A stretch of 64,000 nt of DNA from Granulicella sapmiensis (GTDB lineage Bacteria; Acidobacteriota; Terriglobia; Terriglobales; Acidobacteriaceae): NCBI GenBank assembly GCA_026225395.1, contig JAMFSR010000021.1, positions 186,001-250,000 on the forward strand. The letters run 5' to 3'. This document shows positions 1-64,000 of the stretch, in pieces; position 1 is the first letter of the stretch; each line of letters starts with the position of its first letter. A program made the position numbers and the translations under genes. The notes below the pieces were generated by a model that was not told the DNA's origin, searched no databases, and saw nothing but the letters and a program-made list of their open reading frames with translations.

Positions 1-390
1 ATGATCTACCTCTCGCAGCAACTCACAACAACCGGCGGAAGCAGCCATATTTTCACTGGAGTCCTTCCTTTTTCGATAGAGATGACGGGCAAACTCGTTC
101 AATTTGGATACGTCACGGTCGAACTCACGAGTGACTGCTTGCTTGGCCAGCGCGGAACCATCCTGCGGGGCCACAGCTTCCACTACTCTCGCATCGAGAA
201 CCAGGCGGCGACCGACACTAGCTATCGAGTTGAATACTCGCTCTCCAAGCGAGAGGAGGCAGAAGGCTACAGCATCGGAAACGTCCTGGCCAGCTACATC
301 CACCTGCACTTTCGTACGGCACCCCATGTCGCTCGGCACTTCATCGAGCTCGTGCGTCTTGCAAAGACAAGAGAGTTGGCCACCACATGA
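1..390 (+). CDS. cbiA: Cobyrinate a,c-diamide synthase, C-terminal part (cut by window edge)
   Basis: This is the last ~129 residues of the enzyme that amidates carboxylates a and c of cobyrinic acid, using glutamine and ATP, in the cytoplasm. The tail has the features of the CbiA/CobB glutamine-amidotransferase domain: a LVQFGYVTVEL strand, the GHSFHYS motif with the conserved His of the class I amidotransferase triad, and a closing ASYIHLHF segment. The methionine at base 1 is probably internal, because the family is about 450 residues and the N-terminal ATPase half must lie left of the window. The stop overlaps the next start as ATGA. I cannot tell the cobyrinate from the hydrogenobyrinate version; the other genes suggest the anaerobic or salvage type. 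Confidence 0.85.
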   Translation: MIYLSQQLTTTGGSSHIFTGVLPFSIEMTGKLVQFGYVTVELTSDCLLGQRGTILRGHSFHYSRIENQAATDTSYRVEYSLSKREEAEGYSIGNVLASYIHLHFRTAPHVARHFIELVRLAKTRELATT

Positions 391-1247
391 AGTTTGCGAC
401 ACTAATTTTCCTCTGCATGGTTTTAGCTGGTTCGCCTTTACGCGCCAGCCGCATCGTGACGGATGAGACTGGCCGCACCGTCGCAGTGCCGGACCACCCT
501 CACCGCATCATATGTCTCGTGCCGAGCATCACGGACGCCGTCTTCGCCATCGGAGCCGGTGATGATGTCGTTGCTGTGAGCGACTACGTAAAATACCCCG
601 CCGAAGCGATGAAGAAACCCAGCGTGGGATCGATCAGTAATCCATCCATGGAAACGATCCTGTCCTTGCATCCAGATCTGGTACTGGGGATGCCACACCA
701 GAATCAGCCTGAGGTCCTTGGTCAGCTGCAGCGCTTCAACATTCCGCTCTTCATCGTTGATCCTCACGGTATAGCGGGCATCCTGCATTCTGTCGTTACG
801 CTCGGTCAGGCCACTGGCCACGAGGCCCAGGCAAATGTCCTTGTGTCGCAGCTCACTCGCCGCATTGAAACCGTTCGGACACGAGTGAAGCGTCTCCCGG
901 TCGTGAACGTGTTCATGCCTGTCTCCTACGATCCCGTCATCACCATCGGCAAAGGCTCCTTCATCACAGAAATCATCGAAGCCGCCGGCGGTCATTCCAT
1001 CACGTCCGATATCAATCAGGAATGGCCTCACATCAGCATGGAGGCAGTCATCGATCGCGCACCGCAAGCTCTTCTCATGCTGCGAGGAGGCACTGTCACG
1101 ATCGGTGCTTTGAAAGACCGTCCAGGCTGGAACGTATTACCTGCGGTCAAAGCGCAACGCGTTTATTACGTCGACAAGCGCGTCGACTTTCCCAGTCCCG
1201 TCGCCATAGACGCTTTGGAGGATCTCGCCAAACAACTTCATCCGTAG
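387..1247 (+). CDS. btuF: Vitamin B12 ABC transporter substrate-binding protein
   Basis: A periplasmic binding protein of 286 residues, the usual length for BtuF. Residues 1-20 form a signal peptide ending near SPLRA. The mature start has the family opening (IVTDETGRTVAVP, then RIICLVPSITD), and the two-lobed fold is joined by the helix typical of metal-chelate and B12 binders. It should capture corrinoids in the periplasm and hand them to the BtuC/BtuD pair encoded downstream. The ATG overlaps the cbiA stop by four bases. It sits before the riboswitch, so its transcript comes from upstream rather than from the riboswitch-controlled unit. Siderophore or haem binding is possible for the family, but the context points to B12. 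Confidence 0.85.
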   Translation: MKFATLIFLCMVLAGSPLRASRIVTDETGRTVAVPDHPHRIICLVPSITDAVFAIGAGDDVVAVSDYVKYPAEAMKKPSVGSISNPSMETILSLHPDLVLGMPHQNQPEVLGQLQRFNIPLFIVDPHGIAGILHSVVTLGQATGHEAQANVLVSQLTRRIETVRTRVKRLPVVNVFMPVSYDPVITIGKGSFITEIIEAAGGHSITSDINQEWPHISMEAVIDRAPQALLMLRGGTVTIGALKDRPGWNVLPAVKAQRVYYVDKRVDFPSPVAIDALEDLAKQLHP

Positions 1248-1264
1248 CTGATGTCGTTCATCAG

Positions 1265-1435
1265 CATCACCAACAACCAACAGCAGGCGTCGGGAAGCGC
1301 GGTGAAACTCCGCCACTACCCCGTAACTGTAAGCGTCGAGATACATGCAAGAACGTCAACGTCACTGGAGCCAAACTCTGGGAAGGCAGCATGGATCGTA
1401 GAAGCGCAAGCCAGGATACCGCCCCTGCTGCAACC
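1265..1435 (+). ncRNA. Cobalamin riboswitch (AdoCbl aptamer)
   Basis: The 200-base gap between btuF and the btuB-like gene carries the conserved cobalamin-aptamer pieces in the right order. These are GGTGAAACTCC near 1301, a CCCCGTAACTGT segment near 1319, GTCACTGG ... GGGAAGGC near 1371-1387, and the B12 box AGCCAGGATACCGCC at 1409-1423. The downstream start codon is only about 20 bases past the B12 box, so translational control by occluding the ribosome binding site is the simplest reading. This places btuB and the genes after it under corrinoid repression. Boundaries are approximate. Confidence 0.88.
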
Positions 1436-1452
1436 AATCCCGAGGGGGAACC

Positions 1453-3921
1453 ATGCACATCGCAGCAACTCGACCGCTTCGTTTAACGAACTCCATCAAG
1501 CCTCAAAATTTCCGGCTTTCGATCAATCTCGTCTTAGCTTTCATCCTGCTCTTCATCCACCCATCTCTTTGGTCGCAGCAACGAAGCACACTGCATGGGG
1601 CCGTTCATGATCCTCTGGGATCGCTGGTAGTAGGCGCCTCCGTTGACCTTTTACAGGAACAAAAAGTCATTGCCGCTTCGAAAACAGGTCCAGATGGAAC
1701 TTTCCACTTCGAAGTGCCCGCTTCAGACCGCTATCGCATCCGCGTAAGTGCAGCCACATTCCAGACGACCACCACTCCCGCTGTCTATATCAAAGCTTCC
1801 GGAACGGAAGAGTTGGATGTCACACTCGCCACCCAGACTCTTACGCAACAGGTTACGGTCACCGCAACCGGTACTCCAACGCCTGAAGCACAAACTGGGG
1901 CATCGGTAACGGTGCTAACAGCCACGGATTATCGACTTATGCCGGAAGTACAAGATCCCCTTCGGCTCGTTCCTGGTCTGCAGGTTACACAGACTGGCCA
2001 AATGGGAGGAACTACTGGCATCTACATTCGTGGAGGTGGCACAGATGCAAACAAGGTCCTGATCGACGGTGTACCGGCCAACACAATCGGCGGTGGAGTC
2101 GAGTTCGCCAACCTTGCCTCGGTCGGTATCGATTCGATCGAAGTTCTCCGCGAGCCTAACAGTGCCCTGTACGGCTCCGATGCTTTAGCCGGCGTCATCA
2201 GCCTCACCTCAGCGCGCGGAACCACACCCCTGCCCTTCTTCACCTACTCGGGCGACGGTGGCAACTTCGACACCTATCGCAACGAGGTCACGGCCGGAAC
2301 CAGCTTCCATCAGTTCGATGTCTACTCGGCTTTCGCGCGCATGGACACGCACAACAATCTGCCTGACAGCGAGTTCCATAACGCAACCTATGTGGGTAAC
2401 TTCGGTTGGACGCCGAATGTCGCGAACGATATCCGGTTCACGGTCCGCCACATCATTATTTGCGCCGGCCAGCCTAACTCCATCGTTTTCGACGGGATTC
2501 CTGACGATGCCGTGCAAACGGAACGCGATAACTACTATGGAGCGGTTTGGAACAATCAAACAACATCCAAGTGGCACAATCAGATTCGCTACGGCGGTCT
2601 CCGCCAGAATGGATCCTTCAACAGCGGCCCTGGCACAGGCATCCCCGACGGCTTTGGCGACTTCGACGGTACGGTCGTTACTATCAAAGGCGCCAACGGC
2701 TACAGCGTTACAGGTCAGGCAGCCTTCCAGTTTCCACCTCGTTCATCACAGTTTCTCACTCCTGCTAGTCGCGATTTCGTATACGCGCAAACGGACGTCC
2801 AGGTCAATCCGCACTTCCTCGCTTTGGGTGGCTTTAAATACGAAAATGAAAGCGGTCTATCCGGCTACGCTGGGTCTTCGGCAGAAACGATTCAGCGCGG
2901 CAACTATAGCTACACATTGCAATTTTCCGGAGACCTGCATAACCGCCTTTTCTACAACGCCGGCACCGGCCTTGAAGATAACGGCCTCTTCGGGTTCGCC
3001 GCGACACCACGCGCGTCACTTGCTTACTATCTCGTCCGCCCATCCTCCTCCAGCTTCTTTAGCGGTACCAAGCTACACGGTAGCTTCGGCAAAGGCATCA
3101 AGGAACCAAGCATCTTCCAGCAGACGAACTCTCTCTACGGCGATCTGCCGACGGGTAGTCCGTTGATCGCGCAATACAGCATCCGCCCACTTGGACCGGA
3201 GAACTCTCGAACCTTTGATGGTGGCGTCGATCAGGAACTTATTGGCGGCAGAGCGCGTGTCGGCATCACCTACTTCCATAACCAGTTCACCAACGGTGCG
3301 CAGGATGTCCCGCAGGCCGATTTGGGCCAGTTTGGCGTACCTGCAAGCCTGGCCACTGCCTTTCCTTTCGGCGCATACCTGAATGGTGCGGCTTTCAGGG
3401 CGATGGGCGCTGAGTTGGAGACCGAATACCAGATCGGCAATCACCTCTCTGCTCGCGGAGGTTATACATACACAGACGCCGTAGTGCAACAATCAATCGC
3501 GACACCGGCTCAGTTCACCTCTTTCGCCAATCTCCCCATAGGCGCCTACGCTCCGCTGCCCGGTGCGCGACCGTTCCGCATTGCACCGCACACTGGATAC
3601 TTTGGACTCGCTTACACCAGGCCAAAGTTCTATGCTTCCCTCACAGGAACTCTTGTCGGAAAGCGGGATGACAGTGACTTCCTCACCGATTCAAACTTTG
3701 GCAACAGCCTGCTGTTACCCAACCGCAATCTTCTCGGAGCCTATCAGCGACTCGAACTTGGCGGTGGCTATCAGGTCACACCTCGCCTCAACCTCTACGC
3801 CAGCATCCAGAACTTGCTTAGTGGACACTATTACGAAGCCTTCGGATTTCCCTCACTGCCAATTACCTTTCGCACCGGCATCAAGCTGAACTTCGGTGGA
3901 GAATCTTGGAAACTGAACTAA
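1453..3921 (+). CDS. btuB: TonB-dependent cobalamin receptor (BtuB-like)
   Basis: An outer-membrane gated barrel of 822 residues. After a long signal peptide (to about residue 42, ...HPSLWSQ) comes a carboxypeptidase-regulatory-like beta domain (about 45-120), as in many acidobacterial receptors. The plug domain follows (about 150-265), with TDYRLMPEVQDPLRLVPG, IYIRGGG and VLIDGVP motifs, then a 22-strand-type barrel ending in LNFGGESWKLN. The cobalamin riboswitch directly upstream and btuC/btuD directly downstream argue for corrinoid uptake rather than iron or sugar. The first ATG lies just after GAGGGGGAACC, a reasonable ribosome binding site that the riboswitch could mask. It is larger than E. 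coli BtuB because of the added N-terminal domain. Confidence 0.85.
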   Translation: MHIAATRPLRLTNSIKPQNFRLSINLVLAFILLFIHPSLWSQQRSTLHGAVHDPLGSLVVGASVDLLQEQKVIAASKTGPDGTFHFEVPASDRYRIRVSAATFQTTTTPAVYIKASGTEELDVTLATQTLTQQVTVTATGTPTPEAQTGASVTVLTATDYRLMPEVQDPLRLVPGLQVTQTGQMGGTTGIYIRGGGTDANKVLIDGVPANTIGGGVEFANLASVGIDSIEVLREPNSALYGSDALAGVISLTSARGTTPLPFFTYSGDGGNFDTYRNEVTAGTSFHQFDVYSAFARMDTHNNLPDSEFHNATYVGNFGWTPNVANDIRFTVRHIIICAGQPNSIVFDGIPDDAVQTERDNYYGAVWNNQTTSKWHNQIRYGGLRQNGSFNSGPGTGIPDGFGDFDGTVVTIKGANGYSVTGQAAFQFPPRSSQFLTPASRDFVYAQTDVQVNPHFLALGGFKYENESGLSGYAGSSAETIQRGNYSYTLQFSGDLHNRLFYNAGTGLEDNGLFGFAATPRASLAYYLVRPSSSSFFSGTKLHGSFGKGIKEPSIFQQTNSLYGDLPTGSPLIAQYSIRPLGPENSRTFDGGVDQELIGGRARVGITYFHNQFTNGAQDVPQADLGQFGVPASLATAFPFGAYLNGAAFRAMGAELETEYQIGNHLSARGGYTYTDAVVQQSIATPAQFTSFANLPIGAYAPLPGARPFRIAPHTGYFGLAYTRPKFYASLTGTLVGKRDDSDFLTDSNFGNSLLLPNRNLLGAYQRLELGGGYQVTPRLNLYASIQNLLSGHYYEAFGFPSLPITFRTGIKLNFGGESWKLN

Positions 3922-3935
3922 ACAAAGTCGCGATC

Positions 3936-3976
3936 TCTCCCCTCACCTCCGCCCCTTTAGGGCGGAGGCAGGGAGA
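3936..3976. repeat. Perfect palindromic element in the btuB-btuC junction
   Basis: CCTCCGCCC (3946-3954) and GGGCGGAGG (3960-3968) form a perfect 9-bp stem with a 5-base loop. An outer TCTCCC/GGGAGA pair (3936-3941, 3971-3976) extends it through a small internal loop. It follows the btuB stop and precedes a TTG codon with GGGAG eight bases upstream. It could be a dispersed REP-like unit, or an RNA hairpin that tunes expression between receptor and permease. There is no U-tract, so it is not a classical terminator. Confidence 0.6.
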
Positions 3977-3983
3977 CCGCGCG

Positions 3984-5024
3984 TTGAAAACATTCGGTCC
4001 GATCAATCCATCAACATTCTTGATCATCACGCTCCTGCTACTTTTGACTCTGGCCGGAGCTATCATCGTTTCCGTTTCGCTCGGTGCGACCCACATACCG
4101 CTTCGCGCAATCTTGTCCGCATTGTTACATCGTCAACCCCTGACAGAGACCCAACACACGATCCTTTTCGCAATCCGTCTGCCTCGTATACTCGCCTCAT
4201 CGATTGTGGGTGCGGCCCTGGCTGTTTCAGGGCTCATGTTCCAGGGACTTTTTCGTAACCCAATGGCCGATCCCTACATCATCGGCGCGTCCGGAGGAGC
4301 AGCTCTCGGCGCTTGCATCGGAATAGTTTTTCTGTCGCAGTTCACCGTCTATGGATTCAGTGCTACCGCTCTGCTGGCATTCATCGGCGCCGTGCTCACC
4401 ATGATGGTCGTCTACGCCCTTGCTCGTTCACGCGGCCGCACCGGCGGTGTAACTTTGCTTCTCGCCGGCTTCGCCGTAGGAACCATGCTGACGAACTCCA
4501 CCTACCTCTTCGAGCTTTTCGATCCGAACTCAAGTTCCGGTATTAGGATCGTTGCAGCGTGGCTCCACGGAACCATTGGAGTTCCCGAATGGAAACAACT
4601 CACAGCCACAACGTGCCTTTTCGCACTTGCCATGGTCGCCGCTTTCCCGCTCATGCGCAGACTTAACACTCTCGCACTGGGAGACGACTATGCGCATCAA
4701 CTTGGTATCCGTATCGAAGCCACACGCATCGCAATCATCCTTGTAGGCTCGCTTCTGACCGCCATAGCTGTCTCACTCGGCGGTCTCATCAGCTTTGCGG
4801 GGCTTATCATTCCCCATGTTGCGCGCCTGATCTTCGGTCCAAACAACGTCCGCCTGCTGGCCATCACAGCCATTGGAGGCGCACTTTTTCTCGTTATTGC
4901 GGACACTCTTGCAAGGACTGTGCTTGCCCCGTCGGAACTTCCTGTTGGGATACTGATGGTATTCCTCGGTGGACCATTCTTCATCTATCTTCTTCGCAAG
5001 GGGAAACGAGAATACGCCTTATGA
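3984..5024 (+). CDS. btuC: FecCD-family B12 ABC transporter permease
   Basis: Integral inner-membrane permease with about ten hydrophobic spans. It carries family signatures: RLPRILASSIVGAALAVSG, MFQGLFRNPMADP and LLAGFAVGT, the cytoplasmic coupling region LGDDYAHQLGI, and SLGGLISFAGLIIPHVAR. It pairs with the ATPase whose ATG overlaps its stop. The start is uncertain. An in-frame TTG at 3906, overlapping the btuB end, would add 26 residues that merely translate a GC-rich palindrome. The TTG at 3984 has GGGAG at good spacing and gives 346 residues, closer to the family norm, so I prefer it. The substrate is inferred from riboswitch and neighbours. Confidence 0.85.
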   Translation: MKTFGPINPSTFLIITLLLLLTLAGAIIVSVSLGATHIPLRAILSALLHRQPLTETQHTILFAIRLPRILASSIVGAALAVSGLMFQGLFRNPMADPYIIGASGGAALGACIGIVFLSQFTVYGFSATALLAFIGAVLTMMVVYALARSRGRTGGVTLLLAGFAVGTMLTNSTYLFELFDPNSSSGIRIVAAWLHGTIGVPEWKQLTATTCLFALAMVAAFPLMRRLNTLALGDDYAHQLGIRIEATRIAIILVGSLLTAIAVSLGGLISFAGLIIPHVARLIFGPNNVRLLAITAIGGALFLVIADTLARTVLAPSELPVGILMVFLGGPFFIYLLRKGKREYAL

Positions 5025-5794
5025 CTCCTTTGCTACAGTTCTTCAATGTGGGCTTTCACTATGACGAGCGGCAGGTCCTCAGCAACGTCAGCTTCACAGT
5101 TCACGCAGGAACATGCGTCGCTTTGGTCGGTGCAAATGGCTCAGGCAAAACAACACTCTTACGCATGGCGTCCGGTGCTTTAGCAGCTTCGTCGGGGGTG
5201 GTTTCGCTCGAAGGTCAAACCCCCTCGAAGATGCCGCACCGCCTACGTTCTCGTCTTGTCGCTCTGGTCCCTCAACAGCTCGACATCCCATTCGACTTCA
5301 CTGTGCAGCAAATCGTCGCGCAGGGTCGCACACCATATCTCGGCCTCCTTCGAGGCCCATCCCAAACGGATCACCTCGCAGTGGAGCGCGCTCTTGATTT
5401 GACGGATACAGCAGATCTCCGCCATCGCATCTTCAACGAACTGAGTGGCGGCGAGCGTCAACGCGTCAAAATAGCATTGGGCCTGGCGCAGGAAGCGAAG
5501 CTTCTATTGCTTGACGAGCCAACCCAAAACCTGGATATCGGCCGCCAGACCGAGCTTCTGATCTTGTTCGACCGTTTGAGAGATGAAGGGATAACGATCC
5601 TGGCATCGATTCATGACATACACCTCATTCCCGGCAGCTTCTCCGAGGCCCACATACTGAACCCCGATCAGTCCATGACGAGCGGCATGCCGGCGGACAT
5701 CCTCACTTCCGAAAATCTTTCGAAAGCCTTTCGCTTTACGCCTGGTCGCTTCCCGTCAACATTCCACCAGGCACTCGCTCAGGAGGCACAATGA
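5021..5794 (+). CDS. btuD: B12 ABC transporter ATP-binding protein
   Basis: A 257-residue ABC ATPase of the FecE/BtuD type. Walker A GANGSGKTT is at residues 37-45, the Q-loop at LVPQQ, the signature LSGGERQRV near 141, Walker B LLLLDEP near 160, and the switch His in SIHDIH. It should power corrinoid import together with the permease upstream. The ATG overlaps the permease stop and its own stop overlaps cobT, both as ATGA, so uptake and assembly genes are coupled in translation. The family includes iron-chelate ATPases; the B12 call rests on context. Confidence 0.88.
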   Translation: MTPLLQFFNVGFHYDERQVLSNVSFTVHAGTCVALVGANGSGKTTLLRMASGALAASSGVVSLEGQTPSKMPHRLRSRLVALVPQQLDIPFDFTVQQIVAQGRTPYLGLLRGPSQTDHLAVERALDLTDTADLRHRIFNELSGGERQRVKIALGLAQEAKLLLLDEPTQNLDIGRQTELLILFDRLRDEGITILASIHDIHLIPGSFSEAHILNPDQSMTSGMPADILTSENLSKAFRFTPGRFPSTFHQALAQEAQ

Positions 5795-6870
5795 TTTCCC
5801 TGAGCACACAACAGGTCAAGCAAATCACGCAGAACATCGAGCTTCCCAGCGAACATTGGAGGCAAAGGGCACGCGCACACTTAGATACTCTCACCAAACC
5901 ATTGGGCAGTCTCGGTCGTCTCGAAGATCTCGCAGCTCAAATCGTAGCCATTCGGAGGGACGCAGTCGCTTCCCCGCTCAACAAGGGCATCTACGTTTTC
6001 GCCGCAGACCACGGCATTACCGCTGAAGGCGTCAGCGCCTACCCGCGCGAAGTAACGTACCAAATGGTCCTGAACTTCCTGCGGCAAGGCGCAGCCGTCA
6101 ACGTGCTCGCCTCGCTTCACCGAGCCGAGCTTCAAGTCATCGATGTTGGTGTCGATGCAGACTTCGACAATGTCCCCGGGCTGCTGCATCATAAGATCGC
6201 CAAAGGCACAAACAACATGCTTCATGAGCCCGCAATGTCTGACGAGCATCTTGCGCAGGCGCTGAAGGTCGGAGCAACACTAGCAGCGGCGGCGGCAGCG
6301 TCAGGCAAAACGTTGATCGCCATTGGAGAAATGGGGATTGGCAATACCACTTCCGCAAGCGCAATCACCTGCGCGCTCACAGGCGCACCTCCGTCTCTCG
6401 CAACAGGCCACGGAACCGGTATAAACCCCGAAGCCTTCACCCGCAAGATCGCTATCGTAGAGTCAATCGGTCTTAAATATTTCGGAACCTCTCCCAACCC
6501 ACAACCGCTCGATATCCTTCGCTGCGTCGGCGGCCTGGAGATAGCCGCGATGGTTGGCATGATTCTTGCGGCAGCGACGCACAAGTTGATTCTCGTGATC
6601 GATGGCTTCATCTCAACAGCCGCAGCAGCGCTCGCTGTCGCCATGGTTCCAGCCACACAGGGCTATCTCATCGCCGGGCATCAATCAGAAGAGCCCGGCC
6701 ATAAGGTGTTGCTCAACCACCTACGCTTGTTACCGCTGCTCACTCTTAACATGCGTCTCGGCGAAGGCTCCGGAGCTGTATTGGCGATGCCGGTCATCGA
6801 GTCTGCGATCGCTGTCTACAACCAGATGGCGACATTTACATCTGCCGGCGTGAGTGAGGCGCAATCATGA
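5791..6870 (+). CDS. cobT: Nicotinate-nucleotide:dimethylbenzimidazole phosphoribosyltransferase
   Basis: A cytosolic enzyme that makes alpha-ribazole phosphate from 5,6-dimethylbenzimidazole and nicotinate mononucleotide, activating the lower ligand of B12. At 359 residues it is full length. Recognisable motifs in order are LTKPLGSLGRLE, FAADHGITAEGVSAYP, QMVLNFLRQGAAVNV, GEMGIGNTTSA, and LGEGSGA near the C-terminus, which carries the catalytic glutamate of the family. It acts between BluB (base supply) and CobS/CobC, all encoded in this operon. ATGA overlaps on both sides indicate coupled translation. Confidence 0.95.
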   Translation: MISLSTQQVKQITQNIELPSEHWRQRARAHLDTLTKPLGSLGRLEDLAAQIVAIRRDAVASPLNKGIYVFAADHGITAEGVSAYPREVTYQMVLNFLRQGAAVNVLASLHRAELQVIDVGVDADFDNVPGLLHHKIAKGTNNMLHEPAMSDEHLAQALKVGATLAAAAAASGKTLIAIGEMGIGNTTSASAITCALTGAPPSLATGHGTGINPEAFTRKIAIVESIGLKYFGTSPNPQPLDILRCVGGLEIAAMVGMILAAATHKLILVIDGFISTAAAALAVAMVPATQGYLIAGHQSEEPGHKVLLNHLRLLPLLTLNMRLGEGSGAVLAMPVIESAIAVYNQMATFTSAGVSEAQS

Positions 6871-7646
6871 GGGTGGCTACACATATTCGCCGAACGGGTG
6901 CAGATTTCCTGACGGCACTGCAGTTTCTCACACGCATTCCCGTGCCTTCGCAACCCTATGAGGCAAACTCTCTCGCACGCTCGGTAAAGTTCTTTCCATT
7001 GGTTGGTCTCATCGTTGGATGTGGTGCGGCAATCCTGCACCTCTTGCTCACTCCACATCTCCCAAGACCTGTCGTCGCCTTTTTCGTGCTTGCCTTTCTC
7101 ATCCTGATCACGGGCGGCCTTCATGAAGATGGTCTAGCAGATTCCGCGGACGGCTTCGGCGGCGGAACGACGCGGGAGAAGATCCTGTTGATCATGCGCG
7201 ACAGTCGAATCGGAACATACGGTGGCGTAGCTCTGGTGCTCAGTCTTATTGGGCGACTTCTATTGATCGCAGCCCTGCCTCTTCAGCAAGCTCCTTATTA
7301 CCTCATTGCAACAGCAATATTGTCACGTTGGACCGTGCTCCCGCTCAGCTACTTCCTCCCACCAGCTCGACTCGAGACGGCACAAGAACCCGGCGGCCAG
7401 GGTGCACGCATCGCTCGCATCACCTCAACAGGCGCACTCATCTTTGGGACAGCACTAAGCTTCGCTCTCACTGTAATACTTCTCAAGACGCAGTCGATAG
7501 CCGCGATCCTGACCACTATCGCACTTACAGGTCTTACCGGCCTCTATTATCAAAGGCGCATCGGAGGCATTACAGGCGATTGTTTTGGCGCAACAATTCA
7601 GCTAAGCGAACTAGGAATATTTCTCTGCGGAGCTTGGATTCTATGA
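6867..7646 (+). CDS. cobS: Adenosylcobinamide-GDP ribazoletransferase (cobalamin synthase)
   Basis: A membrane enzyme of 259 residues that joins alpha-ribazole (or its phosphate) to adenosylcobinamide-GDP, the last coupling step of B12 synthesis. The metal-binding signature GGLHEDGLADSADGFGGG lies at about residues 75-92, followed by IMRDSRIGTYG. Several hydrophobic helices follow, and GGITGDCFGATIQ near the end is also conserved. It overlaps cobT and cobC by four bases each. The donor adenosylcobinamide-GDP needs a CobU-type enzyme, which is not in this window. Confidence 0.95.
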   Translation: MRVATHIRRTGADFLTALQFLTRIPVPSQPYEANSLARSVKFFPLVGLIVGCGAAILHLLLTPHLPRPVVAFFVLAFLILITGGLHEDGLADSADGFGGGTTREKILLIMRDSRIGTYGGVALVLSLIGRLLLIAALPLQQAPYYLIATAILSRWTVLPLSYFLPPARLETAQEPGGQGARIARITSTGALIFGTALSFALTVILLKTQSIAAILTTIALTGLTGLYYQRRIGGITGDCFGATIQLSELGIFLCGAWIL

Positions 7647-8218
7647 CAGGCCTGCTCTTCATACGTCACGCTGAAACGGATATGGCCGGAGCATTTTGCG
7701 GGCACTCCGATCCTCCAATCAACACCGCCGGTCAGCGGCAAGTCGTACATATGATCTCAACTCTGACCTCCGATAGCTTCGACGAGATCTATAGCAGCGA
7801 CCTCCGCCGTGCTGTTGATACAGCGACTCTGCTGTCTCATGCGTTCGCTGCTTCGATAACCACAACCAGTAGCCTGCGTGAGATACACTTCGGCGATTGG
7901 GAAGGCTTAACCTGGACTGAGATTGAGAACCGCGATCCAGATTATGCGCGTCAGTGGATAGAAGCATTTCCTAATCTCCCCGCGCCGAACGGCGAATCCA
8001 TCATCGCCTTCAAAGATCGCGTGCTTCGGCAAGTAAATCGCCTTTTGTCTCTCGCTGAATCGAAACGCATCGCCGTCATCACCCATGGCGGCGTCATGCG
8101 CGTAGTTCTCTGCAGTGTTCTCGGACATACCGATCAACAAGCGTGGGAAGTAACAAAGCCCTACTGTTCATCGTTCGACTGTCCAGGGCTGATTATCCCC
8201 GGGAGGTCTTGTCAATGA
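7643..8218 (+). CDS. cobC: Alpha-ribazole phosphatase, histidine phosphatase family
   Basis: A 191-residue phosphoglycerate-mutase-like phosphatase. The catalytic LLFIRHAETD motif is at residues 4-13 (phospho-accepting His9), with FCGHSDPPIN, YSSDLRRAVDTA, FGDWEGLTW and the second histidine in VITHGGVMR. It should remove phosphate from alpha-ribazole-5'-phosphate or adenosylcobalamin-5'-phosphate, working with CobT and CobS. The ATG at 7643 overlaps the cobS stop (ATGA) and places the RHAE motif at the correct N-terminal distance. The reading frame is open further upstream, but that part only shadows cobS. Confidence 0.9.
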   Translation: MTGLLFIRHAETDMAGAFCGHSDPPINTAGQRQVVHMISTLTSDSFDEIYSSDLRRAVDTATLLSHAFAASITTTSSLREIHFGDWEGLTWTEIENRDPDYARQWIEAFPNLPAPNGESIIAFKDRVLRQVNRLLSLAESKRIAVITHGGVMRVVLCSVLGHTDQQAWEVTKPYCSSFDCPGLIIPGRSCQ

Positions 8219-9036
8219 GCGCCAACACGGTAAACGTTCGCGAATTAGCCGCGTGGGGACTCGACGACTACGAATACCGTCCCAAAGCCTTTGCGGCTGA
8301 AAAAGTAGGCGAAGCCTCGCGTCTGATCAGGAGCCGTCTTCCCTTTGAGCAGTCGAGCATTCTGATCGGAACGGACGAACCGGAACTGGCCAACCTGCTT
8401 GCGTCCCACGCAGAGCGATCAGATCTCTTGGCGGAAATGTCCAGCTTGTCATGGTCTCTCGGTCTCGTTGATCTACGCCCTCTTGTTGCGTTTCAGCGCA
8501 GACTTTCGTTCCGCCCCGATGCGCCTCCGGTCGTCATACCGGCAAAACAGGATTGGCCTGCGCTGTTAGCTGTCACATTTAGTACAGCGAATCCGATCGA
8601 ATGCAGCATGACTCACGATCGTTCTACCCGGACGGTGATTCTGCGCTCAAGCAATCCGAACCTGCACATAGCCACGACCGGCGATGCCGCATTCCCCCTT
8701 AACATTCGCTCCGCTGGACCCTTCTTCGAGGTGGCCTGCTTCCGCAATCGTTGGTTCCTTCGGGATGGCTACCACCGCGCCTACGCTCTTTTGCGGGCCG
8801 GAATATATGAGGTGCCCGCAGTAATCGTCCAAACTTCGACCCTGGAAGAGCTTGGAGCCTCTCAGTCGTGGTTCTTCCCCGAAGATATTCTTTTCTCGAA
8901 TAACCCGCCGCGTCTTGTGGACTTCCTCGATGATGATCTAGTCCTCGAATACACACGGCCAGCTCTTATCAAGACACTACGCATCACTATGGAAGAAACA
9001 CTCGCACCAGCAACCTCCACAGGAGAACAATCATGA
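8215..9036 (+). CDS. Uncharacterised ParB-like protein in the cobalamin operon
   Basis: I do not recognise a named function. The 273-residue protein has no signal peptide or membrane span. Its middle has VDLRPLVAFQRR and a block WFLRDGYHRAYALLRAG followed by VPAVIV. That resembles the DG-x-HR-x-x-AL-x-x-G core of the ParB/sulfiredoxin nucleotide-binding fold (inference). The C-terminal third is acidic with SWFFPEDILFS and FLDDDLVLEYTRPALIKTLR. The start is the ATG overlapping the cobC stop, and its stop overlaps the adenosyltransferase start, so it is translated as part of the B12 operon. A role in corrinoid handling is suggested by position only; the missing CobU activity is one possibility, but no Walker A is visible. 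Confidence 0.75.
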   Translation: MSANTVNVRELAAWGLDDYEYRPKAFAAEKVGEASRLIRSRLPFEQSSILIGTDEPELANLLASHAERSDLLAEMSSLSWSLGLVDLRPLVAFQRRLSFRPDAPPVVIPAKQDWPALLAVTFSTANPIECSMTHDRSTRTVILRSSNPNLHIATTGDAAFPLNIRSAGPFFEVACFRNRWFLRDGYHRAYALLRAGIYEVPAVIVQTSTLEELGASQSWFFPEDILFSNNPPRLVDFLDDDLVLEYTRPALIKTLRITMEETLAPATSTGEQS

Positions 9037-9608
9037 GCATCGCAACCAAACGTGGCGACGGCGGCCAGACCGGCCTTGCCGGCGGCATCCGTGTATCCAA
9101 AGCTGACCTTCGTGTCGAGTCGTATGGCTCGGTCGATGAGCTCAATACCGTCTTAGGCTTCGCGCGCAGCATCTGCCAAAACAAGGAGATCGCAGAGTGG
9201 ACAGAAACCATCCAGCGCACACTCTTTCGCGTCGGCTCGGCCCTCGCCACTCCTCCTGAAAGCAAAAAACAGCCGCCTCTGGTTTCCACAGAAGACATCG
9301 ATATGCTCACCGACTTGGTTCACAAGATCGAGGCAACGGAGGGCATTCTTTCCGACTGGTCACTGCCCGGCGCTTACACTGAGTCCGCAGCCTATGAAGT
9401 AGCACGAACAGTTTGCCGCCGCGCGGAACGTGCAGCCGTCCGCTTCATTGAAAACGGTGGGGAAGTACAACCAACAGTCCTTCCCTACCTCAATCGGCTC
9501 TCTGACGTCATCTGGCTGTTCGGCCGCCTCATAGAGTTCAACGCCGGCATCGAGTCGCGTCTGCGTCCAGAGTCCAAAGGTGGCCCTAAATGGTCGAGAG
9601 CCTGGTAA
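9033..9608 (+). CDS. pduO: Cob(I)alamin adenosyltransferase, PduO type
   Basis: Transfers the adenosyl group of ATP to cob(I)alamin or cobinamide, giving the coenzyme form. The 191 residues show the PduO-type N-terminal ATP-binding motif TKRGDGGQTGL (5-15), IRVSKADLRVESYGSVDELN, and the later conserved block YEVARTVCRRAERAAV with the ATP-contacting arginines. The protein family is a soluble trimer. This is the unrelated alternative to CobA/BtuR, so gene-symbol transfer from CobO should be avoided. Overlaps on both sides (ATGA, TAATG) tie it to the operon. Confidence 0.92.
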   Translation: MSIATKRGDGGQTGLAGGIRVSKADLRVESYGSVDELNTVLGFARSICQNKEIAEWTETIQRTLFRVGSALATPPESKKQPPLVSTEDIDMLTDLVHKIEATEGILSDWSLPGAYTESAAYEVARTVCRRAERAAVRFIENGGEVQPTVLPYLNRLSDVIWLFGRLIEFNAGIESRLRPESKGGPKWSRAW

Positions 9609-10276
9609 TGGCCCAGCGAACAGCCTTCAGCGAACTGGAGCGCGCCGCGGTATATCGCGCTATAGCCGAGCGCCGCGATGTCCGCCGCGGATTTGTCGAT
9701 TGCCCTCTTCCCGAAGACCTCCTGCAACGGCTACTAGCAGCCGCGCACTCTGCGCCTTCCGTAGGTCTCATGCAGCCATCACGTTTTATCGTGATTCGAA
9801 ACATCGAGACACGGACTGCCGTACACAAAATATTTCAGGAGGCGAACAGCGTGGCCGCAGCCACGTACGATGGCGCACGAAGCGAACAGTACGCAGCCCT
9901 CAAGCTGGAAGGCATTCTCGAAGCTCCTCAAAACATCTGCATCGTCTGCAATACCCAGAGCGAACGCGGTCACCAACTGGGCCGCCACACTATGCCGGAA
10001 ACTGCCGCCTACTCAACCGTATGCGCTATACAGAATCTCTGGCTTGCAGCTCGGGCTGAAGGGGTAGGCGTTGGATGGGTAAGCATCCTCGATCCCATTC
10101 GTCTACGAACCATACTCAAGATCCCGGACCATATCCTTCCTGTCGCCTATCTCTGCATCGGCTATGTCGACCAATTTGCCTCGGAACCTGAGCTCGAACG
10201 AGCAGGCTGGGAGAAGCGAGTGCCACTCGAAAGCGCCATCTGCTACGACGTCTATAGTGAGAACCCGAAATCGTGA
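9608..10276 (+). CDS. bluB: 5,6-Dimethylbenzimidazole synthase
   Basis: An oxygen-dependent flavin-destructase that cannibalises FMNH2 to make the lower ligand of B12. It belongs to the nitroreductase fold and is 222 residues long. Motifs seen are AIAERRDVRRGF, HSAPSVGLMQPSRFIVI, ETAAYSTVCAIQNLWLAARAEGVGVGW and LCIGYVDQF. The start is the ATG in TAATG, which overlaps the preceding stop; an in-frame ATG at 9590 would add six residues. Its presence indicates the organism can make the benzimidazole base aerobically and feed it to CobT. Confidence 0.92.
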   Translation: MAQRTAFSELERAAVYRAIAERRDVRRGFVDCPLPEDLLQRLLAAAHSAPSVGLMQPSRFIVIRNIETRTAVHKIFQEANSVAAATYDGARSEQYAALKLEGILEAPQNICIVCNTQSERGHQLGRHTMPETAAYSTVCAIQNLWLAARAEGVGVGWVSILDPIRLRTILKIPDHILPVAYLCIGYVDQFASEPELERAGWEKRVPLESAICYDVYSENPKS

Positions 10277-11853
10277 GAGCCCGCGCCATCATGGTTCTCG
10301 GAACGAGCTCACACGTCGGAAAATCTTTGCTGACCGCCGCGCTCTGCCGCATCTTTGCGCAGGAGGGCTACCGTGTAGCTCCATTCAAATCACAGAACAT
10401 GTCCCTCAACTCAGCTGTCACTCCGGAAGGCCTGGAGATTGGTCGCGCACAAGCCCTTCAGGCTGAAGCCGCCGGTGTTTCTCCATCGGTCCACATGAAC
10501 CCCATCCTCTTAAAACCCTGCGGAGATATGACCTCTCAGGTCGTCGTCCGGGGAAAGATCTGGGGCAAGTTAACGGCGGCAGACTATCACCTTCGTCGCG
10601 TCGATGAACTCTGGCCCATCATTCGAGAGAGCTATGAAACGCTCGCCTCACAAAATGACATCATCATTCTCGAAGGCGCAGGCTCTCCTGCTGAAATCAA
10701 TCTCAAACAGCACGACATCGTAAACATGCGCATGGCGGAGCTAGCGGATGCCGCTTGCCTTCTCGTCGGCGATATCGATCGCGGTGGAGTTTTCGCTTCC
10801 CTGCTTGGCACAGTCGAGCTACTCGATCCACACGAACAGGATCGTATCCGCGGCTTCCTCATCAACAAGTTCAGAGGCGATATCCAACTTCTTGCACCCG
10901 GAGTTCGCATGATTGAGCATCGCCTCGGCAAACCTTGCCTCGGTGTAGTTCCACACCTGCACAACCTAACGCTTGATGAGGAAGACAGTCTCGGCCTTCC
11001 TGCTCCTGACGTACGAGACGATTCTCAATGGACCCCAATTAATGATCTTTCGCGACCCCTGCGCATCGCTGTCATAGCCCTTCCATCGTTTTCGAACTTC
11101 ACCGACTTCGATGCTCTACGCGCGGAACCATCAGTCTCACTCCATCTGTGTCGCACTCCCGAGAGCCTCGCCAATGCGGATATCATCATCATTCCAGGCA
11201 GCAAACAGACCGCTAACGATCTTATCTGGATGCGCTCCGTGGGGTTGGACATAGCAGTAGTCCATCACGCAGCACAAGGCCTCGTAATCGGCATCTGTGG
11301 AGGCATGCAGATCCTTGGACAAGACATCGTAGATCCTTCTGGGGTCGAACACACAGATGCCATTGCAGGTTTGTGCCTGCTCTCGATTCATACAACCATG
11401 CAACCACAAAAGATCACGCGCCTCACTTCCGGTCGCCTGTTAGCTCCATCACTCTTCCGCCAACCAATGACATCGTCGCGAGTAAGCGGTTATGAAATCC
11501 ACGTCGGCGAAACACGCTATGTGGATGGAGCACAACCCTTCGCCGAACTCCGTACAGATACGAGCCAGCAAAGCCTTCTTGATGGCTGCGTCGCGTCCAA
11601 TGGACAAGTCTTCGGCAGCTACCTTCACGGGCTTTTCGACGATGATGGTTTCCGCCACGCATTCCTCATAGCCGCTCGCGCCTTTTACAAACTTGCCCCA
11701 ACGAGTCAATGCAATAACTGGAAACAAGACCGCGAAGACAATCTAAATCGCCTAAGCGATGCGGTCCGATCGTCAATCGACATGCCGCAACTCTTCTCGT
11801 GGATCGGCCTTATCTACCAGCACAATGCAAACCAGGAAGGGTGCCGATCGTGA
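10273..11853 (+). CDS. cobQ: Cobyric acid synthase
   Basis: Amidates carboxylates b, d, e and g of adenosylcobyrinate a,c-diamide using glutamine and ATP. The 526-residue protein has an N-terminal dethiobiotin-synthetase-like ATPase (GTSSHVGKS, then VAPFKSQNMSLNS) and LEGAGSPAEINL with LVGDIDRGGVFASL. A C-terminal class I amidotransferase follows, with nucleophile Cys in GICGGMQILGQ and His in GSYLHGLFD. The start is a GTG overlapping the bluB stop (GTGA). It is often named cbiP in anaerobic-type pathways. Together with cbiA it lets the cell use incomplete corrinoids. Confidence 0.95.
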   Translation: MRARAIMVLGTSSHVGKSLLTAALCRIFAQEGYRVAPFKSQNMSLNSAVTPEGLEIGRAQALQAEAAGVSPSVHMNPILLKPCGDMTSQVVVRGKIWGKLTAADYHLRRVDELWPIIRESYETLASQNDIIILEGAGSPAEINLKQHDIVNMRMAELADAACLLVGDIDRGGVFASLLGTVELLDPHEQDRIRGFLINKFRGDIQLLAPGVRMIEHRLGKPCLGVVPHLHNLTLDEEDSLGLPAPDVRDDSQWTPINDLSRPLRIAVIALPSFSNFTDFDALRAEPSVSLHLCRTPESLANADIIIIPGSKQTANDLIWMRSVGLDIAVVHHAAQGLVIGICGGMQILGQDIVDPSGVEHTDAIAGLCLLSIHTTMQPQKITRLTSGRLLAPSLFRQPMTSSRVSGYEIHVGETRYVDGAQPFAELRTDTSQQSLLDGCVASNGQVFGSYLHGLFDDDGFRHAFLIAARAFYKLAPTSQCNNWKQDREDNLNRLSDAVRSSIDMPQLFSWIGLIYQHNANQEGCRS

Positions 11854-12821
11854 ATCGCAGCGTTCTTCTGCCTGCCGCTTATCTCGTCGACCAAATTGTC
11901 GGGGACCCCGAGTGGCTGCCACATCCAGTCCGTCTCATCGGATCGGTAATCTCTCGCGGTGAGACAGCGCTTCGCCGCCCAAATCAAGCTGCAGCAATAG
12001 AATTCGCATACGGGGCGCTCCTTACAGCCGTCGTGGTTGGGTCTTCCTACTGGACAACGCTGGTGGTCCTGCGATCTACCAGGAAATGCTCCAGCTTCCT
12101 TGGAGACATCGCCGAACTATCCTTGGCTTGTACCTGTCTCGCCGCCCGAAACCTCGAACAGGAAGCGAACGCCGTCACGAACGCTCTTCGCCACGGCGAT
12201 CTTCCGTTGGCACGGAAGCGCCTTTCGCGCATTGTCGGCCGCGATACAGCCAATCTCGACGAATACGAAATCAGCCGTGCCGTCATCGAAACAGTAGCGG
12301 AGAGCACCTCGGATGGTGTCATCGCTCCGCTGTTCTACATGGCCATAGGCGGTGTTCCGCTCGCGATGGCATACAAGGCCGTAAACACACTCGACTCCAT
12401 GATCGGTCATACGGACAGTAACTACTTCTACTTTGGAAAGGGGGCCGCCCGGTTGGACGATGCAGCCAACTATCTACCCTCACGCCTTTCCGCCCTCGCA
12501 ATCATTGCGGCCTCACAACTCGTGCAGCGGTTGCAACCGGAGTCGGCCTGGCATACATGGCGACGCGACGCTTCAAACCACAAGAGTCCAAACGCGGGTC
12601 AACCGGAAAGCGCTATGTCCGGCGCGCTCCATGTTTCACTCGGTGGCGAAAACACATACTCCGGAAAAGCAATTCCCGCACAGCGTATCGGACGAGAATT
12701 TCCTCACGCGACAAAAGAGAACGCGATTCAGTCCATTCGCCTCGCCTCGGTGGCATCGCTGATTGGTCTTGCCTTTGGAGTCATCTTAGTGAACATCGCA
12801 CACGGCAGAAAGCGCAGTTGA
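11850..12821 (+). CDS. cbiB: Adenosylcobinamide-phosphate synthase
   Basis: Inner-membrane protein of 323 residues that attaches aminopropanol phosphate to adenosylcobyric acid. Conserved blocks are LVDQIVGDPEWLPHPVRLIG at the N-terminus, RDTANLDEYEISRAVIETVAE, SDGVIAPLFY, and YKAVNTLDSMIGH with GKGAARLDDAANYLPSRL. I chose the GTG that overlaps the cobQ stop, with AGGAAGG about ten bases upstream. An ATG 51 bases earlier is in frame but would add residues outside the family's start. It is also named cobD in many genomes, which invites confusion with the decarboxylase encoded next. Confidence 0.93.
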   Translation: MNRSVLLPAAYLVDQIVGDPEWLPHPVRLIGSVISRGETALRRPNQAAAIEFAYGALLTAVVVGSSYWTTLVVLRSTRKCSSFLGDIAELSLACTCLAARNLEQEANAVTNALRHGDLPLARKRLSRIVGRDTANLDEYEISRAVIETVAESTSDGVIAPLFYMAIGGVPLAMAYKAVNTLDSMIGHTDSNYFYFGKGAARLDDAANYLPSRLSALAIIAASQLVQRLQPESAWHTWRRDASNHKSPNAGQPESAMSGALHVSLGGENTYSGKAIPAQRIGREFPHATKENAIQSIRLASVASLIGLAFGVILVNIAHGRKRS

Positions 12822-12822
12822 T

Positions 12823-13911
12823 ATGGCGAAGATCGAGTCATACCCGCTTCATGGCGGCCAGCTTCAGCACATCGCGGGACGCTTCGGCATCGCAGCGCCG
12901 CTGCTTCTCGACTTCAGCGCGAACATCAACCCCGAAGGCCCGCCGCCCGCCGTACTAACCACGCTGCACGCGTGCTTGAATGATCTCTCAAGTCTGACCG
13001 ACTACCCGGACCTCCAGCAGACGCACCTGAAGCGCTCCATCGCTACCTACGCAGGTGTCGACCCACAAAGCATCATCGTCGCCAATGGCTTCGTCCCATT
13101 GCTGGAAGCAACACTGCGAACGCTCAACATTCGTAGTTGCAGCCTTCCGGTACCCGCGTTCGTTGAGTATCGCAAAACATTGGAACGGGTTGGAGTCGCC
13201 ATAGAGCCACACTTTCTGAGCACGGACACCTTCTTCAACTACAACGCAGCAGACATCCTTTCAGGAGAAAGGGATGGTCTCCTGCTGGCGAATCCTCAGA
13301 ACCCCTCGGGCATCTGTCATGATATTGCGCACATGAGAGACATCGTCGCGAAGGCATCGGAGAAGAACACAATCGTCCTGCTCGATGAAGCCTTTATCGA
13401 CTACGTGCCGCGGCACTCATTGAGTGCCGCAACTGAGGAATTCTCAAATTTGATTGTCTTCCGTTCGGTCACAAAGTTTCACGGGATACCCGGTCTGCGA
13501 GTTGCATACGCTGTTGCTAATCCCACCATTGCGTCATCGATCAACGACAACCTTCCGCCCTGGCCGGTCACTACACTTGCATCTCGCGCAGTGGCGGCAG
13601 CCTTGGACGACCACCCCTATGTTGATAGAACGACGACCGAAAATCTGCAGCGGCGATCCGCTCTAAAAAGAGATCTCGAATCACTAGGTCTTATGGTGTA
13701 TCCATCGGGCGCAAACTTTCTTCTCTTCTCCATCGCAAACACTGTCGATCCCGATCGTTTCTGGGAGCACATGATCGTCGATCATCACATCGTCCTGCGC
13801 AACTGCGCAAACTACGAGGGCCTCGCTCCCGGACACTTCCGAGCAGCCATAAGGACGGAGCCAGAAAACAACAGGCTTTACAAAGCTCTGAAGGACACAC
13901 TCTCTCAATAA
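12823..13911 (+). CDS. cobD: Threonine-phosphate decarboxylase, PLP-dependent
   Basis: A class I/II aminotransferase-fold enzyme of 362 residues that makes (R)-1-amino-2-propanol O-2-phosphate for CbiB. The N-terminal HGG and LLDFSANINPEGPP are typical of the CobD (Salmonella sense)/CobC group. ANPQNPSG is at 156-163, the cofactor-contacting Asp in LLDEAFIDY near 188, and the Schiff-base lysine in SVTKFHGIPGLR at about 218. It starts one base after the cbiB stop region (TGATATGG). It closes the operon and is followed by a strong terminator. Histidinol-phosphate aminotransferase is the nearest alternative, but the context decides against it. Confidence 0.9.
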   Translation: MAKIESYPLHGGQLQHIAGRFGIAAPLLLDFSANINPEGPPPAVLTTLHACLNDLSSLTDYPDLQQTHLKRSIATYAGVDPQSIIVANGFVPLLEATLRTLNIRSCSLPVPAFVEYRKTLERVGVAIEPHFLSTDTFFNYNAADILSGERDGLLLANPQNPSGICHDIAHMRDIVAKASEKNTIVLLDEAFIDYVPRHSLSAATEEFSNLIVFRSVTKFHGIPGLRVAYAVANPTIASSINDNLPPWPVTTLASRAVAAALDDHPYVDRTTTENLQRRSALKRDLESLGLMVYPSGANFLLFSIANTVDPDRFWEHMIVDHHIVLRNCANYEGLAPGHFRAAIRTEPENNRLYKALKDTLSQ

Positions 13912-14021
13912 GTCCGTATCGATCTCAGCCTGCGTTCCTCCGATCCAGCACCACCTCTCCTGTCCGACCGAAGATTATCGCACCAAAGATGTCACGCATT
14001 TACATGAGCATCTAGAGCACA

Positions 14022-14059
14022 AAATAAGAGGACGAGCCGCGAAGCTCGTCCTCTTATTT
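14022..14059. terminator. Bidirectional intrinsic terminator
   Basis: A perfect 16-bp inverted repeat (14022-14037 and 14044-14059) with a 6-base loop CGCGAA, rich in A on the left and T on the right (AAATAAGAGG.../...CCTCTTATTT). It lies between the convergent ends of the cobalamin operon and the receptor gene on the minus strand, and can end transcription from both sides. Confidence 0.9.
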
Positions 14060-14100
14060 ATCTATGGTTTTACTGGTCTGGTAGCAGCCGTTTGAAATGA

Positions 14101-17100
14101 TCAGTAAGTAATTTTCAAACCGAACTGAATAATACGTGGCTCAAACGTGCTGGTGATCTGTCCCGTATTTGCGCTCGGTCCGCCACCGACGATCCCGGCC
14201 ACCGGAACCGTACCGCCGGTGCCATAAACAGCGCCGGATGCCACAGTCCCTTGTGTCCCACTGATCGAACCCGGAAGATACAGGTTCGTATGGTTGAACA
14301 CGTTATAGAACTCCGCCCGGAACTCAGCCTTCAGTCCTTCGATCGGCGTATTGAACTTCTTGTTCAGCGAAAGATCCGATTGATAGAACGCAGGCGTGCG
14401 TCCAGGATTGCGGCTCGCATTGCCAAACGGGCTCAGCACGTTTCCGATCGCATCCTTGATCGGCGGCAGAACAAACGCACTCAGGTTGATGTAATTGACG
14501 TAACCCGTGTTAGCCGCACGATTTCCACGGCCCTGCGTAATTGGCTGTCCTGCCACATGGTCCGGTCGATACTCATTCGCTCCGCGGTACGTCGCAGAGA
14601 TTTGCGGCGAAACAGCCTGCGCCGAGTTCGGCGAGTACGTAATGTTGAACGGCGTACCAGCCTGCGCCGTGTTAATAAGGCTAACCTGCCATCCTCCAAG
14701 CACACTATCAACTACAGGATTAGCACCATTCATGAACCGGCGGCCTTTGCCGAACGGTAGCTCATACACCACGCTCGTCACATTGATGATCGGCGTGTTG
14801 TAGTCCGACTGCGCATAGTCGGCACGAATATTATTTCCATCCTGCGGTGAGGGCGTATTGCCTTCCAGTGAAGCGCTGGCATCGTCCAGCGAGTGCTCCC
14901 AGGTAAAGGAGTTCAACAGTGTCAACCCGCCAACCATCCGCTGTTCGTAACGAACCTGCAGTGCGTTGTAGTTGGACATGAACTCATTCAGAGCTTCCGT
15001 AATATCCGAAGGCCAGTTTGCATAAGCGCGCGCAAACCCAAGCGACGGGTTCTTCTGGTTGCCATTGATGAACCCCTGCAACTTCACGCCATGGTTGCCT
15101 ACATAGGCCACATCGATCAGGCTGTTTTTGGCTAGCTGTTGCTGTGCGCTCACAAAGTAACTTTCAACATAGCTGTCCCGCGTGTTCTTCGGAATGTACG
15201 TAATGTTGTCCGTTGCCGGATTGAAGCTCGTAACCAGCGCACTCGGAAAGCCCTGATCCTCTGTGGCATAACAGCTGGGCGTCGTCGTACCTACTGCGAT
15301 AATCTGCGCCGGCAAAGGTGTTCCGCAATGGTTAGATGTGCTGGGCGCAATCTGCGTAACACTTGCGAACTGAGCCTGCGGTGCATTGATGGCCAGAATG
15401 TCACCGGAACCCGCGCGTGTGTAATGGACATAGCTCATACCAAAACCGCCTCGCACCGCCAGCTTCGGAGTCGCAGCCAACGCGAAGCCGATCCGTGGTG
15501 CGAAGTCCTTGTAATCCGGATTGACCAGCGTATGCCCGTAAATACCGCTCGGCGAGACTGGCGTAATACCAGTTTGCGCAACAGCGCCAGGTGTAATCGT
15601 GAACACTGTCTGCGATGCAGGGTCGAAGTTCGAGATGTAATTCTTCTGCTCGGAATAAGGCGAGCCGTACTCCCAGCGCAGTCCCACATTCAATGTAAGG
15701 CTGGAGTTCACCTTCCAGTCATCCTGCGCATAAGCGCTGTTCAGCGTCTGGCGAAGGTGAGCGACGAAGTAGTTTGCCAGTTGATACGCGCTCGTAGTTC
15801 CGAAGAGGAAATCAGCCCAGTAGTCATCCGAAACCGTCGTGCCGGTATTGGGCTGACCGTTGATGTTGAGCGCGCACGCCGCTGAGTACGACGCCGGGCA
15901 AGTGCTATAACCGCCGCCATAGGTGTACGACCCATAGAGCGGATTGTTGTCATTCACTGCCATCCATACATGCTCATACTCATAGCCGAACTTCAACGAG
16001 TGTGCGCCCTTCACCCATGTGTAGTTCACCTTCGGATCGAGCAACGAAGGATTCTGCCACTGAGGATTGGTGCTTTGCCTGCCGAAGCCCGTAAACCCCG
16101 TGATACCTGTTGACGGCAAGCCACCTGACACCACGGGATTACTCGGCAACCCGGGAATCGTAATCGCATTTTCGCCGATCGAGAACGAGTACTTCCCTGC
16201 CTTCGTCTTCGACAACCCGATACGCGCGTCAAGCACCTTCGTCGATCCAAACAGATGCGTATAGCCCGCCGCTATCTGCTCATCGAGAAGCCGAATCTGC
16301 CCGTTCGTCTGGCCGTCAAGCGGCAGTGGAATCGTCGGATAATTCTTGCCATCTTCCTTGCGGTCGCTGATACGCAAGAACCACGAGCTGCTCGCACTCT
16401 GCTGATAGTCAAACCGAAGATCGCCTTTGTCCGCGTTATCCGTAAAAGGCACCTCGACAGCATAATCATTAGAAGCAAGACCCGTCGGAGACGGCTGCGT
16501 TGTCAGTCCCACAGTCGGCAACCCCGAAATTGTCTTGAAGTACGTAAGGATCTGTGCCGAGAGCGGATTGATTGCGTTTGCTGGAATAGCCGTGCCCGCA
16601 GCATAAGCCGCACCAGTAGTTGCATTCTTCACCGGGACAGCAAGAATCCCATTCAGCTCATCCTGTGTCGGCAGTGTAAGCACGCTCAGCGGCTTCAACA
16701 CCTGCCGAAAGCCTTCGTAGTCCAGGAAGAAGAACAGCTTGTCCTTCTTGATCGGGCCACCGAAGTTGATGCCGTATTGGTTCCGATTGAACACCGGCTT
16801 CTGGAACGGCGTTGTAATTCCCGTCCCACCCACCAGCGTCGGCTTGAAGAACCCAGCCGCATTCAGATCCGTATTGCGAATGAACTCATAGATCGTCCCA
16901 TGAAAGCCGTTCGTTCCACTCTGAGAAGCTACGTTGATCGTCGCGCCCGACGACCGCCCATACTCGGCACTCTCGTTATTCGTCACCACGCTGAACTGCG
17001 CTACCGAGTCCGGCGGAACGGCAATAATCTGGTTATCGAAACCCTGATTACTCTCGCCATAGGCATTGTTGTCCATGCCATCCAACAGGAAGTTGTTGAA

Positions 17101-17742
17101 CATACTCCGCTGTCCGTTCACGTTATAAGAGCCCGCCCTCACCAGGCTGCTGATCGAGCTCGTCGTCGCCGCCGTCGGCGCCTGTCGCACACCTGTCACC
17201 AATCCCAACAAATCCGAGTAGTTTCTGCTCACCAGCGGCAGCGCCTCGCTCTGGTAGTTCGTAATGGTCTGATCGCGCTGGCTCGACTCGGTCTCCACCT
17301 GCAGCGCAACGCCGTTCACCTCAACCGTCGTGTTCGACCCATTCACACCCAGTGCAAGATCGATGCGCTGCCGCCCACCAACCGAAACCGTAATGTTCTC
17401 CGCAACCGCAATCGCAAAGCCTGCCGCACTCGCGGAAATCTTATAGACACCCGTACGCAGCGACGGCACCTCGTAGTCACCCGCCGAGTTCGTCGTCACC
17501 GTGCTGGAAACGCCCGTCGCATTATTGGTAATCGTTACCGCAGACCCCGGCATCACCGCCCCGGTCGAATCATGGATCGTCCCCACAAGACTTCCATTCT
17601 CATACTGTGCCGCCGCGAAGCTACTAGCGAACATCAGCAGCATCACCATCAAAACGCGCATCCATCCCGCGCCGCGGTTCGAGCGGCTATCCCGCCCACA
17701 AAACATCTCCTGCTCTCGTCCTGCACTCTTATTGATCGGCAT
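14101..17742 (-). CDS. TonB-dependent receptor, Oar-like, with carboxypeptidase-regulatory domain
   Basis: A large outer-membrane protein of the acidobacterial Oar/CarboxypepD-reg type. A signal peptide (VLMVMLLMFASSFAAAQ) leads into a beta domain starting GSLVGTIHDSTGAVMPGSAV. The plug follows, with YNVNGQRSMFNNFLLDGMDNN and INVASQSGTNGFHGTIYEF. A very long barrel begins NRNQYGINFGGPIKKDKLFFF and ends IQFGLKITY. The frame is open to 17868, but I place the start at the methionine of MPINKSAGRE (17742). An operator-like palindrome lies at 17876, and the signal peptide would otherwise begin more than 60 residues in; MFCGRDSR at 17706 is also possible. Likely imports an oligosaccharide; the substrate is unknown. 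Confidence 0.85.
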   Translation of the reverse strand: MPINKSAGREQEMFCGRDSRSNRGAGWMRVLMVMLLMFASSFAAAQYENGSLVGTIHDSTGAVMPGSAVTITNNATGVSSTVTTNSAGDYEVPSLRTGVYKISASAAGFAIAVAENITVSVGGRQRIDLALGVNGSNTTVEVNGVALQVETESSQRDQTITNYQSEALPLVSRNYSDLLGLVTGVRQAPTAATTSSISSLVRAGSYNVNGQRSMFNNFLLDGMDNNAYGESNQGFDNQIIAVPPDSVAQFSVVTNNESAEYGRSSGATINVASQSGTNGFHGTIYEFIRNTDLNAAGFFKPTLVGGTGITTPFQKPVFNRNQYGINFGGPIKKDKLFFFLDYEGFRQVLKPLSVLTLPTQDELNGILAVPVKNATTGAAYAAGTAIPANAINPLSAQILTYFKTISGLPTVGLTTQPSPTGLASNDYAVEVPFTDNADKGDLRFDYQQSASSSWFLRISDRKEDGKNYPTIPLPLDGQTNGQIRLLDEQIAAGYTHLFGSTKVLDARIGLSKTKAGKYSFSIGENAITIPGLPSNPVVSGGLPSTGITGFTGFGRQSTNPQWQNPSLLDPKVNYTWVKGAHSLKFGYEYEHVWMAVNDNNPLYGSYTYGGGYSTCPASYSAACALNINGQPNTGTTVSDDYWADFLFGTTSAYQLANYFVAHLRQTLNSAYAQDDWKVNSSLTLNVGLRWEYGSPYSEQKNYISNFDPASQTVFTITPGAVAQTGITPVSPSGIYGHTLVNPDYKDFAPRIGFALAATPKLAVRGGFGMSYVHYTRAGSGDILAINAPQAQFASVTQIAPSTSNHCGTPLPAQIIAVGTTTPSCYATEDQGFPSALVTSFNPATDNITYIPKNTRDSYVESYFVSAQQQLAKNSLIDVAYVGNHGVKLQGFINGNQKNPSLGFARAYANWPSDITEALNEFMSNYNALQVRYEQRMVGGLTLLNSFTWEHSLDDASASLEGNTPSPQDGNNIRADYAQSDYNTPIINVTSVVYELPFGKGRRFMNGANPVVDSVLGGWQVSLINTAQAGTPFNITYSPNSAQAVSPQISATYRGANEYRPDHVAGQPITQGRGNRAANTGYVNYINLSAFVLPPIKDAIGNVLSPFGNASRNPGRTPAFYQSDLSLNKKFNTPIEGLKAEFRAEFYNVFNHTNLYLPGSISGTQGTVASGAVYGTGGTVPVAGIVGGGPSANTGQITSTFEPRIIQFGLKITY

Positions 17743-17875
17743 TGCGCACCCGCTTCCAAGTAATTGATTTCCGCACCACGAATCTTGCACAATCCCTTCC
17801 TGTCCGGATCGTACAAATTGGGAGCTTTGAACGGTGCCAACACTACGCCGCGTATATGAACCGGTCAATAAAATA

Positions 17876-17893
17876 GTCAGCGGTAACGCCGCA
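17876..17893. promoter_or_regulatory. LacI-type operator candidate upstream of the Oar-like receptor
   Basis: Contains AGCGGTAACG, matching the right half and centre of the palindrome at 22020 and the site at 29440. The left half (GTC) is degenerate. It lies about 135 bases before the chosen receptor start and 220 bases before the small gene at 18113, so it could serve either direction. Confidence 0.5.
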
Positions 17894-18112
17894 TTCTCGA
17901 TATATTCATGCCGCGTTCATTGACCGATTTTTCACAACCTCCAAACTCACGGTCAGCGCATTTTCATCACCTTGACACCCCTGCCAGCCGGACGATATCG
18001 TTCGACCTTCCGTAACCGCTGACTTTCAGCGTATTTTCAACGAAGCCCGCAGCCGCACCAAACCGTCTACCATCACCCCAGCACCAATGCCTCACCCCAG
18101 GAGCAACCGCCC

Positions 18113-18226
18113 ATGTCCGCAAGAACGAAAAGAGCCACCGGAAAGGCCATCCTCTCCGACAGCCAATTCCTCGTCCCCTTCGTCGTCCTGCTGGCCGGCA
18201 TCGTCCTTCTGGTCGTCCTGAACTAA
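18113..18226 (+). CDS. Small single-span membrane protein ahead of a sugar permease
   Basis: A 37-codon frame with AGGAG nine bases before its ATG, ending in TAA 17 bases before the permease start. The peptide has a basic N-terminus (SARTKRATGKA) and one strong hydrophobic helix, FLVPFVVLLAGIVLLVVLN, reaching its last residue. The size, topology and tight spacing recall small transporter-associated subunits such as KdpF or AcrZ; this is analogy, not homology. It has no recognisable family. The good ribosome binding site and the codon use, which matches the next gene, make it likely to be real. Confidence 0.6.
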   Translation: MSARTKRATGKAILSDSQFLVPFVVLLAGIVLLVVLN

Positions 18227-18243
18227 CGCACATGGAGCAACGC

Positions 18244-19530
18244 ATGGCCACCCTCGCCCCTGTCGGCAAACAAAAAAACCTCTCGCTCCACGCCCTCGGC
18301 GTCATCTGCGGCCTCACCGCCGGCGTCTGGCTCGGAGCCGCCGAAGCTCCCACGAAGCTCGTCAACGCTGGCTTCTCGCCCTTCGCCATCTCTCTCTGCA
18401 TGGTCGCCGGCGTCTTCACCGCCCGCTGGACATTCCCCACCCTACTCAAGGGCACCACCTACGTCTTCGCCGACCTCGCCGACAAGAAGCACCTCATCGT
18501 CTGGGCGCTCCTTGCCGGAGCCCTCTGGGCCGTCGCTAACACACTCACCGTCTTCGCCATCCGCGACGTCGGCCTCGCCGTCGCCTTTCCCATGTGGAAC
18601 GCCAACTCCCTCATCGGTCTCCTTTGGGGCCGCGTCCTCTTCAATGAACTCAAGGGAGCCAGTGCCGGCAACATCACCAAGGTCGTCCTCGGCGGCGTAG
18701 CCATTGTCATCGCCGCCGTCATGCTCGGCTTCAGCACCATCCACGGCGGAGCTATCGGCCAGCACGCCTTCCGCGGCATCATCGCCGCCCTCGGCGCCAG
18801 CCTCATGTGGGGAACTATGTACGTCCCCTACCGCAAGGCCTACCTCAGCGGCATGAACCCGCTCTCCTTCGTCACCGCTTTCACCGTCGGCGAGCTCGGC
18901 ACCGTCCTAGCCCTCACGCTCGCACTCGATGGCGGCATCCACTCTTCCGCCTTCCAGCTACTGCACATGCCCGGCGTACTCTTCTGGCTCTTCCTCGGCG
19001 GCTTCGTCTGGGTCATCGGCGATCTCTTCCAGCAGTTCGCCGCCAAGTATCTCGGCATCGGCCGCGGCATCCCTCTTTCCAACACCAACCAGCTCTGGGG
19101 ACTCGCCTGGGGCGCTCTCGTCTTCGGCGAGCTCGCCACCGCCGACCATCAACACATCCTCCTCGTCCTCGGCGGCTCGCTCTTCATGATCCTCGGTGCT
19201 CTCGCCATCAGCACCGCCGTAGCTTCCGCTAAGGAGCACACCTCCACCAACGAGGCCGTCCTGCGCGAATGCGACCGCTACGGCCTCGACTACAACCGCA
19301 CCATCCTCGCCCAGGCCGGCGACGAGTTCTCTGGCCGCGACGAGAAACGCCGCTGGTGGGACTACGCCATCGTCCTCGCTGCTACCGCTGTCTTTGTCAT
19401 CCTCGGTGTGCGCGCTGTCGTCCCTCCGCTCGCCATGAACCTCCGCTGGGTCGCCATCCTCGGCATCATCCTGGCCGCAAGCCTCGTCGCCGGTGGCTTC
19501 AGCCTCTATCGCCGAACCCGGTTCAGCTAA
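18244..19530 (+). CDS. GRP/RhaT-like sugar permease
   Basis: About 428 residues with ten predicted membrane helices and no signal peptide, in the drug/metabolite superfamily shape. Blocks LTVFAIRDVGLAVAFPMWNANSLIGLLWG and MWGTMYVPYRKAYLSGMNP look like the glucose/rhamnose uptake (GRP, RhaT) group. It probably imports a monosaccharide by proton symport. I chose the second ATG (MATLAPVGK) because GGAG lies six bases upstream of it; the ATG at 18232 adds four residues. It is followed by a LacI regulator, a common pairing for a sugar importer. Codons are almost all C- or G-ending. Confidence 0.75.
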   Translation: MATLAPVGKQKNLSLHALGVICGLTAGVWLGAAEAPTKLVNAGFSPFAISLCMVAGVFTARWTFPTLLKGTTYVFADLADKKHLIVWALLAGALWAVANTLTVFAIRDVGLAVAFPMWNANSLIGLLWGRVLFNELKGASAGNITKVVLGGVAIVIAAVMLGFSTIHGGAIGQHAFRGIIAALGASLMWGTMYVPYRKAYLSGMNPLSFVTAFTVGELGTVLALTLALDGGIHSSAFQLLHMPGVLFWLFLGGFVWVIGDLFQQFAAKYLGIGRGIPLSNTNQLWGLAWGALVFGELATADHQHILLVLGGSLFMILGALAISTAVASAKEHTSTNEAVLRECDRYGLDYNRTILAQAGDEFSGRDEKRRWWDYAIVLAATAVFVILGVRAVVPPLAMNLRWVAILGIILAASLVAGGFSLYRRTRFS

Positions 19531-19623
19531 CCCAGCCCATTAACCAACACAATCGGCGTTCGCGCTAAAGTAGAATAAGCGCAACCCTGAAACTCACCTT
19601 CACTTCGTCCCGTCTGGAGATGT

Positions 19624-20655
19624 ATGGCTGTTCGGCTCAAAGACATCGCACGCGATCTCGGTGTCTCGGTCGTCACCGTCTCCAAGGTCCTTCGCGGCAA
19701 CGCCGACATCGGTGAAGAAACCCGCAAGCGCGTCCTCAAGCGCATGAAGGAGCTGAACTACCAGCCCAACATGATGGCCCGCGGCCTCGCCAGCGGTCGC
19801 ACCTTTACCGTCGGCCTCATCGTCCCCGACCTCGTCCATCCCTTCTTCGCCGAGTTCGCCAAGTCCCTCGGTGGCGTCCTGCGCACCCGCCAAAACGCCC
19901 TGCTCCTCGCCTCCTCGGAAGAAGATCCCGAAGTCGAGCTCCAGGAGATTCGCACCCTCCTTAGCCGCGGCGTCGACGTCCTCATCATCGCCTCCTGCCA
20001 GGCCAACCTCCGCAACTTCTACGAGCTCGGCGACAAGCGCACGCCCTACCTCCTCTTCGATCGCAACTTCCCCCACCTCGCTGCCCACTTCGTCGGCTCC
20101 GACGACGTTCAGGTCGGCGAAATCGCCACCCAGCACCTCATCGATCTCGGTCGCAAGCGCATCGCCCACATCGGCGGCAAAGGCACCAGCCCTGCCTTCG
20201 ACCGTCTCCGCGGCTACCGCAACGCCCTGCACGCCAACAATCTTCCCTCACCCACCAACTACGCCGTGGCCTATGAAAAAACCGAGGAGTCCGGCGACAC
20301 CATCGGCTTCCAGGCCATGCAGCAGCTCCTCCGGCTCTCACCACCGCCTGACGCCGTCTTCTGCTACAACGACCTAACCGCCATTGGCGCCATCGACGCA
20401 ACGCTGCAAGCCGGTCTGCGCGTACCCGAAGACATCGCCTTCATCGGCTGCGGCAACCTCCGCTACGCCAACTACCTCCGCGTCCCCTTGAGCTCCGTCG
20501 ATCACAACACCACCGAACTCGGTCGCCTCGCCGGCGAGTTCGCCCTCGAGCTCTCCACCGACCCCGAGCAATCCCCCAGAAGCATCCTCACCCCATCCCA
20601 CGTAGTAGCCCGCGCCTCCTCCATCGGCACTACGCCGGAAAAGCCCACAAGGTAG
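19624..20655 (+). CDS. LacI-family transcriptional regulator
   Basis: A 343-residue repressor. The N-terminal helix-turn-helix VRLKDIARDLGVSVVTVSKVLRG (3-25) and hinge YQPNMMARGLASGRT (47-61) are followed by a periplasmic-binding-like effector domain (VGLIVPDLVHPFFAEFAKSL to the C-terminus). The effector is likely a sugar or polyol from the pathway encoded nearby. Its ATG follows GGAG at seven bases. The palindromes at 17876, 22020 and 29440 have the shape of LacI operators (TTA-GCGG-TAA) and are plausible targets. Which sugar it senses cannot be read from sequence. Confidence 0.93.
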   Translation: MAVRLKDIARDLGVSVVTVSKVLRGNADIGEETRKRVLKRMKELNYQPNMMARGLASGRTFTVGLIVPDLVHPFFAEFAKSLGGVLRTRQNALLLASSEEDPEVELQEIRTLLSRGVDVLIIASCQANLRNFYELGDKRTPYLLFDRNFPHLAAHFVGSDDVQVGEIATQHLIDLGRKRIAHIGGKGTSPAFDRLRGYRNALHANNLPSPTNYAVAYEKTEESGDTIGFQAMQQLLRLSPPPDAVFCYNDLTAIGAIDATLQAGLRVPEDIAFIGCGNLRYANYLRVPLSSVDHNTTELGRLAGEFALELSTDPEQSPRSILTPSHVVARASSIGTTPEKPTR

Positions 20656-20713
20656 TCCTTCGTCAGCTAGTCATCCCGCGTTCATTTAAGCACTGTCATC
20701 ATCTCTTAGGACT

Positions 20714-20745
20714 TGTCATCCTGAGCGCAGCGAAGGATCTGCTGT
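20714..20745. repeat. Dispersed intergenic repeat of the TCATCCTGAGCG-AGCGAAGGATCT type
   Basis: TGTCATCCTGAGCGCAGCGA followed by AGGATCTGCTG is a short imperfect palindrome well known as an abundant intergenic repeat in many bacteria. A degenerate relative (TGTCATCTCCGGAGGGCATC) sits at about 21860 downstream of the hydrolase. It has no coding role. Confidence 0.6.
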
Positions 20746-20802
20746 TTGCCCGTGTAGCCACCGCTTCCAATGGAGCCACGCCCGCCACACCACAGGAGAG
20801 CC

Positions 20803-21834
20803 ATGCCCCTAACCAAGACCCACCGCCTCCTGCTCACCCTCACCCTCACCACCCTCATCCACGCCCAATCCCCAAAACCCCTTCCACCCCTAATCCTCTC
20901 CACCCAGGGCAGCTTCTTCGTCGGCGGCCACGACATCCACTCCGATGCCCTTTCCACCCTCCCGCGCTATGTCCCTGACGGAACCATCACTGTCGACCAA
21001 ATGTACGTCCATTACCAGATCCCAGCCACGAAGCTCCATCGTTTGCCCATCACCTTCATCCACGGCTGCTGCCTCACCGGCAAAACCTGGGAAACCACTC
21101 CCGACGGTCGCATGGGTTGGGACGAATACTTCCTCCGCCGGGGCTTTCCTGTCTACATCGTCGATCAGGCCGACCGCGGCCGCTCATCGCTGGACCCCTC
21201 TGCCATCAACGCCGTAAAGTCCGGCAAACTCCCAACAATGCAGCTCCCCGATCTCTTCTTCGTAGGCCACGAAGCCGCATGGCAGGTCTTCCGCTTCGGC
21301 CCCGACTACCCCCAACTCTTCCCCGGTCTTCAGTTCCCCATAGAAGCCCAGACCGAGTTTTGGAAGCAGATGGTTCCCGACTGGTCTCCATCCCTCCCCA
21401 ACCCCAACCCCACCATCGCCGACCTCTCCGAACTCGCCATCCGCCTCAACGGCACCATCCTCATCAGCCACTCCCAATCCGGCATCTTTCCCTTCCAGAC
21501 CGCGGCAATCTACACCAAAGGCATCGCCGGCATCATCGCCATTGAACCCGGCTCCTGCCCCGACCCCAAGGCCGACATGAAACCCTTCCTTCACATCCCC
21601 ATTCTCGTCCTCTTCGGCGATAACGTAGAGACCTCTCCGCGCTGGGGTCCACGCCTCAAAGCCTGCCAGGCCTTCATTAAGTTCGCAACTTCCTCAGGCG
21701 TGAAAGCCACTCTCGTCCAGCTTCCCGACGTGGGCATCCACGGCAACAGCCACATGCTCATGCAGGACAAGAACAACCTCCAGGTAGCCGACTGGCTCAT
21801 CCACTGGATCGACCACAACATTCTTCCCAGGTGA
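20803..21834 (+). CDS. Secreted alpha/beta hydrolase
   Basis: A 343-residue protein with a signal peptide (LLLTLTLTTLIHAQ) and the alpha/beta-hydrolase fold: oxyanion region FIHGCCLTGKTWE, VYIVDQADRGRS, nucleophile elbow SHSQSG, then VLFGDNVE for the acid and GIHGNSHM for the catalytic His. The substrate is unknown; a sugar-ester or lactone esterase would fit the catabolic setting. The start at 20803 has AGGAG just upstream; an in-frame ATG at 20770 would add eleven charged residues before the signal. The next 230 bases hold only a degenerate repeat and the operator at 22020. Confidence 0.8.
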   Translation: MPLTKTHRLLLTLTLTTLIHAQSPKPLPPLILSTQGSFFVGGHDIHSDALSTLPRYVPDGTITVDQMYVHYQIPATKLHRLPITFIHGCCLTGKTWETTPDGRMGWDEYFLRRGFPVYIVDQADRGRSSLDPSAINAVKSGKLPTMQLPDLFFVGHEAAWQVFRFGPDYPQLFPGLQFPIEAQTEFWKQMVPDWSPSLPNPNPTIADLSELAIRLNGTILISHSQSGIFPFQTAAIYTKGIAGIIAIEPGSCPDPKADMKPFLHIPILVLFGDNVETSPRWGPRLKACQAFIKFATSSGVKATLVQLPDVGIHGNSHMLMQDKNNLQVADWLIHWIDHNILPR

Positions 21835-22019
21835 CCGCGTCTTTGCTCTTGTTTTTCTCTCTGTCATCTCCGGAGGGCATCTGCTATTCGCCCACTCTGC
21901 CCCGATTTCCGCGCCTCCAGCAGAGCTGAACGCCTCTTACGACACCGCTTAGGTGCGCTCCCCGAAAAATTCACAAAAAGACCTTGCCAAACCTGCCTTT
22001 GCCCTCATATATTGATTCA

Positions 22020-22035
22020 ACGTTAGCGGTAACGT
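22020..22035. promoter_or_regulatory. LacI-type operator upstream of myo-inositol oxygenase
   Basis: ACGTTA-GCGG-TAACGT: two perfect 6-base arms around a GC-rich centre, 31 bases before the MIOX start. The shape (TTAGCG-like half sites) is that of LacI-family operators. Overlap with the promoter region suggests repression. It is the best of three related sites in the window. Confidence 0.65.
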
Positions 22036-22065
22036 AAATATTCGCTTTTCCGGAGGATTCCCACA

Positions 22066-22926
22066 ATGGCAACTCAGGCAACTTTGACCGACGCTCCCTT
22101 GAAAGACATGGACGAGTGGGATGATTTTCTTACCGGCCGCTACCAGGAAGGCAAGAGCGAAGACCAGTTCCGCCAGTACGACGCCACCGCGACTCCCGGC
22201 GTAGCCGAGTTCTATCGCCTCAATCACCAGTTCCAGACCTACGATTACGTCATGGCCAAGGAGAAGGAGTACTTCTCTCTCAACAAGGGCATGAAGAGCA
22301 TCTGGGAAGCCGCCGAGTTCCTCAACACCCTCGTCGATGACAGCGATCCCGACACCGATCTCACCCAGATCGAGCACCTCCTGCAAACCTCGGAAGCCAT
22401 CCGCAAAGACGGCCACCCGCGCTGGTTCGTCCTCACCGGCTTCATCCACGACCTCGGCAAGGTTCTATGCCTCTGGGGCGAACCCCAGTGGGGCGTCGTC
22501 GGCGACACCTTCCCCGTCGGCTGCGCCTACTCCAAAGACATCGTCTTCCCCGAGTACTTCGCCGCTAACCCGGACATGCAGAACCCGCTCTACCAGACCA
22601 AGTACGGCATCTACGAGCCAAACTGCGGCCTCGCCAACGTTCACATGTCCTTCGGCCACGACGGCTACATCGGCGAAGTGATGAAAAACTACATGCCCGA
22701 GCCTTCGCTCTACATGCTTCGCTACCACTCCTTCTACGCCGCCCACCGTCACGGCGCCTACCGCCACCTTATGACCGACCACGACGTCGAAATGCTCGAC
22801 TGGGTCAATAAGTTCAACGTCTACGATCTCTACTCCAAGGGTCACACCAAGCCCAACCTCAAGGAGCTGAAGCCCTACTACGACGACCTCTTCGCCGAGT
22901 TCTTCCCCGAAAAGATCGCCTGGTAA
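22066..22926 (+). CDS. miox: Myo-inositol oxygenase
   Basis: A di-iron enzyme that splits myo-inositol with O2 to D-glucuronate. The 286 residues cover the whole catalytic domain. All six metal ligands known for the family can be placed: His104 ([13 protein letters not shown]), His128 and Asp129 (FIHDLGKVL), His198 (FGHDGYI), His221 (RYHSFYAAH) and Asp254 (YDLYSK). Substrate-contact motifs [14 protein letters not shown] and Lys132 are also present. GGAGG lies ten bases before the ATG. Bacteria mostly oxidise inositol with IolG, so this eukaryote-like route, placed near a LacI regulator and a sugar permease, points to uronate-linked inositol use. Confidence 0.95.
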
Positions 22927-22945
22927 TAATCAGCCCGAATCCCCC

Positions 22946-22980
22946 AAAGCCCTGGCCACACAGCGCCAGGGCTTTCTTTC
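22946..22980 (+). terminator. Intrinsic terminator after myo-inositol oxygenase
   Basis: AAAGCCCTGG (22946-22955) pairs perfectly with CCAGGGCTTT (22966-22975) and is followed by CTTTC. It is 20 bases past the stop codon. Confidence 0.85.
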
Positions 22981-23590
22981 TGCCCGAGCAGAAAACTCAC
23001 ATCTCAAAACTGAACAGAGCAATCCGCTCCGGGCCGCCACTATCTCTTCCCAGACAGCCGCTCTGCTTCTCCTCAATCCTCACTCCTCCAACTCTCAACC
23101 CTCTCCAACTCAATCCGCCTAAAATCCTGTCAAGGCCCCAGACCTCTGCAAAACTCACCAAACCCTCATCAACACTGGCGATTTCTCCGCAAAATAGTTG
23201 GCATAGTTACCCCATCCAATTCGCTATTCTATTAACAACACCCAAACCTTCGCACCAAATCCTTCGCGAACTTTGCGGTAAGGCTTTTGCTTTGAGGGCG
23301 CACTAACTCCTTTGATGGCAATATTTTGCAGCTAACTCGTTTAGAAGGCTACACTTACGAGATATCCCTGCCCTGGAGCGCATGATTCTAAACGGGTTAC
23401 CCCCAAGATACCCGCTACATAGGGGGGAGGGGGGTACCACCACGTTGAATGGCTGCATGACTTTTCGGCTTTGGATTATCACGCTGGAAAACATCAGCCA
23501 GCTCCATTACTGGCTGATGCTTTCCAGAGCATTCCCCGTTCCGTACCGTGACCACCGGGCAAAGACCTATCCTTCACCGGGAGGGCGAAG
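22981..23590. other. Intergenic stretch with two structured blocks
   Basis: No convincing gene. GGTTACCCCC (23395-23404) faces GGGGGGTACC (23429-23438), an imperfect hairpin with a G-rich arm. Further on, 23484-23501 and 23510-23527 form an 18-bp stem with a single mismatch and a short loop. The second lies about 65 bases past the stop of the minus-strand receptor and may end its transcript or protect its 3' end, although no T-tract follows. Confidence 0.5.
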
Positions 23591-26500
23591 TTAGAACAGT
23601 ATCTTTAGGGCAAATTGGAAGACTCTCGGTGTGTTAGCTGACGTGATCTTCCCGAAGGTTCCGGTCGACGATACCGTTGCTCCGGGGTTGCTAAAGTTGG
23701 TGTGGTTGAAAAGATTGAAGGACTCCGCGCGAAACTGGCCATGGATACGGCTGGTAGCAAATAGGTCTTTGAATAAAGAAGCATCCACATCGGTATATCT
23801 GGGGCCGCGAAGCATGTTGCGCCGCGTGTCTCCGAAGGTACCGGTAGCCGACTGCACGAATGCCGCTTGGTTGAAGTACTCATTCAGCCGTGAGGAACCG
23901 GCCGGAGGAGTCGGGCTTACATACGGGGTAGCGTAATCGGCATAGTCATTTCCAACTCCCGAGAGGGAACGATCCGTGCCGCTGAGGATCGTAATGGGCA
24001 ACCCAGACTGAGACGCGATGATAGTGTTCGCCTGCCATCCATTGACGAAGGCGGCGACGAATCGATCTACATTGAAGTGCGGCACAAGGTAGTTCACGGA
24101 AGCGTTAAATCGAATTGTTTGATCGAAGTCCGCGGGACCGTATGCGCTGGCCAAATTGTATGGGTTCGGTGGTCCTGTATTGCCTTCCGCCGCGCTGGAA
24201 CTGTTGTCGAAACCCTTGGAATACACAAGGTTCGCCAATACCGTCAGATTTCGAGCGACGCGCCGGGTCGCATTGATTTGTAGCGAGTTGAAGTTTGCGT
24301 ACTCGTAAGACTGAGCGAGTTCAACCGCGCCCAGGCCAGGATAGAGGCGCCGCGAATTCTCGTTGCCCACGGTGTCGCCGGCGTTTGCGGTATAGACGGC
24401 TGGATTGAACTGTCTCGACCCCATGATGTGTACAGCGTGATTCCCTACGTAGCCAACCGATAGAGATATCTGACCGGGAAGCAGTTGTTCAACAGTCAGG
24501 TTGTAGTTCTCCGTATAGGCGACCTTGGAAGCGGGATCCAGGAGACCACCTGACACTGGAAGAATGAAATTGTAGGTGGCAAACTGCGAAGGACTCACCT
24601 GACCGCGTGGGAAAGGATCTCCACCGGTAAAGCCCGTGTAGACGTTATCCCACTGAGGAGGATTGGGAATGTTGAGGTAGAGATCGACAGGCTGCGCTGC
24701 ATCTGTGCGCTGATATAAGAGCCCTTCGGGGAATCCGTAAAAAATACCGAATGCTCCGCGAACAACCGACTTCCCTGTGCCATGTAGGTTATAGGCGAAG
24801 CCAACCCGTGGCCCGAAAGCCGCGAAGTTATCCTTATAGACGGACGCGTGAGAGCCGGGGTCGCCGTTGAACTGCATTCCTACTGGCGCGTTTGGTGCGA
24901 TCGACGATTTGAAACCGGGAGCAAAACCAACGAGCGTGTTGTTTTTGTCGATAGGAGGCAGCCAGGGATCCCAGCGGATACCGGCGTTGATGGTCAGAGC
25001 AGGTGTAGCTTTCCAGTCGTCCTGAATGAAAAGCGATGGCCGCCATTCACGAAGATAAAATTTCCGCCCGTTATCCTGAAAGAACGAAGATTCATACCCA
25101 GTATAGAAATCGGCAAAGGCATTGCCACCTGCGACGCCTGATGGCAGTGTGTACGTAGTAGGAGCACCCGTCCGTGCTCCATTGAACGTGTTATCTCCGG
25201 GCACATAGGAGAAATCAACCGCGTCAATGCGCGTCCGCTCCAAAGTGCCTCCAATAGAAATTGTGTGACCGCCGAGCAGCTTTACGACCTCACCCTTGTA
25301 TTCAAACTCGGTGGAGTCCTGCTTGAGAGCGCCTCCGGAGAACACGTCGACATATCCACTGATGTTGTCGCGGACACCGGGAAAGATCGAAATCAAATTG
25401 GTTCCAAGAGGAACATTCTGACCCAACGATTGCAGTGTCTTCAAACCGGGAGCCTCGGGGATCTGAGTACGAGCAAACCGGGCTGCTGTCGCGTAAAAAG
25501 TTGCGGTAAGAGTATTGCTGAAGACGTGCGTATCGCTGAGAGTGAGCGATTGATTGCGAAATAGATTCGCTGCAAAGAAACCAAGGGGTGCGGTAAAGGC
25601 CCGTTGAAAATTATCCTGGTTGTAAAAATATCGTCCACTCAGATGATCCTTTGAGGTCAGGGCATGATCGAGGCGAACCAGATACTGAGTGCTGTCGATA
25701 TTTGTATTGGTAAGGCTCGTATAGGTGTTCGTTGTTCCATTGGGAGTTCCTGGGGTAGCGGCCAAATAAGCGTTGTAGACATTTTTGGAGAGCGTATCCA
25801 TCGGCGTCGTGATGATGTTTCCGCTGTAAGGAAGTCCCGTCACGGGGTTGAAAATCTGCGTACCCTTTGTGCAGAGTCCGGCCACAAAACCGCCGGTGCA
25901 AAGTGCCGAAAAATCTCCGTTTACATTAGCCGCTGTCGGCAGCACGAGCGTGGCTGGGTTGGGAGAGGAGCGCTGTTGCAGATCTTCCGCAGAGAAGAAG
26001 AAGAAAGTTTTATCGCGGCCGTTATAAAAGTGTGGAACTACGACTGGACCCCCGATCGTTCCACCGAATTGATTCAGTTTGTAGGGTGGATTGATGATGA
26101 CTCCATTCTCTTTCGCCGGAAAATAGTTATAGGCATCCAATACCGTGTTGCGGAAAAACTCGTAGGCCGACCCATGGAGCGAATTTGTTCCCGAACGTGA
26201 CGATAGTTGGATGAGAGCGCCGGCGCCGGCGTACGCAGCGCTGAAGTTTGTCGCTTGAATCGTGAATTCCTGCAGCGCATCTGGACTAGGCAGTATTGGT
26301 GCAGAGTCGAAGAATCGGTCTACATAGAGACCGCCATCAAGTTGATAATTATTTTCCGTGGTGCGCAATCCGTTTACTGAAAGGCCGGTATTGTCCTGTT
26401 GTCCACTTTCAGTTCCAACGCTGGTCAGTTTTGACCCCGCGGTCAATGATGTTAGCTGAAGCGGATTTCGACCATTGAGCGGAAGATCCTGCATTTGTTC

Positions 26501-26929
26501 TTTGTTCACCGTCGTAGAGATTTCCGACGTAGTGGTCTGCACTTCCTGGGAGTCGGTGGTTACTTCTACCGACTCAGTGGCCGTGCCGACGGTCAACTTG
26601 ATATCGAGCCCCACGGTCTGGCCGGTAAGCAACTCTGTGGCAGCCCGCTTCTGAGTTTCGAAACCGGTCTTTGCAATCTGTAGCGTATAAGAACCGATGG
26701 GAAGATCGGGAAAGGCAAACGCGCCAGCGGCGTTCGTCTGTACGACGCGAGAGAACCCTGTCTCTGGATTTGCAATAGTGACCGTGGCAGTTGGAATGGC
26801 CGCACCGGATGCATCGGCCACCGTTCCCGTGATGCTACCGGTCGATTGTGCGTGCAAACCGTTTGTCAGAAGCAATAGCAGGGAGAGAAGAAGAGTAAGA
26901 GGTAAGAATCTGCGGATATTGGAGAACAT
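23591..26929 (-). CDS. TonB-dependent receptor, Oar-like
   Basis: An outer-membrane protein of 1112 residues. The signal peptide (FLPLTLLLSLLLLLTNGLHAQ) is followed by a carboxypeptidase-regulatory domain (GSITGTVADASGAAIPTATV), a plug with MQDLPLNGRNPLQLTSL and LSVNGLRTTENNYQLDGGLY, then SSRSGTNSLHGSAYEFFRN. The barrel ends RVFQFALKILF. AAGGA lies just before the ATG. It is convergent with myo-inositol oxygenase and lies upstream-adjacent to an exported oxidoreductase/isomerase pair on the same strand. It probably imports a carbohydrate; nothing in the sequence names it. Confidence 0.92.
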   Translation of the reverse strand: MFSNIRRFLPLTLLLSLLLLLTNGLHAQSTGSITGTVADASGAAIPTATVTIANPETGFSRVVQTNAAGAFAFPDLPIGSYTLQIAKTGFETQKRAATELLTGQTVGLDIKLTVGTATESVEVTTDSQEVQTTTSEISTTVNKEQMQDLPLNGRNPLQLTSLTAGSKLTSVGTESGQQDNTGLSVNGLRTTENNYQLDGGLYVDRFFDSAPILPSPDALQEFTIQATNFSAAYAGAGALIQLSSRSGTNSLHGSAYEFFRNTVLDAYNYFPAKENGVIINPPYKLNQFGGTIGGPVVVPHFYNGRDKTFFFFSAEDLQQRSSPNPATLVLPTAANVNGDFSALCTGGFVAGLCTKGTQIFNPVTGLPYSGNIITTPMDTLSKNVYNAYLAATPGTPNGTTNTYTSLTNTNIDSTQYLVRLDHALTSKDHLSGRYFYNQDNFQRAFTAPLGFFAANLFRNQSLTLSDTHVFSNTLTATFYATAARFARTQIPEAPGLKTLQSLGQNVPLGTNLISIFPGVRDNISGYVDVFSGGALKQDSTEFEYKGEVVKLLGGHTISIGGTLERTRIDAVDFSYVPGDNTFNGARTGAPTTYTLPSGVAGGNAFADFYTGYESSFFQDNGRKFYLREWRPSLFIQDDWKATPALTINAGIRWDPWLPPIDKNNTLVGFAPGFKSSIAPNAPVGMQFNGDPGSHASVYKDNFAAFGPRVGFAYNLHGTGKSVVRGAFGIFYGFPEGLLYQRTDAAQPVDLYLNIPNPPQWDNVYTGFTGGDPFPRGQVSPSQFATYNFILPVSGGLLDPASKVAYTENYNLTVEQLLPGQISLSVGYVGNHAVHIMGSRQFNPAVYTANAGDTVGNENSRRLYPGLGAVELAQSYEYANFNSLQINATRRVARNLTVLANLVYSKGFDNSSSAAEGNTGPPNPYNLASAYGPADFDQTIRFNASVNYLVPHFNVDRFVAAFVNGWQANTIIASQSGLPITILSGTDRSLSGVGNDYADYATPYVSPTPPAGSSRLNEYFNQAAFVQSATGTFGDTRRNMLRGPRYTDVDASLFKDLFATSRIHGQFRAESFNLFNHTNFSNPGATVSSTGTFGKITSANTPRVFQFALKILF

Positions 26930-27010
26930 AGAATCCTTTCAGAACAAAAGCTTGAAATCAGAAAGCAAATACACGTGTCTTGGCAGCAATCACCGAATGG
27001 CGCGTGGTTG

Positions 27011-28198
27011 TTATGTCAAATCTCCCGATGCAATGGTCTTCTTGTCCCAGTAAGAGCGGAGAGCCATTTCAACCGGCCTGGTTGCTGAGAGTCCGGCGGC
27101 GAGCGGCGCGTTGAGCTTCGCTCCCCTGACGATGGCGTCGACGAAGTTTTTGGTGTGTGCGACTTCCAGTTCGGCTTTGTAGTCCACCGTGACTGGATCG
27201 CCTTCATTGGGTGTCATTACGTAGCCGCCGCGGGTAATACTCAGGTTTCCCTTGGTGCCCTGGAAGAGTACAGCTGGACGGGGATCTTTGATGGACAGGA
27301 CCGAGGACTCGAAGCTGAGATTCCACTTCTTGTACTGGATGATGGCGCTCACTGTGTCGGGGTTTGTGAGGTCTCCATTCAGCACATAGTCGCCGCCGAG
27401 AGCGGAGGCCTTCATAGGCTGATCGTCGTTCATGAGCCACTGCGCCACATCCACCCAATGGGTGAGTATGTCGGCAAGCAAGCCGTTGCCGTAATCGTGA
27501 TACGAACGCCATGAGCTATAGCGCGAGTACTCATACGGCACTTTCGGAGCCGAACCGAGAAAGAGGTCCCAGCGAAGATCCGCGGGCTTGGGTTCGGCAG
27601 GGATGACTCTGCGCTGCCAGGGGAAGTTGCTCCAGGTGGCGCGCACCATCACGACATCGCCAAGTACGCCGGTGCCGATGATTTCATCCTTTGCTTTCAG
27701 GTAATGGCTTCCGCTGCGCTGCTGCATGCCACACTGCAAGACCTCGCCGCTGTCCGCGTGAGCCTTGATCAGCGCTTCGCGTTCGTGCCAGCGATGCAGT
27801 GTGGGCTTTTCGAGATAGATGTTCTTGCCGGCATGCATCGCATCGCAAGCAACCTGCACGTGCAAATGGTCTGGGATCGCGATGAAGACGTTATCGATGT
27901 CCTTGCGGGCAAGCATGTCGTGATAGTCCACAAAGATGGCGGGATTGGAGAGATGCGATTTGAATTTGCTCTGAAAGTCAGCGAGCTGCTTGCCGTATAC
28001 GTCGCATAGCGCAACAATCTGCACTCGCGGGTCCTGCGTAAAGCCAGCACCGCAGACGACGGTTGCACGGCGGCCAGTCCCGATGACGCCGAGGTTCACG
28101 CGGTCGTTGGCTCCGGCAACCGCCGCGTAGGACTTGGCCGTCATGCCGGCTGTTGCCGTCAATGCTGTCCCTGTGTACAAGAATTCACGTCTATTCAC
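27011..28198 (-). CDS. Exported Gfo/Idh/MocA-family oxidoreductase
   Basis: A 395-residue NAD(P)-dependent sugar or inositol dehydrogenase-like protein carrying a Tat-type leader (NRREFLYTGTALTATAGM). The nucleotide-binding glycine motif is LGVIGTGRR. The family active-site block EKP (residues NIYLEKPTLH) and the downstream C-terminal sheet are visible. The start is a GTG overlapping the stop of the isomerase gene (GTGA), so the pair is coupled. Periplasmic Gfo/Idh proteins with a bound cofactor are common in Acidobacteriota and Planctomycetes and may act on keto-glycosides. The substrate is unknown. Confidence 0.88.
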   Translation of the reverse strand: MNRREFLYTGTALTATAGMTAKSYAAVAGANDRVNLGVIGTGRRATVVCGAGFTQDPRVQIVALCDVYGKQLADFQSKFKSHLSNPAIFVDYHDMLARKDIDNVFIAIPDHLHVQVACDAMHAGKNIYLEKPTLHRWHEREALIKAHADSGEVLQCGMQQRSGSHYLKAKDEIIGTGVLGDVVMVRATWSNFPWQRRVIPAEPKPADLRWDLFLGSAPKVPYEYSRYSSWRSYHDYGNGLLADILTHWVDVAQWLMNDDQPMKASALGGDYVLNGDLTNPDTVSAIIQYKKWNLSFESSVLSIKDPRPAVLFQGTKGNLSITRGGYVMTPNEGDPVTVDYKAELEVAHTKNFVDAIVRGAKLNAPLAAGLSATRPVEMALRSYWDKKTIASGDLT

Positions 28199-29085
28199 GA
28201 TGCGAACGCCTCTTTCATAGCCTTATAAGCCGGTGCGATGACATCCAGCCCCGTGTGTGAGTGGTCTTCGCGCTCTTCTTCGTTCTCCACCCATCCGGTC
28301 CAGTCGAGCTGTTTCAATGTGTCGGCCACGGCTTGCAGCGGGAACGTGCCTTGACCGAGGGAGACGAGGTGTCCGTCCGCGTTGTAGTCGCGAAGATGGA
28401 TACCCACGATGCGCTTAGAATGCGCGCGGATGAAGTTCTGCACATTCATGCCGCTTCTGTAGGCATGCCCTGCGTCCAGCAGAAAAGAGACGAGCGCCGG
28501 GTCTGTGCGGGAGTAGAGCTGTTCGAGTTCTGCCGCACTCGTGTCCGACTCATACTCGTTGTGGTATGCGAGAGCTAAGCCGATCCCCCGTGCATACCTG
28601 CCGGCAGCGTTCAGGCCGTTGATCTTCTGCTGCAGCTCGTCAGGCGTGGAAGGCGGAGCGCCGCTAAGGATCAGGTGCTTCGCTCCAAGCGATTTGCCGC
28701 CTTGTGCGATGGGTTCGTAGAGGGCAGCTGGTGCGATGAAGGTTCTGGGATCGTATCTGGGTGTGGCGAGGAAGATGTGAACGCCAAAGAAGGTGAGTCC
28801 CGTGTCCTCGATCTTCTTCCGTGCCTCGGCTGGAGAAGCGAACTGCTCCTGGATGTTGGCGAAACCGCTTTCAAAACCCTGGTAACCAAGTTGTTTGACC
28901 TGGCCAAGGGCTGCCGTGAAGGTATCAAAGCGTTTGGGATCGATCGGAAATGCGTTTAGTTGCACGCCGAACTTGATCTTCGAAACCTTGGGCTTCGCCG
29001 CCGCCGCAGGCAGGCCAAAGGCTTCTAACACCGCCCCTCCGGCGGTCAGCGCGGCCATTTTCAACACCTCTCTACGCGTACTCAA
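28195..29085 (-). CDS. Exported sugar phosphate isomerase/epimerase-like TIM barrel
   Basis: A 296-residue xylose-isomerase-like (AP endonuclease 2 family) barrel with a Tat-like leader (STRREVLKMAALTAGGAVLEAFG). Metal-site elements are visible in LALAYHNEYES, SFLLDAGHAYRSG, IVGIHLRDY and GWVENEEER. The start codon is TTG, with AAGGGG about ten bases upstream. It forms an operon with the dehydrogenase that overlaps its stop, a pairing seen in 3-keto-sugar and inositol metabolism. The exact reaction cannot be told. Confidence 0.85.
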   Translation of the reverse strand: MSTRREVLKMAALTAGGAVLEAFGLPAAAAKPKVSKIKFGVQLNAFPIDPKRFDTFTAALGQVKQLGYQGFESGFANIQEQFASPAEARKKIEDTGLTFFGVHIFLATPRYDPRTFIAPAALYEPIAQGGKSLGAKHLILSGAPPSTPDELQQKINGLNAAGRYARGIGLALAYHNEYESDTSAAELEQLYSRTDPALVSFLLDAGHAYRSGMNVQNFIRAHSKRIVGIHLRDYNADGHLVSLGQGTFPLQAVADTLKQLDWTGWVENEEEREDHSHTGLDVIAPAYKAMKEAFAS

Positions 29086-29235
29086 CCTGATATTCCCCTT
29101 TGAATGTTCGATCCCGTAGAACTTGACGGTTTAGTGGTGGCGCGGATTATAGGTACGCCTGTGAATTGTCGTCAATCAATTTCAATAGATTGGATACTGC
29201 CATGGTTTTGCGAGTTAGAACGACTTCAGGAGCAC

Positions 29236-29263
29236 GAAAAAGCCCACGAACTGAGTCGTGGGC
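29236..29263 (-). terminator. Hairpin with a T-tract on the minus strand
   Basis: AGCCCACGA (29241-29249) and TCGTGGGC (29256-29263) form a stem; on the minus strand it is followed by TTTTT. No minus-strand gene ends here, so it may terminate a noncoding transcript that starts in the glpK upstream region. The rest of 29086-29438 shows no gene. Confidence 0.5.
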
Positions 29264-29438
29264 ATTTGAAGATCGTTAGCTGACTGCCATTCACCCGGCA
29301 GCAGATGCCAACGCCTCTATGCCGAGGCGGAGACAACAAAGTGCGGTGGGCAGAAAACTCATATATGCAACATATCTGAGGATGAGCCTGATTGCAAGCG
29401 ACCATGACGACGTGTGTGGGATATGATTCGGGACGCCG

Positions 29439-29453
29439 GGTTAGCGGTAACGT
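29439..29453. promoter_or_regulatory. LacI-type operator candidate upstream of glpK
   Basis: GGTTAGCGGTAACGT shares 13 consecutive bases (TTAGCGGTAACGT) with the palindrome before myo-inositol oxygenase. It is about 120 bases before the glpK start. Confidence 0.55.
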
Positions 29454-29572
29454 GCTCGCCTTGAGCCCCAAGTATTTAAGCGGTATTACGGCGGACGCGG
29501 ATAACAATAGCTTGCAATCGATTCATGCTCGACGGCACTACTCTAATTGATGACCGGCGGAGGAGTATCAGG

Positions 29573-31075
29573 ATGACGAAGTACCTTGGAGCCTTGGACC
29601 AAGGCACCACCAGCACTCGATTTATAGTGTTCGACCGGTCGGGAAATATTGTTGCCTCGGCTCAGAAGGAGCATGAGCAGATCTACCCCAAACCCGGTTG
29701 GGTTGAGCATCGGCCGCTTGAGATCTGGCAGCGGACGCTTGACGTCATCGAAGAAGCTTGCAGCTCCAAGAGCCTTACGGCCCAGGACATCGCCTGTATA
29801 GGGATTGCAAACCAGCGCGAAACCACGGTTGTTTGGAATCGTAGGACCGGTGAACCGGTCTACAACGCCCTTGTCTGGCAGGACACCCGGGTTGGCGAGT
29901 ATGTTGCGCACTTCGCGCTTGAAGGCGGCCAGGATCGTTTTCGCGAAAAAACGGGGCTGCCGCTTGCAACCTACTTCAGTGGCCTGAAGATTCGCTGGAT
30001 TCTCGACAATGTTGAAGGCGTACGAGCCGGTGCGGAACGGGGCGACCTGGTCTTTGGGAATGTCGATTCTTATCTGCTATGGAACCTCACAGGCGGAGTC
30101 AATGGGGGCGTGCATCTCACGGATGTTACGAATGCCAGCCGTACGCAGCTGATGAATCTCGACACGCTTGACTGGGATCCTGGGCTGCTGGAGATCTTCG
30201 ACATTCCTCGATCGATGATGCCCTCCATTCGCTCCAGCAGCGAAGCGTACGGGTTCATGGCAGTCACGGGGCTCCGCGGCGTTCCTATCGCCGGCATCCT
30301 TGGCGATCAACACGCAGCGCTCGTCGGCCAAACCTGCTTCAAGCCGGGTCAACTGAAGAATACCTATGGTACGGGTTGCTTTTTGTTGATGAATACCGGC
30401 GAAAAACGCGTTGTTTCGAAGCATGGCCTTCTCACCACCGTGGCCTACCGCTTTGGCAATGAACCCGCAAAGTATGCGCTGGAAGGAAGCATCGCCATTA
30501 CCGGGGCGCTCGTGCAATGGGTGCGAGACAATCTCGGCCTTATCGGAAGCAGCGGTGAAATTGAAACGCTGGCGCGAACGGTAGACGACAACGGAGGGGT
30601 GTATATCGTTCCCGCGTTTTCGGGTCTTTATGCTCCCTACTGGAAGGACACGGCTCGCGGCGTCATCGCGGGCCTTACACGTTATGTGAATAAGGGTCAT
30701 ATCGCCCGAGCTGTGCTTGAGGCAACTGCGTTCCAGACCAAAGAGGTTGTTGAGGCCATGGAAGCGGACTCCGGCATTGTGCTCGATCAACTGCGCACGG
30801 ATGGCGGCATGGTTACCAATGATCTGCTGATGCAATTCCAGGCGGATCTTTTGGACCGCGATGTTCTTCGGCCCAGAATGCGGGAGACGACGGCTCTCGG
30901 AGCCGCTTATGCTGCGGGTCTTGCCTGCGGGTATTACAAAGACACGAGTGACTTGATTGCAAACTGGCATGTGGATGCTACATGGCGGCCGAATCTGCAG
31001 GAAGCGGAGCGTGCGCGGCTTTATAAACAATGGAAGAAGGCCGTGACTAAGTCTTTCGATTGGATTGACGAATAA
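29573..31075 (+). CDS. glpK: Glycerol kinase
   Basis: FGGY-family kinase of 500 residues that phosphorylates glycerol to sn-glycerol-3-phosphate in the cytoplasm. The N-terminal phosphate loop is [12 protein letters not shown]. Other marks are the glycerol-contact motif in [33 protein letters not shown], and the C-terminal [20 protein letters not shown] chose the ATG of [10 protein letters not shown], with GGAGG about ten bases upstream; an ATG 48 bases earlier is in frame but unsupported. It opens the glpKFD operon. Confidence 0.96.
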
Positions 31076-31136
31076 GAAGCTGTAGACACGAACCTTACTG
31101 AATCGCGGATACGAACGTGCCAGGGAGATAGAAGAG

Positions 31137-31943
31137 ATGAAAAAGGCTTTTGTTGGAGAACTGATAGCGGAGGCGGTTGCTGTCTTCATCATCATCGCCA
31201 TCGGCGACTCTGTTGCAGCTATGTACAGCTTGTACGACCCGAGCCCTTACCAACAGGCATATTGGGGAGTGTGCATTACGTGGGGGCTGGCGGTTACGAT
31301 CGCCATCTACTGCACTGCGTCCATCAGCGGCTGTCATGCCAATCCGGCTGTCACGCTTGCACTGGCCACCTTCCGCAAGTTTTCCTGGAGTAAGGTGCTT
31401 CCCTACTGCTTTGCACAGGTCTTCGGCGGCTTTTGCGGAGCAGCGGTTGTGTATGCCCTCTTCGTTCCGGTCATCGACGGGTTCAACGCAGCGCATCATG
31501 TGACGCGCGCTGCCGGTGGCGCAGCTGGGGTGTTCTTTACCCATCCCGGGCTCGCAATTATGCCGATGCACGCTTTCGCTGACGAGGTGATTCTTACCGC
31601 GTTTCTCATCTTTGGCATCTTCGCGATTACAGAGCAGTACAACGAGCAGGCCCCCGGAGCGAATTCTGGAGCTTTGATGATCGGCTTTCTGGTGGCGATC
31701 ATTGGCGCATCGATGGGTTATCTTGAGGCGTGGGCAATCAATCCGGCTCGTGACTTTGGCCCTCGTCTTTTCTGCTTCTTCACTGGGTGGGGGCCGTCTG
31801 CTCTTCCCTCGCCCGGCAACTACTGGTGGATTCCGATCATTGCGCCGTTGATCGGTGGCGTTATCGGTGGAGGAGCCTACCAGCTACTCATTCATCCTTT
31901 CCTTCCCGCTCGCAATCGGGCATTGGCGAATCAGCTTACATAA
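31137..31943 (+). CDS. glpF: Glycerol facilitator (aquaglyceroporin)
   Basis: A six-helix MIP channel of 268 residues. The two half-helix motifs are CHANPAVT and AINPARDFGPR. The Asp after the second NPAR is the mark of glycerol-conducting members. It lets glycerol enter by diffusion and GlpK traps it by phosphorylation. It lies 61 bases after glpK and 20 bases before glpD. Confidence 0.95.
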   Translation: MKKAFVGELIAEAVAVFIIIAIGDSVAAMYSLYDPSPYQQAYWGVCITWGLAVTIAIYCTASISGCHANPAVTLALATFRKFSWSKVLPYCFAQVFGGFCGAAVVYALFVPVIDGFNAAHHVTRAAGGAAGVFFTHPGLAIMPMHAFADEVILTAFLIFGIFAITEQYNEQAPGANSGALMIGFLVAIIGASMGYLEAWAINPARDFGPRLFCFFTGWGPSALPSPGNYWWIPIIAPLIGGVIGGGAYQLLIHPFLPARNRALANQLT

Positions 31944-31963
31944 GGTTCAAAGCCAAGGAGACT

Positions 31964-33514
31964 ATGACTCGCGAAGAGACGTTTCTTGCCCTTCAAGACG
32001 ACTTTGACATACTCATCATCGGCGGCGGGGCTACGGGCCTCGGCATCGCCATTGATGCGGCTACGCGCGGATTCCGCACTGCATTGGTGGAAGGAGGCGA
32101 CTTTGCGCAGGCCACTTCAAGCCGTGCCACGAAGCTTGTTCATGGCGGCGTTCGTTATCTGGCCAGCGGACAAGTGCATTTGGTCTACGAAGCCCTTCAT
32201 GAGCGTGCCGTGATGCTGCGCAACGCTCCGCACCTGGTGCATGCTCAGCCTTTCGTAATGCCAACCTATACTTGGCATGAGCTGCCATACTACGGCGCCG
32301 GACTGATGCTCTACAACCTGATGTCGGGTAGAGCTTCGCTGGGGCCGACGAGCATCCTCGGTGCTAAAGCCACCAAGGCTCGAGTGCCGAACATTGCGAC
32401 GAAGGGCCTTACGGGGAGCGTAGTCTTTCACGATGGCCAGTTCAACGATGCTAGGCTCGCGCTGGCCCTTGCGCAGACTGCGGCAGACCATGGCGCGGTC
32501 ATCCAGAACTATGCTCGCTGCATGCGCTTGCTATCCACCGTTGGAAGACTTTCAGGAGCGATCGTTACGGATGCCGAGACGGGCACTGAGTATACGGTTC
32601 ACGCTAAAACGGTCATCAACGCCACTGGCATATTCACCGACGAGATCAGAGAGCTTGACGATCCCGGTATCCCGCCGCTGCTTACGGTAAGCCGCGGTAC
32701 CCACATCGTTGTAGGTCCGGAATTCCTCGGCAGCAATTCGGCGATCATGGTTCCCAAAACGAAGGACGGCCGCGTTATCTTCGCCATACCCTGGCAGGGC
32801 AAGGTCGTGATTGGCACCACGGATCTGCCTGCGCCGAGTTCGCAGATGGAGCCTGGACATAGTCGGGATGAGATCGACTTCCTGATAGAGACCATTGGGC
32901 CCTATCTGACACGAACAGTGCAGCCCAGCGATGTGCTTTCGGTGTTTTCAGGCCTGCGACCATTGGTCACTGGGAAAGCGTCGAAGACATCGAAGATTTC
33001 GCGCGAGCACCATATCGATGCGTCACCCCATGGGCTGGTGACGGTCGCCGGCGGCAAATGGACGACCTATCGTCGCATGGCGGAAGACACGCTTAATTTC
33101 ATGGTTCGTGAAGGGATGATCGAGAAGCGTCCCTGCATTACCGACAAGGTGAAGCTTCATGGGGCGCCAATGGAACCAGTTGGGGGCGATGCATTCCTCC
33201 GCGAATACGGCTCGGAGGCCAGCGAGCTCCAAGCCATGGCCGAAGTTGAACCCACCTTATCCCAGACCATCGACGCGGCATTGCCTTACACCTTCGCACA
33301 AATTATTTTTGCAGTGCGCTTCGAGATGGCTCGCACACTCGAAGATGTCCTCTCGCGAAGAACGCGATCGCTGTTGCTTGATTCTGCTGCGGCATTACGG
33401 GCAGCTCCTGCTGTTGCTTCCCTCATGGCACGAGAACTCGGCAAAGATCAAACGTGGGTAGAGCAGCAAATCACTGCCTTCGCGGCGCTTGCCGAGCGGA
33501 ATTACATGCTCTAG
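31964..33514 (+). CDS. glpD: Aerobic glycerol-3-phosphate dehydrogenase
   Basis: A membrane-associated FAD enzyme of 516 residues that oxidises glycerol-3-phosphate to dihydroxyacetone phosphate and passes electrons to quinone. The N-terminal dinucleotide fold ILIIGGGATGLGIAIDAATRG is followed by ATSSRATKLVHGGVRYL, VPKTKDGRVIFAIPW and FSGLRPLVTG. AAGGAG precedes the ATG at 31964; the open frame upstream only shadows glpF. It completes the glycerol pathway of this operon. Confidence 0.95.
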   Translation: MTREETFLALQDDFDILIIGGGATGLGIAIDAATRGFRTALVEGGDFAQATSSRATKLVHGGVRYLASGQVHLVYEALHERAVMLRNAPHLVHAQPFVMPTYTWHELPYYGAGLMLYNLMSGRASLGPTSILGAKATKARVPNIATKGLTGSVVFHDGQFNDARLALALAQTAADHGAVIQNYARCMRLLSTVGRLSGAIVTDAETGTEYTVHAKTVINATGIFTDEIRELDDPGIPPLLTVSRGTHIVVGPEFLGSNSAIMVPKTKDGRVIFAIPWQGKVVIGTTDLPAPSSQMEPGHSRDEIDFLIETIGPYLTRTVQPSDVLSVFSGLRPLVTGKASKTSKISREHHIDASPHGLVTVAGGKWTTYRRMAEDTLNFMVREGMIEKRPCITDKVKLHGAPMEPVGGDAFLREYGSEASELQAMAEVEPTLSQTIDAALPYTFAQIIFAVRFEMARTLEDVLSRRTRSLLLDSAAALRAAPAVASLMARELGKDQTWVEQQITAFAALAERNYML

Positions 33515-33705
33515 CAGTTGCAAGCGAAAGACATGAGTTCTAAAGAATCGTTTGTGTCACTTAACGGCATGTGCCGGCGCGGCAATCTCCAAAAGCAGCG
33601 ACCAACTGCCGTGACGGCCTTCCTGAACATCGATATACTTAGCCTCAGAAGCCTCAGACTGTTCCCTCATGGTTTCGGAACGGTTGAGGGCGCTGTCGAG
33701 GTTCA

Positions 33706-35616
33706 GTGAATTCCCGCCGATTTTCTTTAAATGCCTGCATTCTTGTCTCGCTTTCCCTGACAGGCATTCAGACACTCCGTGCTCAGGTAGCCCCGCAGCT
33801 TGAGTCAAAGATATTCGCTGTTCCCAGGTCGTGGTTCCTTACTGGTTTTAACGCACCGGTTGCAAGCCCAACGGGGGCTGACGCTGCCAGTCCCCTTCTT
33901 GCCGTTGCAACCCCTTCCGAAAAGTTCGGGCCTCCGAAGCGGTCTGCGAACGATACATCGGCGGCACAGAGTGGAGTCCCGGCTCGGTCTTATAACGCTC
34001 CACCGGACATCACGCTGAATGATGGTAAAGGCTCAACCAACGTCCCAATGGACAGCTGGATATACCCCGCACTCGAGCGGCTTTCAGCTCTCGGATTGAT
34101 TCCGTCGCAAAGTGTAGCGATCAGGCCGTGGACACGCCAGGAATGCCTGAGACAGGTAAAAGAGGTAGAGGAAAGCATCGACGCTTATGGTCTGAATGAC
34201 AGCGTGCAACAAGAAGGCCTTCGAATCCTTTCCGATTTGCAAAAGGAGCTGGAACGCCCGGAAGACAGCAATGGCATCGTTCTTGAGTCTGCTTATACCC
34301 GCTACGGAGTGATTGCTGGCCCTGCCCTGACGGATGGTTTTCACTTCGGCCAAACCTGGATGAACGACTTTGGACGACCATTGCGCCAAGGTGGAAGCGA
34401 GATTACGGGCTTTTCGGCTCGTGGAATTTATCGTCGGTACTTTATCTACGACCATCAAGAGCTGCAGCAAACCCCGGGAACCCCCTTATTCAGCGCTGCT
34501 GAAGGTCAGTTCTTCAATACGCTTGATAACATCCCTTTCGGTTCGCCTGTACTTCCTGGCCCCTTCGATCCTGCCGCTCCGGCGACCTCCGCCTATCTGC
34601 GTCAGCGCCCGCTGGAGCTGTATGCGGGCGTCGCCTTCAAGGGAAATGCGTTGTCTTTTGGGAAGCAGGAGCTCTATTGGGGTCCAACCACGATGGGACC
34701 GTGGTCGTTTTCAAGCAATGCCGAACCAACATACAACTTACGACTAGTGGCAACCCGTCCTCACCCCTTACCCTTTTTCCCGAATCTGGGCACGTATCGG
34801 TTTGACTTTGTCTTTGGGAAGCTGTCCGGTCATCACTATCCTGCACGCCCCTATTACAACGGCGCAAAGGTTGACTTTACGTTCGGCAAAAATTTTGAGC
34901 TCAGCTTCACTCGATGGTCGATTCTGTGGGGCGTTGGGCATCCGATGACTCTTAGTAGCCTGAAGCACAATCTCTTCAGCTCCGCCTCGACGGGCACGTT
35001 CGGCTACGGAGATCGCACCGATCCAGGTGATCGAAAGAGTGACTTCGACTTCCGCTGGCATTTTCCGGGTTTTGAAAAATTTGTTACGATTTACGCCGAT
35101 GCCTACGCGGATGATGAACCCAATCCTATCGACGCTCCGCGCCGCGTAGCGTGGGCACCGGGCATTTATTTGGCGCGTCTGCCCTATCTCCCGCGCATGG
35201 ACCTTCGATTCGAAATGGCAAGCTCAGAGGAACTCTCGAAAGATGAGGGCGGCACTCGCTTCTTCATCAACAACCAATATCGAGATGGCAATACAAATAA
35301 AGGGTTCTTGTTGGGCAATGCCATCGGCCGGGATGCCCGGGCCTTTGAGGGCCGAACGGGTTACTGGATTACAGCTCGTTCCAGAATCGAGTTTGGATAT
35401 CGGCAGAGAAAGATCAGTGACATCTTCCTCCCCGGTGGCGGGACGACAAGCGACGCATTTTTGAATGCCTCTTATGCCCTCAGCCAGACTTGGTCCGCTC
35501 AAGCATTCGCCCAGTACGAAAGGCACCTGATACCCTCCATCGTTTCCGGCGCGCAGCATGATGAGAGTGGATGGCTCCAAATAACATGGAGCCCCAAACT
35601 GCACGTTAATCGCTAG
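33706..35616 (+). CDS. Wzi-like capsule-assembly outer-membrane protein
   Basis: A 636-residue secreted protein with a signal peptide (ACILVSLSLTGIQTLRAQ) and a start at GTG. After a low-complexity linker comes VPMDSWIYPALERLSALGLIP, the N-terminal helical part of Wzi-like proteins. A long barrel-like region follows with GNALSFGKQELYWGPTTMGPW and YNLRLVATRPH. E. coli Wzi anchors group 1 capsule at the surface; that function is inferred here. The 190 bases after glpD hold no other gene, and it may or may not share the glp transcript. Confidence 0.75.
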   Translation: MNSRRFSLNACILVSLSLTGIQTLRAQVAPQLESKIFAVPRSWFLTGFNAPVASPTGADAASPLLAVATPSEKFGPPKRSANDTSAAQSGVPARSYNAPPDITLNDGKGSTNVPMDSWIYPALERLSALGLIPSQSVAIRPWTRQECLRQVKEVEESIDAYGLNDSVQQEGLRILSDLQKELERPEDSNGIVLESAYTRYGVIAGPALTDGFHFGQTWMNDFGRPLRQGGSEITGFSARGIYRRYFIYDHQELQQTPGTPLFSAAEGQFFNTLDNIPFGSPVLPGPFDPAAPATSAYLRQRPLELYAGVAFKGNALSFGKQELYWGPTTMGPWSFSSNAEPTYNLRLVATRPHPLPFFPNLGTYRFDFVFGKLSGHHYPARPYYNGAKVDFTFGKNFELSFTRWSILWGVGHPMTLSSLKHNLFSSASTGTFGYGDRTDPGDRKSDFDFRWHFPGFEKFVTIYADAYADDEPNPIDAPRRVAWAPGIYLARLPYLPRMDLRFEMASSEELSKDEGGTRFFINNQYRDGNTNKGFLLGNAIGRDARAFEGRTGYWITARSRIEFGYRQRKISDIFLPGGGTTSDAFLNASYALSQTWSAQAFAQYERHLIPSIVSGAQHDESGWLQITWSPKLHVNR

Positions 35617-35665
35617 CTATACGAATCTTGGAAGTGCCTCGTCTTGAAAGACGAAACTACAGTCG

Positions 35666-35882
35666 TTAGCCATGGTCTCGCCCGAAGAGACGCCCATGAG
35701 AGTAGACGAGCCGGATTCCTTTCTCGCAATGCTCTATGCGGCATACAGTCCAAGATCGGCTCATTCCCACCGTGCGGCAGCTCTTCCGTCTTGGCGTCGG
35801 AGAAGTTGGGAGCGGTGATCCCCATGTATAGCAGTTGCTCTTGGAAGAGCGAACTGCCCAAGATCCCCTCTAACACCGGCAT
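35666..35882 (-). pseudogene. dnaE2: Decayed fragment of error-prone DNA polymerase DnaE2
   Basis: About 70 codons resemble the palm region of DnaE2. One frame gives VLEGILGSSLFQEQLLYMG and FSDAKTEEL, matching the family block that reads VLERTLGVPLFQEQLLRMA ... GEAEELRRA. After a frame change the reading continues as RTVGMSRSWT, like the next family block (RRAVGMRRSW). No upstream or downstream remainder is visible. It is a relic lying 100 bases from the tRNA fragment. Confidence 0.6.
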
Positions 35883-35978
35883 CCAATGACGTATGCTGAA
35901 TACGCTACCGGAGCCAACGTGTTCAGCAAGCGATTCTGTGAAGTTTAGGAAAGGAAGTCTTGCAAGTGCTTGTAAAAT

Positions 35979-36023
<45 letters not shown>

Positions 36024-36124
36024 TGTATCAACCAACGTAATATCAACGACTTACGCACCGTGACTGGAAACGTAAAGTCTTGAAAAGCAACGGTGAGGAA
36101 TGATAGGGAATTCTTACTGTGAGG

Positions 36125-36733
36125 TTAGTGTGGGGTTGTCGTGCCCTTAAGGAGCTTCGCGTTATCGGAAGCGATCTTTGCTTCGTAGCACAACACTCTA
36201 AATGCTCGTGGCTCAAATAGGCTTGATGTTCCTGCTTCCGCCAATATTTGGGTGGACATACGGGAGATTGTGCGGAACGTGCCCATCATCTCCGGCACAG
36301 TCGGTTGACCGTTTGGTCGCTTGAAAATGTTCGAGAGTTCTCTGAGCACGCCGGACGCAGTTCCCCCGTGGATCTGAGGGTCAGTGCCGTTCAAATCGCT
36401 CAACGACTTTTGTATACGAAATGCCTCAGCTTCAAAGACGAACCAGGTGTGTATGTCGGGATTCAGATTTTGCCATGCCACCGCGAGGCCAAGCTCAAAC
36501 GGCATATTAAACCGGGGAGTGGTTGCAGGCGGCTTTCGATCTAAGCCCACGTGGGACACATCGTGTAAGGAGTAGCGGCAAGTCTGGATTTGCTCAAATA
36601 TCTTGTCAAGCCTTCGCTTGCCACCGCTTAGCTCTAATGTGACATGAGGAACGAAACCCAGGTGAACAAGACCCGCGATATATGCGAGATAGAGGGAGCG
36701 GAATTTGGAATCATAGGGAAGGTTCAGAAACAC
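36125..36733 (-). CDS. Unassigned protein with nucleotide-hydrolase-like motifs, possible defence gene
   Basis: About 202 residues with no signal peptide. It opens with VFLNLPYDSKFRSLYLAYIAG, then CRYSLHDVSHVGLD and PRFNMPFELGLAVAW. The combination of an N-terminal strand with a YD motif, a CRYS-x-HD block and a glutamate in FELGLA is reminiscent of TIR and nucleoside-deoxyribosyltransferase-like folds, where such a Glu is catalytic (inference). I recall relatives as unnamed bacterial proteins. The start is probably the GTG of VFLNLPYD, but the frame is open further upstream. It is the first gene inside the island boundary, a typical location for defence cargo. Confidence 0.55.
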   Translation of the reverse strand: MFLNLPYDSKFRSLYLAYIAGLVHLGFVPHVTLELSGGKRRLDKIFEQIQTCRYSLHDVSHVGLDRKPPATTPRFNMPFELGLAVAWQNLNPDIHTWFVFEAEAFRIQKSLSDLNGTDPQIHGGTASGVLRELSNIFKRPNGQPTVPEMMGTFRTISRMSTQILAEAGTSSLFEPRAFRVLCYEAKIASDNAKLLKGTTTPH

Positions 36734-36811
36734 CGCGTCGTCGCTTACGATCGTAGTTGGTGCTGTCAGCCAAAGCGGGTCCAGTTTCGGGAACTGTCTT
36801 CGGCCTGCTCA

Positions 36812-37003
36812 CTAGACCTTCCGCCACTGGTCCGGGGTGCCCGATGATGTGCTGCGCACACGCTCGACCACGACCCTGCCCTTGGGCATAAACTCCTTTG
36901 CCCATTCAACAGCAGCCTTCTGGGTAGGAAAAATGGCGGAGGCGCGTTCGGACGTCGGTCTTCTGACCGCGTAGTCACCTTGCTGCCGGCGCTATACAAA
37001 TAT
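36812..37003 (-). pseudogene. DUF2188-like gene copy interrupted by an amber stop
   Basis: The frame reads IFV-stop-RRQQGDYAVRRPTSERASA and ends PDQWRKV. It aligns codon for codon with the intact paralogue at 37174-37377 (IFVERRDQGDYAVRRPNSERASA ... RDQWRKP). The TAG at 36992-36994 replaces the GAG for Glu. No start codon of its own precedes it; upstream the same frame belongs to the small gene at 36992-37102. Confidence 0.65.
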
Positions 37004-37102
37004 CGGGGAGAGAGACTTCTGCCGGGCTTTGCTCAAGCCAATGCGTTCACCAAATTCCTTCAGGGTTGGAACGGGAGTCGTAACTCGTATCGGGCGCGCC
37101 AT
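36992..37102 (-). CDS. 36-residue basic protein, in frame with the interrupted DUF2188 copy
   Basis: MARPIRVTTPVPTLKEFGER continues with IGLSKARQKSL and ends at the amber codon that interrupts the DUF2188 copy. The LKEFGERIGLSKARQKSL part could form a short helix pair of DNA-binding or antitoxin type, but I cannot name a family. If the TAG were read through or reverted, the product would be a fusion of this peptide with DUF2188. The ribosome binding site is weak. Confidence 0.4.
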   Translation of the reverse strand: MARPIRVTTPVPTLKEFGERIGLSKARQKSLSPIFV

Positions 37103-37173
37103 TGAGCGTAATTTTATACCCACGACAAGTGCGCCCAGCCCGCCCTAGAACTGGGACACCCTCATCACCATCG

Positions 37174-37377
37174 TTACGGCTTGCGCCATTGATCCCGACC
37201 GCCAACCGACGTATTGCGTACACGTTCAACCAAGACACGCGCGTTGGGTGCAATCTGCCCCGCTCGCCCGATTGCCTCGCTCTGCGTTGGGGTTACTGCA
37301 CTTGCCCGCTCAGAGTTCGGTCGCCGCACTGCGTAGTCGCCCTGATCCCGACGCTCTACAAAGATTTTGTCTGCCAT
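37174..37377 (-). CDS. DUF2188-family small protein
   Basis: A 67-residue protein with an excellent ribosome binding site (AGGAGGTGA eight bases upstream of ATG). The sequence KIFVERRDQGDYAVRRP, SERASAVTPTQSEAIGRAG and RVLVERVRNT fits the small beta-rich DUF2188 fold, which has no settled function. A damaged paralogue lies immediately downstream. The frame is open 20 residues further upstream without a start signal. Confidence 0.7.
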   Translation of the reverse strand: MADKIFVERRDQGDYAVRRPNSERASAVTPTQSEAIGRAGQIAPNARVLVERVRNTSVGGRDQWRKP

Positions 37378-37628
37378 TGTCTTCACCTCCTTTCGTGAGA
37401 TGAAAGTACCGCCACCCGTAGTACGAGTCAAGTGCAAAACACCTAGATATTGTGGTATTGGAGTAGATGCCCCAAGGACGCGGGTTTACGTACGGTCGTC
37501 TTCGGTTTTCCTAGGGTTTCTTTGTGGAAAACTCGTCCTGAATACTGATTATGCGGGTTTTATGGAACTGCGCTGGACTCGAAAGCAATCCCCAAAGCGC
37601 TTCGCCTTGTCTTCGCTATGATCGAAGC

Positions 37629-37841
37629 ATGTTCGATCCCGACGCCAATATGCCCCGCATCAACCGTGGAATGGTCTATCTCGGGGCGTGCCTCATCGCC
37701 GGCATACGGTTAGCCAGGGAGCGGCGAGTGAACGTCAGGGTGATTCCCACGAGTCACGCCGTCGACGAAAGCGTTGAGCTTGCCCATGAGATATTCAATC
37801 GAGTCTTTCGCCGAGTTCCCACACGCATCGAATATAAGTAG
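37629..37841 (+). CDS. Hypothetical protein, 70 residues
   Basis: No family recognised. The sequence has MPRINRGMVYLGACLIAGIRLARE in its first half and an ESVELAHEIFNRVFRRV helix in its second. No clear ribosome binding site is present; the choice between this ATG and later in-frame ATGs is uncertain. It is 19 bases ahead of the next small gene, so they may share a transcript. Confidence 0.4.
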   Translation: MFDPDANMPRINRGMVYLGACLIAGIRLARERRVNVRVIPTSHAVDESVELAHEIFNRVFRRVPTRIEYK

Positions 37842-37860
37842 CTGCGTTGGAGGGCTAGAT

Positions 37861-38055
37861 ATGGAACATGCTTTGTTCAAACATCTGCCGAACAAGCGCG
37901 GGGGGGGTTTCGACTCAATCTGCATGGGATGTTTCGCTGTCGTCGCAGTCGGAAGATATGGTTCTCAGATAACCCGGTTCGAAAGCAGACACAAGTGCGA
38001 TGAAGCGCGGGTCGAGGACCTGAAGGTGTGGCTCAACAGGCTCAGGCTCATCTAG
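37861..38055 (+). CDS. Small Cys/His protein, zinc-binding candidate
   Basis: A 64-residue product preceded by GGAGGG eight bases before its ATG. It contains FDSICMGCFAVVAVG and later RHKCDEA, i.e. a CxxC plus HxC pair spaced about 20 residues apart, which suggests a structural zinc site. Function unknown. Confidence 0.6.
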   Translation: MEHALFKHLPNKRGGGFDSICMGCFAVVAVGRYGSQITRFESRHKCDEARVEDLKVWLNRLRLI

Positions 38056-38112
38056 AAGCCTCCCAGACGGTGCTGACAGGACTAACCCACGAAAGCCAGC
38101 TAGGATGTTCCC

Positions 38113-38331
38113 ATGACGGTACTCACCCGGGCCTCCACCTTTCTCAAAGCCCAACCCTATAAGCGGTTCTGTGATGGCTGCATAAAGGCCAGTATTGGTG
38201 AATCAAGTCGGTGGGCGACGAATGATGCGGTGCGCCACCTCGCCAAAGCGGGAAGAACCTTGGGCTTTGTGCGATCCCACGATGTTTGCAACGTCTGCGG
38301 AGAAGTGCGGCTCGTCATTTACGCACTGTAA
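38113..38331 (+). CDS. Small two-CxxC protein, zinc-ribbon candidate
   Basis: A 72-residue product with RFCDGCIKA near residue 20 and VCNVCGEVRLV near residue 60, two CxxC knuckles as in zinc ribbons. The central part is basic (RHLAKAGRTLGFVRSHD). Function unknown; a regulatory or nucleic-acid role would fit small island proteins of this kind. Confidence 0.5.
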   Translation: MTVLTRASTFLKAQPYKRFCDGCIKASIGESSRWATNDAVRHLAKAGRTLGFVRSHDVCNVCGEVRLVIYAL

Positions 38332-38359
38332 GCGATGGGCGAATCGGCAATCGCTGTTG

Positions 38360-38563
38360 CTAATACCTTCTGGATTTCGTCAGGTTGCAGCAGGAAATCA
38401 AGACAATCAGCGAGATCTGGAGAAACAACACGACCACAGATGACATCTCCAGAGCCATGAGAGTCTTCGGCCAGCCAGCAAAAGGGATCACCTGATCCAA
38501 CGTCGTGAACAGACACAGAAGCAGCACGCTCAAACAAGACCACGCCATGAGGCGCTTTCTCAT
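38360..38563 (-). CDS. Possible small two-span membrane protein
   Basis: 67 residues with two hydrophobic stretches (MAWSCLSVLLLCLFTTLDQV and VVVLFLQISLIVLISCC) and a basic tail. The start is weak and the frame is open 50 residues further upstream. No family is recognised and it may be spurious. Confidence 0.3.
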   Translation of the reverse strand: MRKRLMAWSCLSVLLLCLFTTLDQVIPFAGWPKTLMALEMSSVVVLFLQISLIVLISCCNLTKSRRY

Positions 38564-38795
38564 GTCGATCAGATGGAGTTGGGTTACTGTAAGGTCCGAA
38601 GGATTGGAAACAGCACCGGCGAGGGGAATCGGTTTAATTAACGGATGTATGACTTTGAATTTGAGTACCACGGGGGCCCTTTGGTGTCGCAAGACGCTCA
38701 GATGCAACGACACGGAGAAGCTTGCTCGTTTAGCAAGCGGTCCGGCAATACCTCGTTCGGGTTACACATCAATCCTTGAAGCTCAACGGATGTAA

Positions 38796-39130
38796 CAAGG
38801 CCCGCTAATCCCGCAGTCCACTACCTGCGAGCGACGGGGTACGACAAGTGTGTTTCTGCTCGGATGCGTCAAGCTCTTGCTCGTCCATCTTCTTCGCAAC
38901 TGTTGCGAAACACTTCGTACAGATTGAAGCGACACTATTGTCAAATGCGGGCCTATGAAAAAAAACTGGGTGTCACTCTAATCATGCTCCGATACGAGTC
39001 AGATGGCAGCGCCGAGAGTTAAGTCGCCCAACGAACTTATCGTTATGCAAAATTTTGCTCAGAAGATTGGCCGCGTGAGCCGGTTGTTCGGAAAAGCAAT
39101 ATAAAAACATTGAAAGCAGCAAAATAAACA
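38796..39130. other. AT-rich intergenic stretch with a possible Xre-like relic
   Basis: No intact gene. From 39003 one frame reads MAAPRVKSPNELIVMQNFAQ, and after a frame change another reads NIESSKINIDIARRSYYLVE and on to a TGA near 39227. Together they resemble a short helix-turn-helix protein broken by a frameshift. Evidence is weak. Confidence 0.25.
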
Positions 39131-39159
39131 TTGACATTGCACGTCGCTCATATTATCTT
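39131..39159 (+). promoter_or_regulatory. Sigma-70-like promoter
   Basis: TTGACA (39131-39136), a 17-base spacer and TATCTT (39154-39159) in an AT-rich stretch, about 75 bases before the gene at 39236. Confidence 0.4.
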
Positions 39160-39235
39160 GTAGAGGAAGACGATATCTTGCACGTAATTTGTGATACTTT
39201 TAGTGAGTACCTAAATTCACTTTGAGGCATCACCG

Positions 39236-39511
39236 ATGACGCACGCCACCCGAACCATATCTGCCCCTACTAACACCCCCACCCCTTCCCAGCTACGGAA
39301 GATCAACGGGCACGCCTATGTTGCAATTCCTGTACGCGTCCGCAAGTACGGCGAGCGTATGCAGAAAGCATCCGACAGGCTTATTCCCCTGCTCAAGCTC
39401 CAGGCAGTCGGAACTTTGACGCCTGCCCAAGAAGCGCGCGTGGAGAAGCTCTACGAGGACATTGATGGTCACCTTGAGGCAATGGCCGATTACCTGTGCC
39501 TGAAGAACTAG
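39236..39511 (+). CDS. Hypothetical protein, 91 residues
   Basis: No family recognised. A Thr/Pro-rich N-terminus (APTNTPTPSQLRKING) is followed by a mostly helical, charged region (VRKYGERMQKASDRLIPLLKL, PAQEARVEKLYEDIDGHLEA). GAGG lies about nine bases before the ATG, a good promoter is upstream, and a strong terminator follows, so the gene is likely real. Confidence 0.55.
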   Translation: MTHATRTISAPTNTPTPSQLRKINGHAYVAIPVRVRKYGERMQKASDRLIPLLKLQAVGTLTPAQEARVEKLYEDIDGHLEAMADYLCLKN

Positions 39512-39519
39512 TATCCGTG

Positions 39520-39557
39520 GCCCACCCCTGAACGCAGAGTATGCGGAAGGGGTGGGC
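39520..39557 (+). terminator. Intrinsic terminator
   Basis: GCCCACCCCT (39520-39529) pairs with AGGGGTGGGC (39548-39557), with an inner CGCA/TGCG pair, followed by GTTTC. It is nine bases past the stop of the preceding gene. Confidence 0.75.
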
Positions 39558-39673
39558 GTTTCGTGTGCCAGGGGTGTTACGCTGGCTCACCTTGAAGCCG
39601 AGGAATCTAGAAGAGGAGACGCTTCAAGTGAGCAACATAATCGCGATCTAACCATCTAGTTGCCCAAGTCGCT

Positions 39674-39889
39674 TTACAGGTCTCGAAGCAGTTCGCTAAG
39701 ACTCAACTCCAGTGCCTGCGCGATTAGAGACAACGTATCAATTCGCGCCGCTACCGCACCATTCTCGATTTGAGACAGGTGTGCCCGGCCGATCTCAGCC
39801 ATATCCGCCAATTGGGTCTGGGAGAGGCCGCGCTTCTCGCGCAACTGGCTCAGGCGTCTTCCAAGTCGAACCGGTAAAGAAATGGCCAT
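39674..39889 (-). CDS. Cro/C1-type (Xre) helix-turn-helix regulator
   Basis: 71 residues, essentially one HTH_3 domain: LGRRLSQLREKRGLSQTQLA, IGRAHLSQIENG and IDTLSLIAQAL. Such stand-alone regulators are typical of phage, plasmids and defence loci. It is divergent from the secreted protein at 39968, with about 80 bases between, and may control both. Confidence 0.85.
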   Translation of the reverse strand: MAISLPVRLGRRLSQLREKRGLSQTQLADMAEIGRAHLSQIENGAVAARIDTLSLIAQALELSLSELLRDL

Positions 39890-39967
39890 TTGCCATCGTT
39901 TCCGGTATCGTGGGAGGCTATGTTCGGTTTAGCGAACAATCATTCTTTGGTCATTTGAGGAGTCATC

Positions 39968-40897
39968 GTGCCGATCTTAACAAGAGCAGCGGCTGCCCTA
40001 GTCTGTGTGACCCCCTTGGCTTTACCTATACTCGGACAGCAGAAACCTGCACCCCAGCGAGCAGTTCGCGCAACTAGATACCCATACAGCACCATCGCAT
40101 TCAACGGGAATGTGCCTCCACACTTTCAGGGGAATGATTTGAAGGCAATCGCAGCGGTCTTGGCGTCCCGCTTCGCTAAGCGAGGCGAGTATGAAACGAC
40201 GAGACAGTACAACCTTCGCATTCAAAGGGCCAGCAACTCAGATATCGCGGACGGTCTCGCAAAAGACAGTCGCTTAGCATTCGTATTTCCTACCGATGAC
40301 GACTTGAGAACAGATTGGGAAGCTAAGTCCGCAATCGACGTGGTATACGACGCGGACAAGGAAGCATTCAACGTTTCGATCCGAGCGACCCCAACAGTCC
40401 TAGGCTCGGAACTGAATTCTCCAGAAGAACTCTCGATGATCTGGAGCAAAGATTCAGAATCATCGGATAAGCATCTGGCTACAAACGGATTTGGGGCAGT
40501 GGCTAGGGTGACGGAGTCTACGTCTACACATCACGCGCTATCTTTTGCGGCAGGTCCTATATTGCTTCGTAGGTCTGCGTCTGGAACAGATTTTCCAATT
40601 TCATTAGTTGCCCGAGTCGACGCAACCCGGGCGCAAAACGTCAAGCCGCAGCTTAGAGTTCTGGTCATTTGCACAATTGCGGCAAGCTCCCCTACTTCCG
40701 AAGCTGATGCTTTTCACTCTGCATCTCTTGAAGTTCCCATCGAGTCGCAGGATACGTATGAATATTTGCATGTTGTCCCAACCGAGTTCTGGATCTTCAA
40801 CAACGCGACAGGCGAGGTCTTGGCGAAGACCACACTATTTCAGGTCGCAAGGAAACTGGCTGAGTCCTCCGCTTCCGTGGAGACTCTCGACAGGTGA
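39968..40897 (+). CDS. Secreted hypothetical protein
   Basis: 309 residues starting at GTG, with GAGGAG nine bases upstream. The signal peptide is AAAALVCVTPLALPILGQ. After a basic linker comes AIAAVLASRFAKRGEYETTRQYNLR, a motif seen in unnamed secreted proteins; a beta-rich domain then has AIDVVYDADKEAFNV. Function unknown. Confidence 0.6.
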   Translation: MPILTRAAAALVCVTPLALPILGQQKPAPQRAVRATRYPYSTIAFNGNVPPHFQGNDLKAIAAVLASRFAKRGEYETTRQYNLRIQRASNSDIADGLAKDSRLAFVFPTDDDLRTDWEAKSAIDVVYDADKEAFNVSIRATPTVLGSELNSPEELSMIWSKDSESSDKHLATNGFGAVARVTESTSTHHALSFAAGPILLRRSASGTDFPISLVARVDATRAQNVKPQLRVLVICTIAASSPTSEADAFHSASLEVPIESQDTYEYLHVVPTEFWIFNNATGEVLAKTTLFQVARKLAESSASVETLDR

Positions 40898-40909
40898 CCG
40901 CCGGCGCCA

Positions 40910-41173
40910 ATGCTCCCGCGAGAATCGATTCCCTGCCCAATGGCTTCATGTTCAACACTCTTCGCCCCGATCCCTAAGAGAGCATCAATAACGGAATATA
41001 CCCAGAGAGAACTTCAAGCTCTCTACAACTGGGTTCGGTCCGACGGTAAGCTTAGGACGCATGACGAACTTGCTGATAAGATGTTCGCTGCTCTTCCTTT
41101 CGCTAGACGTGGGGCCAGAATAGAAACGGCTTTGAGATCGACGATCCGGGCTTGCGAACGCAATCTCAACTAA
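40910..41173 (+). CDS. Small protein resembling the C-terminal tail of DNA-repair/restriction helicases
   Basis: 87 residues. The block TQRELQALYNWVRSDGKLRT and FARRGARIETALRSTI looks like a small helical domain found at the C-terminus of some superfamily I helicases and restriction-associated proteins (from memory, unverified). It may be a stand-alone module or a remnant. The start could instead be the ATG of MASCSTLF. Confidence 0.45.
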   Translation: MLPRESIPCPMASCSTLFAPIPKRASITEYTQRELQALYNWVRSDGKLRTHDELADKMFAALPFARRGARIETALRSTIRACERNLN

Positions 41174-41387
41174 CGCGGACAGCTCGAACATCCACGCACC
41201 GCCTAAGAGGTTTTCGGGAGAGACACACGCTCGCCGTGCGTTGCTCAGATTCGGGCAACAGGGGGCCGGAGGCGGGCTAAAGGGTTGATGCTCATATGGT
41301 TCCCCTACAGCAACCTGCGTTCGCCTCCAGAGTAACGCTTTTACTGGCGTTTTTCTATTAGCCGCTTGTTTTCAGCAAGTTCCCGCA

Positions 41388-41463
41388 GAGGAACTTTTAG
41401 TTCCTCCGCAGCACCCATTCTGGGGTGATTGCATGAAAGCGCACTTGGCCTCAGCCAAGTGCG
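41388..41463 (+). ncRNA. Candidate guide (bridge/seek) RNA region of the IS110 element
   Basis: Two perfect hairpins lie in the noncoding DNA ahead of the transposase: GAGGAAC/GTTCCTC (41388-41406, 5-base loop) and CGCACTTGG/CCAAGTGCG (41440-41463, 6-base loop). IS110 elements of the IS621 kind encode a structured target-choosing RNA in this position. The guide loops cannot be defined without the element's ends. Confidence 0.45.
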
Positions 41464-41491
41464 TTACGTTCTCCCTCAAGGAGGAACACTC

Positions 41492-42571
41492 ATGCAGCCC
41501 TATCTCGGATGTGACGCTCACAAGCATTACTCGGTCTTCGTCGCGGTCGACGAACGCGGCAAGGCCACGCAGCCCGTGCGGATCGAGCACAACGTCGCGG
41601 CCTACCAGCGCTACCTCGACACGCTGCCTAACGGTACCGAGATTGCCATCGAGTCCACCGGCAACTGGTACTGGATCGTCGACCTGATGGAGCAGGCGGG
41701 CCACAGGCCGCACCTGGCCAACCCGTCGGAGGCCAAGAAACGGATGGGCAAGACGCATAAGACGGACGCGCTCGACGCCAAGGGACTTGCGATCCTGCTC
41801 CGCAACGGCACACTTCCTGAGAGTTGGATTCCTCCAGGAGAACTCCGCGACCAGCGCGAGCTGCTGCGAACCCGGATGGCCCTGCGCGACCTCCGCACCT
41901 CGCTCAAGCACCGCATCCACTCGGCCATCGACCGCTACGGGCTGCACGCCACCGGTATCTCCGACCTCTTCGGAGTCAAGGGCCGTGCCTACATCACCGA
42001 GATCCTTCCCGACTTGCCGAAGGAGACCGCACGCATGGTCGCGCTTGAACTCGATTCTATCGATCACCTCAACGTCAAGCTGATGGTCCTCGAACAGCAC
42101 ATCGACCATACGCTTGCCTCCAGCCCGGAGATCCAACTGCTCCACACCCTCCCTGGTGTCGGCAAGATACTGGCTCCCGTTCTGTGGCTGGAGATCGGCG
42201 ACATCGAACGCTTTCCCCGCGCCGAGAACCTGGCCAGCTACGCCGGCCTTGTGCCTCGCGTCATCTCCTCGGGCGGCCACATCCGGCATGGCGGAACCTG
42301 CCGCAACGTCAACCGCTATCTCAAATGGGCCTTCGTCGAAGCCGCCACCTGCGCAACACATCTGCGGGCCTATCGCGAAGGTCACATCGGCCTGCTCTAT
42401 CGACGCCTCGCGCCCGGCAAGGGCCACGGACGAGCCATCGTCGCCGTTGCCCGTCACTGTGACACTTGGAAGCACTTTGGCTCCAGCCTCGGCTCCCTTC
42501 TCGATCAGTTTTTCTTTCGCCTTATCCATCGCAGCACCACCGGGATCCCCAGAAAAAGCTTTTGTAGTTGA
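41492..42571 (+). CDS. IS110-family transposase
   Basis: 359 residues with an N-terminal RuvC-like DEDD domain: Asp8 (GCDAHKH), Glu54 (AIESTGNW), Asp92 and Asp95 (TDALDAKGLA). The C-terminal Tnp_20 domain has LLHTLPGVGKILA, RAENLASYAGLVPRV and a serine in ISSGGH that is the likely recombination nucleophile. AAGGAGG precedes the ATG. The frame is open to a TTG at 41429, but that part crosses the second hairpin. It looks intact. Confidence 0.93.
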   Translation: MQPYLGCDAHKHYSVFVAVDERGKATQPVRIEHNVAAYQRYLDTLPNGTEIAIESTGNWYWIVDLMEQAGHRPHLANPSEAKKRMGKTHKTDALDAKGLAILLRNGTLPESWIPPGELRDQRELLRTRMALRDLRTSLKHRIHSAIDRYGLHATGISDLFGVKGRAYITEILPDLPKETARMVALELDSIDHLNVKLMVLEQHIDHTLASSPEIQLLHTLPGVGKILAPVLWLEIGDIERFPRAENLASYAGLVPRVISSGGHIRHGGTCRNVNRYLKWAFVEAATCATHLRAYREGHIGLLYRRLAPGKGHGRAIVAVARHCDTWKHFGSSLGSLLDQFFFRLIHRSTTGIPRKSFCS

Positions 42572-42690
42572 TCTGTCGCGCTCTGAACGCTGCTTCCCAA
42601 TAACGCGTCAGATACAGCTCCATTTCCGAGTCGCCCCCCCAGTTGCGTTTTTCAATCCAGCCTGGAGGCTAAACGCTTCATTTCCGCTCC

Positions 42691-43257
42691 TCACGCAATC
42701 GGAAAATGATCCAGGTATATATATGTGTGTGTCGTGCTTAGGGTCTGATAGACAAACTGTCCCTCTTGAGCAGAACCCGTATCGACTGTATCAACGGTGC
42801 TGCTTCCATCATTCCCATTCACATTTACAGTTGTTGAAACATCATGCCATTGTCCTCCCTGACAGTCAGCTGCATTTGGGCTATCCATGTCATAGTCGGA
42901 TGGATCATCCGATGGTGCAGCACCTGGGTCGGTGTTCCCGTAATAACACCAACCCAAACCTGTCGGATCAACTCGGTTCAAGGGATTGTTGAGGACATAG
43001 CTATAGAGGTTCAGACTCTGCGGGTTTGTTGGATCAGCCAAGTACAACCCGGATGGATCGGGCGACATCCATCTCCCCATTGACGATGCGTAGTAGCGAG
43101 CTGGGAAGTAGTCGAGACCTGATTCTGTATCTCTTTCTTTGCCGGTATAACGGGATCCGCTTAAAACGCACGAATGCACAAAGTGTGAAGTGCAGTCGTA
43201 GATAAAACTGGTCCGCATCATAGCGATATTACTGTGGTGGCTTTTTATACTCGGCAC
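42691..43257 (-). pseudogene. Orphan RHS C-terminal fragment
   Basis: About 188 codons carrying only the end of an RHS core (YTGKERDTESGLDYFPARYY, GRWMSPDPSG, SLNLYSYVLNNPLNRVDPTG) plus a variable tail of about 85 residues, including GQWHDVSTTVNVNGND. The N-terminal cage and secretion signal are missing, so it is a displaced tip as found in polymorphic toxin loci. The residues before the core (SIKSHHSNIAMM...) are not RHS-like and the start is not meaningful. It is closely related to the same part of the RHS protein at 43661. Confidence 0.7.
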
Positions 43258-43303
43258 GCTAGGACAGCCACAACAAACACATCAGATTGGATCACAGAAA
43301 AGA

Positions 43304-43657
43304 TTAACGTCTTCTCTTCGATGCTGGATCGTTCTTACGAGTTCTCGGCTTCCTTGAAAAGATATCTTGGCCCACCCGGAATACACCGAGACCACCGAGA
43401 TAAAGTGCGAACGTCCCCCCGAGCAGCGGGAGGAAACCGGACACCATACCCTCCCTGAATAAGATGATTCCGTTTTGACAGAACAATGCTCCAGCAAAAG
43501 CTACAAGGATTGATAGAAGTGTAAAACCAATACGTTGTGTTGCAGTATAGTGAGCGCCAGCACTCAGCCAAGCATTATTGAACCGAGGAGCATCCCGAAA
43601 TGTCTTAGTTACGGGGTTGATATCGTCTTTTCTCTCGTGATCTTCGGTTATCTTCAT
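43304..43657 (-). CDS. Small membrane protein, candidate RHS immunity protein
   Basis: 117 residues: a polar N-terminus (KITEDHERKDDINPVTK), two membrane helices (IGFTLLSILVAFAGALFCQNG and FLPLLGGTFALYLGGLGVF), and a very basic tail (SRKPRTRKNDPASKRRR). It begins three bases after the stop of the RHS gene at 43661 on the same strand. Position immediately after an RHS variable tip is where cognate immunity genes sit, and immunity to membrane-active toxins is often a small membrane protein. No sequence family is recognised; the role is inferred. Confidence 0.55.
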   Translation of the reverse strand: MKITEDHERKDDINPVTKTFRDAPRFNNAWLSAGAHYTATQRIGFTLLSILVAFAGALFCQNGIILFREGMVSGFLPLLGGTFALYLGGLGVFRVGQDIFSRKPRTRKNDPASKRRR

Positions 43658-43660
43658 TTA

Positions 43661-46084
43661 TTACCTCGCATTCGCCGCGCTAACAGCCGCGTAGCAACTC
43701 GCAAACGTTCCGACTCCACCCGCGATGGCTCCAGCCGCATTTCCTACTCCGGTGCGTGAAGGACTTGAGGCAGTCACGACGGTGGTATCAACACTTGTAT
43801 TGATGAATGCGCCGTCACGAGTAAAGTTCTGGCTCTTTTGAGTATCCTTATATGTGGTCGCATTTACATCTAGGCTTTCCTGATTGGGATTAGTGACGCC
43901 CGGGATTACAGACCCCCCACCCTGAAAAATTGCGGCCGTAGTGCAAGCATTTCTGATGAAAGAATCGCTCAACCGCATTGGCCCAGTAAAGTGGTCCGTA
44001 GGTCTCCAGGGATGTGCCCTCCAGTTCCCGTCGAACTGCAAACTGATTCGGTTATATTCCTGCACACCATTGATCGTATTCATTATTGCGTCAGAAGCGG
44101 ATGGGGGCGTACTGGGCGCTGACGTCGAGGACATTGCAGATACACCTTCTTGTGGTCGATTGTCATCGTCCGATCCGTTATGAGTATAAGCGTCGTCTAT
44201 CCACTGTCCCTTGTTCCCGTTTTCATCCGCTGCGGTACATTCACCACTGCTGGAGTGAAAGTCGTACTGAGAATGATCAAAGCCATCAGACGTACTGTTG
44301 GGATCTCCGTAATAGCAATACATCCCGGTCGGATCGGTGTTTTTCAGCGGATTGTTGAGCACATAACTGTAGAGGTTGAGACTTTGCGGATTGGTCGGAT
44401 CAGCATACATGAGCCCCGACGGATCGGGACTCATGAACCGGCCCATGTTGCTGCCGTAGTACCTGGCCCCGAAGTTATCCAAGCCGCTTTCTGCGTCTCT
44501 TTCTTTGCCGGTATACTTATGCTCCGAAGCAGTCGTTCCAGTACATGTCATGCCATCGCCGAACGGCTGCGACTGGCAGGTGCTTTCGGTCTGACCGAGG
44601 TAGTCCGTTTGTACTCTCCGCGAACCTAACCAGTCGGCCAGTTGAAAGTGCAGGCTCTGGCCGTCGTTCTTATAGGTAGCGATCATCTCTCCGGCAGCAG
44701 CTACATTGGTATGGACCCAGTTGCCAGCTCCATCCACCTCGGTCATCTCCGTGCCATCGGGGCCGATGATGTAGACATTTGTCGCCTGGAAGCCGTTGAT
44801 AGTCGGGTCGCAACTCATGCTTGTAAGGGTACCTTTGGCGACACGCTGACCAGAAGCGTTGTAGAGGTAACCGATTTTAGGGCCGGCTATGCCGTACGCC
44901 GAAGGCTGCTGCACCGCGCACACCTGGCCGTCAGGCGTGTAAAGATACTGATTCTGCAGATCATTGGTTATATTGCCAGCCGCGTCATACGACGGTGCGC
45001 CCTGATTGAATAGCCCGTATTTATTCATCCAGGCTCCGCTGCTGATCCGATTGCTTCCATCCGTGTAGTTCATCTGCGTCTGAGTCGTGACCGCAGCTCC
45101 CGCCGGCTGGCAGGATTGGCCAGCCGAAGATGTGAATGCCTGATTCGACATATACTGCTGCTGCAGATTTCCGAAGCTGTCATAACTCCAGCAGCCATAT
45201 TGTGACGATGCAGAACCAACCGGAGTCTGCACGGAGTTTGCAAGGCGATTCAGATCGTCATAGCCGACACTCCAGGTTCCGTTAACGGAGTCCGTGTAAG
45301 CCACGATGTTCCCATTTGCCGCATAACCGGTAGTGCCATTCGGCTGGGCGATGTTGTAGCTATAGACCACAGCGGAAGGAAGGCCGCTGCCGCTAAGTCC
45401 CGATACGGTTATCGCTCCGCTCGTTGCCAAATAATTCGTATCACCGGAGTAGCTCGCCGTAATATTGTGCGCCCCGGTCGCCAGACTGGGAAGACTTGTA
45501 GCCACCGCTAGACCTGCATTGTCGACGTTTGCCGATGTCCAAACCGAGCCGTCTAGCTGGAATGAAACTGTTCCGGTTGGCTCTACGGATAGATGTGGAG
45601 GAAGTTTTGCTGAGCACTGCATCGATGAACCAGTCGGGACAGGATTTGGAGTACATAGAACATCCAGAGAGACAGCTAACTGTGTCCCCAGCGGTGGTCC
45701 GGTCGTCGGCGTCGGAATATTGAATGAGCTCTGACTAAACGTTGCTGAATTCCATTCAACCGAGGCAATCAACTGAACATCGGCACCGTTAGGGTTCTTC
45801 TCGACAAACGTGATCACGTTGCCGACAGCCTTGGCGACGAGTGCGCTTGAGCAATCCTGGGAAAAACGCGCTGCTATGCCTGACGCTACCGAAGCGTTCG
45901 TTGAGAACTGACCATAAGAAAACGTTTCGGTATGCTCATTGACGCGAACGGTCAGTGTTCCCGCATCCCAAACACCTCCAGAACTCTGCTCAGCCCCCGT
46001 CACGGTAACTGACAGCTGGCTGGCAAACAGGGGAGCGGCCGCGAAGAATGCCAACAGTGTGATCGTTGGCCGCATACCTCGCAT
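43661..46084 (-). CDS. Secreted Ig-like/RHS protein with variable C-terminal tip
   Basis: A protein of about 807 residues. A signal peptide (ITLLAFFAAAPLFASQ) is followed by a beta-rich N-terminal part and a bacterial Ig-like domain (TGTVSFQLDGSVW ... NITASYSGDTNYLATSG). YD repeats come next (NGTWSVGYDDLNRLANS, QVCAVQQPS), then the RHS core end (YTGKERDAESGLDNFGARYY, GRFMSPDPSG, NPLKNTDPTG). The last ~200 residues are a variable tip with no recognised toxin motif and a glycine/alanine-rich end. I use the methionine of MRGMRPTITL; the frame is open 31 residues further. It may pair with the upstream RHS protein, which lacks a core end. Confidence 0.75.
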   Translation of the reverse strand: MRGMRPTITLLAFFAAAPLFASQLSVTVTGAEQSSGGVWDAGTLTVRVNEHTETFSYGQFSTNASVASGIAARFSQDCSSALVAKAVGNVITFVEKNPNGADVQLIASVEWNSATFSQSSFNIPTPTTGPPLGTQLAVSLDVLCTPNPVPTGSSMQCSAKLPPHLSVEPTGTVSFQLDGSVWTSANVDNAGLAVATSLPSLATGAHNITASYSGDTNYLATSGAITVSGLSGSGLPSAVVYSYNIAQPNGTTGYAANGNIVAYTDSVNGTWSVGYDDLNRLANSVQTPVGSASSQYGCWSYDSFGNLQQQYMSNQAFTSSAGQSCQPAGAAVTTQTQMNYTDGSNRISSGAWMNKYGLFNQGAPSYDAAGNITNDLQNQYLYTPDGQVCAVQQPSAYGIAGPKIGYLYNASGQRVAKGTLTSMSCDPTINGFQATNVYIIGPDGTEMTEVDGAGNWVHTNVAAAGEMIATYKNDGQSLHFQLADWLGSRRVQTDYLGQTESTCQSQPFGDGMTCTGTTASEHKYTGKERDAESGLDNFGARYYGSNMGRFMSPDPSGLMYADPTNPQSLNLYSYVLNNPLKNTDPTGMYCYYGDPNSTSDGFDHSQYDFHSSSGECTAADENGNKGQWIDDAYTHNGSDDDNRPQEGVSAMSSTSAPSTPPSASDAIMNTINGVQEYNRISLQFDGNWRAHPWRPTDHFTGPMRLSDSFIRNACTTAAIFQGGGSVIPGVTNPNQESLDVNATTYKDTQKSQNFTRDGAFINTSVDTTVVTASSPSRTGVGNAAGAIAGGVGTFASCYAAVSAANAR

Positions 46085-46210
46085 AAGGGCTTCTTTTCTC
46101 CAGCCCTCTCTTGACCAGCACGGAGATCCAGTCTTCGTCACGGTTCTCTCCGAATTGTTCCTCTTCTGCATGAGCAAGCCTCCTAGCTCCCCTGACTCTT
46201 AGAATTCACA

Positions 46211-49200
46211 CTAGGGAACAGTTGCCGTTTCGGAAGTGACACGTAGCCGTGAGTCATAGCAGCGGGTAACACCCAGATTGTTGCCGAGCATCCAGTTCTG
46301 CAAAGCACCGGCAGCGTTATAACCCTGCACAGAGGAGCCACATGCAGTGCCACTTTGAGACGAAAATAACGTTGAAGGATGAAGTACGTCGCTCCAGGAA
46401 CTTGTCAGAGTCTGCAGGCGACCAGCGGTATCGTAATGCTGAGTAAACAAAATCTGATTCAAGCCGTCAGTCCAATTGACTGTATTTCCAGCGAGGTCAT
46501 ACCCTTGCGTCAAGCTGAACGGAACGCCACCGGAGGCACAATTGCCCAGAACGCATTGCTGGGAATGCTTCACCCGCCCCAAAGCGTCATATGCCGTGAT
46601 CAGCTCTGCGGTCAGCGCCCCCGTTGATGGCACTGTAGAGGAACATGTTCCAGCCGACTCACTCTGGGTCCACTCAGCCGTCATCCGTCCGATTGGATTT
46701 GCGCTAGACGTAGTCCCTGCCACGGTATCGTACTGATAGCAAGTATTGGTCGTTGAAGAAGGATCGTTCGAGTAATACTTCCCGGTGAGACGATTCAGTG
46801 CGTCATAGGTGTAATGGGTCTGGACACCCCGTGCGTCCGTCTTATATTGGACATTGCCATTTGGATCATAGGAGTATGTTGTGACACCCGATGGTATCCC
46901 AGAAACTGCACTGCTAGGACATTGGTTATGGCTGTTCTCGGGGTTGGACGCGCAAATAAGTCGGGACAACGAATCATGGGTAAAATTACGCGTTCGGGGC
47001 GTGTCAGTAGTTCCATTTCCTATTTGAGAAACCCCGATTAGATTATTCTGTGGGTCGTATGTGTAAAACGTTGTTAGCGTCCCTTGCTCAACAATCTTTG
47101 ACAAACGTCCAAGCGCATCATTGGCCTGTGTGGATAAATGGCCTAATTCATCCCTTTTCGTGGTTATGTTTCCATTATAGGTCCATTGTAAGTATGCGTT
47201 CCCGGGTACGCAAGCGCCAGATCCGGTGCCATTGTCAGGCTGACATTGATAGTGTATGCGACCCAAAGCATCATAGTCATATGATGTATAACCATCAGAA
47301 CTGGATTGCGTAGAGAAATGAAGATTCGAAATCGACGCTGCTCGCCCCATAGAATCGTATACGGTCTCGGAACTAGCTCCGCTTGCAGCCACGGTTCGCA
47401 CTTGTCTTGCTAGACCATCAAATGTTTGGCTTGATGTCTGAGCCGGACTGGGAGAAGCGGTAACAATCTCAGTCACTGTCCCGGCTAAGTCATTATATGT
47501 AATGTCCGTTTCACCCTGTCCGTAAGGAGGCGTTGGTGGGTTAACGACCCTTGTAAGTCTCCCGAAGGGATCTTCATGGTAGTAACTTGTCGTATGTGCC
47601 GGATCATTGGGCGCGTTCCCGTTTTCATCGGTATGCCAATTTATATTGCCAGTGTTGGGATCATAGGAAAAATAATCAACGTGAATTGTGCTCCCAGTAG
47701 TGCTCCGTTGAATTTCCTGCGGGAATATTCCCGTTGCGTCATACGTCGTGTGGACGTGATTTCCGTTAAAACCTGTATTTAGATTAGCGTCGTAAGTATC
47801 CGTTGGCATTCCTTGGGGATTGTAAACCGTGCTTGCTAGAACAGTCCCACCAGTAGTGTTCAGCCACCGCCCGACCGACGTCCGATTCCCGTATATACCC
47901 TGTGGACTTCCATTATTTTCATCATACCCGTAGGTGACTGACGTCATAGGAGATCCAGAAATGCTTGCAGTTCCAACGGAGGATACTAGGTTGAGGAGGT
48001 TCGCCCCATTGTAAGGTGATGCGGGTTCCATCCATTTATAGTTTACGGTGATTAATTGACTGACACTGCCATCGGTACTTGTCTGAGTGACGGTTTTCGG
48101 TTTACCCCAGTAGATTGGCACACTGCCTCCCACCACAGTACATCCTGTCCCGTCTGCTAAACATACGGGCCACACAGCACTGAATTGTGAAGTATAAGTA
48201 TCAGAATTTGTTGTCGTTGGCCCCCCTATAAGACCGGTCGTTTCACTTTGCAATTCCCCATTGCCTGTCTTAGCGCTATATGTACCTAGGATCACTTGGT
48301 TCGCGTAGGTCTTCGCGTCTGTTTTCAAGAGATTGCCGCCAGCGGCAGAACCAGAGTAGTAGTCAACCTCTGTTTCAGATGGGTAAGCCCCCAACAAAGG
48401 GCCGACATCACTGAAGGTATGAACCGTATCGTTACCAGCAGGATCTGTGTATGTTGTCGTGTAGGAAGCAGGCGGTGGAAATATGGGGACGGATATCACA
48501 GTATAGCTATATTGTGATGGAGGGTAAGATGTTGTTCCGTCCGACAGATAGCGGCTACCCACCATTAGGTATGACATCTCTGTCTCGGCTGGAGCATATC
48601 CATAAGTAACACTACCGCCAGTCGGGTAAATGAGCTTCGTCAAGGAGGCATAAGCTACCGGGCTGGCATTTGGGTCGTAAAATCCACTTGGAGAGGCGGG
48701 ATTTCCTGATCCCAAGAACAACGGCCCAGCAGAGTCATAGACGAAGGCCCAATAAGTGCCATTCGGTAATGTTAATGATTGAAGAGCGTAGTCGGATCCA
48801 ATGGCGCCTAGCTCGTAATATCCCGTAAATCCTGTGCAATCATCTTCTACACAAGGATACGTGCCAACCCCCCGTACCCCTCCATCAAAATTGGTGTTAT
48901 AGCTAATCGTCGCAAAGCAGAAGAGATACGTCACATTTCCGCCGTTTGGTCCGGGCACTATCCATTGCTTTGAGAAAGCGGGTGCCTGGTTTGGGATCCC
49001 GAGATTTGGGCACGAAGAGGTGTTTGTGGATTCGGGGCCAACGGTAAAGTCGGGAATGATTCGCCCCAGAGAATCTGTCACCGAGCCTAAAACAATGGAT
49101 GCATCGTTGTATTCATTGTATTGGTTGAAGGTAAGTTGATTTCCATTGGGATCGGTCATGGTCCTCAAGGGCCCTTGAGCGAGCAATACGTCTCCTTGAT

Positions 49201-49879
49201 ACATAGTTGTTGTGGACGATGAATGGCAATCTGCTGCCGTATACTTTATCCCCGATGGAGTAGTAATAACACCGGCTTTTACACCCACCACTCCATCCGA
49301 GCAGGCCACATATACGGAATTATCAAAAGGGTAGTAGGGCTGAGATCCCGAAGGTGCATCGTACCGGAAGCCTGTTCCATCTACAGCACGTAGCGTGGTC
49401 CAGTTGCTAGAGTCAAAAAGCATGGTATGCCCTGAACCATCGGCTCCCTTTATCGCATACCACCCTGGCGACTGGAGCGCAAGGTTGGCGTCCGCTGGCT
49501 CCGGTGCGCTATATCCGATATCAAGAGCTTGATCCATTACAAGTTTTGGTCCAATATTCCCATCGTATATATATCGATATACGCAGGAGTCGGAATTTGG
49601 CGGACCATCCTGGCAATCTTGATAGTAGGTATAAGTAGTAGTGTTATATACCAGCGAATAGCTTAGGCTTAGACCGCCTTTTTGAGGTAAAGAGAATAAA
49701 GGAATACGAACCGACATATTGCCATTCCTAAGGTCGACATCGTCTACATCTCCGCCCTGGTAGCTTCCCCAAGTCGAAATTCCCTTTTCTTGGCTCACTT
49801 CATCCGAGACCTGTCCCAAAACAGGCAGACACGCTATAGCCGCGAACATAAAAATTGAAATACAGAAGATTGGTTTCAT
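46211..49879 (-). CDS. Large secreted RHS-repeat protein lacking the core end
   Basis: 1222 residues with a signal peptide (ISIFMFAAIACLPVLGQ) and the N-terminal RHS/TcC-like beginning STWGSYQGGDVDDVDLRNGN and LSLSYSLVYNT. Dozens of YD repeats follow (ITYNDLAGTVTEIV, TSYDYDALGRIHYQ, THYTYDALNRLTGK). It stops at RVTSETATVP without the RYYxxxxGRxxSPD core end. The following gene on the same strand, 126 bases on, supplies exactly that end but has its own leader. The start overlaps the stop of the gene before it (ATGA). Either a single RHS was split by recombination or this is a two-subunit design. Confidence 0.85.
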   Translation of the reverse strand: MKPIFCISIFMFAAIACLPVLGQVSDEVSQEKGISTWGSYQGGDVDDVDLRNGNMSVRIPLFSLPQKGGLSLSYSLVYNTTTYTYYQDCQDGPPNSDSCVYRYIYDGNIGPKLVMDQALDIGYSAPEPADANLALQSPGWYAIKGADGSGHTMLFDSSNWTTLRAVDGTGFRYDAPSGSQPYYPFDNSVYVACSDGVVGVKAGVITTPSGIKYTAADCHSSSTTTMYQGDVLLAQGPLRTMTDPNGNQLTFNQYNEYNDASIVLGSVTDSLGRIIPDFTVGPESTNTSSCPNLGIPNQAPAFSKQWIVPGPNGGNVTYLFCFATISYNTNFDGGVRGVGTYPCVEDDCTGFTGYYELGAIGSDYALQSLTLPNGTYWAFVYDSAGPLFLGSGNPASPSGFYDPNASPVAYASLTKLIYPTGGSVTYGYAPAETEMSYLMVGSRYLSDGTTSYPPSQYSYTVISVPIFPPPASYTTTYTDPAGNDTVHTFSDVGPLLGAYPSETEVDYYSGSAAGGNLLKTDAKTYANQVILGTYSAKTGNGELQSETTGLIGGPTTTNSDTYTSQFSAVWPVCLADGTGCTVVGGSVPIYWGKPKTVTQTSTDGSVSQLITVNYKWMEPASPYNGANLLNLVSSVGTASISGSPMTSVTYGYDENNGSPQGIYGNRTSVGRWLNTTGGTVLASTVYNPQGMPTDTYDANLNTGFNGNHVHTTYDATGIFPQEIQRSTTGSTIHVDYFSYDPNTGNINWHTDENGNAPNDPAHTTSYYHEDPFGRLTRVVNPPTPPYGQGETDITYNDLAGTVTEIVTASPSPAQTSSQTFDGLARQVRTVAASGASSETVYDSMGRAASISNLHFSTQSSSDGYTSYDYDALGRIHYQCQPDNGTGSGACVPGNAYLQWTYNGNITTKRDELGHLSTQANDALGRLSKIVEQGTLTTFYTYDPQNNLIGVSQIGNGTTDTPRTRNFTHDSLSRLICASNPENSHNQCPSSAVSGIPSGVTTYSYDPNGNVQYKTDARGVQTHYTYDALNRLTGKYYSNDPSSTTNTCYQYDTVAGTTSSANPIGRMTAEWTQSESAGTCSSTVPSTGALTAELITAYDALGRVKHSQQCVLGNCASGGVPFSLTQGYDLAGNTVNWTDGLNQILFTQHYDTAGRLQTLTSSWSDVLHPSTLFSSQSGTACGSSVQGYNAAGALQNWMLGNNLGVTRCYDSRLRVTSETATVP

Positions 49880-50631
49880 TGTCTTACCTCTGGTTTCGGC
49901 AATGTAATCTGAATGTTTGGCGCGAACTCCTCAATATTGAGAACGTAGCTTCTTCCGGGAGATTCCGTTATTTGGACGGTATGGGGGATGGTGGTCCCAC
50001 CCGGTTCTGCTCCGAAATCTTTGTAGGTGATGCTTTGCAGTCCTGCTGGCTGATATGTTCTCCGATCTAGGACATTGACCTGCGCCGTCACCGGTAAGTG
50101 TGTAACGGATGAAAAGCACCAAGTAGCTAGATACAGTCTTTTTCTGACGAAAGCGATATATTTTGCTATAACAACGCATGGCCCGGCAGTTGAAGGGGAA
50201 ACTTCAGAGATAGATACTTGTGGATCTTGAATCATGAGAGAGAGCGCTGCAACAGGCAAGTCTGCCGCGAGTGCGTTGACGGAGCTTGGATCATACTTGA
50301 TAAGATTTGGCGTACCTCCGTTTCCCATCAGGGAACTATCTGACTCCGATCTCAAGAACCAATCTCTCTCTAGCGACCAGGCATCCACTCTGGCAAAGCT
50401 TCTTGGGGTACGAGCACCTGAAAAAGTCAGCGTCCCAGTAATCTTCGCGCTTTTAATTGTCGCCCACGCTGTCTCTCCTCCCATTGACCCTAGAGCCAAT
50501 CGTACCGTCTCGGTACCTGATCCGGACGCTGCATTGAGGCTCTGAGCTACAAAGGAAAATGCAAAAACAGCTATTCCAAATCTTCGCCAATTCTGCAAAA
50601 TTCGCGGTACTGATGGAGACATGATATTCAT
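49876..50631 (-). CDS. Secreted hypothetical protein coupled to the RHS gene
   Basis: 251 residues with a leader (FGIAVFAFSFVAQSLNAAS) and then LALGSMGGETAWATIKSAKITG, an opening seen in acidobacterial secreted proteins of a LolA-like type (resemblance only). A later block, SITYKDFGAEPGGTTIPHTV, is beta-rich. The ATG of the RHS gene overlaps its stop by four bases, so the two are made together and may interact during export. Function unknown. Confidence 0.65.
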   Translation of the reverse strand: MNIMSPSVPRILQNWRRFGIAVFAFSFVAQSLNAASGSGTETVRLALGSMGGETAWATIKSAKITGTLTFSGARTPRSFARVDAWSLERDWFLRSESDSSLMGNGGTPNLIKYDPSSVNALAADLPVAALSLMIQDPQVSISEVSPSTAGPCVVIAKYIAFVRKRLYLATWCFSSVTHLPVTAQVNVLDRRTYQPAGLQSITYKDFGAEPGGTTIPHTVQITESPGRSYVLNIEEFAPNIQITLPKPEVRQ

Positions 50632-50779
50632 ACGAACTCCTCACAACAAATTCTTAAACGGAAGCTTTTATGTCTGTAAGAGGGGATTCTATATCGGTGA
50701 AACGGTGATCGATGGTTTCTGCACATTTCAATGTCTCCATACAGCTTGGTCATACAGATAATCCTGATGATCTTTGTCC

Positions 50780-51176
50780 CAGAGAATATCTATTGCAGCG
50801 AAAATCAACACCTCGGTAGTCTCAATGCCCGAGACGAGACTTCATAGCGTCTTACCGATTACGGCGCCAATCATTGCGCCGCGATTCGCTCCTTCATCGA
50901 GTAGGCTCAGCATCGGGCCTGTACCCTACGACGGTCAGGTTGTCGCCGGGGCGTCTCGCTTGTCACTCCTCGGAGAGCTTGAATCGACGGCTGAATCACT
51001 TGTACCGCCAGTGGATCCTTGCCTGTGCTTGTCTGCCCGAGCGCATTGTCAAAACTTACTAGGACAACGATAATCGCCACGATAAAATGTCGGCACGGGG
51101 CGAGTCGCCTGCTCCACTTGCTGAAAGTGACTGTTCGCCCATTGGGAATTGACAATAAAGGCTTCATGCGAAACAT
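50780..51176 (-). pseudogene. Relic of a fourth S74/tail-spike-like paralogue
   Basis: The 3' end reads GAMIGAVIGKTL-stop-SLVSGIETTEVLI, aligning without gaps to the end of the gene at 51208 (SAMTGAIVGKALGKLNVGTG, then TIEVLV). The stop is a TGA where the intact paralogue has Gly, consistent with GGA to TGA. A leader-like stretch (FIVAIIVVLVSFDNALGQT) is present at the 5' end, but the middle is deleted and frameshifted. The bases from 50632 to 50780 hold nothing else recognisable. Confidence 0.6.
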
Positions 51177-51207
51177 CGTTCAATACCTCCTCGCTCGTTG
51201 TTAGTGG

Positions 51208-52194
51208 CTACTGTAACGCGACCAAGACTTCAATCGTTCCTGTTCCAACGTTCAGCTTTCCAAGTGCTTTACCGACGATAGCGCCTGTCATTGCGCTCCT
51301 ATCAGTTCCCTTCATGACGTAACCCCAAGAAGAAGATGTAACTAGAAGGTCACCCACTTTGATCGGACCGTTTTCGGCGGATACTTTGGTCGGAACAATG
51401 CCTACCATAGCCATCGGGATCTCGGTGGTGCTGCTCTTGGGATCGGTAGTTTGGCGCCTACCCACAAAGCCGGGCTTCGTGGAATAGATTCCTGCGACGA
51501 GTGTTGAGTAGGGCTCAGAAGATTTGAGGAAATGACCTGGATTCGATGGGTCGATGACGATCACGTCACCCGGCTCGTATTGGGTTTTGTCACCCGTCAC
51601 ATCGATCGATTCCGCATAGTCACCACCTGTTGAGCAGGTGGTCCCCGTATAGGCCGTGCTCTGCACCGAACCATCGGGGAAAGTTAAGGACGCTCCGGAT
51701 CCGGATGTCATCTTGACATTGCCGTTAATCTCTAAAGATGCGCCAGGGGTAGATGTTCCAATCCCCACGTTTCCGTTATCTCCGCGTATGACCATCGTGC
51801 CGTTGCCAGTCTGGAAGTTCAACCCGAAATAGCCCCCGATCTGGACAGCATTCTGGATTCCTTGCCATAGCGAAAGGTTGCTCACTCCGAGCCCATACCA
51901 GGGCGCTTGATTAATCCGGTCTGCCGGTTCACCTAGTACACGAAAGCCATGCCCCACACCCTCGCTTTCAATTTCGCCCCCAGCTCCTATCGCACCGCTG
52001 ACCGAGAATCCTCCATTCACATTGACGGCACCTGAAGATTGAGTAATGATCGATTGCTCGACATTTGAATTCCCCGTGAAATAGGGTACCGCCCCTGCAG
52101 CACCACCCGAGGTTGTGGTGACCGTTGTCTGCGCCCCTGCAAGGACCGAGCAACCGAGCAGCAACACGCCTGAAACCTTGATCAACGTCCTCAT
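51208..52194 (-). CDS. Secreted S74/tail-spike-like surface protein
   Basis: 328 residues from the methionine of MRTLIKVSG, with GGAG upstream. A leader (VSGVLLLGCSVLAGAQ) is followed by a beta-helical spike-like part with NGNVGIGTSTPGASLEINGN and the cassette SGSGASLTFPDGSVQSTAYT. The C-terminal domain of about 130 residues (DYAESIDV, YEPGDVIVID, VAGIYSTKPG, VGDLLVTSS, GAIVGKAL, EVLVALQ) resembles the autoproteolytic/chaperone ends of phage tail spikes (inference). Such proteins occur in Acidobacteriota and Bacteroidota outside phages. It belongs to a tandem family with the next two genes. Confidence 0.7.
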   Translation of the reverse strand: MRTLIKVSGVLLLGCSVLAGAQTTVTTTSGGAAGAVPYFTGNSNVEQSIITQSSGAVNVNGGFSVSGAIGAGGEIESEGVGHGFRVLGEPADRINQAPWYGLGVSNLSLWQGIQNAVQIGGYFGLNFQTGNGTMVIRGDNGNVGIGTSTPGASLEINGNVKMTSGSGASLTFPDGSVQSTAYTGTTCSTGGDYAESIDVTGDKTQYEPGDVIVIDPSNPGHFLKSSEPYSTLVAGIYSTKPGFVGRRQTTDPKSSTTEIPMAMVGIVPTKVSAENGPIKVGDLLVTSSSWGYVMKGTDRSAMTGAIVGKALGKLNVGTGTIEVLVALQ

Positions 52195-52256
52195 TTCATC
52201 TCCATACTTCTTAGCACCGCACTTCATCCTAACTGCGCCCGGTAATGCCACAACAA

Positions 52257-53180
52257 TCATTGCAATGTAACCAACACTTCAACCACACCGACTCCAGAGC
52301 TCAGCGTACCCATGGCTTTACCGACTACTGCGCCAAGCATCTTCATACGGTCCGTGCCTTTCATGGCATAGCCAGGGATAGACGCCGTGACGAGCAGATC
52401 GCCTCGCGAGATTGCTCCATTCTCAGCACTCACTTTCGTGGGCACGATGCCGACCATCGCCATCGGGATCTCTGTGGTGCTCGTTTTAGGGTCGGTTGTC
52501 TGCCTTCTGCCCACGACACCTGGCTTTGTAGAGTAGATTCCCGCTACTCGGGTGGAGTATGGCTCACTGGACTTTCCGACGTCAGAGTCACTTTCAAGGC
52601 CGATCACCATAACATCACCGGGCTCATAGGCATTGCGGTTGCCCGCAACGTTCACTGTTTCGGCATAATCACCACCCGTTGCGCAGGTGGTCCCGGTGTA
52701 CGCTGTGCTTTGGACCGTACCATCAGGAAAGGTAAGAGATGCCCCACTACCTGAGGTAAGCTTCACATTTCCGTTAACTTCAAGGGTTGTCCCGGGGGTC
52801 GTCGTGCCTATTCCGACATTACCGCTAGCAAGGACTGTAAAGAAATTTGTCGGCGAGGCTATGGCGCCCCCTTGGATGTTAAACCCATAGTAGGTATCCG
52901 TCGTAGTGGTGTCCCCAAAGAACAGATTCAGCGACTGCTCAGGCGTTGTCCCAGAATAGAGATGGTTATAGGCGTACGGCTGGCCACTGCCAGTGATTGC
53001 CAGCCCGGAGGCGATTGTTCCGTTGCCGTGGACCTCCAGGCTCGAACCTGGGCTGGACGTCCCGATCCCTACGTTGCCGCTCGACGGAAATGTGTTCGTC
53101 TGTGCTGTCAACGTCGCACAGCACAAGATCATTCCAACCGATATCCCAACCGAAATTCGACTCCACTTACCTCTCTGCAT
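52257..53180 (-). CDS. Secreted S74/tail-spike-like surface protein, paralogue 2
   Basis: 307 residues starting at MQRGKWSRIS (GAGGG upstream). It has a leader (VGMILCCATLTAQ), two GNVGIGT(S/T)(S/T)PG units, the shared SGSGASLTFPDGTVQSTAYT cassette and the same C-terminal domain as the gene at 51208 (DYAETVNV, YEPGDVMVI, PMAMVGIVPTKVSAENG, GDLLVTAS, EVLVTLQ). The part between leader and cassette is not conserved with its neighbour, so the family looks modular. The frame is open 60 residues further upstream, where it crosses the previous gene. Confidence 0.7.
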   Translation of the reverse strand: MQRGKWSRISVGISVGMILCCATLTAQTNTFPSSGNVGIGTSSPGSSLEVHGNGTIASGLAITGSGQPYAYNHLYSGTTPEQSLNLFFGDTTTTDTYYGFNIQGGAIASPTNFFTVLASGNVGIGTTTPGTTLEVNGNVKLTSGSGASLTFPDGTVQSTAYTGTTCATGGDYAETVNVAGNRNAYEPGDVMVIGLESDSDVGKSSEPYSTRVAGIYSTKPGVVGRRQTTDPKTSTTEIPMAMVGIVPTKVSAENGAISRGDLLVTASIPGYAMKGTDRMKMLGAVVGKAMGTLSSGVGVVEVLVTLQ

Positions 53181-53224
53181 ACCGAAACCCTCGCACTCGC
53201 AATTCATTACCCTATTTGCCACTC

Positions 53225-55513
53225 CTAAATTTTCGTTGTCCACGTCCCGCTTGCGCAGAACGTTGCGTGTCCGTCTTGGGAAAAGGCCCATGCTCCATTC
53301 GTGGAACAAGACCCGGATGGGGTCGTTGCCGGGCCAAGCTCTTCCCCTCCGGTCGAACAAGTTGTCCCGACGTAAGCAGTGCTTTGCACTGTACCGTCAG
53401 GGAATGTAATCGAAGCTCCGCTGCCGGATGTCAATTTGAGATTGCCGTTCACTTCAAGTCGTGCTCCAGGAGTAATGGTTCCAATACCAACATTGCCGCC
53501 CGAGGCGATTCTGAAGTATTCAGAACCATTGCTTCCCATCGCCAGTCCAAAACCGCCGTTAGGTGGATTGAAATCAATGTATCCCTGCGGGGTAACATCA
53601 GTGACCGTTTGTATCCGCGTTGTCGCGGTTGTCCAGTCCCATCCATCTGTATTTCTAAACTGGGAGAACGTTAGGTAGTTGGCATTCGCATTATTGTTCT
53701 GTAGCGTCATGAGAGCGGTCGTATTACCGCTCGTGTTCCCAAGGGCAGCACCTTGGACTGTGAATGGGGTGCCCGGTCCGCCCGTACTGACACTCACACC
53801 TCCGGTGAATGTCTTCTGGGCAGATATTGTCTGAGGCTGATCGGTGTAGTCCACGTTGGCTGGCAAGCTAGCAGCAGCACCTGTATACGGGACGGTCTGT
53901 ACTACGCCGTTAGGAAATACGATTCCAGAACCCGCCGTGATAGTGCCGACCGTCGTGATTCCGCCACTCGCCGTGATGGTGCCCGAGACATTCAGGTTTC
54001 CTGCTCCGGGGTCCGTCCCTGCGATGGCGTTATTCCCGAGCGCGAGCCCACCGCTGCTGAAGAGCAACATCTTGCGCCCTGTTACATCCATCGTGGAAGC
54101 TATAGCGCCCGCAGCACCCGTAGTCACCGTATTGAAAGCTATATTTCCATTGTACATCCGGAAAGCTGAGGCTGGTCCTGCAGTGAAATATCGCCAATTA
54201 CTCCCGTCATAGTAGGTGTTATTTCCGAATGCCGATTGAAACCCAACTACGTTCTGGATCGCCGTTTCTGCCCCAATCTGCAACGGTGCGACGGGTGTCA
54301 CACTTCCAATTCCGATGTTGCCATTGGCAAGAACAGACAAGGAGCTCGTATTTACAAACCCATCACCAGATTTGAGGCCAATATAAATATCTCCAGAAGG
54401 ATCAAAAAGCTGGCGCACCAGCCCGGAAGTAGCATCACCAATTCCAAGCGAGCCTGGATAGACGCCTCCGTTCCCACTATTCCAATTTACGAGCGACCAT
54501 TCTCGCATGTTGCCGACAAGTGCAAGAGACGACCCATAGGAGGCACCTGGTGCTGCGTCGCTCTCAATCGTAACGGCTGCCGCCAGTGCATTTTTTACGT
54601 TGATATTCCCTGATGCTGAAGAAAAGGAGGTTCCGTCTGGGAAGATCAAAGAGCCTGCATCCATCTTGATCGAGCCATTTACCTCAAGAGGCTGTGTGGG
54701 TGAAGAAGGGGTGCCGACTCCAACATACCCGGCGGAGCTTAGGACTAGATTGTTATTCCAGCCCCAGGCGCCGTTGGTTATTGCTCTTGTCTGCAGATAG
54801 AGTCGGCCACTTGCGTCCTCGTTATCTGCCATATCGGCGGTAGCTAAGATACGTGCTTGCTCCCAAACATTCGAGCCATCCGTATTTGCAGCGGTGGCGA
54901 ACGATAACCCTGCTCCTGCCGAAGTCGACCGCCCCCCAAGCCCCTGGATAACCACATTCCCGTTTCCAAATGGGCCACCATTCGAGGCCAAAGCGACGGC
55001 CGCGCTCGCAACATGGAGCGCAGACTGAGGCACAGCGGTGCCGATACCGAGCTGACCTCCGGGGTTTAGTCGCATGCCTTCATTTAGAACTGCGCCACCG
55101 TTCGCGGTCTTGAAAGCCAAGTAGCCCGCACCACAGGACCAACAGGTTGGATCGCCCCCCGATTCGATCATGGCGAAGCCGGTGGGATTAGCTTCGCCGG
55201 AAAATGTGATGTTTTCGGTTGAAGCAGCTTCTGGGTCGCCAAACCAGTTATAGATATTGATTCCGACCGGAGTGAACGCTGCTCCACCATGAATATCTAA
55301 ACTGTATTGTGGGGCACTCGTGTTGATTCCGATGCCGCCACCTACACTGGTGCCTCCCTGATATAAGATCGAGGATGTCAGAGCGGTTGGCCCGGTATAT
55401 ACCGGAAAATTTTGAGCTGTTCCAGTCCCATCAGTAGTTACTGCGGTCTGTGCTAGGGCCGCAGAAGCGAAGGAAACAATCACGATGGGCAGCATTCTTA
55501 GAATTTGATTCAT
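53225..55513 (-). CDS. Secreted spike-like surface protein, long paralogue 3
   Basis: 762 residues beginning MNQILRMLPI, with a leader (IVIVSFASAALAQ). A long array of spike units follows: GGQLGIGTAVPQSALHV, AGYVGVGTPSSPTQPLEVNG, NGNIGIGSVTPVAPLQI, GNVGIGTITPGARLEVNGN. The shared cassette SGSGASITFPDGTVQSTAYV is near the end. The C-terminus differs from its paralogues: it lacks the DYAE domain and ends with a short Cys-containing tail (TCSTGGEELG ... ATFCASGTWTTKI). It may be a filamentous adhesin or S-layer-like component; function is unknown. Confidence 0.7.
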   Translation of the reverse strand: MNQILRMLPIVIVSFASAALAQTAVTTDGTGTAQNFPVYTGPTALTSSILYQGGTSVGGGIGINTSAPQYSLDIHGGAAFTPVGINIYNWFGDPEAASTENITFSGEANPTGFAMIESGGDPTCWSCGAGYLAFKTANGGAVLNEGMRLNPGGQLGIGTAVPQSALHVASAAVALASNGGPFGNGNVVIQGLGGRSTSAGAGLSFATAANTDGSNVWEQARILATADMADNEDASGRLYLQTRAITNGAWGWNNNLVLSSAGYVGVGTPSSPTQPLEVNGSIKMDAGSLIFPDGTSFSSASGNINVKNALAAAVTIESDAAPGASYGSSLALVGNMREWSLVNWNSGNGGVYPGSLGIGDATSGLVRQLFDPSGDIYIGLKSGDGFVNTSSLSVLANGNIGIGSVTPVAPLQIGAETAIQNVVGFQSAFGNNTYYDGSNWRYFTAGPASAFRMYNGNIAFNTVTTGAAGAIASTMDVTGRKMLLFSSGGLALGNNAIAGTDPGAGNLNVSGTITASGGITTVGTITAGSGIVFPNGVVQTVPYTGAAASLPANVDYTDQPQTISAQKTFTGGVSVSTGGPGTPFTVQGAALGNTSGNTTALMTLQNNNANANYLTFSQFRNTDGWDWTTATTRIQTVTDVTPQGYIDFNPPNGGFGLAMGSNGSEYFRIASGGNVGIGTITPGARLEVNGNLKLTSGSGASITFPDGTVQSTAYVGTTCSTGGEELGPATTPSGSCSTNGAWAFSQDGHATFCASGTWTTKI

Positions 55514-55534
55514 GCAACAAATCTCCCGGACCAT

Positions 55535-56010
55535 GAAGAAGGAATATTGTCCAACAGCTCGTAGCCTTCAGCTGATCCTCACAATACAACTGACTGGTCA
55601 CGCAAATGTTGATCTACGTTGATCTGCTACTCCTGAGAAGTTTCGGACAGCAGAGCGCAGAACGCGCTGATTAACAATCATTCTTGGAACATTTAGATAC
55701 AGAAGGGATAAGATTTATGGGCTTGCCACCGGGTAACCCAGAGACCGGCAAGTTCAAATCGAAACTTATGTCATCAGACACACTCCCGCGATTGCCCAAC
55801 ACATGAGTGTTGGCATTCGGTAAAAGACAGTACTCCTCTGCGAATCTCTACATATGCCTGCGTTTAAATTGGTAACCGTTTTCAAGACACTATTGCGCAA
55901 ACACTCACCTGTCAACAGAAATTTAGTAACCACCTCGGGTCTATAGTGGTAGCCACCGTCGGATACACAATATAGGACCTCGACCTTACGCCTGCGGCGT
56001 GTTAAACGAC
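55535..56010. other. Intergenic stretch between cargo genes and phage tail operon
   Basis: No convincing gene. It should hold the promoter for the leftward spike gene at 55513. A 93-residue frame on the minus strand begins inside the terminator hairpin at 56016 and is rejected. Confidence 0.5.
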
Positions 56011-56054
56011 AAAAAGCCCCACACGAATGCGAGCAGCATGCATTCATGTGGGGC
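56011..56054 (-). terminator. Strong intrinsic terminator of the phage tail operon
   Basis: GCCCCACACGAATGC (56016-56030) pairs with GCATTCATGTGGGGC (56040-56054) with one mismatch. On the minus strand it is followed by TTTTT. It is 80 bases past the stop of the tail gene and separates the phage genes from the cargo. Confidence 0.85.
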
Positions 56055-56134
56055 GGTTGAGTTTTATTTGATCTTTAGGTTCTTCAGCGGACAGACACCT
56101 CGTAGACCGCCGGATGAGAGAGGTCGAGACACTA

Positions 56135-56836
56135 TTACTTCGCCTCCTGCACTTTGAAACTCAAGCCAAAGAGCCGTGTCTCATCGACACTCCACGTACG
56201 CTTGTTAGCAGCGAGTCGGAACAGACCTTTGGCGTTGTGGGTAATAATTGCTTCGCCGTCTGTGGGTTGCTCACGCAGGCTGGGCCAAAGCTGAAGAGTT
56301 GCTGCCCCACCGCTTGTTGAGTTCACTGTGTTCAGCACAGTGTGCAGACGATTACCAATCTGGATGTAATCACCCGGCAGCAAAAGTCTCATTGTTGACG
56401 GGAGCCAGCCCTTTGTCACCAGTGTGGTAGACATCGCCAGGTTGTTCGTGCCAAGCGCTCCATCAACCTCTGGAGCGCCTTGAGGAGTTCCTTGCGGGGT
56501 CTTCATGAAGGGATCACCCAGCAAGAAGACATTGGCTGGTCCCCTCGCTGCCATCAGGAATGCAATCCACTGAGCAGCTTGGGCGCGAGTCATCTTGGGT
56601 AACGTCAGTGTGGCCTGCCAGAAGTCACCGCCAGGCCAAGCCTGGAACTGACTCTGTTGCGTGAACGGTTGTGCTACTTGAGCTACTGTGTCACTGACTG
56701 AGAACTCAACGTCTCTGAAGCCGGGGCCGCGTGGGAAGGGCATTACGTTCCAACCGTTGAACGTAGTCACATTTGTGAAGTCGGGTACTACTGGGTAGGT
56801 ACTAATGGCTGCTCCCTCTTGCCCTTGCGGACACAA
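56135..56836 (-). CDS. Phage minor tail protein
   Basis: About 233 residues. Blocks PGGDFWQATLTLPKMTRAQA, AAQWIAFLMAARGPANVFLL and GDP, then LLLPGDYIQIGNRLHTVL and GLFRLAANKRTWSVDE match a widespread unnamed tail protein of siphophages, encoded near the tail-tip genes. There is no ATG at the conserved beginning: the longest frame starts at a TTG, while AGAGGGAG sits just before an ATT (ISTYPVVPDF), so the start is uncertain. It is the last gene of the leftward tail operon. Confidence 0.7.
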   Translation of the reverse strand: MCPQGQEGAAISTYPVVPDFTNVTTFNGWNVMPFPRGPGFRDVEFSVSDTVAQVAQPFTQQSQFQAWPGGDFWQATLTLPKMTRAQAAQWIAFLMAARGPANVFLLGDPFMKTPQGTPQGAPEVDGALGTNNLAMSTTLVTKGWLPSTMRLLLPGDYIQIGNRLHTVLNTVNSTSGGAATLQLWPSLREQPTDGEAIITHNAKGLFRLAANKRTWSVDETRLFGLSFKVQEAK

Positions 56837-56895
56837 ATGCGAAAGCCCACCACAGGGCTGCTGTGGTGGGCTATGGGCTATTTACAGTTATTGCT

Positions 56896-59886
56896 TTAGC
56901 TGCACCCGGTGATCTTGCCACCACTCACCGTTAGTGTCGTAGTGGGGGCGCAGGTGCCGGTGTATGGCGCATACGCTGGTGACGCGGGCGTTCCCAGCGT
57001 GAAGAAACTGGCCTGGTTCGTCATGTTGTTGTATTCCTCGGTGAGCCATCCGACTGATCGCTGTACGAGCGAGACGCGGAGCTCATCGACGTTTTCCGCT
57101 GTGAGGTTTGCGAGCGAATTATTCGGTTGCCATAAACCGTTCACGGCTAGATAGTTGGGAAACGTCTTCATAGAGTTCGTGCAGGGGCCCAAGCCGGTGA
57201 CGCAGGTCATTGTCTGCATTGATCCATCGAGGAAGCTCTGCACGCTGGAGTAGTTTCCACCGGCAGGGAGGATCTGCGCGAGGAAATGCCAGTTGGTGTC
57301 GGGAGTGAATGGAAAGCTCTCTCCAGCCTCGCCCGTTTGCATGGCAATGGTTGAAGAGCCATAGATCGCCCCGAAATTACTGTTCTCGCTATAGAACCCA
57401 TAATTGAACATCATGGAGCCAGATGTCGGCGCGGTTGGGAATTGGAACCAAGCCTCTACCGTTCTCGCCTCTGATTCGCGCGGCAACCCCGGAATTGTCT
57501 TCGTTTCGTCTATAACCCCGGCCACATTCAAAAAGGCGAGCAACCCGGATGAGCTGGTAAGCGATTCGTATGTACCGAACTTACCTGTTGGGTTCGTATG
57601 ACTGCCGGAGCCCTGCGCGGTCATCTCGTTTCCAAGGCCCGATGAGTCAGCGAGCGGATCGCCATAGCTGCTGAAGTGGTACACGGAGCCATAGCCGTTC
57701 GACCAAACATCCGCCGCTCTGGAAGTGTCAACCGCGCTGGGATTGTCATAGTAGAGCGTGATGACGGATGAAGCAGTCGCCGAAAGCTGCGCTTTGACAT
57801 ACATCTCCAAAGAGCCGCTACCCCCGTCATAATGAGTCGTTTCATGTGAGAGCTGAAGCCCGTTCTCGCAGGCGATGATGTCGAAGCCGTTCTGCACATG
57901 ACCGACGAAGTCGGAGAGCGTTAGTGAGTTTGGTGCCGATCCATTGAATGAGAGCAGCAGTGGAAAATCAGCGAGCGCAGCCGGAGACGCCGCAACCGTT
58001 AGAGTCACCGATCGAGCAAAATCCTGCACCGGGCAGCTGCGCGCCGGCAACTGTGCCTGGCATATCGGCTGGCCCCGGTAATCCGATCCACGATAGTTCG
58101 TCCCCGCTGAGCAAGAAGACAGGCTGGATGGAAGCGTTTGAAGATCGCTTGTCGTTGCCTCGGCCATCGTGTCTTCATCGTGGTTAGCGAGGGTATTTTC
58201 GTGCGTCTCATCTGGCCCGAAGTAATACGGATTGAAGCTCTGCCCCCAGCGATCCCGCATATCACTATAGGACGCATTGACCGACTTCGCGTACGTCTCC
58301 ATCACGTTGTAGTAGGGAAGAATCTCCGAATACTCCGTGGCGCAGTTGGTTGCGTTTGGACAATCGATGCCGGGGATGAAGAAGTATACCGATGATCCGC
58401 GTGCCGTCTGGTGGTTGTAGATCTTGGTGAGGGATGTGAGGTATTGCGACGTGGTGGCATCTTGGGCAACCTCGTTTGTCAGGTGCTGGATCACAGTGAG
58501 CGCCGCAGGCGGGTTTAGATCGCTGTAAGCGAACTGAGTCGAAGGCGCATAGCCGAAGGTCTCTGCCGAGCCGCTGGCGATGCCTTCGCGGTCAAAGACC
58601 ACGCCACTCGCTCCGTTCAATCCGCCGAGCGCATAGAGAGCGCATGGATTCTCTGAACAGGTGACCGTCATGGTGTGGGTTTGGGATGTGACAAGCGATC
58701 CCGTAAAGAGCTCCGGGGTCACCGTTCCAGTGGTTGGACATGCAGTTCCCACACTCGCACCATCCACGGCCATAGCCCACGAACCGTAACTCGGTCCGGC
58801 AGAGCACCACGCTTTCGGCTGGTCGTAGGGTTCATAGGCTTTGAATGTGATAACGGTCCCGACCGGATAAATCTCGGTGAAGGCATCCACTATGGTTGCC
58901 CCGTTGACCTGGTAGGGGCCGTAGGCACTTGTGGTCGAGGTAGGAGCTGCTGTCGTCGAGAAGAAGTCGGGGTTGGGGACATAGCCGCAGCCCGAAGTGC
59001 CTTCGAGAAACTTCAGCGGAACCATACCGGGACCGCCATTGCCATACTGCTCCTGCAGGTGCATCCGCCATTGCTCAATCCAGCGATCAAGGGAGGCTAC
59101 CGCGATGCTCGGCTGCGAGCCCGGGTTGCACCGTCGATCTGTCGCGTTGTCCACCACTGCGCGCGAGTCGCCGATGATATCGATGAAGACATGCTGATTG
59201 CGCGCGTTGTGAAGAGCTGCGAGAAATGCCTGAAGAGGAGGTCGCGAGGTTGTCACATACTCTTGAACAGGCAGCGTATCAAGGATCGTCGAACTATCAC
59301 TTGGGCCGACATTACCACTACCGTTGCCCTCAGCAATCTGCACAGAACCAGGAGCGCCTTGCGCAGCATTTCCGCTGCCCGGAATGCCTTGCGCGCCTTG
59401 GATGCCTTGAGGCCCTGCCGGACCGGTCTGAACGAGCGCAACAGCAGCTAGGTTCGGCACGTAGGTGTCAAAGTTGCAAGTGGTACTCGTACACCAAGAA
59501 GCAACACTGGACGGCTGTACACAACTATACCCACCACCCAGGACGTTCTCACCACTGTTAGGGTCAACAACCGTCACACTAAAGCAGACGTTGGCCGGCG
59601 CAGTTAGGTGAGTATCTGGCAGCGTCACGCTGAATGCACCATTTACCACAGGCGCCTGCACAGGTCTTGAAATCGCCTGCCCCAGACCGCCAATGCGGTA
59701 CGAGATCGGATTTCCCGAACCGTCAACCGGAGCGAAGTAGACGGTGCCGTTGACAAGTGGGGTTCCGGTTGAATCAACCACGTTGCTGGCCGATACGGTC
59801 AGAGTGCCAATTGGTGTAGCGTAGGCCGTTGAAAGACCGAAGAAGAACAGCAGCACCACTAGAACCAGTGTCTTCAACTTATTCAT
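56896..59886 (-). CDS. Secreted tail-fibre-like protein with collagen, SGNH-hydrolase, DUF2341 and LamG domains
   Basis: 996 residues from MNKLKTLVLV (GTGGAG upstream). A clear Sec signal peptide (LVLVVLLFFFGLSTAYA) is followed by a beta domain and a collagen-like stretch (GPAGPQGIQGAQGIPG). An SGNH/GDSL hydrolase domain has block I FIDIIGDSRAVVD and block V FGPDETHENTLANH. DUF2341 follows (TLTVAASPAALADFPLLLSF, VITLYYDNPSA), then a LamG-like jelly roll (ARTVEAWFQFP, NWHFLAQ). The hydrolase would suit de-esterification of surface glycans. It starts within the preceding tail-operon gene (8-base overlap), yet an N-terminal export signal is unusual for a tail fibre. Confidence 0.75.
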   Translation of the reverse strand: MNKLKTLVLVVLLFFFGLSTAYATPIGTLTVSASNVVDSTGTPLVNGTVYFAPVDGSGNPISYRIGGLGQAISRPVQAPVVNGAFSVTLPDTHLTAPANVCFSVTVVDPNSGENVLGGGYSCVQPSSVASWCTSTTCNFDTYVPNLAAVALVQTGPAGPQGIQGAQGIPGSGNAAQGAPGSVQIAEGNGSGNVGPSDSSTILDTLPVQEYVTTSRPPLQAFLAALHNARNQHVFIDIIGDSRAVVDNATDRRCNPGSQPSIAVASLDRWIEQWRMHLQEQYGNGGPGMVPLKFLEGTSGCGYVPNPDFFSTTAAPTSTTSAYGPYQVNGATIVDAFTEIYPVGTVITFKAYEPYDQPKAWCSAGPSYGSWAMAVDGASVGTACPTTGTVTPELFTGSLVTSQTHTMTVTCSENPCALYALGGLNGASGVVFDREGIASGSAETFGYAPSTQFAYSDLNPPAALTVIQHLTNEVAQDATTSQYLTSLTKIYNHQTARGSSVYFFIPGIDCPNATNCATEYSEILPYYNVMETYAKSVNASYSDMRDRWGQSFNPYYFGPDETHENTLANHDEDTMAEATTSDLQTLPSSLSSCSAGTNYRGSDYRGQPICQAQLPARSCPVQDFARSVTLTVAASPAALADFPLLLSFNGSAPNSLTLSDFVGHVQNGFDIIACENGLQLSHETTHYDGGSGSLEMYVKAQLSATASSVITLYYDNPSAVDTSRAADVWSNGYGSVYHFSSYGDPLADSSGLGNEMTAQGSGSHTNPTGKFGTYESLTSSSGLLAFLNVAGVIDETKTIPGLPRESEARTVEAWFQFPTAPTSGSMMFNYGFYSENSNFGAIYGSSTIAMQTGEAGESFPFTPDTNWHFLAQILPAGGNYSSVQSFLDGSMQTMTCVTGLGPCTNSMKTFPNYLAVNGLWQPNNSLANLTAENVDELRVSLVQRSVGWLTEEYNNMTNQASFFTLGTPASPAYAPYTGTCAPTTTLTVSGGKITGCS

Positions 59887-60211
59887 TTGTGTCTCCACGT
59901 CGGGAGGCCGGGGTCATGCCAAACCTACAGAGCAAACCCATCAAGGTGATGAGTTCAGACACCTGTAAATCGGAATTCCTCATGCGATATACCGTCTTGC
60001 AAAGGACTTCGAGACTGAGGCTTTCTCCGGTTGTGAATTGCATTGGTGACGAATTCCGAAGAATCTCTGACCAGATCCATTGCTCTGCTGGAGAGAGATA
60101 TCCAGGAGCGGGACCTATAGGGGTGCTGTCATTGACGGAGGGTGATTTTAAGACGGGTTCAGGGGTTTCGGGCATAAGTTTCTCCAGAGGTGTGCCCGCC
60201 GGAGTGTTCAC
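59879..60211 (-). CDS. P27-family terminase small-subunit-like protein
   Basis: 110 residues starting at GTG. After a Pro-rich linker comes GYLSPAEQWIWSEILRNS, a helical middle (LEVLCKTVYRMRNSDLQVS), and the ending LLCRFGMTPASRRGD, which matches the GLTPASR end of P27-type small terminases. Such genes normally lie beside the large terminase at the head end; here it is between tape measure and fibre. It could be a true small subunit in an unusual order or a related DNA-binding tail-region protein. Confidence 0.55.
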   Translation of the reverse strand: MNTPAGTPLEKLMPETPEPVLKSPSVNDSTPIGPAPGYLSPAEQWIWSEILRNSSPMQFTTGESLSLEVLCKTVYRMRNSDLQVSELITLMGLLCRFGMTPASRRGDTNE

Positions 60212-60242
60212 GGCAGGGCTTTGTTTATGTTTGTGTTGTTAG

Positions 60243-63200
60243 TTACCTAGACATTGAGGGTCTACGTGACTTGCTCTCAGCCATCGCTGTGGCAGTGCCA
60301 CGAGCCATGTGGGGCGCGTACTGAGACATTGCGCGATGGACTGCAGCTTCTGTCTGGGCAGGATCGTTCGAGCCGCGCGCATCAATGTGGATGTCGCCGC
60401 TCTTACCTCCCATGTCCTTGTTCGGTGTGATTTTGCCGTTCTGAGTGGGCGTGAAGCGTTCCCTTCCCATCTCACCAACGTCATAGGTCATGCCGGCCGT
60501 CACGTCGCCACCAAGGGCGCGATGACCACCGAAAGCACCCATGAACCCACTGAGCAGAGGACCTGCGCCAGGGATCATCGACAGGAACGGTGCCATTGCA
60601 CTAGAAGCGGTTTGCCAACCAGGACCAGAGGTGATGGCCGTAGACGAAGCAGTAGATGAATAGCCACCCATAGGTCCAGGGCCTGTCATGGTGCGCAGGG
60701 TATCTCGTACCTGAGTCAGAAGCATATTGGTTTGGTTGATAGCACCAACCGTTGCATCTGGCTTCTTATCACCCTTGCCCAGAGCGCCCATGATTCCACC
60801 TACGAGAGCCTGTTCGCCCTTTTGCAGGCCAAGCTTGGCTATACTCGTAGAGATACCATGGAAGAACTCAGCGAAGCTGATCTTCTGCCTCTCAATCATC
60901 TTCAAGAGCGAGCTATTCAAAGACTCGAACGTGCCTTCTAGCAGAGTGTGTATCTGGTCGGCCGCTGACTCAGTGCCTCTGGACATCTCTCTAAAGAAGA
61001 CACTAACTCCATCTGAAGCATTGCCAACAGCTAGAGTCGTCTTGTCGACGGCAGAGAGGTAGGCTTCCCAGTTGGTTTTGTTGGCTGCTGCCATCTGCAT
61101 AGCCGAGATCGCAACACCCGCATCCTTGGCAGCCGCTGCAGCGGCTGCCAGTGCCGTAGCCTGCGCACGGTAACCGTTTGTTGGGTCCATCGACATAGCC
61201 CGCGTCAAGTTGGCTTCCTGCTGTTTTAGAGCAAAGAGCTTTTCATTGGCTACGAGCTCAGCATTGAGTGCTGATTGGTCTGTATCTCCACGCTGTGAAT
61301 ACTTGGAGCGAATAGCTTCCTGCTCCACGGCGAGGGCTGCCTCTTGTCTCGCTTGTGTTCCACGCACAATCGCACCGTTGAGGATCAATTGTGCATTGAT
61401 CTGAGCTTGAACGCTGGTTAGCGCGAGAGCATCAGACCCGGCATTGGCTTTGTCATAGTTCATGCCGAAGGACACATTGTCGCGAGACCTAGCAACAGCG
61501 TTTTTCTGCTTCCACTCTTCAGACTGCCCAGCATCACGCTTGGCTGCATTGGCAGCGATGGCAGCAGCACGAACGACGTCTGCACCCTTGCCGATGGCCT
61601 GCGTGAGGATTTCCTGTGCCTGCGCTTGAGAGAGCAGACCGTCTGTGACCTTCTGGAGCTCTTCGCGATACTTAGCCTGGGACAGGTCATTGACGCGTGT
61701 GGTGATGCTCGACTTGAGCGCGGCTTTGTCTGCCTCGCTTATGGTCTTGCCCTGTGTCTTGAGTGCAGCTTCGAGCTCGATTACCGTTTTCGTATACTCT
61801 TTGGCTATTTCATCAGAGCGTTCGAAATCGATTCCCTTGCCGGCATCACGCAATGTATCCTGCGCAGCCTTGGCCGCAGCAGCGAGCTCATCTAGTTTCA
61901 GCTTGAGGTGATCAATCTTGTCCGTTTGGTCTTTTGGTACGACCGGGGCATCAAGCTTGGGCATTGGAGCAGCCTGCTTAATACCCGCCAAGAGCTTGTC
62001 AGCGCCATTAAACTGCTGCTGCATCCGGTATTGATCATCCGTCATACCGCGACGGGCTTCACCCGCTTGCTGCACGAGTGTCTTGAAGGAATTGAACTTC
62101 CAATCTCTGGCGGCAAAGTCGCCCATGTTGCCGGTTAGCAAATCCAGGGTCTTGACGACGTCGTTCATGCTGTCTTTGACTGACAAGAGGCTAGCATTCC
62201 AGATATCAGCCCATTTACCGCCGTCAATTTCTGAGCCCATTGCCGATTCTGAGATTTTATAAAAAGCAGTCGCAATCGCCGTCAACACCACGAGTGCGGC
62301 CGTAGCGGGGTTAGTGAGCATGGCACCCTTGACGACGTCAAGCGCAGTCTTGGCCGCGTACGCTGCTGTCTCCATGAACCCGAAGGCCCGGTACAGCTTC
62401 AAAACAGATGCCTCGCCGGTAACTGCTCCTTTGATCAACGGTCCAAATGCTGTGCCCAGAGAGGTGAGCCCGCTCATACGGCTGATCATTTTCACCGCGA
62501 CTAGGCCAATAGAATCGATACCTTTAGTGGCGCCGGCTGAACCGGTTATCAGTGGTAAGAAAATGCTTGCAGCTTGAAGGAGAGCAAAGCCCTCCAGGGT
62601 TCGCTTGACGGCCGTAGCATGTTCGACAAGGAATTCAAACGCTGAGCCCACGTCGTAGATCGCTTTGGAAACGTCAATAGCAACCGTGTCCACGGTCCTC
62701 ATGCCATTGGCGCTGGTAACGAATTTCAGAATCTTGTCGCTAGCGTCCTGCAGGGCCGGCGACACACCACTGAGCAGACGCACACTGAATCCGAGCGCAA
62801 CCGATTCAAGCTGCTCTAAGGATTCATGGAGTTGCTTAGCTTGGGCCGCAGTTTTGTCACCAACCACAACTCCGAAGAGCGAAGCTTGCTGAGAAGCAGT
62901 GTCAAAACCTGTGGCTATTTGCTTGAGCAACGGGGCGAGCTCGGCGCCGGAACGTCCAAATATCTTCTGCTCCAAGCCAGTCTTCGCGGTCGAGTCCTTG
63001 AATTTGTCCAAGCTCTTCGACGCAGCAACCATGAGGTTGCCTGAGTCCTTCAGCGGGCCTTCCAAGTCCTTAACTGAGATGCCGAGAGCAGCATAGGCTG
63101 CCACAGCTTCCTTGTTGCCATTCTGAGCAGCAGATGAAGTTCTTGCCAGCTTCTCCATCGCCATTTTCACGTCGTCGACGGGCACGCCCGCGAGTTTCGC

Positions 63201-63452
63201 CGAGTAGGCCAATTTGCTGAACATCTCGACGCTCGAACCTGTCTGCTGTGCCATCTTCTGCATCGAGAACGCGAAGTCCTCAGCTTTAGCAATGGCAGCA
63301 GTCAGACTTCCAACAATGGACGCTGCCATCGCGGTAGCAGCGCCAGAAATCAGCGTCAGTGAGCGTTGGATATTGCGCCCTGTGGTCATGCTCAGCTGAC
63401 TCATCTTGGAAAGTTCTTTTGAAAACGATACTGTGTTAGCAACGAGATCCAC
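60243..63452 (-). CDS. Phage tail tape measure protein
   Basis: 1069 residues. The N-terminal part (NTVSFSKELSKMSQLSMTTG), hydrophobic helices (GAATAMAASIVGSLTAAIAKA) and long Ala/Lys/Gln-rich coiled coils are typical. The TP901-like core SKLAYSAKLAGVPVDDVKMAM and the C-terminal lambda-H-like part (FAEFFHGISTSIAKLGLQKGEQAL, GGDVTAGMTYDVGEMGRERF) fit. It sets tail length and helps DNA entry. The GTG at 63452 is the first usual start, but the conserved opening seems to continue upstream (ISIRIGTISVDLVANT) to a TAG, so the true start may be a rare codon or the product of a frameshift. Confidence 0.9.
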   Translation of the reverse strand: MDLVANTVSFSKELSKMSQLSMTTGRNIQRSLTLISGAATAMAASIVGSLTAAIAKAEDFAFSMQKMAQQTGSSVEMFSKLAYSAKLAGVPVDDVKMAMEKLARTSSAAQNGNKEAVAAYAALGISVKDLEGPLKDSGNLMVAASKSLDKFKDSTAKTGLEQKIFGRSGAELAPLLKQIATGFDTASQQASLFGVVVGDKTAAQAKQLHESLEQLESVALGFSVRLLSGVSPALQDASDKILKFVTSANGMRTVDTVAIDVSKAIYDVGSAFEFLVEHATAVKRTLEGFALLQAASIFLPLITGSAGATKGIDSIGLVAVKMISRMSGLTSLGTAFGPLIKGAVTGEASVLKLYRAFGFMETAAYAAKTALDVVKGAMLTNPATAALVVLTAIATAFYKISESAMGSEIDGGKWADIWNASLLSVKDSMNDVVKTLDLLTGNMGDFAARDWKFNSFKTLVQQAGEARRGMTDDQYRMQQQFNGADKLLAGIKQAAPMPKLDAPVVPKDQTDKIDHLKLKLDELAAAAKAAQDTLRDAGKGIDFERSDEIAKEYTKTVIELEAALKTQGKTISEADKAALKSSITTRVNDLSQAKYREELQKVTDGLLSQAQAQEILTQAIGKGADVVRAAAIAANAAKRDAGQSEEWKQKNAVARSRDNVSFGMNYDKANAGSDALALTSVQAQINAQLILNGAIVRGTQARQEAALAVEQEAIRSKYSQRGDTDQSALNAELVANEKLFALKQQEANLTRAMSMDPTNGYRAQATALAAAAAAAKDAGVAISAMQMAAANKTNWEAYLSAVDKTTLAVGNASDGVSVFFREMSRGTESAADQIHTLLEGTFESLNSSLLKMIERQKISFAEFFHGISTSIAKLGLQKGEQALVGGIMGALGKGDKKPDATVGAINQTNMLLTQVRDTLRTMTGPGPMGGYSSTASSTAITSGPGWQTASSAMAPFLSMIPGAGPLLSGFMGAFGGHRALGGDVTAGMTYDVGEMGRERFTPTQNGKITPNKDMGGKSGDIHIDARGSNDPAQTEAAVHRAMSQYAPHMARGTATAMAESKSRRPSMSR

Positions 63453-63829
63453 GGAGATTGTGCCAATACGGATGGAAATGGGGGAGCCTGCTTTCTAGTC
63501 GCAGGGCCACCGGTGGAGCGGTCGCAGATACCTGCAGAAATACGTTGGAATAGGTGCAAAGCCTGTTAAACTCGGTTCAATCACGAGCTAAGCTTTGCCA
63601 AGGTGCATGGAAGCTCTGCTTCAGTTGTCAGGTCTGCACAGTATGCAGACGGCGCCGAGGGTCGAAAACCCACTTTTTGTTTTGTGGATATAAAAATTTG
63701 ATTGGTCAGTCGGTCGCGGGTCACTGAAGCCGCCCGGAAATCACTCACCCCTACCCTGAATCGACGCCTGGGCCCGTGAACTCTTTACGGTAAGAAGTTT
63801 AAGGTTGTATTCAGGCTGACACCACTTGA
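63453..63829. other. Noncoding stretch upstream of the tape measure gene
   Basis: No gene is visible on either strand apart from the possible N-terminal extension of the tape measure frame up to about 63497. Confidence 0.4.
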
Positions 63830-64000
63830 CTAGGCAGCGATCAACTCATGATCTGCAGACTCGTCCAGCGTTTCATCGCAGTCGGATCTATCCATCTCAT
63901 CGACCTCTCTAACCAACCGCTCGAATGACGTTCGATAGAAGTCCCGTGTGGGTCCGTCGTGGATCGCCGCCCTACCTGGTTTGCAGTACAAGTGTGCCCA
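63830..64000 (-). CDS. C-terminal end of an unidentified phage gene (cut by window edge)
   Basis: An open frame of 56 residues running off the right edge, ending at TAG. It contains HLYCKPGRAAIHDGPTRDFY, then RTSFERLVREVDEMD and an acidic tail ending ELIAA. Located just before the tape measure, where tail assembly chaperones are usual, but I cannot identify it. Confidence 0.45.
   Translation of the reverse strand, partial: WAHLYCKPGRAAIHDGPTRDFYRTSFERLVREVDEMDRSDCDETLDESADHELIAA

Follow-up and report, generated by a model that had tools for sequence, protein, structure and literature searches.

A tail-fibre-like protein with a predicted Sec leader in a phage remnant of Granulicella sapmiensis, and a possible periplasmic route of fibre assembly in Acidobacteriota phages

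Here we describe a gene for a tail-fibre-like protein with a predicted export leader in Granulicella sapmiensis, found in a 64,000-nucleotide stretch of contig JAMFSR010000021.1 (positions 186,001 to 250,000, hereafter the window). The gene, assigned from its open reading frame and its relatives, lies on the minus strand at 56896-59886 and runs without an internal stop from an ATG at 59886, with a GGAG ribosome site 5' of it, to give a product of 996 amino acids. The protein begins with MNKLKTLVLVVLLFFFGLSTAYA followed by TPIGT, the predicted signal peptidase I cut falling between the two, and residues 1-23 (59818..59886, minus strand) have the basic n-region, hydrophobic core and A-x-A type site of a Sec/signal peptidase I leader. 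This call, like every leader count below, was made with a home-made sequence rule rather than with SignalP. By that rule the leader reported in an earlier note on this DNA is real and clear, and export of the window protein is well supported by its sequence. Textbook tailed viruses build their fibres in the cytoplasm, and a tail fibre of a tailed phage is expected to carry no export signal; 52 copies, the window's among them, depart from that expectation, and like the earlier note we find such a leader paradoxical.

Directly after the leader comes a beta-rich N-terminal domain of about 130 residues (residues 24-155; 59422..59817, minus strand) that is common to the fibre family, as judged by alignment, HMM and structure model. 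The model has a mean pLDDT of 71; its best match among viral structures (E 2.5e-5) is unnamed, the first named match being a minor tail protein at rank 4 (E 1.2e-3), and its PDB matches, which include a tail fibre of a cyanophage (E 0.039), are weak (best E 0.022). Leaderless tail-module proteins share the domain, and outside the family its matches are structural only. A short collagen-like stretch follows (GPAGPQGIQGAQGIPG; 59347..59424, minus strand), recognised from sequence and without a Pfam call, and then an SGNH/GDSL-like region (58087..59274, minus strand). Pfam returned no SGNH/GDSL match for the window protein, above cut-off or otherwise, and the region is defined by alignment to the fibre of locus L024 (33% over 646 columns, E 4e-71), which itself matches Lipase_GDSL_2 at E 2.5e-4 with 22 bits against a Pfam cut-off of 32.9; in the leaderless relatives L027 and L028 the GDSL domain scores above cut-off (37.0 and 36.7 bits). 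The alignment, with positions checked, places Ser241, Asn471, Asp559 and His562 of the window protein in the order of the catalytic residues of SGNH hydrolases. A single-sequence structure model of this region was unusable (pLDDT 34), and a PDB sequence search with it gave only E about 0.9. A DUF2341-like region (57673..57867, minus strand) reaches E 0.028, and no LamG domain was detected in the window protein. The list of domains in the earlier note survives in part: the N-terminal leader stands, the collagen stretch is short, the SGNH and DUF2341 assignments are weak, the latter lying below its Pfam cut-off, and LamG drops out.

Like many of its relatives, the gene sits in a tail module beside tape measure (TMP), distal tail protein (Dit) or hub genes, in its own case between a TMP gene (60243..63452; phrog_8462, E 1.6e-28) and a Dit gene (56135..56836; phrog_1302, E 7.6e-33), both on the minus strand. 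The overlap with a neighbouring gene that the earlier note described is present (8 nt, 59879-59886), but the neighbour, taken there for a tail gene, looks like a terminase small subunit (TerS). This 110-aa ORF (59879..60211, minus strand), which comes after the TMP gene, is 35.5% identical over 76 aa to the TerS of L028 (E 5e-11), its sole good relative among the loci compared; the L028 protein, encoded directly 5' of a large terminase gene, matches phrog_83 at E 2.6e-19, and the window ORF itself does so only at E 0.48. A 12-bp perfect hairpin without a U tract (56844..56872, minus strand) separates the fibre stop from the Dit start and was not called as a terminator in a promoter and terminator scan, which performed close to chance level. 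Further leadered fibre-like proteins are encoded on the same strand, a second at 53225..55534 (phrog_18345, E 3.9e-7), whose C-terminal end resembles that of the L024 fibre, a third at 52257..53360 (phrog_9942, E 9.6e-6) and a fourth at 51208..52260 (no PHROGs match); all three are possible members of the element. An integrase was noted at L002:5855-7036. When 24 phage marker proteins were sought in the window and in the 40 kb to its right, only relatives of TMP and Dit were present. The element has the look of a scrambled remnant and, as it stands, cannot make virions.

Beyond the window, a whole-protein search of 200 genomes of the bacterial family gave matches in 20, three of them through the C-terminal part only, and an N-domain profile matched in 39 of 398 family genomes and, in a phylum-wide draw, in 6 of 396, all from the same family (own genome included in each count). 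A scan of IMG/VR viral contigs yielded 13 loci, each with a leadered copy, and a genome-contig scan yielded three, whose titles name Acidobacteriota, Terriglobia and Acidobacteriaceae. Nothing useful came of searching viral contigs or phage records with the whole protein, and an N-domain search of phage records gave one match at E 0.3. Among the non-duplicate copies with a readable start from family genomes and IMG/VR contigs, 52/62 carry the leader and 10/62 are leaderless. The same rule called 3/195 co-located phage proteins leadered, and in the first count the leader was enriched above chance (46/53 copies against those 3/195, Fisher test). The window protein is thus one member of a tail-fibre family of Acidobacteriota phages that is mostly made with a predicted Sec leader.

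The first HMM table held 62 rows, of which six were dropped (a second match in L098, a pair of rows that were partial or frameshifted from each of L036 and L074, and L105, a weak match deep within its frame and without a leader), and subsequent removal of the duplicates L074 and L083 left 54 copies, 47 leadered and seven not. L031, which failed the rule with a net charge of 0, was reclassified by eye as leadered and is excluded from the Fisher test. This count covered 45 of the 56 family-genome match rows; the other 11 were added later, bringing in L119, L122, L123, L124 and L127 as leadered and L120 (a frameshifted gene), L125 and L126 as leaderless, together with L121 (start missing) and L128 (a weak match, no leader). 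The proportion of 52/62 omits L105, L121 and L128, and becomes 52/64 with L105 and L128 taken as leaderless. The near-copies L026 and L087 were both retained in the leader count, the cysteine parity counts below omit the truncated L040, L077, L085 and L119 and the short L127, and the tree was built from 47 of the 54 copies, omitting distant or short ones.

The hydrophobic cores of the leaders are strong, and glutamine occupies position +1 in 32/46 under a site rule that is blind to Gln, the window copy having Thr. The cleavage site of leadered copies abuts the N-domain, leaderless copies start at or near that domain, and the mature N-terminus of the former aligns with the start of the latter. 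A start-codon artefact was considered and is unlikely, given that the leaders obey the n-h-c layout and that, in the initial set of seven leaderless copies, six have fewer than 15 codons of frame before the start. The best tree, built from 47 copies, calls for two gains or losses of the leader, while its well-supported branches taken alone force one. Because the leader is spread over the family tree, we set aside the one-off capture of a host gene offered in the earlier note. That note had also proposed checking whether free-phage homologues have the leader; both states were found, in the 13 leadered IMG/VR loci, in the ten leaderless relatives, and in two Tunturiibacter phages with leaders on predicted tail or structural proteins. 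It had counted absence of the leader from homologous fibres, together with presence of the protein in virions, as evidence against its proposal, and this is seen in part, ten relatives being leaderless.

The genomic setting is that of a phage in most cases. At least one of the 24 markers occurs in 42/49 loci and none in 7/49, with the qualification that some markers were derived from the same loci and that the sole markers of L039, L089 and L091 were judged to be phage by eye. The family occupies two types of tail module, TMP-Dit-hub and DUF2460-Gp84-NlpC-GTA-hub. Fibres of the TMP-Dit-hub modules may be leadered or leaderless, and a fibre placed between TMP and Dit is leadered in the window, L024, L035, L094 and L103 and leaderless in L027, L028 and L086. 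Where the GTA-type hub is present, the fibre lies downstream of it in all 19 loci (two of which are near-copies) and every counted copy is leadered. Six class-2 loci, two of them near-copies, were inspected by eye gene by gene, and from hub to endolysin the fibre was the sole long fibre-like ORF seen in its direction. In three proteobacterial phages whose hub is related, long tail proteins are encoded ahead of it; they are leaderless and cysteine-poor.

Exported proteins that form disulphides tend towards even cysteine numbers. The window copy has 20, and the count is even in 41/44 complete mature leadered copies (p 1.6e-9), or 44/47 with L122, L123 and L124 added. Taken by part, the N-terminal domain is even in 43/44 leadered copies and the remainder in 40/42. 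Relatedness was allowed for by taking one representative per C-terminal cluster (12/12 even, with 10/12 clusters even throughout and one cluster holding 23/42 copies) and by finer clustering (34/34 representatives even). Non-leadered control ORFs are even in 92/171 cases, or 56/97 among those with at least four cysteines, and co-located phage proteins, against which composition bias was checked, in 74/153. Parity separates the leaderless copies poorly, 5/6 being even as whole proteins and 5/8 with L125 and L126; by part, where the separation is better, they are even in 2/7 N-terminal domains and 3/7 remainders, at a split point of the analyst's choice. Cysteine density is 1.52 per 100 residues in leadered against 0.91 in leaderless copies (p 0.007), a difference that had p 0.08 when first counted, from different cleavage sites and with L031 placed among the leaderless copies. 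The paired cysteines of the leadered fibres are as expected of disulphide-bonded proteins and are indirect evidence for folding in an oxidising compartment.

Leadered proteins are also predicted in cultured phages. Tunturi_1 and Tunturi_4 are described as infecting the soil bacterium Tunturiibacter. In Tunturi_1 five proteins of the tail-spike block look leadered (gp12, gp13, gp14, gp16 and gp17, with 20, 10, 20, 1 and 32 mature cysteines), and in Tunturi_4 three do (gp111, if its start lies upstream of the annotated one, gp113 and gp114, with 12, counted from residue 31, 8 and 20), so that 7/8 have an even number. Their tail or structural roles are annotations, with gp12, gp13 and gp16 annotated as hypothetical, and in a PHROGs scan of seven of these proteins two matched and five did not. 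No leader was found among 28 CDS of Tunturi_3, fibres included, or among 12 CDS of Tunturi_5. Tunturi_1, a phage of unproven lifestyle, has no annotated integrase. The terms "mass spectrometry" and "structural protein" are absent from the main text of the Tunturi paper.

The protein may be read as a tail fibre because its N-domain and gene slot are common to leaderless relatives, and as periplasmic because of the leader, the cysteines and the +1 glutamine; the simplest way to unite the two sets of signs would be a fibre that is exported, folds oxidatively and docks once lysis has joined the compartments. The host Sec machinery would export the fibre, signal peptidase I would cut it, usually before Gln and in the window copy before Thr, and the mature chain would fold and form its disulphides in the periplasm. 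Once lysis breached the inner membrane, the N-domain would dock on tails at the Dit/hub region, so that the fibre would join the tail at lysis rather than in the cytoplasm. In P22 and T4, fibres and spikes can join finished particles outside the cell. The window fibre would act as a putative SGNH esterase on host glycans. What speaks for this at the level of sequence is the leader, its spread, the tail-module position, the paired cysteines and the leaderless relatives; from these we infer actual export, trimerisation, docking at lysis and esterase activity. Against it we count the ten leaderless relatives, two of which, with GDSL domains, occupy the same slot, the seven marker-free loci, the leaderless CDS of Tunturi_3 and Tunturi_5, the poor separation of leaderless copies by whole-protein cysteine parity, the density difference that depended on the count, the inability of the window's own element to make virions, and the rule-based nature of the leader calls. 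That a Sec-exported, periplasm-folded fibre docks on tails at lysis we hold at just under an even chance. The wider proposal, that many tailed phages of Acidobacteriota use a two-compartment assembly in which cytoplasmic heads and tails meet Sec-exported, disulphide-bonded periplasmic fibres only at lysis, the route being switched on or off by gain or loss of a leader before one docking domain, is held more tentatively, as a possibility that falls somewhat short of even.

The leader alone would predict exported fibres that are not virion parts and whose target is the producing cell or the cells around it, coating or de-acetylating surface glycans, blocking receptors (superinfection exclusion) or clearing exopolysaccharide before release, with host binding left to another phage protein such as the hub tip. 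Lambda Lom offers a precedent (PMC12309495), as do the Porphyromonas phage genes with Q-rule leaders, which their authors see as possible envelope modifiers (PMC10367356). Against such a role stand an N-domain and gene slot held in common with leaderless relatives, the six class-2 loci inspected by eye, in which no second fibre gene was seen, and the leadered genes of Tunturi_1, a phage without an annotated integrase. A role confined to the lysogen, as the earlier note proposed under superinfection exclusion, is not needed and fits that phage poorly, although its lifestyle is unproven. We consider action outside the virion rather unlikely, and the strongest rival to docking at lysis. An inefficient or conditional leader, leaving part of the fibre in the cytoplasm for virions and exporting the rest, would explain how leadered and leaderless relatives come to share one slot and would suit the roughly two gains or losses of the leader on the best tree, where well-supported branches alone force a single change; no sign of weak leaders is seen in the sequences, however, their cores being strong, and cysteine pairing points to a fold acquired beyond the cytoplasm. 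A dual fate appears improbable.

Least probable, and in our view very improbable, is a traffic of genes in which MAT-like host adhesins were captured into tail operons, or fibres by hosts, leaving the leader as a relic in phages. The Bdellovibrio MAT layout is alike, with a beta-rich domain of about 130 aa after a signal peptide (PMC10769870), the ownership of the leadered fibre-like genes at 51208-55534 of the window is unclear, and seven of 49 loci lack a phage marker; yet a relic should decay, whereas leaders persist in divergent copies and cysteines stay paired, and the other 42 loci do have phage markers. For the window copy alone, the domesticated tail device of the earlier note is possible, since of the 24 markers only TMP and Dit relatives are near. 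The host would then have kept the remnant as a secreted adhesin or esterase. In favour of this, the genes for head, hub and most of the tail were not found near the fibre, the TerS-like gene has been displaced to between TMP and fibre, and the ORFs of fibre, TMP and Dit are intact. The remnant may, however, simply be recent, and we think domestication unlikely; as it concerns one copy, it does not compete with the readings of the family as a whole.

Tail fibres determine which hosts a phage chooses. If two-compartment assembly is correct, it would be a new way for tailed phages to put their virions together, and if a whole phage group exports its fibres first, fibre assembly, disulphide chemistry and release would need rethinking, with a pool of fibres that meets the cell surface and neighbouring cells before lysis. 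The idea is testable, the Tunturi phages being culturable, and the leadered and leaderless pairs in one gene slot amount to a natural experiment.

Searches of the open-licence literature aimed at leaders on tail proteins gave no description of a systematic leader on tail fibres. What is already known is that some phage genes have leaders (Lom, the Porphyromonas Q-rule genes and one PblB) and that Bdellovibrio secretes fibre-like adhesins. Lambda Lom resembles the window fibre in being a signal-peptide protein from within a tail operon, its gene lying between those for tail spike and tail fibre, but it is described as a beta-barrel protein of the outer membrane (PMC12309495), not as a fibre bearing the N-domain of leaderless tail-module proteins. 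The Q-rule leaders share a glutamine at +1 after the signal peptidase I cut and are described as a feature of Bacteroidetes (PMC5837995), and the Porphyromonas phage genes that bear them similarly appear adapted to host export, although they have no assigned function and are not called fibres (PMC10367356). PblA and PblB of streptococcal prophages are likewise phage tail proteins that serve as adhesins, and one pneumococcal PblB is reported with a predicted signal peptide, but their host is Gram-positive and release of S. mitis PblB is tied to lytic-cycle permeabilisation (PMC4508584). The fibres of Bdellovibrio are similar in layout, with a signal peptide and then a beta-rich domain, and differ in being encoded and used by a predator bacterium (PMC10769870). 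Similar in gene setting are gene 240 of Acinetobacter phage Effie and the fibres of L027 and L028, which, like the window fibre, have an esterase-like domain and lie in a tail module among hub or Dit genes; gene 240, likened by position and domain, has six cysteines in 717 aa and lies before the hub rather than after it, and unlike the window fibre all three are made without a leader.

Predicted export leaders also occur on tail-block or predicted tail or structural proteins of cultured phages of Tunturiibacter. The podovirus Tunturi_1 (L108:10371-23028) carries a run of proteins with such leaders, gp12, 13, 14, 16 and 17, around its annotated tail spike gene. The predicted leader of Tunturi_4 gp111 (L107:30076) would begin upstream of the annotated start, which seems to leave it out.

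Several loci with relatives of the window fibre hold multiple or broken copies. At L076, three fibre copies with predicted leaders adjoin the tail hub gene on both strands (1436-6199, minus; 9811-11161, plus), an arrangement that could represent an invertible or duplicating fibre cassette. The frameshifted N-domain fibre gene at L036:10447-12400 is a second copy adjoining an intact one, and that at L120 is frameshifted and leaderless.

In the window, a perfect 12-bp hairpin lacking a U tract (56844-56872) lies between the fibre stop and the start of the distal tail protein gene (Dit). After Dit, three more fibre-like proteins, all with a predicted leader, are encoded at 51208-55534; they contain repeats of the GNVGIGTTTPG type, and the end of one resembles that of the L024 phage fibre. 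RHS-repeat proteins are encoded at 43661-49879, one of which (1222 aa) has a leader-like N-terminus.

Gln occupies position +1 in 32/46 leaders of the fibre family and in 6 of the 19 putative host leaders from the window and neighbouring loci, a pattern suggestive of a non-Bacteroidetes habit akin to the Q-rule, the Gln at +1 after signal peptidase I cleavage described as a Bacteroidetes feature.
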